29,273 nt of DNA, from the IMG/VR virus record IMGVR_UViG_3300027969_000327, positions 1 to 29,273 of that record; one strand, written 5' to 3'. Below the pieces are notes generated by a model. The model was given only the letters and a program-made list of their open reading frames with translations, was not told the DNA's origin and did not search any database. Position 1 is the stretch's first letter, and every line of letters begins with the position of its first letter. Positions 1-29,273 of this stretch are shown piece by piece. The translations under genes and the position numbers were made by a program. Origin of the DNA: a virus.

Positions 1-413
1 TTGAGAAGTGTATGCGAGGCGATACCTCAGACAATGTATTCTCTGCATATCCGGGAGTACGGGAAAAAGGCACAAAGAATAAGGTTGGTCTCCGTGAGGC
101 CTACGGTGATAGAGACTCAAAAGGCTACTCGTGGAACAATCTCATGTTGCAACGCTGGTCCGACCATAATGGACAAGAACATCGTGTGCTAGATGATTAC
201 GAACGCAATCGGCAGCTAATCGATCTTACAGCACAACCCAATGACATTAGACAGATTATGTCTGAGACTATTACTACAGCAACGCAGGCAAATAAAAATG
301 TCAGCCAAGTTGGAATTAGATTAATGAAATTTTGTAATCTTTATGATCTTAAAAAGATTGCTGATCAGGCGCAGGCCTATGCCGAACCGTTAAATGCGAG
401 ATACACATTATGA
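1..413 (+). CDS. rnh: T4-type RNase H / 5'-3' exonuclease (RAD2/FEN family), C-terminal part
   Basis: The gene enters from the left edge; the reading frame is open from base 3, so only about the last 136 residues are visible. The stretch begins EKCMRGDTSDNVFSAYPGV, and the GDTSDN segment fits the metal-binding Asp and helix-three-turn-helix region of the RAD2/FEN-1 family to which phage T4 RNase H belongs. In T4 this enzyme removes RNA primers and short DNA from lagging-strand fragments. The downstream KGTKNKVGL and the NLMLQRW.D..G.EHRVLDDYERN segments resemble what I know of marine T4-like phage versions. The ATG at base 12 is internal, not the start. The stop codon overlaps the next start (ATGA), which suggests translational coupling. 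The family call is fairly firm; the N-terminal catalytic half cannot be checked here. Confidence 0.82.
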   Translation, partial: EKCMRGDTSDNVFSAYPGVREKGTKNKVGLREAYGDRDSKGYSWNNLMLQRWSDHNGQEHRVLDDYERNRQLIDLTAQPNDIRQIMSETITTATQANKNVSQVGIRLMKFCNLYDLKKIADQAQAYAEPLNARYTL

Positions 414-886
414 CCGAATTACATGCAAAACCAATCATTGAAAATAAATTCTGGATTGTAGAACGAGATGGTGAGAAATTTGCCACTCTAAGAAAGAACG
501 AAGACAATCGCTTTGTTCTTAGCAACGAGCTAGGAATTAAAATCTATGACACTAAAGAAAGTCTAACTCGACAATTTGGTAAAGATTTCTTTGTTGCAAA
601 AATTATTAAAGAAGCAGATAACGCATTGCCAAATGAAGTTCATGGATACTCAACAAGTACTGATCCTCACAATGCCATGTTTGATATTAAACGTAAATTG
701 CCTTTGTTTACAAAAAGTAGCGACTCGAAGAGTTTGTATTGTGCGGGATACTATGTAATTAAATTTGACAAAGGCTGGGTCAAATCATTCTGCCCCAAAC
801 TAATTACTTTGCAAAGATATAAGTATCAAGGTCCGTTTAAGACTGAATTTGAAATGCGTCAAATATTATCTAATGTCTCAAAATAA
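410..886 (+). CDS. Conserved marine T4-like phage protein of unknown function, 158 aa
   Basis: The ATG overlaps the RNase H stop by four bases (ATGA), so it is probably co-translated with that gene. The protein is soluble-looking, with no signal peptide or membrane segment. It has a basic, aromatic C-terminal half (YYVIKFDKGWVKSFCPKL, then YKYQGPFKTEFEM) that I associate with a conserved hypothetical protein of marine T4-like myoviruses. No catalytic motif is evident. Its position directly after a replication nuclease hints at a DNA-metabolism or late-gene role, but that is guilt by association only. Confidence 0.7.
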   Translation: MTELHAKPIIENKFWIVERDGEKFATLRKNEDNRFVLSNELGIKIYDTKESLTRQFGKDFFVAKIIKEADNALPNEVHGYSTSTDPHNAMFDIKRKLPLFTKSSDSKSLYCAGYYVIKFDKGWVKSFCPKLITLQRYKYQGPFKTEFEMRQILSNVSK

Positions 887-1127
887 TTTGCCCACAAATC
901 TACCTGGTGTAGAAAGACTGCTGGCCAGAGTAGCTGCCGCTGAACGCAGCCAACAAAAAGACATTAGAATATCAATACAAGAAGCCAAAGACTTAACTGC
1001 TGAATTAGCAGTACTAACATCTAAGTTAGGGCGTACCGTTCAAGAAATACATGCTATGCTATCGGAAATACGTGAATCCACTACTAAAATCGACGTAAAA
1101 TTCGACGGGGGCGGCTTCAGTTCTTGA
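873..1127 (+). CDS. Small helical conserved phage protein, 84 aa
   Basis: I chose the ATG at 873 (MSQNNLPTNLPGVERLL) over an upstream in-frame TTG at 849, because the product from 873 begins like its apparent marine phage relatives and gives a short overlap with the preceding gene. The sequence is strongly helical: residues about 14-70 carry heptad-like Leu/Ile/Ala spacing (for example AKDLTAELAVLTSKLG), which suggests a coiled coil. The tail is short and glycine-rich (KFDGGGFSS). There are no Cys motifs or catalytic residues. It could be a small structural or transcription-accessory protein; nothing in the sequence decides this. Confidence 0.65.
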   Translation: MSQNNLPTNLPGVERLLARVAAAERSQQKDIRISIQEAKDLTAELAVLTSKLGRTVQEIHAMLSEIRESTTKIDVKFDGGGFSS

Positions 1128-1133
1128 TAAATA
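1126..1133 (+). promoter_or_regulatory. Candidate T4-type late promoter box (GATAAATA)
   Basis: The sequence GATAAATA matches the nATAAATA form of the T4-type late promoter. It overlaps the stop codon region of the preceding gene and lies 30 bases before the next start at 1164. Transcription would begin around 1139. The next gene has a Shine-Dalgarno-like AGGAAA at 1149-1154. Chance matches are common in DNA this AT-rich, so the call rests on its intergenic position. Confidence 0.42.
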
Positions 1134-1134
1134 T

Positions 1135-1161
1135 ATACGTGGTTAATTAGGAAACACGTAT
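1135..1161 (+). repeat. Inverted repeat with ribosome-binding site in the loop
   Basis: ATACGTG (1135-1141) pairs perfectly with CACGTAT (1155-1161). The 13-base loop contains the AGGAAA ribosome-binding sequence for the gene starting at 1164. In a transcript that reads through from upstream the hairpin could form and affect access to that site; a transcript starting from the adjacent late-promoter box would lack part of the left arm. The pairing is seen directly; the regulatory role is inference. Confidence 0.4.
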
Positions 1162-1163
1162 TG

Positions 1164-1448
1164 ATGAGCAGACCAAAACCCAAAGTTATACTTGAACATG
1201 CCAATAAGGACACTTTTAAGATTGAACAGATTCTTGAAAGCGATGCCATCTGGGCTGTGTTTTATAAAGCAGAACCATTCAATCTAAAGAGTGGTAGTCT
1301 AGTGGCTAGTTATCCCGGTCCTAAATACAAGAAGGTTTCGTTTAGCAATCCCGGTCATGCACACAATCTTGCAAAAAAACTTAACAAACTTTTCAAAACT
1401 CAAGACTTTGCAGTTTATAAACTCAGTCAAGGTGAAAAGATAGAGTAA
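1164..1448 (+). CDS. Conserved marine T4-like phage protein, 94 aa
   Basis: The start is the ATG at 1164 (MSRPKPKVILEH), with AGGAAA upstream at 1149-1154; an in-frame TTG at 1161 is less likely. The middle of the protein contains YPGPKYKKVSFSNPGHA followed by a helical NLAKKLNKLF stretch, a pattern I recall from a small conserved hypothetical protein of marine T4-like phages. It is basic and soluble, with no known catalytic motif. It is separated from the upstream gene by a 36-base gap that holds a late-promoter-like box, so a transcription unit may begin here. Confidence 0.72.
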   Translation: MSRPKPKVILEHANKDTFKIEQILESDAIWAVFYKAEPFNLKSGSLVASYPGPKYKKVSFSNPGHAHNLAKKLNKLFKTQDFAVYKLSQGEKIE

Positions 1449-1451
1449 GCT

Positions 1452-1850
1452 ATGGACCGTAAGGATACCTATACTTCGGTATTCCTCAAAGCTGCGGGAC
1501 AACCGCATGATGCTGAATACGTTAAAAAATTTCGTGCTGTTTGGTGGTTTAGTACTCGAGGCAAAGATGTCGGTGGATTACGAATGACCGACCAATGTCT
1601 AGAGTTTGTAGAAACCAAATCAGAAATCAAAACTTACAAAATAGAACTTCCAAAAGATCTAACAATAGGACCGCAGGTGTTAATTTGGATGGATCAATAT
1701 CTAGATTCGCCCTTCCATTTACAAAAGAAATATATCAAGGTATTATCTGAAAAATCCGCTTTTGAATTGTATCTGTTTGCTGGCGATGTTAGAAAAATGG
1801 GTGCTGCAAAAGCCTTGAATAAAAGATTAAGCCAAGAATCCGTCGACTAA
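1452..1850 (+). CDS. Conserved phage protein of unknown function, 132 aa
   Basis: It starts three bases after the previous stop. Recognisable segments are VWWFSTRGKDVGGLRMTD near residues 30-50, a PKDLTIGPQVLIWMDQYLDSP stretch near residues 75-95, and an LYLFAGDVRKMG stretch near residues 112-123. These fit a hypothetical protein that I associate with the same neighbourhood in marine T4-like phages. No signal peptide, membrane segment or nucleotide-binding motif is visible. The role is unknown; its conservation beside RNase H suggests a core rather than an accessory function. Confidence 0.7.
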   Translation: MDRKDTYTSVFLKAAGQPHDAEYVKKFRAVWWFSTRGKDVGGLRMTDQCLEFVETKSEIKTYKIELPKDLTIGPQVLIWMDQYLDSPFHLQKKYIKVLSEKSAFELYLFAGDVRKMGAAKALNKRLSQESVD

Positions 1851-1874
1851 ATTATTTTCTTATTAAATATCACT

Positions 1875-2150
1875 ATGTTAAAACTTAATGCACTAGACAT
1901 TTTAAACCACAGACAACTCGATTCTGTGGCTCCGCATTTTGCAAAAATGAAACTTGCAGAAGGCGATCTGTTTGGGGATGAAGTTAACACTTGGATTCGA
2001 TCCAAACTTGTAGGAAGATTCTATATAAAGCGCCAGCCTAGTATTTCTCAAGATGGGAAATTAAAGACTGCAACTTATGTAGGATTTGAAGATCATAAAG
2101 AACTAACTTATTTTATGTTAGCATGTCCACATATAAGGAGAAACACATGA
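1875..2150 (+). CDS. Conserved small phage protein, 91 aa
   Basis: The product begins MLKLNALDILNHRQLD and ends with a FEDHKELTYFMLACPH segment; both ends are similar to a short hypothetical protein of marine T4-like phages. There is no clear Shine-Dalgarno; instead a TATTAAATA sequence lies at 1861-1869, five bases before the ATG. The stop overlaps the next start by four bases (ATGA at 2147-2150). No catalytic or membrane signature is seen. Confidence 0.68.
   Translation: MLKLNALDILNHRQLDSVAPHFAKMKLAEGDLFGDEVNTWIRSKLVGRFYIKRQPSISQDGKLKTATYVGFEDHKELTYFMLACPHIRRNT
2135..2140 (+). promoter_or_regulatory. Ribosome-binding site AAGGAG deciding the start at 2147
   Basis: AAGGAG lies six bases before ATG 2147, at the very end of the preceding gene. 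It supports MTEEVNTP as the N-terminus of the next protein and argues against an in-frame ATG at 2123. Confidence 0.65.
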
Positions 2151-2374
2151 CCGAAGAAGTTAACACACCAGCAGCCGCAACGGCACCAGAGGCAGCAGCC
2201 GCTCCAGAGGCAACAGCACCTGATTTAAACATCAATGACCTGGCAGCACTAAGAAGTATTTTAGATGTAGCAAGCAGTAGAGGAGCGTTCAAAGCAGCAG
2301 AACTAGAAGCAGTTGGGAAAATTTATAACAAACTTAACTCATTCTTGGAAGCTGTCACTAAAAAGGACCAGTAA
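2147..2374 (+). CDS. Small Ala/Pro/Glu-rich phage protein, 75 aa
   Basis: The start at 2147 is set by the AAGGAG just upstream. The first 25 or so residues are a low-complexity Ala/Pro/Glu/Thr tract (for example PAAATAPEAAAAPEAT), followed by a compact helical part (DLAALRSILDVASSRGAF, then AVGKIYNKLNSFLE). Similar small proteins with a disordered acidic head and a helical body occur in marine T4-like phages next to the following gene. It overlaps that gene by one base (TAATG). The function is unknown; a small accessory or chaperone-like role is possible but unsupported. Confidence 0.68.
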   Translation: MTEEVNTPAAATAPEAAAAPEATAPDLNINDLAALRSILDVASSRGAFKAAELEAVGKIYNKLNSFLEAVTKKDQ

Positions 2375-3012
2375 TGAACTCACTAAAACACGTAGGAAAA
2401 ATGAAAAAAGCAGGGTCTAGGGTGATTGTAGCCTTTAGAACTTTGCCCGGAGAATCTAATATGGCATTAGTTATTCCAGTATCCAGTCTAACAGATGACT
2501 ATCATGATAACATTATGAAGTTGGTTGAGACTGACGAGGCACAATCTGCTTTTGAATTAGGCGAAGTGTTGTTTACTAGATCATTTGCTGACGGGCGCCC
2601 AATGTTGCAAGCACTACGTGCTGACGGCAAGATGGCAAAGGTACCAACCGACGATGTCATTATGGTTCCGAGTCCTGGTGCAGAAATTGCACTACATCAG
2701 TTGAATACACTAATTGCAGAACAAAAGAATTGTGCTGTGGATGATTTGTGTACATTTGTATCCGGAGCTCCTCCTACAAAAACCGATGAGCCAAAAGAAC
2801 TTGTAGAAGTTAGGGATCTTGCTCCGGCTGAGAAACCAGCACCACTCAAAGCGGCTGCCAACGAAGCGTTATCTGATAAAGATATTGCCAAGAGCTATCG
2901 TAGTCAAGCCGATTCAATGTACAAAGAAGCTGCTCGATTACGTAAAGAAGCAGACGATTTAGATCCACCGGTAAAGAAAGCGGCAAAGGCCAAAGAAGCT
3001 GAAAGTGCCTAA
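2374..3012 (+). CDS. Conserved phage protein with charged C-terminal tail, 212 aa
   Basis: The N-terminal part (residues about 1-125) contains VIVAFRTLPGESNMALVIPV, a DGRPMLQALRADGKM segment and an LNTLIAEQ segment, a combination I recognise from a hypothetical protein of marine T4-like myoviruses. From about residue 130 the protein becomes Pro/Ala/Lys/Glu-rich. It ends in a helical, charged YKEAARLRKEADDL stretch and a KKAAKAKEAES tail, so the C-terminus is probably disordered or a coiled coil. No enzyme motif is seen. It shares a one-base overlap with the gene before and overlaps the gene after. Confidence 0.68.
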   Translation: MNSLKHVGKMKKAGSRVIVAFRTLPGESNMALVIPVSSLTDDYHDNIMKLVETDEAQSAFELGEVLFTRSFADGRPMLQALRADGKMAKVPTDDVIMVPSPGAEIALHQLNTLIAEQKNCAVDDLCTFVSGAPPTKTDEPKELVEVRDLAPAEKPAPLKAAANEALSDKDIAKSYRSQADSMYKEAARLRKEADDLDPPVKKAAKAKEAESA

Positions 3013-3313
3013 ACCGTTGTTTAAACCGCCAAAGCATCTTGTTCAGGAATGGCCAGAAGTCTTTGAAGATCTTTATATGAATACCATGCCGGTTCACTAC
3101 CTAGAATCAATTAGGTTGGAATTTGGCAATGGTAGGATATGGGAAATCAATATCAAAGAACAACTAGCAAACAGCCATAGCGATATTGTTGCTAACAAAT
3201 TGGTGGAAACTTTTGCAGAATATAAAGAAGATATAAAAAAGATCGACTTTAAAATTGACATAGAAAGGTTAAAGAAAGACATACTAAATCAATCTAACGA
3301 TTTTTTCAAGTAA
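3005..3313 (+). CDS. Conserved phage protein, 102 aa, GTG start
   Basis: It uses a GTG start inside the end of the preceding gene; the product begins MPKPLFKPPKHLVQEWPEVF, whose KPPKHL.EWPEVFEDLYMNTMP pattern is familiar from marine T4-like phages. The C-terminal half is a charged helix (FAEYKEDIKKIDFKIDIERL) likely to form a coiled coil. No catalytic signature. It is the last member of the conserved small-gene block, and the first radical SAM gene begins five bases after its stop, so the two are very probably on the same transcript. Confidence 0.7.
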   Translation: MPKPLFKPPKHLVQEWPEVFEDLYMNTMPVHYLESIRLEFGNGRIWEINIKEQLANSHSDIVANKLVETFAEYKEDIKKIDFKIDIERLKKDILNQSNDFFK

Positions 3314-3318
3314 GAAAT

Positions 3319-4671
3319 ATGAGTGATCATACTAAGTTTCAAAAAATTATACCAATTTTAAATGATGTTAGTCCTAGTTTTTGTCTAGCTAAATGGTATC
3401 AGTTGACACTATATCTTCAAAATGGATTTAATCATAGCTGTCACCATCCGTCACCACATAAAATTCCATTAGACGAATTAGAGCAAAATTACAAAGCTCT
3501 ACACAACACTAAATTTAAAAAAGAACAAATGCAAAAGATGCTAGACGGTGAACGTCCTAGCGAGTGCAGTTATTGTTGGACTGCAGAGGATAATGGGAAT
3601 GTTAGTGATAGAAGTTATAAAAGTGCTACATCTTGGGCATACCCGTATATAGACGAAGTTATTAAAAATAAGACTGCTGATATCGAACCTCGATATGTTG
3701 AAATTAGCTTTAGTAATGTATGTAATTTTAAATGTGCATACTGTTCTCCAGATTTAAGTAGTCAGTGGCATGAAGAAATCTCAAAGCACGGTGCATATCC
3801 AACCAGCCGAAATTACAACGGTTTTGATTGGTTTAAGCAAGTGGGTAAAATGCCTATCAAACATAGTGACCCAAATCCCTATGTAGATGCTTTTTGGGCA
3901 TGGTGGCCCGAATTATATAAAAATTTACATACATTAAGGTTAACAGGTGGTGAACCTTTATTAAGCAAAGACGTATGGCGTATGTTAGATGCTATCGAAG
4001 CAGATCCAAAACAAGATCTCGTACTTGCTATTAATACCAATCTAGGCGTCAGCAGAGATATTATCGATCGAATGATTACTAAAATCAATAATATTAGTAA
4101 AAATATTCAAGAGGTACAAATTTTTACCAGTGGTGAAGCCATGGGGAAAGCTGGAGAGTATATACGATACGGTCTTGATTATCAAGAGTGGTGTCAGAAC
4201 CTAGAATATGTTTTAGACAATACCAATTGCATTGTAGCTGTAATGACCACTGTTAATCTCACTAGCATAACTACCTATTGTGATTTTGTAAGATACCTGT
4301 TGGATTTACGAGGTCGATATAATAAAACTGTTACATTTAATAAAGTACAGTTTATGACTAATACTCTTCGATATCCGGAGTTTCTTTCATTAACTTTACT
4401 AGATAAAGAAACTAAAATAAATTTTGCACAAGAAGTCGAAACTCTAATTGCAGAACGAGGAAAGTTTGACGGGTTAGCCACATTATCGGTTAGTGAAGTT
4501 GATCAATTACGTCGAATGATCAACTACATGAATGAAATTACTCCTAACGAAAAAACATTACGTAAAGATTTTGTTGCGTTTATTAACGAGTACGATCAGA
4601 GGCGCAATACAGATTTTAATCAAGTATTTCCAGAACTTACAGAATTTTATAAAATATGTCAACAACTGTAA
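3319..4671 (+). CDS. Radical SAM protein 1 with N-terminal twitch-like domain, 450 aa
   Basis: This is the first of four consecutive radical SAM genes. The core motif CNFKCAYC (C135, C139, C142) is the CxxxCxxC that binds the S-adenosylmethionine-cleaving [4Fe-4S] cluster, and TGGEP at 209-213 is the SAM-contacting strand. Before the core, C22, C41, C83 and C86 lie in SPSFCLAKWY, NHSCHH and ECSYCW, which fits an N-terminal twitch domain holding an auxiliary iron-sulfur cluster. The C-terminal tail has DQRRNTDF followed by VFPEL. Such proteins catalyse 5'-deoxyadenosyl radical chemistry; the substrate cannot be read from sequence. It starts five bases after the preceding gene and overlaps the next by 16 bases. 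It is closest in design to radical SAM protein 2. Confidence 0.88.
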   Translation: MSDHTKFQKIIPILNDVSPSFCLAKWYQLTLYLQNGFNHSCHHPSPHKIPLDELEQNYKALHNTKFKKEQMQKMLDGERPSECSYCWTAEDNGNVSDRSYKSATSWAYPYIDEVIKNKTADIEPRYVEISFSNVCNFKCAYCSPDLSSQWHEEISKHGAYPTSRNYNGFDWFKQVGKMPIKHSDPNPYVDAFWAWWPELYKNLHTLRLTGGEPLLSKDVWRMLDAIEADPKQDLVLAINTNLGVSRDIIDRMITKINNISKNIQEVQIFTSGEAMGKAGEYIRYGLDYQEWCQNLEYVLDNTNCIVAVMTTVNLTSITTYCDFVRYLLDLRGRYNKTVTFNKVQFMTNTLRYPEFLSLTLLDKETKINFAQEVETLIAERGKFDGLATLSVSEVDQLRRMINYMNEITPNEKTLRKDFVAFINEYDQRRNTDFNQVFPELTEFYKICQQL

Positions 4672-5984
4672 AACGTACAATAGAAATTATTAACGAAATT
4701 AGCCCTAGCTTCTGTGCAGCTAAATGGTATAACGCTACAATATGGTTAGGCAATGGCAGGACTGCAAGTTGCCACTTGCCCCCTGCACACACAATCCCTT
4801 TAAAAGAAATAGCCGTTGATCCTAGTGCATTACACAATACTGAGTTTAAAAAACAACGTAGAAAAGAAATGCTTGACGGTGTGCGATGCAAAGAGTGTGC
4901 ATACTGCTGGACTGTAGAAGATACTGCTTCTCCAGATATACACAGCGACCGCATTTATAAGACTAAAATTTATAAAGAAAATGAAATATTACAATTGGCT
5001 AATATTGATCCTACAGAAAATATTGATCCGAAAACATTAGAAATTAGTTTTGATAATTTGTGTAATCTAAGTTGTACCTACTGTAATTCAGAGTTTAGTA
5101 CAACGTGGTCTAGTGATATCAAACTCAACGGACCGTATACTAAATTAAAAACATCAGGTGGTGGAGCATTTCAAAATGCGGGCGAACACGCATTACCTTA
5201 CGGTATCAAAAATGAAAATAACCCCTACATAGAAGCATTCTTTAAATGGTTTCATGCCGGGCTTAAAGATAATTTGCAGGAATTAAGAATAACCGGCGGT
5301 GAACCTACTCGTAGTCCATGGTTTTGGAAACTGTTAGATGAATGCAAAGATACAAAATTTGACTTTGCAGTTAACAGTAATCTTATCATGGATCAAGTAA
5401 AATTAAATCAGCTAATTAATGCCAGTAAACAGTTTAAAAGATTTGATTTGTACACCAGCGGAGAAGGGTACGGAGCACATGGCGAGTTTATTCGTTGGGG
5501 GTTGGATTATTCTCTATGGCGCAATAATTTAATTCAGTTTGCTAAAGAAGGTCAATATAACCTGATAAATGTCATGATGACTATCAGCGCACTGAGTATC
5601 TGGACTGTGACAGAGTTCATGACAGATATGTTAGAATTACGTAAACAATTTGGCGGGCATCAATTTTTTATGGGTCTCAATTTGGTGAGATTTCCTAGCT
5701 TTCAAAACTTAAATGTATTACCTCAACATTTAAAACAAGCACAAGCAGATAAAATTGAAATTTGGCTAAGTACTGCTGTTGGGTTGCATCCTGCTGAAAC
5801 TAATCAAATAGAAAGAATAGTCGAGTATCTTCGAACTGTTGAACGAAGTCAAGAAGACACTGACAGCCAAGAAGATAAAGCAAAAGACTTAAAAAGTTTT
5901 ACACAACAATATGCTGATAGAAAAAATATTGCATTATCTAGTGTATTCCCAACAGAATTTATAGAATGGTTTAACACAATATGA
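4656..5984 (+). CDS. Radical SAM protein 2 with N-terminal twitch-like domain, 442 aa
   Basis: It is a paralogue of the preceding gene: both start with a .EI(N/S).SPSFC.AKWY pattern and share LHNT.FKK plus a CSYCW/CAYCW segment. N-terminal cysteines C20, C39, C78, C81 and C84 could bind an auxiliary cluster. The radical SAM core is CNLSCTYC (C136, C140, C143), with TGGEP at 213-217. The C-terminus has a VFPTEFIEWF tail. The start lies inside the 3' end of gene 1 and the stop overlaps gene 3 by four bases, so translation is probably coupled. A charged insert (residues about 390-410, SQEDTDSQEDKAKD) precedes the tail. Substrate unknown. Confidence 0.88.
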   Translation: MSTTVKRTIEIINEISPSFCAAKWYNATIWLGNGRTASCHLPPAHTIPLKEIAVDPSALHNTEFKKQRRKEMLDGVRCKECAYCWTVEDTASPDIHSDRIYKTKIYKENEILQLANIDPTENIDPKTLEISFDNLCNLSCTYCNSEFSTTWSSDIKLNGPYTKLKTSGGGAFQNAGEHALPYGIKNENNPYIEAFFKWFHAGLKDNLQELRITGGEPTRSPWFWKLLDECKDTKFDFAVNSNLIMDQVKLNQLINASKQFKRFDLYTSGEGYGAHGEFIRWGLDYSLWRNNLIQFAKEGQYNLINVMMTISALSIWTVTEFMTDMLELRKQFGGHQFFMGLNLVRFPSFQNLNVLPQHLKQAQADKIEIWLSTAVGLHPAETNQIERIVEYLRTVERSQEDTDSQEDKAKDLKSFTQQYADRKNIALSSVFPTEFIEWFNTI

Positions 5985-7195
5985 GTAAAGATAATTTTTG
6001 CATAGTACCGTGGATACATCTTAATACAGAACCTAATGGACGGGTTAAAACTTGTTGTGCGTATCAAGGCGATGCAGCTGGCGACTTAAAAGATAATACA
6101 TTAGAAGAAATATGGAATAATGAGCATACCAAGTCTATGCGCACAAGTTTTTTACAAAATAAAATACCCGACGGGTGTTTGACTTGTACTAAAAAAGAAG
6201 ATAGTGGTGGCGTCAGCGTTCGTATGGCGCTCAATACTCGATTCGAACATCACATCGAAACAGCTAAAAACAATACGTTGCCAGACGGAACTTATGAAAC
6301 ATTTAAACTGCCTTATTGGGATTTCAGATTCAGCAATATCTGTAATTTCAAATGTCGTATGTGTGGGCACGGATGTAGTAGTGCGTGGTGGGACGATTTT
6401 ACACCAGAAGCAAAGAAAACTAAACCAAAATTTTTAGACAGTTCGTACTATGGTACAGACCTGATGAAGTATGTTGACGAATTTATTGATGACGTTGAAG
6501 AAATATACTTTGCTGGAGGCGAACCTTTATTGATGGCAGAACATTATCAAATCTTAGACAGGTTAATTGCTAAAGAAAAATACGATGTATTTTTGCGATA
6601 TAATACCAACATGAGTACTCTCAAATATAAAAACTATGATCTAATCGACATATGGAAAAGATTTAAAGATGTTAGGATATTTGCTAGTATTGACGGTGTT
6701 GATGAAAATGCTGAATACAGCAGATCAGGGACAGATTGGCCGAGGGTTGAAGAAAATTTAAAACGTCTAGTAGAGTCTAAAATTGGATATGTTGTATCTG
6801 CCACTATAAATATTTTTAGTGTATTTAATTTTACTCATCTAGTAGATCGAATGATAAACTTAAATATGTCCACTAGAAAATTGCTAGTAAGTCATCTTCA
6901 CTGGCCCAAATACTATGCAACTTCGATATTGACCGATGAGCTAAAAGATAAAGTAAGACTGCAACTAGATGAGCATTTAGAAAAAATAACTCCATTGGTG
7001 ACTGAAGAAGAAAGTCGTTGGCTCGCTAATCTATATAAAGAAATTAAATTTTATCTAAACTCAACTGCATCACCAAAAGAAATTATCGATCTACAACAGC
7101 AATTTAAACGTAATACTAACAGGTTGGATACTATTAGAAATGAAGATATAAGAATTGCCGTTCCTGAAATAGCCGAATGGTTTGATACACTATGA
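5981..7195 (+). CDS. Radical SAM protein 3 with N-terminal twitch-like domain, 404 aa
   Basis: The N-terminus FCIVPWIHLN, then CCAY (C25, C26) and CLTC (C66, C69), is the layout of twitch-type radical SAM proteins in which the auxiliary-cluster domain precedes the core. The core motif is CNFKCRMC (C121, C125, C128), followed by a GHGCSSAWW stretch with a fourth cysteine, C132. AGGEP is at 178-182. The tail IRNEDIRIAVPEIAEWF matches the other three paralogues. ATGA overlaps couple it to the genes on both sides. It is closer to radical SAM protein 4 than to 1 and 2, so the array is two pairs rather than four equal copies. Confidence 0.88.
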   Translation: MSKDNFCIVPWIHLNTEPNGRVKTCCAYQGDAAGDLKDNTLEEIWNNEHTKSMRTSFLQNKIPDGCLTCTKKEDSGGVSVRMALNTRFEHHIETAKNNTLPDGTYETFKLPYWDFRFSNICNFKCRMCGHGCSSAWWDDFTPEAKKTKPKFLDSSYYGTDLMKYVDEFIDDVEEIYFAGGEPLLMAEHYQILDRLIAKEKYDVFLRYNTNMSTLKYKNYDLIDIWKRFKDVRIFASIDGVDENAEYSRSGTDWPRVEENLKRLVESKIGYVVSATINIFSVFNFTHLVDRMINLNMSTRKLLVSHLHWPKYYATSILTDELKDKVRLQLDEHLEKITPLVTEEESRWLANLYKEIKFYLNSTASPKEIIDLQQQFKRNTNRLDTIRNEDIRIAVPEIAEWFDTL

Positions 7196-8400
7196 GTGAT
7201 AAATTTATTTGTGATTTTCCGTGGATACACCTAAGTGTATTTCCGCAAGGTAATTGTACAATCTGTTGTGTGGCCAATCATTTAGATAAAGATAACGGAC
7301 ACAGTTGGAATAGGATTAGTGAAAATGAAACTAAAACTATAACAGTTATGAATAGCAATATACCAGAAATTGTTAACTGCGACAATTATAAAAATATTAG
7401 ATTAGATATGTTGGCGGGCAAAGTTCCTCCCGCTTGCGAAGGATGCCATCAAATAGAACAAGCAGGTGGGCAGAGTAAACGTCAGAAAGAAACTAATCGT
7501 AATTTAGATCACGAAGCTCTAACTGCTGCTGACGGCTCGATCAAAACAGATTTGCGTCATATTGAGCTACGTCTAGGAAACTTTTGTAATTTAAAATGTC
7601 GTAGCTGTAATGCTGACTCAAGTACTAGTTGGATTCAAGACTATTATAAATTAAAAGATACAGTTAAATTAGCAAGTGGATACGATTGGATTAAAAAGAA
7701 TCCAGATTTTAGTTTTGACTGGGTCGATGACGAATCGTTTTATACCCGACTAACAGAATTTGCTCCTAACCTAGAACAAATACATATCAGCGGTGGAGAG
7801 CCGTTTCTTGTACCAACACATTTTAAATTATTAGAAAAACTAGTGCAAGAAGGTAAAACTGATATTGCTATTCACTATCATACAAATTTAAATTATAAAT
7901 GGGATAAGATTACGCCGGCGCTAGACTTATTAACTAAATTTAAAGAAGTACATATTAGCTTTAGTATTGATGATGTTGGAGACCGTAATACCTACATTAG
8001 AAGTTTAAGTGACTGGAATTTAACTATTAACAACTTAAAATTGTTTTTAAGCAACTATAAATTTATTTACCGTATAACTCAGACGGTTAGTGTGTATAAT
8101 TTTATGTACGTTGAAGAACTAGAAAAGTATTTGGCTGACAATAAAATACGTATTAAAGTAAGTCTAAACCATGTTCAGACTCCAGACTATCTGGCGGCCA
8201 ATATACTACCTAAGCAGGTGAGACAAGACAAAATTAATTCACTACACGGCGTTATCAGTCAGCGCAATTGGGAAGATCTTTACGGACATTACTATAATCT
8301 AGAAGCTAACGGACAATGGGATTACTTTAAATACTTTACTGAAAAAATTGATGCTGTACGTAACGAAGACTTAAATACTATTTTTCCAAAATTATTATGA
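7192..8400 (+). CDS. Radical SAM protein 4 with N-terminal twitch-like domain, 402 aa
   Basis: It begins FICDFPWIHLSVFPQGNC and shares the (F)C..PWIHL opening with radical SAM protein 3. The N-terminal cysteines are C7, C22, C25, C26, C82 and C85 (the last two in ACEGCHQ). The core is CNLKCRSC (C132, C136, C139) and SGGEP is at 200-204. The tail VRNEDLNTIFPKLL is a shortened form of the tail in the other three. Its stop overlaps the start of the 266-residue gene by four bases. Like the others it should be a cytoplasmic iron-sulfur enzyme that depends on host iron-sulfur assembly and a host electron donor; no such partner is encoded in this window. Confidence 0.87.
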   Translation: MSDKFICDFPWIHLSVFPQGNCTICCVANHLDKDNGHSWNRISENETKTITVMNSNIPEIVNCDNYKNIRLDMLAGKVPPACEGCHQIEQAGGQSKRQKETNRNLDHEALTAADGSIKTDLRHIELRLGNFCNLKCRSCNADSSTSWIQDYYKLKDTVKLASGYDWIKKNPDFSFDWVDDESFYTRLTEFAPNLEQIHISGGEPFLVPTHFKLLEKLVQEGKTDIAIHYHTNLNYKWDKITPALDLLTKFKEVHISFSIDDVGDRNTYIRSLSDWNLTINNLKLFLSNYKFIYRITQTVSVYNFMYVEELEKYLADNKIRIKVSLNHVQTPDYLAANILPKQVRQDKINSLHGVISQRNWEDLYGHYYNLEANGQWDYFKYFTEKIDAVRNEDLNTIFPKLL

Positions 8401-9197
8401 AATTTATTTTTTTAAAATCAGGCGACTATCTAGAACTAGAGCCTAACAACACACCCATAGCATCTGCTTGGTTTGATAATATTTTTTCAGAAAAAATGAA
8501 TATGAGCTATTTTGCTAAAGGTAAAGCGTACATAGGAAGCACAAATCAAAATCTGTTTAATCTAAAAAACTCCATTAGAATTGTAAATCAATTTGCTACA
8601 GAAAAAAACTTACCACAACTGTTATTTCCTATAATTACAGGCCTCGATCAAACATCAATGAATGCATTACATAAACAATGGGTTAAATGCACTATTGAAT
8701 TTGTTCATATTGTTCACGGCGACGATATAAAAGAAGAATATCCTACATTTGTGAGTGCATGGCAAAATATTAATACTTACATTCATGCTCTAGAAAATTA
8801 TTATTCTATATTTTTTAGCAACGATCGAGATACATATTTAGAAAAAATTGATGTAAAGATACGTCCGGAAGATTGCGAATATTCACAACATGATTTAATT
8901 TTGTCATTTCAAGACTTAGGTAGACATCAGTTTGATCAATGGCAAACTGGCAGTACTGTAGACGAAGAGACCAGTAATTACAAGAGAATTCCAGCTAGAT
9001 TTGACTACATATTTCACCCACAGTTGATTAAGGGATTACCGCCTAATCCTGCATACGTAGAGTGGTGTGGAAAAAATAATTTACAAGTATTGCCGCCGTG
9101 GATTATTTTGGGAAACTTTAAAAAGAATAGGTGGGAAGTTAAGCAACTTATGCATCAAAACTTATCTCAAGGGTTGGCAGTAGGATTTGAATTATGA
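8397..9197 (+). CDS. Unrecognised protein coupled to the radical SAM genes, 266 aa
   Basis: I do not recognise this family. It is joined by ATGA overlaps to radical SAM gene 4 upstream and the SGNH hydrolase gene downstream, so it very likely belongs to the same functional unit. It is soluble-looking and rich in aromatic residues, and has no signal peptide or membrane segment. Notable stretches are a SFQDLGRHQFDQWQTG segment near residues 170-186 and an LPPWIILGNFKKNRWEV segment near the end. Only two cysteines that could be paired are obvious (WVKC and EWCG) and there is no CxxxCxxC, so it is not a fifth radical SAM enzyme. It might be a substrate-binding or partner protein for the radical SAM set; that is inference from position. 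Confidence 0.72.
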   Translation: MKFIFLKSGDYLELEPNNTPIASAWFDNIFSEKMNMSYFAKGKAYIGSTNQNLFNLKNSIRIVNQFATEKNLPQLLFPIITGLDQTSMNALHKQWVKCTIEFVHIVHGDDIKEEYPTFVSAWQNINTYIHALENYYSIFFSNDRDTYLEKIDVKIRPEDCEYSQHDLILSFQDLGRHQFDQWQTGSTVDEETSNYKRIPARFDYIFHPQLIKGLPPNPAYVEWCGKNNLQVLPPWIILGNFKKNRWEVKQLMHQNLSQGLAVGFEL

Positions 9198-10057
9198 AAA
9201 TATATGTAAATGGTGACAGTTTTACCGCTGGCGACGGATTGGCAGATCCAGAAGTTTTTCCAAATTTGTATCCAGGGCATCATTTTACCGGCAAGACATT
9301 ATCCCGGGAATGGTGCAATACAAGACATGCATTAATGGATGGAAATCACGAGTTGCACCATCACTGGCGAGTTAATAATCAAAAATATGTTTGGTCTACA
9401 ATATTGGGAGAGTTAGTTAATACATTGGTAAATGTAGGCGATGTTAGCGTAATTAATGGTGCTGTTGGTGGATCATGTATGTTGGGCATATCAACTAGAA
9501 CCATTGCCTATCTCGAATCATTAACAAGTCGGGCAGACTTACCGGATTATGTTTTTATAGGGTTAACAAATAGTGGAAGACTAGGATGGTATCACGATGA
9601 TGTAGAACATCTCGGTAAAATTTTTAACTGGGTTAAATCTTCAATTCCAGGATTTTATTATCGAGGATATGAAAGTAAACATAAAAAATTGTTTGAAACT
9701 GTTTGGACGACCCTCAGTGATGAAGAGTTGCTTATCGATTATCTAAAAGAATGTTTACTAATTAAAAACTATGTCAAGCGAAGAATCGGCCGAGATCCTA
9801 TTTTTTTAAACACCGTAAGTGAATTTTGGCAATACAAAAAACTAGTTGATAACTCTAAAAATCAATGGCTTCGAATGCTTTGGTTTGATCTATTAGAATT
9901 TGACAAAATTAATACTCGATGGTTCAATAAGGGAACATTTGGTCAAATGACTGCTTGTGGGCATCTACTTCCAGACGCTCATACCGATTATGCTAAAGAT
10001 TTAGCAAGAGAACATTTTGGATGGGGGAAAAGTCTAGATGACAGAGATTCTGATTAA
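9194..10057 (+). CDS. SGNH/GDSL-family hydrolase-like protein, 287 aa
   Basis: The N-terminus VNGDSFTAGDG is block I of the SGNH hydrolase superfamily, with nucleophile Ser9. NGAVGGS at 88-94 supplies the block II glycine, TNSG at 125-128 is a candidate block III asparagine (Asn126), and LPDAH with Asp261 and His263 is the expected DxH pair near the C-terminus. The family includes esterases, lipases and carbohydrate O-acetyl or acyl transferases and esterases. There is no signal peptide, so it acts in the host cytoplasm or within the virion. The C-terminal insert (about 160-250) is aromatic and unlike minimal GDSL enzymes. It is the last gene of the plus-strand operon, ending at a convergent junction. 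A sugar or lipid ester substrate is plausible but not shown. Confidence 0.75.
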   Translation: MKIYVNGDSFTAGDGLADPEVFPNLYPGHHFTGKTLSREWCNTRHALMDGNHELHHHWRVNNQKYVWSTILGELVNTLVNVGDVSVINGAVGGSCMLGISTRTIAYLESLTSRADLPDYVFIGLTNSGRLGWYHDDVEHLGKIFNWVKSSIPGFYYRGYESKHKKLFETVWTTLSDEELLIDYLKECLLIKNYVKRRIGRDPIFLNTVSEFWQYKKLVDNSKNQWLRMLWFDLLEFDKINTRWFNKGTFGQMTACGHLLPDAHTDYAKDLAREHFGWGKSLDDRDSD

Positions 10058-10065
10058 GTTAATTA

Positions 10066-10081
10066 TTCTTTAACCAAAGAA
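10066..10081. terminator. Candidate bidirectional terminator hairpin at convergent junction
   Basis: TTCTTT (10066-10071) and AAAGAA (10076-10081) form a six-base stem around the loop AACC, in the 26 bases between the stop codons of convergent genes. The A/T stem is weak, but the position is right for ending transcription from both sides. An alternative pairing of GTTAA (10058-10062) with TTAAC (10070-10074) is mutually exclusive with it. Confidence 0.35.
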
Positions 10082-10083
10082 CA

Positions 10084-12084
10084 TCAGGCAGGAGGAGATG
10101 GATTTTGAAATTGCGCTAACAGCCAATCAAAATCATTAATTTTTGCCAATTGATCAGGATTGGCAATATTGGCTATACCATATTGTCTACCAGCTGTTGC
10201 TCCCATAATAGCATACTCGCCGAGATGGTTGGTTGATCCAAAATTACACCAGGCATATAATCGATCCTCGGTTTCTTCTTGATACTTAGGATCAATTGGC
10301 CTACTTGCTAATTTTACACATTCTCTAAATGCTGATTTCCAAGTGTTAAACGGATCTGTATTAAATGCTGTAATATTACTTACAGTCTGCATTACTTTAA
10401 ATTTATTACTGATTGACATTGTCATGTCAATGCTAGATTTACCAAGATCCATTTTTTCAGTTAAATTCCTAGGTAGTAGCTTTACACCGCCATACCCATA
10501 GGTAAGATTGTTGATAGGATTACGACTTAACCAAACATGTACAATATCTGTATCATGTTTAGGTAATAATAGTTCAAATGCAAAATCATCTTCCACTACA
10601 GCATCTCCGTCAACTACCCAGAACATAGGGGTTGTTGCTGTTTTAGCAGCAGCGACGTGTGCTTGATGAATACCTTTTACTCCGTGTATGCGTTTTGCTC
10701 TAGGAAATCTTTCAATTAGCTTGGCAAAGTTTTCATCCGCATTAGGTTCGTTATAAGATATAAACACAATATCGTATAGCTTTAACTCACTAGCTACAAC
10801 GTCATATTCTTTCTTTTCGATCAAATATCGATATTCTACTTCTCTAGCAGAAATAGGTGCTTGCTTAGACAATAGCATGATGCCATTATATTTGTCTTCT
10901 TCGATATCTTTATTTTTAAAAACATGATTCATACCACGATCGTAATTGTTTTGATACTGAAATTGTAGATCAAATTTAAAATCCGGCAACGAGTCAACTT
11001 CTGGCGGGATCGACCAAAACATGTCTGTACTAGATGTTGCAAGAGCCTGTTCATAATCTTTAAATGTATCAATTATAAATTTATCATAGGGTTTGGATCT
11101 GCTGGCTATAATACCATATTCTTTTTTATTGATTAAAAACTTGTGATCTATTTCTTTTTTAGATACTGGCGTATTCTTAGAAAATAATACAACTCCATTA
11201 ATAAAAGATTCTAGATCATTGCATGTGTTTTTGAATACATGATTTTCATTCTTGTCATACGAATTATGATGACTAAAATGTATAGCAAACACTGTTTCAT
11301 CTAGTATTTCAACATTTGACCATATACCCCAAAACATATCTGTACTAGATGTTGCAAGAGCCTGTTCATAATCGTTGAACGTATCAATTATAAACTTGTC
11401 GTAAGGCTTAGACTGACTTGCCACAACATCATATTCTTTTTTGTTAATTAAAAATTTATGATTAATTTCTTTCTCGGATACCGGTTTATTTTTAGAAAAT
11501 AATATAATACCGTTAACGAATGACGTTTCATCATTACACAAATTTTTAAATACATGGTTCTCGGCTCTATCATACAAGTCATGATAACTAAAATACATAT
11601 CAAAAATCGTTTGGTCAACAATATTAACATTTGACCATACGCCCCAAAACATCTCAGTTGTTGAAGTGGTTAATGCTTTTAAATAATCACTATAACTTGT
11701 TATTACAATTCTATCATATTTTTTTGGAATACTTGCTACCGTTGGCATTTCTTTTTTATTAACGTAGAATCGATTTTCAAATTCTTTGTGTGTAGGTTCT
11801 AAATTTTTAGAAAACAATCCAACACCGTCATAAGATGTATCATTTAACCATACGTGAATGTACTCTTGGTCCCATTCAGGAACTCGATAACTAAAATCAA
11901 AATTTTCAACAATTTCTAAATCATCCCACACTATCCAAAATAATTTTGTAAATGCTTTTGTCTTTATATCACTAAAAGATTTTACATTATCAATTTTCTG
12001 AGCAGAAGGAAAACGCAAACGAAATTGTTTCCAATCGTGTTCGGAAATAATATTTTTGCTTACGTAAAAAATATCATAAACCAT
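10084..12084 (-). CDS. Repeat protein: four degenerate plus one intact glycosyltransferase-like modules, 666 aa
   Basis: The protein is built of modules of about 105 residues starting near residues 1, 123, 228, 333 and 437. Each has a YD-(I/K)-hydrophobic opening, a central (M/L)FW, a His- or aromatic-rich stretch and an FSKN/LSKQ-like segment. Only the last module (437-666) carries FISYNEPNAD, HGVKG and FWVVDGDA with D492 and D494 as the DxD motif, and then a longer C-terminal part. It resembles the upstream glycosyltransferase (FLSYDEPNAD, HGVKG, VDAD). In modules 2-4 the DxD position reads WSNV or PPEV, and in module 1 WDDL, so they are probably non-catalytic. The repeats may bind sugar or target protein, or act as spacers. 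It overlaps the upstream gene by 11 bases and is last in the minus-strand operon. Confidence 0.75.
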   Translation of the reverse strand: MVYDIFYVSKNIISEHDWKQFRLRFPSAQKIDNVKSFSDIKTKAFTKLFWIVWDDLEIVENFDFSYRVPEWDQEYIHVWLNDTSYDGVGLFSKNLEPTHKEFENRFYVNKKEMPTVASIPKKYDRIVITSYSDYLKALTTSTTEMFWGVWSNVNIVDQTIFDMYFSYHDLYDRAENHVFKNLCNDETSFVNGIILFSKNKPVSEKEINHKFLINKKEYDVVASQSKPYDKFIIDTFNDYEQALATSSTDMFWGIWSNVEILDETVFAIHFSHHNSYDKNENHVFKNTCNDLESFINGVVLFSKNTPVSKKEIDHKFLINKKEYGIIASRSKPYDKFIIDTFKDYEQALATSSTDMFWSIPPEVDSLPDFKFDLQFQYQNNYDRGMNHVFKNKDIEEDKYNGIMLLSKQAPISAREVEYRYLIEKKEYDVVASELKLYDIVFISYNEPNADENFAKLIERFPRAKRIHGVKGIHQAHVAAAKTATTPMFWVVDGDAVVEDDFAFELLLPKHDTDIVHVWLSRNPINNLTYGYGGVKLLPRNLTEKMDLGKSSIDMTMSISNKFKVMQTVSNITAFNTDPFNTWKSAFRECVKLASRPIDPKYQEETEDRLYAWCNFGSTNHLGEYAIMGATAGRQYGIANIANPDQLAKINDFDWLLAQFQNPSPPA
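11017..11410. repeat. Tandem DNA repeat, period 315 bases, in the 666-aa gene
   Basis: The block starting near 11017 recurs 315 bases later near 11332 (exactly 105 codons). A 33-base run, beginning at 11026 in one copy and 11341 in the other, is identical, and the following 40 bases differ at only a few positions. This matches the junction of protein modules 3 and 4. Conservation at the nucleotide level points to a recent duplication or to gene conversion. Confidence 0.8.
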
Positions 12085-12985
12085 CAGCAGACCTCATATA
12101 TGTGTTTGTTAGTTTAATTGTTTCTTCATATAGATCTAATGTGTATTTGCTTTGTGTAGCATCAAGAAATGGATAATCAAATCCCAGTTCTAATTTGATT
12201 TTTTCACCTAATGATTTAATTTCTTCCGTTAGGCCAGTGCCGTCTACTTCTTCAAAAGGTCGACCATACTGGTTCCATATACCTTTAAGAATTTCAAAGT
12301 CTCTAACCTCTACGTAATCCCATTCAGTGCAATTTGCCAACCATGTGCCTAATCTTGCACCGTAGACTGCATAAAGACCGTTTTCTTCATGAGCGCCAAC
12401 TGTAGACCACATGCGTAATCTATGTAAATTATGCCACCAAATACGTTCTTGAATTTCATCAGGTGAAATTTTGACTCCATCAAGCAAGGTCATTTTTACA
12501 CCTTCGCGGAATCCTGCTCTCCATGCTTGGAAAGGACTTCCGGTAATATCAGTGTCGCTATAACATTCTTTAAATTGACGGTAGCCGTCTTCCCAACAGA
12601 AGTCAACTTGAGCGCGATCGCTATCGCTAGCTTCGTGAGTTTTCATGTTGAGAATAAAATCTCGTTTCCATATTTTAAGACCGCCGTTCCCGTAGAGTAA
12701 ACCGTTAAGCCTATTTCTTCCTAACCAGCTGTATACTTGTATTTTGGGATTGCTGATGTCAATGTCTAAATTAAAAAATTTAGAATCTACAATATTATCA
12801 GCATCGACTGTGATTATCCAATCAGTTTCACTTACTTCAGCAGCACGTTTATGAGCAGCATCACTACCTTTAACACCGTGAACTCGTTTGGCCCAAGGTA
12901 TTTTATTACACAAATCTGCATAATGCATATCTGCGTTAGGCTCGTCATAACTTAAAAATACGATGTCTAATTCTACTGTTTTCAT
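12074..12985 (-). CDS. Glycosyltransferase (GT-A-like, DAD motif), 303 aa
   Basis: The N-terminus has FLSYDEPNAD (residues 10-19), HGVKG (36-40) and IITVDADNIVD with Asp61 and Asp63 as the DxD metal/nucleotide-sugar motif. The LGRNRLNGLLYGNGGLKIW segment (about 89-107) has the form of the acceptor region in the intact module of the neighbouring 666-residue protein. Later PFQAWRAGFREGVK resembles that module's PFNTWKSAFRECVK, so the two are homologous. It probably transfers a sugar from a nucleotide-sugar donor in the infected cell cytoplasm. There is no signal peptide or membrane segment. Start and stop overlap neighbouring genes by 4 and 11 bases. Donor and acceptor cannot be predicted. Confidence 0.76.
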   Translation of the reverse strand: MKTVELDIVFLSYDEPNADMHYADLCNKIPWAKRVHGVKGSDAAHKRAAEVSETDWIITVDADNIVDSKFFNLDIDISNPKIQVYSWLGRNRLNGLLYGNGGLKIWKRDFILNMKTHEASDSDRAQVDFCWEDGYRQFKECYSDTDITGSPFQAWRAGFREGVKMTLLDGVKISPDEIQERIWWHNLHRLRMWSTVGAHEENGLYAVYGARLGTWLANCTEWDYVEVRDFEILKGIWNQYGRPFEEVDGTGLTEEIKSLGEKIKLELGFDYPFLDATQSKYTLDLYEETIKLTNTYMRSADGL

Positions 12986-13575
12986 TTTGTCTCAAAAATA
13001 TATTTGTCAAAAATTCTACGTGTATAAACACTAAATCTATTTGGCAAATCTAGTGTAAATGATTTTGTGATTTCTGTAATGTCGCCGGCTCTAATACTTA
13101 ACATATGAAGAAGAACATTGGGATCATTATAATCAGTGACTAAAAATACCATTTCAGTCTCGCCGTCCCAAATGATGTTTTTTGAGTATTTGTCGCTCAT
13201 TGAAAAAGTCAATGACTTATTTTCTTTATTGTAAGATATCATAACATCGGGATCTGTTATTGTTGACCATTTTTTATCAATAACTCTGTGTAATACATCA
13301 TCTATTTTTATTAGACTGTGCGTAGAAAATTTACTTATTTTAACAAGTTTTTTTGTAGGAAGATCTACTCGATAAGAAAATATATTTTCTTCTCCTGACG
13401 CTATCGAATCAGCAACTTCTTCATCAATTTTTATTTTGTTGAGAAAATCTTGAGAGGCATGAGCAGGATAAACTCCTAAAAGTGAACCATCATCTTCATT
13501 GAATTTTACAAAATATTCTACTTGATTGACTGGTAGTTTAATCCATTCATCGAAGTCCATTAATTTTTGTTCCAT
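12982..13575 (-). CDS. Unrecognised protein between glycosyltransferase genes, 197 aa
   Basis: The start at 13575 (MEQKLMDFDEW) is supported by GAGGAG just upstream; a second ATG at 13560 also overlaps the previous stop (TAATG). The protein looks beta-rich and charged (for example YSKNIIWDGETEMVFLVTDYN), without a signal peptide, membrane segment or DxD motif. Its tight packing between glycosyltransferase genes (15-base overlap before, 4-base overlap after) suggests a shared role, perhaps as a glycosylation target or virion component. It may resemble a decoration or tail-accessory protein, but I cannot assign a family. Confidence 0.65.
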   Translation of the reverse strand: MEQKLMDFDEWIKLPVNQVEYFVKFNEDDGSLLGVYPAHASQDFLNKIKIDEEVADSIASGEENIFSYRVDLPTKKLVKISKFSTHSLIKIDDVLHRVIDKKWSTITDPDVMISYNKENKSLTFSMSDKYSKNIIWDGETEMVFLVTDYNDPNVLLHMLSIRAGDITEITKSFTLDLPNRFSVYTRRIFDKYIFETK

Positions 13576-14402
13576 GCTATCTCCTCTAACATGCTAACTA
13601 TTTCATCTGTTATTAAATCTTTTTCAACATAATGAACAATATCATACTGTTGATAATTTCCTATTTTTAAATTTCCATGCATATTGAAATAAAAGCCGGC
13701 ATGTTCAGTGACTCTTTCAGCAGCCCATGGCCAATTTTGTATCATAGGTTTTAGATGTACAAGTTTAGGAAAGTCTAAATCATGTGCAATATCGTCGGCT
13801 ATATCTAAAATTTTTGCTGCAAGGCCAAATGCTTCGTCAGTACCAACTACTTTAGGACGAAAATCCGACATGTATAAATTTTTAAATTCGATAGGATTTT
13901 TTAAAATAAATCTACCTAATTCAAAAAACTCTGTTGCAATATCGGTGTTCTTTTTAAAAAAGGTAAACATTGAATACAGGCTTGGAATTTTATTTTTTGT
14001 AAATGCTTTTCTATAAAAGTCACTGGTAATTTCTTCGCCTCTATAGGTATAGGCTTTGCTAGCAACATATAATTCTTTGTGTTTTACAAAATAATCAATC
14101 CAATGACTATAATCTCTTAAAAATAACATGTCTGCATCAAGACATACTGTATTTTCAAAAGGAGATAATTGGTCCATCCAACTGCGGCCATCCCAATGGG
14201 TTTCTTTGTCCCATTTAATTACATGATCAAAGACCCACGGGCTTTTTAGATTTTTAATCAGCTCAGGATTATCTATTACTAGAGCAACTTTATCATAGCC
14301 TGGCTTTTGAGTATTCTTAATACTTAATGCTAATGCATAAGCCAGTTTGAGATAATCAACTTCTTTATTAGATGAAACAACTATTAGATAACCAAAGTTC
14401 AT
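13560..14402 (-). CDS. Glycosyltransferase-like protein (GT-A, DAD motif), 280 aa
   Basis: The sequence starts GYLIVVSSNKEVDYLKLAYA, a Rossmann-like opening in which a sugar-nucleotide-binding strand is followed by a helix. It carries VCLDADMLFLRD with Asp89 and Asp91 as a DxD motif, the pattern of GT8-like and related retaining transferases (LDADxL). A PWVFDHVIKWD segment sits before the motif and HLKPMIQNWPW near the C-terminus; a late HLKP or HxxGxxKPW-type element is common in such enzymes. It is soluble, with no membrane anchor. ATGA overlap with the upstream gene and a 15-base overlap with the downstream gene place it in one translational unit. Confidence 0.7.
   Translation of the reverse strand: MNFGYLIVVSSNKEVDYLKLAYALALSIKNTQKPGYDKVALVIDNPELIKNLKSPWVFDHVIKWDKETHWDGRSWMDQLSPFENTVCLDADMLFLRDYSHWIDYFVKHKELYVASKAYTYRGEEITSDFYRKAFTKNKIPSLYSMFTFFKKNTDIATEFFELGRFILKNPIEFKNLYMSDFRPKVVGTDEAFGLAAKILDIADDIAHDLDFPKLVHLKPMIQNWPWAAERVTEHAGFYFNMHGNLKIGNYQQYDIVHYVEKDLITDEIVSMLEEIAWNKN
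13581..13586 (-). promoter_or_regulatory. Ribosome-binding site GAGGAG for the gene starting at 13575
   Basis: GAGGAG on the minus strand lies five bases before the ATG at 13575, inside the end of the upstream glycosyltransferase gene. It supports that start over the ATG at 13560. Confidence 0.6.
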
Positions 14403-15259
14403 ATTAATTCCAATAATTTTTCTTTGTTTCTAATAATACTTTGTTTATTCATAACATGAACATCAGACCCTTGTGTAGTTGTGGCCCAAAAATCTCCGCA
14501 ATTCAGTGGTTTATCGATTAAAAATATTAATTGATCCCCATCTACATCATGTAAAATGTCTTTGTCAAATACTGTTAGAATAGGAGGCAAACTATAAACA
14601 AATTCAGTTTCATATCCATTCATAATATGTTTGGCAATACTGAAAGATATATCATTCCTATATTGTTTAGGATTAAATCTAAACAAGTCTGCGTAATATC
14701 GATAGTTGTCTTTTATATAATCTACTAATTTAAAAAAGAATCTGCTTTCTTCATTTTTTGTAAACATCACAGTTGTGGCCCAGAACATATGGATTCCAGT
14801 TTCACTAACTCGTTGATCTAATATTCCGCTACGCTCTCCTGTTATATCATTCATAGAATGCCCTAACATTACACTGGCATCGGTATCCCAGTATTCGTTT
14901 AATTGATTAGAAAAAATTAAATAATCGCTATCAATTAATAAAGTTTGATCGTACGGACTTAGGTCCCAAACTGAAAATCTGTTGGAATTTACAAACGGAA
15001 TAGTTTTACTGTAAAAGCCATCATGCAAAGTTCTTGTATTTTTAGTTCTAGGTTTTTCAATTTCGATAATTTTATCAAATATCGATTCTGCCTTTGAATA
15101 CATTCCAGATTCTTTTAACCAAGCAATAGTCCACTGATCTGTTATCAGACTAACCGGCAACCCTAGATGTTTTTTTGCTAGGCCTCCAGAAATTATGCCC
15201 ATTATTCCATAATCTACTTCGGGGCCGTTATGAGCAAAAATTAATACGCCTTTGGTCAT
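14399..15259 (-). CDS. Glycosyltransferase-like protein (DSD motif), 286 aa
   Basis: The protein opens GVLIFAHNGPEVDYGIMG and has LLIDSDYLIF with Asp110 and Asp112 as the DxD-type metal-binding site, then a FWATTVMFTKN segment typical of the acceptor side in phage GT-A-like enzymes. The C-terminal HVMNKQSI may provide the final metal-ligand His. The family is plausible for sugar transfer to virion or lipid-linked glycans, but assignment to a numbered GT family is uncertain. It overlaps by four bases with genes on both sides, as part of the five-gene run that begins at 15606 after the palindromic promoter region. Confidence 0.66.
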   Translation of the reverse strand: MTKGVLIFAHNGPEVDYGIMGIISGGLAKKHLGLPVSLITDQWTIAWLKESGMYSKAESIFDKIIEIEKPRTKNTRTLHDGFYSKTIPFVNSNRFSVWDLSPYDQTLLIDSDYLIFSNQLNEYWDTDASVMLGHSMNDITGERSGILDQRVSETGIHMFWATTVMFTKNEESRFFFKLVDYIKDNYRYYADLFRFNPKQYRNDISFSIAKHIMNGYETEFVYSLPPILTVFDKDILHDVDGDQLIFLIDKPLNCGDFWATTTQGSDVHVMNKQSIIRNKEKLLELI

Positions 15260-15606
15260 ATTTTCAATAATTTTTCTACTGTTCTACTAGATTTAATTTT
15301 TTCGTATTCTTCGTGATATTCATACGTTGCTGAGAAATATCTATCTAGAATTTCATCTTGAAATTGTTGTAGGTCTGAAATTAAGATTGGGTTTTCATTT
15401 TGATCAATTAGAGGGACATTTTCTGTTCTACCTTGATCTATCAGCATTTGAACAAATACTAATAATGTTCTATCAATTTTAAATACTCCGCCAGAATTAC
15501 CATAGGTTAACTTACCTTCAATTCTTTCTCTAAGGGTTTTTCGTTGTATTGCTAGAGTTTGTCTATAATTAGAAAAGTCTAAGGCAGCTTTTAGCCGGTC
15601 GTCCAT
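15256..15606 (-). CDS. Conserved phage protein at the tail/glycosyltransferase boundary, 116 aa
   Basis: A clear TAGGAGAT ribosome-binding sequence precedes the ATG. The protein contains ALDFSNYRQTLAIQRKTL, a GNSGGVFKIDRTLLVFVQML segment and a helical C-terminus (YEYHEEYEKIKSSRTVEKL). I recognise this as a small conserved hypothetical protein found beside tail-fibre genes of marine T4-like phages. It has no catalytic motif and could be a tail-fibre assembly factor or chaperone; this is suggested by position only. It heads the glycosyltransferase operon and its stop overlaps the next start (ATGA). Confidence 0.7.
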   Translation of the reverse strand: MDDRLKAALDFSNYRQTLAIQRKTLRERIEGKLTYGNSGGVFKIDRTLLVFVQMLIDQGRTENVPLIDQNENPILISDLQQFQDEILDRYFSATYEYHEEYEKIKSSRTVEKLLKI

Positions 15607-15616
15607 GGTATCTCCT

Positions 15617-15650
15617 ATAAAACACGCATATTATTTATGCAATGTTTTAT
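15617..15650. repeat. Palindromic element between tail and glycosyltransferase genes
   Basis: On the plus strand ATAAAACA (15617-15624) pairs with TGTTTTAT (15643-15650), and GCATA (15626-15630) with TATGC (15636-15640). The loop is TTATT, with one unpaired base on one side and two on the other. It fills most of the 57-base gap between the genes ending at 15664 and starting at 15606. It could act as a weak terminator or processing signal for tail-gene transcripts reading through. Confidence 0.6.
15632..15639 (-). promoter_or_regulatory. Candidate late promoter box (CATAAATA)
   Basis: Read on the minus strand the sequence is CATAAATA, the nATAAATA form of T4-type late promoters. It lies inside the palindrome, 25 bases upstream of the ATG at 15606, with TAGGAGAT between. 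A transcript starting about six bases after the box would carry the ribosome-binding site but only part of the hairpin. Confidence 0.5.
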
Positions 15651-15663
15651 CGGGGATTAAAAA

Positions 15664-16560
15664 TTATGAACCAGAAATTGCGCCTACTGATGTAGAAGTT
15701 GGGCCTATAATGGTAAACGTTCCGCTTGGCTGTAAGAATCCCGATGGGCGAACTTGATCAACTGTTAGTGTAAGTGTACCGTCTACTAAATCTCCTGGTC
15801 CAATGAATGCATTAGGATCTGTATATGCATCTAACCAAGTTATTCTAAAATTAACAATGTTTGCTGTTCCTAGTGTATTACTAGAAACATTACATGAGGC
15901 TTCTAGTCTCCATTTGTTATTAGAATAAGCCGAACTACCTGAAACTTCAGCAAATGTTTGATACCCGTTGGTTAGTGAAAAGAAATGTACTCCGGTAGGT
16001 GTTCCTGAAAATATTTGTGTTCCTGCACCACTTAATAAATTACTCCACGACGTATTTTGTGCTTCTCCATTACCACCGGTTCTAGAACTAGCAAATCGAA
16101 TTTTTCCTCCAGCATTAAAGAAAAATCTTGCTTGTTCGGCTGTGGCAAATGTAATCGATGTCGTTGAACTAACTGATTGATACCAGGAAGAAGTAAACGA
16201 TGTAGTATTAATTGCTTCAGTTACAAATTGCCCTGTTCCTAAGTCAAATCGGTTTATAGTTGCTTGGTCAGCTATTGTATCGTATTGAAAGTTAGGCTGA
16301 CTTGCTCCGTATCTAATCACGTCTCCGACAAAAACCGTAGTCAACGATGGAGCTGACCCCGTTTGGTGTAACACTGCATTATAGATGTCATATCGTAGGG
16401 CGTCCCACTGATTTTTTGTCACTGAATTGCCTGCTGAAATTAACGAGCTAAATGTTGTCTGTCCGTAGCCAAAGTTTCCTGCACCTATTGCCATGACATT
16501 TTGAATTTTGGTTCTGATTGTGTTATAATCAGTTGCGGAGATGAAATCACCTATTGCCAT
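15664..16560 (-). CDS. Virion structural protein, probable tail-fibre accessory, 298 aa
   Basis: The N-terminus (MAIGDFISATDYNTIRTKI, then a GNFGYGQTTFSS stretch and VTKNQWDALRYDIYNA) strongly resembles a structural protein seen at the end of tail-fibre clusters in marine T4-like phages. The middle (ATAEQARFFFNAGGKIRF) and the Ser/Thr/Gly-rich C-terminus suggest beta-rich appendage domains. AAGGAT upstream serves as ribosome-binding site and overlaps the previous stop. There is no signal peptide. It is the last of the structural genes before the glycosyltransferase cassette and would make a plausible glycosylation target because it is rich in Ser and Thr, though this is speculation. Confidence 0.75.
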   Translation of the reverse strand: MAIGDFISATDYNTIRTKIQNVMAIGAGNFGYGQTTFSSLISAGNSVTKNQWDALRYDIYNAVLHQTGSAPSLTTVFVGDVIRYGASQPNFQYDTIADQATINRFDLGTGQFVTEAINTTSFTSSWYQSVSSTTSITFATAEQARFFFNAGGKIRFASSRTGGNGEAQNTSWSNLLSGAGTQIFSGTPTGVHFFSLTNGYQTFAEVSGSSAYSNNKWRLEASCNVSSNTLGTANIVNFRITWLDAYTDPNAFIGPGDLVDGTLTLTVDQVRPSGFLQPSGTFTIIGPTSTSVGAISGS

Positions 16561-16569
16561 AATTTATCC

Positions 16570-18321
16570 TTATAGTACCACTGCTTCAATTAATTTGATT
16601 CCAGCATCATCGCTAGATTCTAATGCTACGGCAAAAACATCTAAACGATCAGCAGCTACTTGAGCAACTCCATTATTGCCTGCTACAAAACGGTCACCTT
16701 TTTTAACTTTACCAATTACTTTAACAGGAACTCGACCTTTAAGAGCTATATATGTTCCGCCTTCTAAATCTTTATTCATCATAAAAGCTGGGTTTTCACT
16801 TACTACACCTATAGCTAACTCACCGTAGCTAGATGCTGTAACTTCTGCGTTTCCGCCAACTACAACTACTGTGCCAACTTCGTATTCTGTATCAGCAAGA
16901 TATTTTTCTGCCAGGTCAGCGTATTGCGCTGCTGTTGCAGTTCCGTCAAAGGTATTTGCCAGTAAGTTTCCAGATCCGTCTCTGGCTGCAATAGTGTTTG
17001 CAGTCTTTGTTGTTTTTGCAGATCGATAGTTTACATCTGTATCAACTGCTGCATCATCAATTTTTAACCTGTTTGATTGATCAGTTGTTCCAATAAATCT
17101 AGTTGCAGTTATGTTGGCGCTGCTGTCTCGAAGAACAACCGAAGTTGCTACTGCACCTTGTTCACCTATAAGACTGTTTAGTGTCAGAGCATTAGTAGAT
17201 GTTCCAGTCACAGAACCAATAACGTTGCCTGTTAGTGTACCGGTGAAACTTCCTGTGAATGTTTTACTGATAGCGGCAAACGCTACCGAATTATCGTCTG
17301 CTAAAATATTACCTTTATGTACTCCGGTTGAATTACCAGTCACATTTCCTGTCAATGCTCCGGTAAACGCTGTTGAATATACATTTGCCCACTTGGAAGA
17401 TGTTGATCCGAGAGTAAAAAAGTTGTCTGTTCCTGGAACCAGGCCTGTGGGAGAAATAATACCAACGTTTCTTAAATCGCTATCAGTTACTCTAATTCGT
17501 AGCGTAATTGTGTTGCCTAATCGATTTTCAATTACCGGTTCATCACCATTTTCAACTCGTATTCTTAAATCATTTTGATCGCCAATAGTAAGGCCAGCAT
17601 CTTTAAAAGAAATTTCATTGTCAAATGCTACTTCTCCTAATCTAATATATTCAGAAGCAGGATATCCACCTAATCTTGCAGAATTACTTGCTGTGCCCCA
17701 GAAGTAATGATCTGTAGCAGTGACTCCTGTTGTACCATTGGTATTGACTAAGTTAACACCTTTCTTAATTACAGTAAATCCTGTAATAGGATTAATTGTG
17801 CTGTTTAAGGTAAATGCGTCTTTACTGACAATGGAAATTACATCACCGCCAGACTGGAATTTAACTATGGTATGATTGTTTCCAATGTTATCCTTGACCA
17901 CTTGAGCCGATACTGCCGAAGCACCTAAATCGGGCTGTGTTTCTGGCCCAATCAATACAAATTCTGTGCCGTTCCATGCGTACAGTTGTTCAGCACTTGT
18001 ATCGAACCAAAAATCTCCGGCTTGTAATCCAGAAGGAGCGGTAGGCCCAATTTCGGCGCCGCTGGCTGTTCTAAATCTAGTTCCGTCATAAAAGCGTAAT
18101 TTTTTATTACCGCTGTCATACCAAATTTGTCCAGTCACTCTCTTAGGAGGTGCGCTGGTATTTGCAAAATTTTCTAATAAATGTAAGAAATTTTCGTTCT
18201 GTACTTCGCCGTAGCCAGCGTAATTTTTACCTACAAAACGTAAATCAGTGGTGGTATCAATGGTGCCATCGTCAACAGAGACTAAGAATGTTCCATTAAA
18301 TTTGTCTACTTGATATGCCAT
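16570..18321 (-). CDS. Tail-fibre-like protein with shared N-module and ADLAEKY C-terminal domain, 583 aa
   Basis: Residues 1 to about 200 form the module found in the four tandem fibre genes: VGKNYAGYGE, NENFLHLLENFA (from 42), GQIWYD (64-69) and LIGPE (128-132). The middle is Gly/Ser/Thr/Asn-rich with repeated GNVTGNSTG-like and LTGNVIGSVTG-like turns, typical of fibrous shafts. Residues 467-583 are a compact C-terminal domain starting YADLAEKYLADTEYEVGTVV and containing KGRVPVKVIGKVKKGDRF. The same domain ends the upstream 604-residue protein. CGGAG upstream fits a ribosome-binding site. The role is probably host-recognition or baseplate appendage in the virion; the C-terminal domain may be an assembly or self-processing domain (inference). 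Confidence 0.8.
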   Translation of the reverse strand: MAYQVDKFNGTFLVSVDDGTIDTTTDLRFVGKNYAGYGEVQNENFLHLLENFANTSAPPKRVTGQIWYDSGNKKLRFYDGTRFRTASGAEIGPTAPSGLQAGDFWFDTSAEQLYAWNGTEFVLIGPETQPDLGASAVSAQVVKDNIGNNHTIVKFQSGGDVISIVSKDAFTLNSTINPITGFTVIKKGVNLVNTNGTTGVTATDHYFWGTASNSARLGGYPASEYIRLGEVAFDNEISFKDAGLTIGDQNDLRIRVENGDEPVIENRLGNTITLRIRVTDSDLRNVGIISPTGLVPGTDNFFTLGSTSSKWANVYSTAFTGALTGNVTGNSTGVHKGNILADDNSVAFAAISKTFTGSFTGTLTGNVIGSVTGTSTNALTLNSLIGEQGAVATSVVLRDSSANITATRFIGTTDQSNRLKIDDAAVDTDVNYRSAKTTKTANTIAARDGSGNLLANTFDGTATAAQYADLAEKYLADTEYEVGTVVVVGGNAEVTASSYGELAIGVVSENPAFMMNKDLEGGTYIALKGRVPVKVIGKVKKGDRFVAGNNGVAQVAADRLDVFAVALESSDDAGIKLIEAVVL

Positions 18322-18343
18322 TGATTAACTCCGTTGTAATTAT

Positions 18344-18351
18344 TATTTATC
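18344..18351 (-). promoter_or_regulatory. Candidate late promoter box (GATAAATA)
   Basis: Minus-strand GATAAATA lies 22 bases before the ATG at 18321, in the short gap after the upstream fibre gene, with a CGGAG ribosome-binding sequence in between. It sits inside a small palindrome, TATTTA-TCG-TAAATA (18344-18358). Layout is the same as at 15632-15639. Confidence 0.5.
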
Positions 18352-18365
18352 GTAAATATAGCCAT

Positions 18366-20180
18366 TTAAACTCTGCCTACTGCTACTTCTATAACGCCAC
18401 TTACACCGTCAAAATCATCTAGAGCCTTACCTATAATTGTACCTATTTGTGGATTAGTTGCTTTTTTAGCATATCCGCTGCCTGCACTCGTTAGCATATC
18501 ACCTTTATGTATTTTACCTTTAACTTTACAAGGTGCTCTACCCTGTAGTGCAATAGCTGTTACATGTGTACCAACACATTCGCTGTTCATTAAGTATGCA
18601 GGATCAGTTGATACAACGCCCGCTAATCTGTTTGTGCTGTCTTCTGCTAGAGTGACTTCAAATTTGCCGCCAAATTCAAGCACTGTTCCGGGTTCATATT
18701 CTTGATCTGCTACATATTTTTCTGCTAGATCGGCATATTGTGCGGTAGTTGCAATTCCCACAAATAGGTTAGCATAAACTCTATTCCATTTTGTTGTAGA
18801 TATACCTAAATTTATAGCACTATCAGTTTTTGGTATTAGTGCTGGAGCATTAAGACCACCGGCAGCAAGTGCTGTTGACGAATTAATTAACTTTATTATT
18901 GCTACTGCATTTAACTGGGATGGATCAAGGACGCTGATATTAAGACCGGCATTTCTAGAATATAATGTTGGGATAGTTTCTGTATCTAAAAATATTCGTA
19001 GAGGAGCTGATCCAATAGAGGGGCCGCCAAGTGTTAGACCAGCAGTTCCGTTGATATCCAAACTATCTAGTGTACTAACCCTGGTTAGATTAGAATCTAT
19101 TACATTTGCTGCTAGAGTAGTTCCTGTAAGAGTATTTGCATTTGCAGGAACAGTTATGTTTTCAGTGCCGTTAAACGATATACCGTTTATTGTTCTTGCT
19201 GTTTCTAATGTGGTTGCACTAAATGAATTTCCAGATAGTGTTGCTCCTACAAATTCGTTAGCTTCTACTCTATTAAAATAGCTAGTGCCTACAGAATTAA
19301 TATTACCTGTTACACTTCCTACTAGGTTAGCTGTGATTGTGCCTGCGGAAAAATCTCCTGCACTGTCTCTAACAACAACTTTACCAATAACATTAGAAGA
19401 ACTAGCATCAACTGACCATGTTGTTGCTGTCGAACCGTCAAAGTTTGCACCTGTTAAATAAGTGCCTCTTGTTAAAATATTTGTAGTACTAGATTTAATT
19501 ACAACATTATTTTGGCCGTCAAAAAATACTCCATTGATCATTTTACCTGGAGATAGTCTGCTAGCTGTTTGAGCATTCCCTGTTAATTCTCCAATAATTG
19601 GCCTAGTTGTTGAAAGATTTATTCCGGCCTGTAAGATTGCAAATCCGTTAATAGCATCTGTCACATCTATAGTGAATGCATCATTGGTACAAACAGCTAA
19701 TACTACACCGTCTACAATCAGTTTTACTGCGGCGTGAATTGCACCGTTGCTGTCTAAAATTGTAGTAGATAAAATTTTTGTTGTGCCGAACCCCTCAACT
19801 GCCTCAGGCCCTATTAATTTCCAAAATCCTGAATCAAATACAAAAAGTTGGTCCGTACTATCTTTATACCAAATACCACCATCAAATCCTTCAGGTTCAG
19901 TATTACTAGTAATTGCAGATCCAACGGGTGTCCAGGCGGTACCGTTATATACATTAAGAACTCCGACATCAGTATTATACCATGTTTGTCCTGTTATTGG
20001 TCTAGAAGGGGGATTATCGTTGGCAAAATTTTCTAACAGGAACAAAAAATTTTCATTTTGAGTTTCGCCGTAGCCGACATAGTTTCTACCCACTAATCCT
20101 AGACTGGTAGAAGTATCTAGTGTACCATCTTCTAGTACCACTAATTGTCCGCCACTAAACTTGTTTATGATATATGCCAT
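18366..20180 (-). CDS. Tail-fibre-like protein with shared N-module and ADLAEKY C-terminal domain, 604 aa
   Basis: It shares the N-terminal module (VGRNYVGYGE, NENFLFLLENFA from 42, GQTWYNT, LIGPE), a central part rich in Asn/Thr/Gly with SVTGNINSVG-like and TLSGNSFSATTL-like repeats, and a C-terminal domain (482-604) that opens YADLAEKYVADQEYEPGTV and includes LQGRAPCKVKGKIHKGD. The strongest similarity to the 583-residue neighbour is in the two ends, while the central shafts differ, as expected of modular appendages. ATGGAGCGATAA gives a GGAG ribosome-binding sequence before the start. The product should be a virion surface fibre. Confidence 0.8.
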   Translation of the reverse strand: MAYIINKFSGGQLVVLEDGTLDTSTSLGLVGRNYVGYGETQNENFLFLLENFANDNPPSRPITGQTWYNTDVGVLNVYNGTAWTPVGSAITSNTEPEGFDGGIWYKDSTDQLFVFDSGFWKLIGPEAVEGFGTTKILSTTILDSNGAIHAAVKLIVDGVVLAVCTNDAFTIDVTDAINGFAILQAGINLSTTRPIIGELTGNAQTASRLSPGKMINGVFFDGQNNVVIKSSTTNILTRGTYLTGANFDGSTATTWSVDASSSNVIGKVVVRDSAGDFSAGTITANLVGSVTGNINSVGTSYFNRVEANEFVGATLSGNSFSATTLETARTINGISFNGTENITVPANANTLTGTTLAANVIDSNLTRVSTLDSLDINGTAGLTLGGPSIGSAPLRIFLDTETIPTLYSRNAGLNISVLDPSQLNAVAIIKLINSSTALAAGGLNAPALIPKTDSAINLGISTTKWNRVYANLFVGIATTAQYADLAEKYVADQEYEPGTVLEFGGKFEVTLAEDSTNRLAGVVSTDPAYLMNSECVGTHVTAIALQGRAPCKVKGKIHKGDMLTSAGSGYAKKATNPQIGTIIGKALDDFDGVSGVIEVAVGRV

Positions 20181-20206
20181 TTATCGCTCCATTACATATT
20201 TAACTA

Positions 20207-22045
20207 TTAAGATACAAATACCCATGCGCCTGTTATAATCTGAAAAGTTTTAACTGTTCTAGAAACTACCAACCCTGGCGCTGCAATTGTTGCCGTTGTA
20301 AAACTAACGTTGTTTAAACCAAAGGCAGTTCCTGTTGGTGTGACAAATTCAGTTGCTGAAGTTGATAACAATGGATTTATGTCTAAATTAGTTGTTCCGT
20401 TAACCAAGAACGAACACACAACCCTAGCAATTGTTCCGTTATTGTATTCAACAACAGGTGCAATTTGTTCTAATAATGATGCTATACCTGCATTAGAAAT
20501 ACCGTCTGAAATATCTAGACTAAGCACAATGTTTCTAGATCTGATTGTGTTATCAACATAATTTTTAGTTGCTGCATCTGTACTTAATGTAGGGTCTGCA
20601 ACAGCTTTAATTCTTTTACTACCTAAGTTTAGACCCCCGGTGCCGTTTATGATCAATGATAAATCGGTATTTGATGCTGTTACCTGTATAGCTGCATCAT
20701 TAAGATATAGACTATCTACAGATAATTGTGTCTGTACACCAAAGCTAGTAACTCCAGGAATACTGGTAATTCCTGCACCTAACGAAGTTCCTGACAATAC
20801 AGTGACTCCGTTAATTTTAAATTCTTTACCTGATGCAAGATTAATATGTTCCGAGCTTGTCCAGGCTTGACTGGCCAGTGCTGGTAGTGCATCATTATAG
20901 CCTCCAGCACTAGCTTCTATCGTTGAAGATTGAGCTGCCTGGCCAACGTCATGCCATAAAAATATATGGCTTGATGCTCCTTGCAAAATTACACCACCTG
21001 TTGCGGCATTTGCATTTGTGGGAACTATTCCTGTTTGTTTGGCCAGTACTATATTTTTATCTTCAATTGTGACTGTGCTGGTGTTGACTGTGACTAAGTT
21101 TCCGTTTACCGTTAAATTTCCTTCAACCGTTAAACTTCCGCCTATTAGTGTTTCACTTGTAGGATATCCGGTATATAAATTTATACGCCTAGCATCTGCT
21201 TCTATCATTATTGCTTCTTCGGCAATAACATCTCGTCTAACATTAATTACTGTCCGTTTGTTTGAAGCAATATTAGCAATAATTAAATTACCATCTTGAA
21301 CTTGAAACTGGCCTTGATTAGCGTCACCGATAATTAAACCTAGATTAGAAGAAATAATAATTTGCCCGTTAACAATGTTTGAAGTATCGTTTCTTACATA
21401 AAGGCTTGCAGGTTGTCCGCCAAGTTTTTCACTATTAGTCACAGTGACATTAAACTTTAATCCGGTCAATGTTCCTGCATTAAATCCCGGTATAATACTG
21501 CCGCTAAATCCATCAATTGGCAATTTAGGTGTAAACGTATCTTTTGAAAAAATTCCTAACAATACTCCATTGGTATACAAATAGGTAATCACTCGACTTT
21601 GATTTAGTGAATCTAAAATATTTGAAACTCGTAGCCCGCTTACTCCTTGACTTACTGAATATGCAGGACCTAACAAAATAGTACTTGTGCCATCAAAGAA
21701 ATATAATTGTTTGTCTATATCATTAAACCATAAATCACCAACACCTAGTGTTAACGGTTGTTGAGTTGAAATAGTAGCCGAGCTAACCGGGACAAATCCT
21801 GTTCCGTTATAGACTTTTAGTTTTAATTCGCTAACATCAAACCAAATTTGTCCTCTGACAGGGTTAAGTGGTTGCGAAGAGCTAGAAAAATTTTCTAAAA
21901 TTTTAATAAAATTTTCATTTATTGCTTCGCCAAATCCGCTATAATTTTTTCCAATTAGTGTAATATCAGTAGATAATTCATCTAGCTGACCGTCTGCTAC
22001 TGTGGCTAAAATTGTTCCATCGGTTTTGTTTATTGTATATGCCAT
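20207..22045 (-). CDS. Tail-fibre-like protein with shared N-module and beta-helical middle, 612 aa
   Basis: The N-terminal module is present (IGKNYSGFGE, NENFIKILENF from 43, GQIWFD 65-70, LLGPA). The middle has GGSLTVEGNLTVNGNLVTVN followed by TSTVTIEDKNIVLA, a short beta-helix-like repeat with a following strand common in phage fibre shafts, and a GGVILQG segment. Unlike its two downstream neighbours it lacks the ADLAEKY domain; its last 105 residues (from about LSLDISDGISN) form a different C-terminal domain ending in GAWVFVS. AAGGTAAAG lies before the start. It is probably a structural fibre or baseplate appendage; the distinct C-terminus suggests a different tip or partner. Confidence 0.78.
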   Translation of the reverse strand: MAYTINKTDGTILATVADGQLDELSTDITLIGKNYSGFGEAINENFIKILENFSSSSQPLNPVRGQIWFDVSELKLKVYNGTGFVPVSSATISTQQPLTLGVGDLWFNDIDKQLYFFDGTSTILLGPAYSVSQGVSGLRVSNILDSLNQSRVITYLYTNGVLLGIFSKDTFTPKLPIDGFSGSIIPGFNAGTLTGLKFNVTVTNSEKLGGQPASLYVRNDTSNIVNGQIIISSNLGLIIGDANQGQFQVQDGNLIIANIASNKRTVINVRRDVIAEEAIMIEADARRINLYTGYPTSETLIGGSLTVEGNLTVNGNLVTVNTSTVTIEDKNIVLAKQTGIVPTNANAATGGVILQGASSHIFLWHDVGQAAQSSTIEASAGGYNDALPALASQAWTSSEHINLASGKEFKINGVTVLSGTSLGAGITSIPGVTSFGVQTQLSVDSLYLNDAAIQVTASNTDLSLIINGTGGLNLGSKRIKAVADPTLSTDAATKNYVDNTIRSRNIVLSLDISDGISNAGIASLLEQIAPVVEYNNGTIARVVCSFLVNGTTNLDINPLLSTSATEFVTPTGTAFGLNNVSFTTATIAAPGLVVSRTVKTFQIITGAWVFVS

Positions 22046-22056
22046 TTTTCTTTACC

Positions 22057-24129
22057 TTAGAATGCTGGTGGGCCAGAATGAATAATATAGTTTAGTGTTA
22101 AAAATGGATTCATAACACTAAACTCCTGACCCAAAGTACCTGCTGTTTTAATACCGCCTGAACTAGGAATGTATTGACTCTGTCCCACTGTTGTTGGACC
22201 TTTTTCTGAGAAAGATCCAGTATCACTAGGAATAGCACTATCAACTCTTGTGGCAAAGTATTGCTGGCCAGTTGATCCTTTCATATTGTGTTCATGATCC
22301 GGGAGGTTGGCTATTGTTAAACTGTTAGCACTCTGCCCGCTGCTATCGCCTAGGTTATCCGGCGCTGTTCCAGAAACTCGATCAACATTACCGCCTCCGG
22401 CATCAATATATCCGCCTGTGTTGTTAGGCACAGTGAAGGCGTTATCCATATTATCTTTGCCAAGTGGAAACCTACCTCTAAGATCAGGAACCTTAAAAGT
22501 ATTAACACCATTTAGAGGCGTTAGTCCGTTAAATGTTGTACCAACAACGTCAAACAAGCTACTATATTTGGTTCTTTCAAGTTCGCTGCCATCACATAGA
22601 ATATATCCGTACGGTGCTTCGGATCCTGCATAGGGCAATATTGCGCCAATAGGCACAGCAAGATCTGCAACAAATACATCTCTGGTTTCTCTTATCAAAC
22701 CAACGCTAGGACGATAAACTAATATATTGTCTGTTTTTATAGAAATATTAGGAAATGGTTCATCTTTACTACTGATTAACCCCGACGTCAATGTTGTTGT
22801 AAATGTCTTTGTATTACCGCCTACTTGACCATCAAACTGTATGCTAGGAGCTGTGACATCTCCCTCTATTTTAAAAGTTGTGGAAAATTTTAAATTAGTA
22901 GCAGTTGATGCATTTCCTACAATATTTCCGGTTAACACTCCCTCGATAGTTTCAGCAATTAAGGTTTTTGTTCTAACAGTGTTCCATCGTTTTAAAGATG
23001 TTCCACTATCATAAAGATCAGTAGTAGCTGGTTGAACGTTGTCAAATTCACTTATTCCAATAACTTTGAGTCCGTCGCCTATTAATAGATTTTTTGCAAT
23101 GGCCGCTCCACCGGCTGTCCTAAATGTTCCATTGTTAAAATTTGAACTAGGTGTGGTATTGGTTAATATTAAAGAACCGTTTGTTTTAATGTTTCCATCT
23201 ACATGCAATGCTTCGTCTGGCGATAATACATTAATTCCTACAGTATTTTCAATTACTCGAAATATAGTTGCAGGAATACCGTCTCTGTTTATCTGTAGGT
23301 CAATACTGCTACCAGCTGTTGAATTATAAATTTTAGAAGATACATCAGATGTTGATAAACTAAATGTTCCGTCAACTCCTAGGGTGATACCTTGATTATT
23401 TCTAACATTAATACCAAACTCAGTAGTATTAATCACATCTGATCTTAAAAATTTACCAGCTGGAATTTCTACATTAGAAATCACCAATGCTTCAGCGGCA
23501 GTTGTTAATCCATAAATTTTAGTATCGAATCCGCCAAGGCCGATATTGTTTTCTGTAATATTAAGACCAGACTTAATTGTTATAAATCCAGAAATAGCTA
23601 TTTTAGGTGTAAAGCTATCTTTACTAAAAATAATAATCGGAATATCTTCAATGTAAAATATTAAAACTACTCTAGAAATATTATCAGAATCTGTAATAGA
23701 TTCTACAAGCGGGCCACTGCGTAGGCCTGTTGAAAAATTAGGCCCCACTAAAATCCAACGTGTTCCCGAATAAACATAAAGCTGTTGGTTAGTGGTATCG
23801 ACCCATAATTCACCAACTTTTGATTGTTCAGTTTGCGGTTCAACTCCACTCTTTTGAATATTGCTGGCTGCTTTCCATGTAGTGCTATCCCATATTTGTA
23901 ATACACCGTCGGCAGTATTATACCATAATTGACCTTCAACTGGGTTGGAAGGCTGTGTCTCTTTGGCAAAATTTTCTAATAATGCAAGGAAATTCTCTGC
24001 AATAGTCTGGCCGTATCCTGTTACGTTTCTACCGGGAAATGTTAAACTGGTGTCTGTACTAGAAGTGTTATCGTATACCGTGATTGGTAGTTTATTATCT
24101 TTATCTGTAAAATTAACAATATATGGCAT
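22057..24129 (-). CDS. Tail fibre with Tail Collar domain, 690 aa
   Basis: This is the first of the four paralogous fibre genes in transcription order. The N-terminal module reads VTGYGQTIAENFLALLENFA, GQLWYNT and LVGPN. A shaft region (about 300-470) carries INVLSPDEALHVDGN, typical of fibre stem-chaperone regions, and the GNIVGNAS repeat. Residues 492-560 form a Phage Tail Collar domain: PIGAILPYAG, GYILCDG, FKVPDLRGRFPLG. The following LPDHEHNM (about 600-620) matches the His-rich region seen after collar domains, where metal ions can stabilise trimers. It is expected to be an adhesin or short-fibre-like protein. GAGGTATAAAG before the ATG serves as the ribosome-binding region. Confidence 0.87.
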   Translation of the reverse strand: MPYIVNFTDKDNKLPITVYDNTSSTDTSLTFPGRNVTGYGQTIAENFLALLENFAKETQPSNPVEGQLWYNTADGVLQIWDSTTWKAASNIQKSGVEPQTEQSKVGELWVDTTNQQLYVYSGTRWILVGPNFSTGLRSGPLVESITDSDNISRVVLIFYIEDIPIIIFSKDSFTPKIAISGFITIKSGLNITENNIGLGGFDTKIYGLTTAAEALVISNVEIPAGKFLRSDVINTTEFGINVRNNQGITLGVDGTFSLSTSDVSSKIYNSTAGSSIDLQINRDGIPATIFRVIENTVGINVLSPDEALHVDGNIKTNGSLILTNTTPSSNFNNGTFRTAGGAAIAKNLLIGDGLKVIGISEFDNVQPATTDLYDSGTSLKRWNTVRTKTLIAETIEGVLTGNIVGNASTATNLKFSTTFKIEGDVTAPSIQFDGQVGGNTKTFTTTLTSGLISSKDEPFPNISIKTDNILVYRPSVGLIRETRDVFVADLAVPIGAILPYAGSEAPYGYILCDGSELERTKYSSLFDVVGTTFNGLTPLNGVNTFKVPDLRGRFPLGKDNMDNAFTVPNNTGGYIDAGGGNVDRVSGTAPDNLGDSSGQSANSLTIANLPDHEHNMKGSTGQQYFATRVDSAIPSDTGSFSEKGPTTVGQSQYIPSSGGIKTAGTLGQEFSVMNPFLTLNYIIHSGPPAF

Positions 24130-24131
24130 CT

Positions 24132-24782
24132 TTATACCTCAGTAAAACTGGTTAAACTCTGAATACGTATTGTGTAGTCAACTTGCAGTAATCGGTTTAA
24201 AGATTTTTGCACAGGGTGGAATATAACATGAGTTAATAATTTGCCAGCACCTAAAGGACTATAAGACACCAACCCTAATTCATCAAACACAAAGTTGCCA
24301 CTCATATCTTGACTGTTATCAAATGCTTCTTGGCCGTCGGGCTCGCCATAATCTAATATGCAGCTGATAATAATATCGCTATAGGTTGCTCCGCTAACAT
24401 GCCTAATTTCCATTTTGTTTCTAATAGGGTCTGCATTTTCAACAGCAGTTTGATCGATTACCTTACTGAATGTTTGATTGTACAAACTGGTATTGATCCC
24501 TACTGTATTCGGTGTAAGGTACGTTATAAGTCCTGTAGGATCAACGTTGGTGCCGCCATTGCCGAACACCATTTGATATAGTGTTCCTTGGCCTTGATTA
24601 CTAAGGCTATTAACCATTGCGACACTCATGTTTTCATAATGAATAGCATTTCTTTTGTCGATTAAAATCTCTCCGCTCTTAGGATCAAAGATTTTTATGT
24701 GGCCTTCAAAGTGAAATCCACCTGTTTCATTTGGCGTTTTTTCAGGATTAGTTAACATATTGTTTTCTGGTTGAGTATTCAT
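24132..24782 (-). CDS. Virion structural protein, probable baseplate/tail component, 216 aa
   Basis: The protein contains GHIKIFDPKSGEILIDKRNAIH near residues 28-49, followed by YENMSVAMVNSL and QMVFGNGGTNVDPTG, a combination I recall from small structural proteins next to the large baseplate protein in marine T4-like phages. It looks beta-rich with no signal peptide. The stop lies two bases before the start of the collar-domain fibre gene. There is no convincing ribosome-binding site; AATAAATA lies six bases before the ATG and overlaps the stop of the large gene, so a later ATG (MLTNPEKTP) cannot be ruled out. It may join fibres to the baseplate, by position. Confidence 0.72.
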   Translation of the reverse strand: MNTQPENNMLTNPEKTPNETGGFHFEGHIKIFDPKSGEILIDKRNAIHYENMSVAMVNSLSNQGQGTLYQMVFGNGGTNVDPTGLITYLTPNTVGINTSLYNQTFSKVIDQTAVENADPIRNKMEIRHVSGATYSDIIISCILDYGEPDGQEAFDNSQDMSGNFVFDELGLVSYSPLGAGKLLTHVIFHPVQKSLNRLLQVDYTIRIQSLTSFTEV

Positions 24783-24790
24783 AGTAGTAT

Positions 24791-27700
24791 TTATTCGGGC
24801 AGTTCAGAGGTCATTGCAGCTATGAATTCTGCAATAGGAGTATTATTAGATAACAATGTAATACCTTTGCTAGCTGCAAAATCACTTCTTTCATACCAAA
24901 TTCTTCCCAATTTCCTTATAATTGTTATTTTTGCGCCAGCATCTACAGGCGCCGTTAATCTAATATACGGTGTTGTACCGTTTACTGAAAACTCGGCTTC
25001 TAGTATTTCATCTGCAGTAGGGCTGCTGGCTCCATTATTTTCAACATATACATCTATTGGATTTTTACGTAATCGTTTACCTGAAATAAAAACTTCAATT
25101 TCGTCGCAGGGACCGTACTCGGTAGGTATTGAGTTTCGATACCAATTTGATCTAGTAGACTGCCTTGGAGTAAAATCTAATGGCCCTATTAGAATAGTGC
25201 TACCATCACTAACAAAATTAGATTTTTCTTGATTTTCAGTGTAGGGAACAGTTTCAGTTGCGCCGGCATTTATAACAAAACTGCCTAGGGGATGAACTGT
25301 TGCTATTCCGGTGCCAAAGCACCCTCGGCGTAGTTGAGATAATATGTTCCCATTTTTTTCAAAATAGTCAATTCTTTCATTGTTGATAATAACCACTCCT
25401 GGAATTCTTCTACTAGGGATAGGTTCCGATAATAGTGTAGCATCAGTGACTTCTAATTCAGTGTCGTAATATTTTAATTCTTTAGACAGTTTGACCTTGA
25501 TATTTCTAGAATGTCTCTTAAAGTGATAATTGTTTAACATGTCTTTAAAGATTTCAAATGCTCTGGTCTTAGCATATATCACACTACTAAATTGAACTAT
25601 TTTTATAAGATCAGTATCGACAGTGTTTTCTGTTAGATATATTACTGACCTAGCTAGAGATAGCGAATAGTCGGCATCCTTGGTTAAACGTTGCCCGTTT
25701 TTATATACCCATACGTAATTTTCATCTAGGGGCTGTCTTGGCAATTGATACTGTAATTTTCCTCCAGTATATTCATCCGAAGTCATATTCATTGTTGGGT
25801 ATTCGCTGAACCAAATTATTTGTATATCATCGTTTATGGCTAAGTCAACGTTTGCGGCAATAACAATATTATTATCAACTACAGAATATTGTGCTCTAAC
25901 ATTGGTTTCTACTCTAATAACATCTCCTAGAGTTAGATTTTCTGTTGGAATGTTAATTAAATTTGCATTTCCGTCGTAGGTAAAATCAATAACAAACTGT
26001 TGTAATACTTCATTGACATAGACTTTGATACCGCCCGAGGTAATTGTTCCGATAGTTTCTGCAGGATCAACCCCCACTGTAATATTATTATTTGTGCCAT
26101 CATACTCTAGATAGGTAGTATCTACACCTTGTAAATAACGTCCATTTACATTTATTAATACAGATGCAATTGCTGACGATCTTTGTAGGTTAACAAACTG
26201 ATCAACTGGGATGGTTCTTGTACTTCCATCAAATGGTAGTGTCTGTTGATTTATACGCACAAACGAAAGATTGTTAGAATTTGAATATTCGGAAGCTTCA
26301 AAACAAACAATTTTTATTACTTGTCTGTATGCCGGCATTAGACCAAATTGAACTATGGTTTTATTTTCAACATTGATAAAATTAGAACTATTTGCAAATC
26401 CAGTATCAATTTCTACCCCATCAAGTGTCACTAGTACTGTTGATGTCTGTTGATATGTTGCCTTGGTCAAAAATAAATTTGTTTCTCCATCAGCTACAAA
26501 TTCTTGATAGTCAAGAATTCCGATACCGCCAATACCAACTGATATAATTTCAATTACACTACTTGCTATTGGCGCAACATTAAATTCAATCTTATTTTCG
26601 ATGAAATCTATAGTATAGTTGATAGTGCTATCGCCTATATATTCTTGTTTAATTTTATTGACATATACAGTGACCGCTTTTGATTCTACAATTGTTAAAC
26701 CAATATCAAATCTACGAGTTGTCCCATCGCCTATAAACCCTTTGTGTTGCAATGGAGCAGCGCCCGGGTTAGTTTTATTGAAAACTTTTATACTTACACT
26801 ATCCAATATCTGACCAGGTACGTTTTCTTCTGGTGCTGGCACATGATCTGGACTTACAAATTTTTCACCATCTATAACAATTTCTTCCGGTGTCATTCCA
26901 GCTGCCGTGACATATGCGCCGCCTATATTAGCCAATGTACCACCGCTGATTCTGGTATCTAATAAATTTACATCGCTAATAACTACCGATCCGTCACTGT
27001 CTAGTTTCCTAAAGATCAGTGTATCCCCGGGTTGTGTGCTTAGATATCTATGTATTTCTATTATTTTTGTAGATCCGTCTCCAATGAAAGTAGGCATTTC
27101 AGCATTACGATTAGTAGCGGAACTAGAATCCCAATTTGAAGTATATGCTGGATCGTCTATTCTTATAGGACGGTTAGTTCCTGATCTTTGAATATAAATT
27201 GATATAGGTTGATTATTTTCCGGTGTATAGGGTAAAGAAACAAAAGTAGTACTGCCGTCTGCAACATAATAAAAATCATTGCTAGATTCAACACTATCCC
27301 AACTGTCGGTAAACCACGGTAACGCATCCCAGCCTCCTGTTACATCGAATGTAGTGCCTTGAACTTGTACTCCGCCAAAATCTATTCCGGTCATCAACTG
27401 GTTTAAATCTGTACCTTTCATACCAATTGAAGGTGCATAGTATTTGTTAATTCTATCAACGCTGTCTAATAATTTGTCATTTTTTTCATAGGTAATTGTG
27501 ATAGTATCGCCTTTTAGAGGAGGAATGTGGAATTTTAGCTTGCCTTTTATTAAACTGTATGTATCAACTGCCGAAGTATATAAATTTAGTTCGTAGGCTG
27601 TGGTTAATACTGTTTGATTGTTTTTTGTTACAGTTATTTTATTCTTGTCTCTTGACGGGGCATATGTCAAATCAAACATTGAACTAAATCCAGTTGCTGT

Positions 27701-29273
27701 AAACGTTTGATTTTGCAGCATTGACTGATAGGTTCCATTTTTATTTGTTCGATCAAACTTCATAGTTATGTCAAATGATCTCACTTTACTGTCACCTAAA
27801 ATTGCCACAGCTTTTGCAGTATTAATCGAGGCTCCGTTTCCGCCTACTAAGCTCACCCTAGGTATACCAGTATATCCTGTACCGGCAGAAATTACTCGAA
27901 TGTTTGAAACTTTGCCGTTAGAAATATAAGCCTGTGCTACTGCTCCGGTTCCTGTTCCTTGGACCAGTACCGACGGGGGAGATGTATAATCTGCTCCAGA
28001 ATTAGAAACAACAATAGATACTATTGAATATCCGTTATTATCTGCCCACCACTTCCAGGGGTACTCGTCAAATCTGTTGTAAAATTGATTTATAGGAAGT
28101 ATCTTTCCATCTCTAGCCGAATAGGCTGGGGGTAGATCAAAGTCAGTAGTAGGAGTCGGTGAAGATTCAAAATTTGTATATCTACTGGTATACTCTCTAA
28201 TACTTGTTCTATAGGGTTTAACTTCTTCTATATATTTTTGGAAGCTTTCTAGATTGTCATTTTTGTAATTTGGTCGTTGTTCCAACAAGCCAACATTATG
28301 TATTGCATTTAAGAAACTGGTTTTAAATGCCCAATCAATATACGTCTGTTCAGAGAAAGCATACTTTACCGACGAGAAAAACAACTTGTTCCATTCTACT
28401 TTTAAGTCGTCAATAAAGATATTTTCTTTTGCTGCTTGTAAAATAATTCTTAATTCTTTTGTAGGCTGCAAGTCATATAGAGCAGCATCATACGATCCCA
28501 CATTATCATATCCTAAACTATTAACCAGTTGATTGTATAGAATATCTTTTATCTTTATTGTACCAAACTGACGTCCTACTAAATTGTAATTGTCTAATAG
28601 ATTACCTAATCCTTGTTCAGTTTTTTCTAATATTGCCCAGCCACCGCTTGAATATTCTTTAATTCTAATTAGGTCTCCTACCTGAACTTCAATGGAAGGT
28701 TCTTGATAACTGTTAACAATTTCTTTAATAATTCTAGAAGATTGTGAATAACCATCAGCCCACCAATCTATGAGTTCCCAATAGATTGTGGTGTCATAAC
28801 CTTGAGATTTACTGCGATAGAAAATCTTACGTTGTTGATCCCAAGCATATATGCTCCAAAATCCCGACGCAGTAGAGTCACTAGCTATTAGCACTGAGAA
28901 CGGTCGAATCTTTACTACCGCAGTTGTGTACTTTCTTCCCTTGGATGTTATGGTTATAGAGTTTACTTTTCCTTGAGAATTTAAAGTGATGATTGCTTTG
29001 GCGCCAACCCCATCGCCTTCAATTTCTATATACGGAACAGTTCTGTATCCAAATCCTGGATCTGTAATATCAATAGTATCAATTTCACCATTGATAATAT
29101 TTGTTGTAAACACTGCTTGTCGAATTTTTACAGTTCCCACTTGCTCTAGATCTATATTAGTATCTATCTTAATATCATACTGATTTAATTCTTCGCTAGG
29201 AATAGGATCTAACTTATCTAAGTTTTCAAAATTAATTAAATCTGTAAACGGTCTAGTTGATAAAATAGCATTG
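24791..29273 (-). CDS. Very large virion/baseplate structural protein, N-terminus outside window
   Basis: The minus-strand frame is open to the right edge, so at least 1,493 residues are encoded and the true start is beyond the window; the GTG at 29140 is internal. Near the visible N-terminus DITDPGFGYRTVPYIEIEG..VGAKA, and around 27835-28035 GADYTSPPSVLVQGTGTGA and AGTGYTGIPRVSLVGGNGA, are copies of a Gly-rich beta repeat common in phage tail proteins. The C-terminal half has several F..DG.T....-type modules with VYVN/VLVTLDG strands, and VVIINNERIDYF, LSQLRRGCFGTG and HPLGSFV (around 25280-25400), a recurring element of large marine phage tail proteins. It is a structural protein, likely a baseplate or fibre-base scaffold; the exact T4 counterpart is unclear. 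Confidence 0.8.
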   Translation of the reverse strand, partial: NAILSTRPFTDLINFENLDKLDPIPSEELNQYDIKIDTNIDLEQVGTVKIRQAVFTTNIINGEIDTIDITDPGFGYRTVPYIEIEGDGVGAKAIITLNSQGKVNSITITSKGRKYTTAVVKIRPFSVLIASDSTASGFWSIYAWDQQRKIFYRSKSQGYDTTIYWELIDWWADGYSQSSRIIKEIVNSYQEPSIEVQVGDLIRIKEYSSGGWAILEKTEQGLGNLLDNYNLVGRQFGTIKIKDILYNQLVNSLGYDNVGSYDAALYDLQPTKELRIILQAAKENIFIDDLKVEWNKLFFSSVKYAFSEQTYIDWAFKTSFLNAIHNVGLLEQRPNYKNDNLESFQKYIEEVKPYRTSIREYTSRYTNFESSPTPTTDFDLPPAYSARDGKILPINQFYNRFDEYPWKWWADNNGYSIVSIVVSNSGADYTSPPSVLVQGTGTGAVAQAYISNGKVSNIRVISAGTGYTGIPRVSLVGGNGASINTAKAVAILGDSKVRSFDITMKFDRTNKNGTYQSMLQNQTFTATGFSSMFDLTYAPSRDKNKITVTKNNQTVLTTAYELNLYTSAVDTYSLIKGKLKFHIPPLKGDTITITYEKNDKLLDSVDRINKYYAPSIGMKGTDLNQLMTGIDFGGVQVQGTTFDVTGGWDALPWFTDSWDSVESSNDFYYVADGSTTFVSLPYTPENNQPISIYIQRSGTNRPIRIDDPAYTSNWDSSSATNRNAEMPTFIGDGSTKIIEIHRYLSTQPGDTLIFRKLDSDGSVVISDVNLLDTRISGGTLANIGGAYVTAAGMTPEEIVIDGEKFVSPDHVPAPEENVPGQILDSVSIKVFNKTNPGAAPLQHKGFIGDGTTRRFDIGLTIVESKAVTVYVNKIKQEYIGDSTINYTIDFIENKIEFNVAPIASSVIEIISVGIGGIGILDYQEFVADGETNLFLTKATYQQTSTVLVTLDGVEIDTGFANSSNFINVENKTIVQFGLMPAYRQVIKIVCFEASEYSNSNNLSFVRINQQTLPFDGSTRTIPVDQFVNLQRSSAIASVLINVNGRYLQGVDTTYLEYDGTNNNITVGVDPAETIGTITSGGIKVYVNEVLQQFVIDFTYDGNANLINIPTENLTLGDVIRVETNVRAQYSVVDNNIVIAANVDLAINDDIQIIWFSEYPTMNMTSDEYTGGKLQYQLPRQPLDENYVWVYKNGQRLTKDADYSLSLARSVIYLTENTVDTDLIKIVQFSSVIYAKTRAFEIFKDMLNNYHFKRHSRNIKVKLSKELKYYDTELEVTDATLLSEPIPSRRIPGVVIINNERIDYFEKNGNILSQLRRGCFGTGIATVHPLGSFVINAGATETVPYTENQEKSNFVSDGSTILIGPLDFTPRQSTRSNWYRNSIPTEYGPCDEIEVFISGKRLRKNPIDVYVENNGASSPTADEILEAEFSVNGTTPYIRLTAPVDAGAKITIIRKLGRIWYERSDFAASKGITLLSNNTPIAEFIAAMTSELPE

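Follow-up and report, generated by a model that had tools for sequence, protein, structure and literature searches.

The four tandem radical-SAM genes found in the 29,273-nucleotide stretch of viral DNA analysed here (IMG/VR record IMGVR_UViG_3300027969_000327, hereafter the window) represent one of the alleles that occupy a hypervariable slot, flanked by a conserved tail-fibre/glycosyltransferase (GT) operon and a conserved small gene, f10. With a probability of roughly 45%, their putative products act as late-expressed tailoring enzymes for a tail-fibre-linked glycan or glycoprotein. The original prediction, which had read the genes as an unusual radical-SAM array, is partly supported overall; the tail-fibre/GT cassette together with which the array is conserved was absent from it. 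The features of the operon that holds the array, which begins well upstream of it, are as follows:

1127..1133, plus strand: T4-type late-promoter core, heading the operon that contains the array; the same sequence occurs in two relatives
3005..3313, plus strand: f10, conserved small gene at the border of the variable slot
3319..4671, plus strand: predicted N-twitch radical-SAM enzyme, class A, 450 aa (NF033640, 351 bits; clade A node support only 0.40)
4656..5984, plus strand: predicted N-twitch radical-SAM enzyme, class B, 442 aa (279 bits; clade B support 0.97; 16-base overlap with A)
5981..7195, plus strand: predicted N-twitch radical-SAM enzyme, class C, 404 aa (374 bits; Pfam SPASM match)
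7192..8400, plus strand: predicted N-twitch radical-SAM enzyme, class D, 402 aa (327 bits; clade D support 0.97)
8397..9197, plus strand: P5, conserved partner coupled to D by 4 bases, also placed after ABCD in relatives, in either orientation
9194..10057, plus strand: GDS-motif (SGNH/GDSL-like) protein, coupled by 4 bases, with an N-terminal GDSF motif read by eye

As originally described, the four consecutive radical-SAM genes (3319-8400) are complete, intact open reading frames on the plus strand, overlap by 16, 4 and 4 bases, and belong to a phage. Each product contains one CxxxCxxC motif (CNFKCAYC, CNLSCTYC, CNFKCRMC and CNLKCRSC in the order A to D), one GGEP motif and four N-terminal cysteines of twitch type, the latter being invariant in alignments of 43-54 diverse homologues per class. 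All four proteins exceed the curated cut-off of 170 bits for NF033640 (N_Twi_rSAM), with 279-374 bits over nearly the full 398 positions, and a Pfam SPASM domain lies at residues 7-70 of the class C protein (P0003), N-terminal to its radical-SAM domain. From these motifs and profile matches, the genes are predicted to encode NF033640-type twitch radical-SAM enzymes that cleave SAM with the help of 4Fe-4S clusters. Their pN/pS ratios against a 353-kb relative (0.08-0.20) and dN/dS ratios among closer relatives (0.02-0.07, computed by an NG86 script) show that none of the four is decaying; the array is under strong purifying selection.

Phylogenetic analysis places the four genes in four clades, A, B, C and D, and the two sub-pairs proposed earlier are real, with A+B and C+D forming separate superclades (supports 0.97 and 0.90). 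A lies upstream of B in 101 of 101 loci, and 4-8 such paralogues per array occur in approximately ninety distinct IMG/VR loci examined, although these loci were collected by similarity and such gene-order counts, like the linkage counts below, are non-independent. The four types are old clades held in a single order, which favours the multi-step pathway that had been suggested over a local duplication of recent date. An origin by recent tandem duplication was rejected, given that the genes fall into separate clades shared across viruses (the clade A node itself being weak, 0.40). The view of the four-gene run as exceptional is not supported, arrays of 4-8 being common in related viral contigs. 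It had been argued that the arrangement would be ordinary if most related phages shared the run with a known role; arrays are indeed common, but no such shared role emerged, and close relatives hold different gene sets at this position.

This variability is confined between GT2 and f10, where 41 distinct slot alleles were recognized. Class A is present in 38 of them and stands alone in three; in these three, its substrate cannot be another product of the slot. Ten alleles combine class A with NDP-sugar SDR enzymes (epimerases), some of them also with 2OG-Fe oxygenases, and further neighbours of the arrays include carbamoyltransferase, APS kinase, DegT aminotransferase, UDP-Glc dehydrogenase and PIG-L genes. 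In the window, the 4-base coupling runs on past class D through 8397-9197 and 9194-10057. P5 yielded no match in profile-family searches and its predicted structure was unusable (pLDDT 49); homology to a downstream family, f7, had been suspected by eye and was not borne out, with no profile matches and an HHalign probability of 44%. The GDS-motif protein lacks a Pfam match, and its profile matches that of a similar neighbour family, f23 (HHalign probability 98%). In agreement with the original prediction, the operon has no room for a precursor-peptide gene, as genes overlap throughout 3319-10057 and occupy the coding strand without a gap. A RiPP cluster was also considered and rejected, for lack of a precursor and of any RRE/PqqD match among the operon proteins, and with the twitch domain N-terminal instead of C-terminal.

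Beside the array lies a conserved operon with the order fibres-f5-f4-GT8-GT8-f12-GT2-GT2, whose components in the window are listed below:

10084..12084, minus strand: GT2-like glycosyltransferase (weak Pfam Glycos_transf_2 match, E 0.0014, below cut-off; GT2-family profile match)
12074..12985, minus strand: GT2-like glycosyltransferase with a VDADN motif; its family adjoins radical-SAM genes in 30 of 31 long contigs
12982..13575, minus strand: f12, conserved 197-aa protein between GT genes
13560..14402, minus strand: GT8-type glycosyltransferase (family profile matches glycogenin-1, E 1.5e-8)
14399..15259, minus strand: GT8-type glycosyltransferase of the same family, 92% identical in the relative G003
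15256..15606, minus strand: f4, encoding a conserved protein of 116 aa; opens the GT operon
15632..15638, minus strand: T4-type late-promoter core ATAAATA, upstream of f4
15664..16560, minus strand: f5, recognized by its conserved position between the fibres and f4
16570..24129, minus strand: four tail-fibre/tail-collar proteins with a common N-terminal domain (PHROG tail-fibre and tail-collar matches; mutual matches)

When viral contigs of at least 12 kb were retrieved by GT2 alone, a twitch radical-SAM gene was located within 10 kb in 30 of 31, and GT8, f12 and f4 were present in 31, 31 and 29 of them, respectively. In five large contigs, strong GT2 matches lie about 3 kb or less from a radical-SAM gene of the NF033640 family. 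Approximately four N-terminal repeats of about 105 aa were read by eye in the protein encoded at 10084..12084, whereas a BLASTP self-comparison showed none.

The T4-type late-promoter motif is associated with fibre and f4 genes and is missing ahead of GT and radical-SAM genes: ATAAATA was found upstream of 70 of 176 fibre genes and 64 of 139 f4 genes, compared with 0 of 310 GT8 and 0 of 262 GT2 genes. A scan for sigma-70 promoters and terminators remained at chance level. Large relatives (contigs of 187-353 kb) are T4-like and encode Fe-S carriers. Three of them (G001-G003) possess a Gp23-family major capsid protein, and G003 is collinear with the window, which is a fragment without that gene. 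Judged from this gene content, the source is predicted to be a giant T4-like (jumbo) virus of bacteria.

Taken together, GT2/GT8/fibre linkage, the slot alleles, the late-promoter pattern, the A-before-B order and the Fe-S supply support a swappable tailoring slot within a late-expressed fibre/GT cassette of T4-like jumbo phages. GT8 and GT2 would assemble a glycan chain on a protein of the virion (fibre, f5 or f12), and the first radical reaction on that glycan, or on the site of its attachment, may be carried out by class A. B, C and D could perform strain-specific later steps, such as epimerisation, dehydrogenation, deoxygenation or C-C/C-S linkage, which in other alleles might be taken over by sugar epimerases, 2OG-Fe oxygenases and GDS-motif proteins, while phage-encoded IscU and A-type carriers would help to load the 4Fe-4S clusters. 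The phages would thereby decorate their host-recognition apparatus variably, in a manner comparable to O-antigen variation. Bacterial homologues give mixed indications: in Bdellovibrionota, some class A genes have GTs, ABC-2 exporters, carbamoyltransferase and APS kinase in their vicinity, in favour of such tailoring, whereas some bacterial class A clusters hold PqqD-like or SPASM proteins that would suit a peptide substrate. The GT2 proteins, whose Pfam match is below cut-off only, also count against a glycan.

Direct modification of fibre proteins or f12 by the radical-SAM enzymes (cross-links, epimerisation or C-H functionalisation of side chains or backbone), with the GTs acting separately or later, is a rather unlikely alternative. 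SPASM/twitch domains typically belong to enzymes that modify peptides and proteins, a set of several paralogues would fit a protein modified at several sites, and f12 is nearly always situated between GT genes. The 2OG-Fe oxygenases, present in other slot alleles, can act on proteins as well as sugars, which weakens the case for a glycan. The AlphaFold model of the class C protein (pLDDT 94.5) has as its nearest solved structures mostly the peptide-modifying SkfB, CteB and SuiB, with anSME also listed, another point against glycan tailoring, but the TM-scores of only about 0.4 are generic for the superfamily; the list also includes BlsE, viperin and a lipid enzyme, and the comparison does not discriminate between substrates. 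A four-protein profile searched against solved-structure sequences gave weak viperin matches only. Against direct modification, the operon is devoid of a PqqD/RRE domain or precursor, and slot alleles exchange radical-SAM genes for NDP-sugar enzymes.

Less probable again is remodelling of the host surface polysaccharide during infection to block superinfection, as proposed for the glycosyltransferases of the pelagimyophage host-recognition cluster (PMC7029224). GT8 genes and radical-SAM cassettes do occur in such islands of SAR11 phages (PMC7029224), and polysaccharide-export genes are situated close to some of the bacterial homologues. Remodelling is disfavoured by the late-promoter pattern and by the continuity of the operon with the fibre genes, although late expression is compatible with it, and an O-antigen flippase is absent among the families that happened to be annotated here. 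It is highly improbable that the product or substrate of the enzymes is a small molecule, cofactor, nucleotide or tRNA base and that the fibre neighbourhood is a mere insertion hotspot: QueE-like proteins or queuosine-type genes occur in similar genomes (KVP40, and the neighbourhood of locus L005 read by eye) and viperin-like folds appear in the class C list, but linkage to one GT2/GT8/f12 set and a near-constant gene order exceed what a hotspot would produce.

Viral surveys repeatedly count radical-SAM genes as auxiliary metabolic genes without a role. Ordered arrays in a late fibre/GT cassette with exchanged enzyme sets turn them into a testable hypothesis for host-recognition variation in uncultured jumbo phages and indicate that a great many radical enzymes still await characterisation. 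We tentatively propose that an exchangeable multi-step radical-SAM pathway, expressed together with the late structural genes, might let T4-like jumbo phages vary the chemistry of their fibres, or of a glycoprotein bound to them, from strain to strain. Such a pathway would be the phage equivalent of an O-antigen locus and might be the first of the radical-SAM type that is dedicated to a receptor-binding structure of the virion.

Radical-SAM-rich phages have been described already, whereas our literature searches found no report of an ordered array or a swappable slot. The NF033640 model, matched by all four window proteins, carries no substrate in its name; the window presents four ordered sub-clades in one operon. 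SkfB, CteB and SuiB, which are SPASM/twitch RiPP maturases, share the radical-SAM barrel and an auxiliary-cluster domain with the array proteins, but in the array this domain is N-terminal and the window has neither precursor peptide nor RRE. The Vibrio phage QD01 carries radical-SAM genes. In the Vibrio phages KVP40 and K566, class C has remote relatives (about 15-25% identity), two or more per region; the window's class A protein (P0001), GT2, GT8 and f4 had no match in 50,697 phage records, and the cassette is thus absent from both phages at that sensitivity. The T4-like environmental phage TARA_ERS488813_N000010 contains 12 radical-SAM genes and an A-type carrier gene, which the portion of the report consulted treats as Fe-S metabolism, giving no ordered array, GT linkage or slot (PMC5332604). 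The closest parallel in gene content is the pelagimyophage host recognition cluster, where tail fibres, GT8 and radical-SAM cassettes differ between related phages, the freshwater genomes of that study having no radical-SAM genes (PMC7029224). Like such T4-like clusters, the window combines tail-fibre genes and GT8 in a hypervariable region, and here the order of the genes, the borders of the slot, the distribution of late promoters and the near-constant presence of class A are resolved as well.

The window is one entire IMG/VR record of 29,273 bases, in which four complete radical-SAM open reading frames overlap successively by 16, 4 and 4 bases. Since the coupling extends into a conserved partner protein, P5, and a GDS-motif gene, the array is a piece of a longer operon.

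Coupled genes of the window (plus strand)
3319-4671, plus, class A radical-SAM ORF, complete
4656-5984, plus, class B radical-SAM ORF, complete
5981-7195, plus, class C radical-SAM ORF, complete
7192-8400, plus, class D radical-SAM ORF, complete
8397-9197, plus, P5, coupled to the radical-SAM array
9194-10057, plus, GDS-motif protein, coupled in turn to P5

The radical-SAM motifs and N-terminal cysteines claimed in the original prediction were found as described and are invariant across 43-54 homologues per class. All four proteins score above the cut-off of NCBIfam NF033640, and their genes are under strong purifying selection. In the class C protein, which has a confident AlphaFold model (pLDDT 94.5), the Pfam SPASM match covers residues 7-70, N-terminal of the barrel. 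In a close relative (L007:4027-4851), class B appears broken into a shortened 275-aa ORF, possibly through a frameshift or an assembly error.

Such arrays are common. IMG/VR scans returned 27 relatives with the class A query and at least about 600 stretches with the class B and C queries. Among 128 loci with no identical radical-SAM protein in common, 93 carry at least four genes of the family, and 61 carry at least four with gaps below 60 bases; close neighbours overlap in 283 of 323 pairs, the overlap being exactly 4 bases in 84. Large related viral contigs encode from 4 to about 20 NF033640 members above the cut-off, one contig having fewer strong matches. On a 518-kb contig (L201, G005), about 16-20 such genes are spread over several clusters. 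In a FastTree phylogeny of 552 representatives, the window's genes fall into four clades within two superclades, A+B (support 0.97) and C+D (0.90), the node defining clade A by itself reaching only 0.40. Gene order, which played no part in selecting loci, is kept across them: A precedes B in 101/101 cases, A precedes C in 88/89, B precedes C in 88/93 and C precedes D in 77/83, counts that are not independent because the loci were selected by similarity and are related. The most frequent strings of three or more genes are ABCDC, ABCD and ABC.

The array belongs to a fibre/glycosyltransferase cassette. On the opposite strand of the window, a single run encodes a baseplate-type protein, four tail-fibre proteins, the conserved proteins f5 and f4, two GT8-type glycosyltransferases (family profile match to glycogenin), the conserved protein f12 and two GT2-like glycosyltransferases (weak Pfam match). 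GT2 was used as an IMG/VR query so that radical-SAM genes did not steer selection; of the contigs thus found, the 31 with a length of 12 kb or more contain N-twitch radical-SAM genes (30/31), GT8 (31/31), f12 (31/31) and f4 (29/31), usually laid out as fibres-f5-f4-GT8-GT8-f12-GT2-GT2-radical SAM. With one GT8 gene as query, N-twitch radical-SAM genes were present in 19 of 23 contigs. In five large contigs the strong GT2 matches are no more than about 3 kb from an NF033640 radical-SAM gene, and part of a 353-kb contig (G003) is collinear with the window. The second GT2-like protein (10084-12084) seems by eye to carry about four repeats of ~105 aa ahead of its GT domain, a BLASTP self-comparison showing none; its counterparts in relatives are between about 220 and 1030 aa long, which would fit a varying number of repeats. 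The four consecutive tail-fibre proteins (16570-24129) have a common N-terminal domain and differ downstream, which suggests several alternative fibres.

The 70 bases upstream of each gene were scanned for the T4 late-promoter core, ATAAATA, which by analogy with T4 the window's phage would recognise. It precedes fibre genes (70/176, 7.1 expected), f4 (64/139, 4.6 expected) and f5 (20/150, 5.6 expected), mostly 25-40 bases from the start, and within those 70 bases was absent before GT8 (0/310), GT2 (0/262) and f12 (0/115) and rare before radical-SAM genes (5/523). This pattern suggests that the glycosyltransferase and radical-SAM genes lie downstream within late operons, and the cassette is probably late. 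The window's own array is inverted and lies within a plus-strand operon with ATAAATA at 1127, a motif also present in two relatives.

Between GT2 and the small conserved gene f10 lies a hypervariable slot, for which 41 distinct gene sets were found. Class A occurs in 38 of them: alone in three, as A-A-D with another radical-SAM family, as the window's A-B-C-D-P5-GDS (in both orientations), or with an NDP-sugar epimerase/dehydratase and, in some, a 2OG-Fe oxygenase. The sets thus show B, C and D to be exchangeable for sugar-nucleotide and oxygenase genes. Where class A is the only gene of the slot, its substrate must be supplied by the fibre/glycosyltransferase genes, another part of the phage or the host.

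These features fit tailoring, in successive steps, of a glycan or glycoprotein on the host-recognition apparatus, for which we infer chemistry, acceptor and biological effect alike: class A would act as a near-constant first enzyme, followed by exchangeable later ones, consistent with the glycosyltransferases, the sugar-nucleotide enzymes as alternatives and a late operon containing fibres. The main rival is direct modification of a protein by the radical-SAM enzymes, toward which fold comparison tilts slightly without deciding. Remodelling of the host surface, the preferred reading for glycosyltransferases in PMC7029224, is a further possible explanation that sits less naturally with late expression.

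Gp23-type capsid genes occur in three of the large contigs (G001-G003). As a possible Fe-S supply, an IscU homologue and two A-type Fe-S carriers are encoded in each of G002, G003 and G004, and one carrier in G001; in the former three (records of L012, L015 and L198), IscU adjoins or overlaps one carrier, the second lying on the same contig. The closest cellular class A homologues (about 38-45% identity) come mostly from Bdellovibrionota MAGs. Some of these homologues have neighbourhoods of polysaccharide type, with an ABC-2 exporter, glycosyltransferase, carbamoyltransferase, APS kinase or DegT aminotransferase; some lie near PqqD or SPASM proteins. Certain Bdellovibrionota contigs, including L129 and L130, hold clusters with two or three phage classes (B-D-C-B in L130, close to an integrase-like gene), which points to genes having been exchanged with phages or to the remnant of a phage.

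A search of the open literature, which takes in few subscription journals or preprints, turned up no account of the ordered array, of its constant association with a late GT8-GT8-f12-GT2 operon or of the exchangeable slot. The enzymes themselves are already known, as are many radical-SAM genes in one phage: PMC5332604 notes a T4-like environmental genome with 12, and radical-SAM cassettes differ between the host-recognition clusters of pelagimyophages (PMC7029224).
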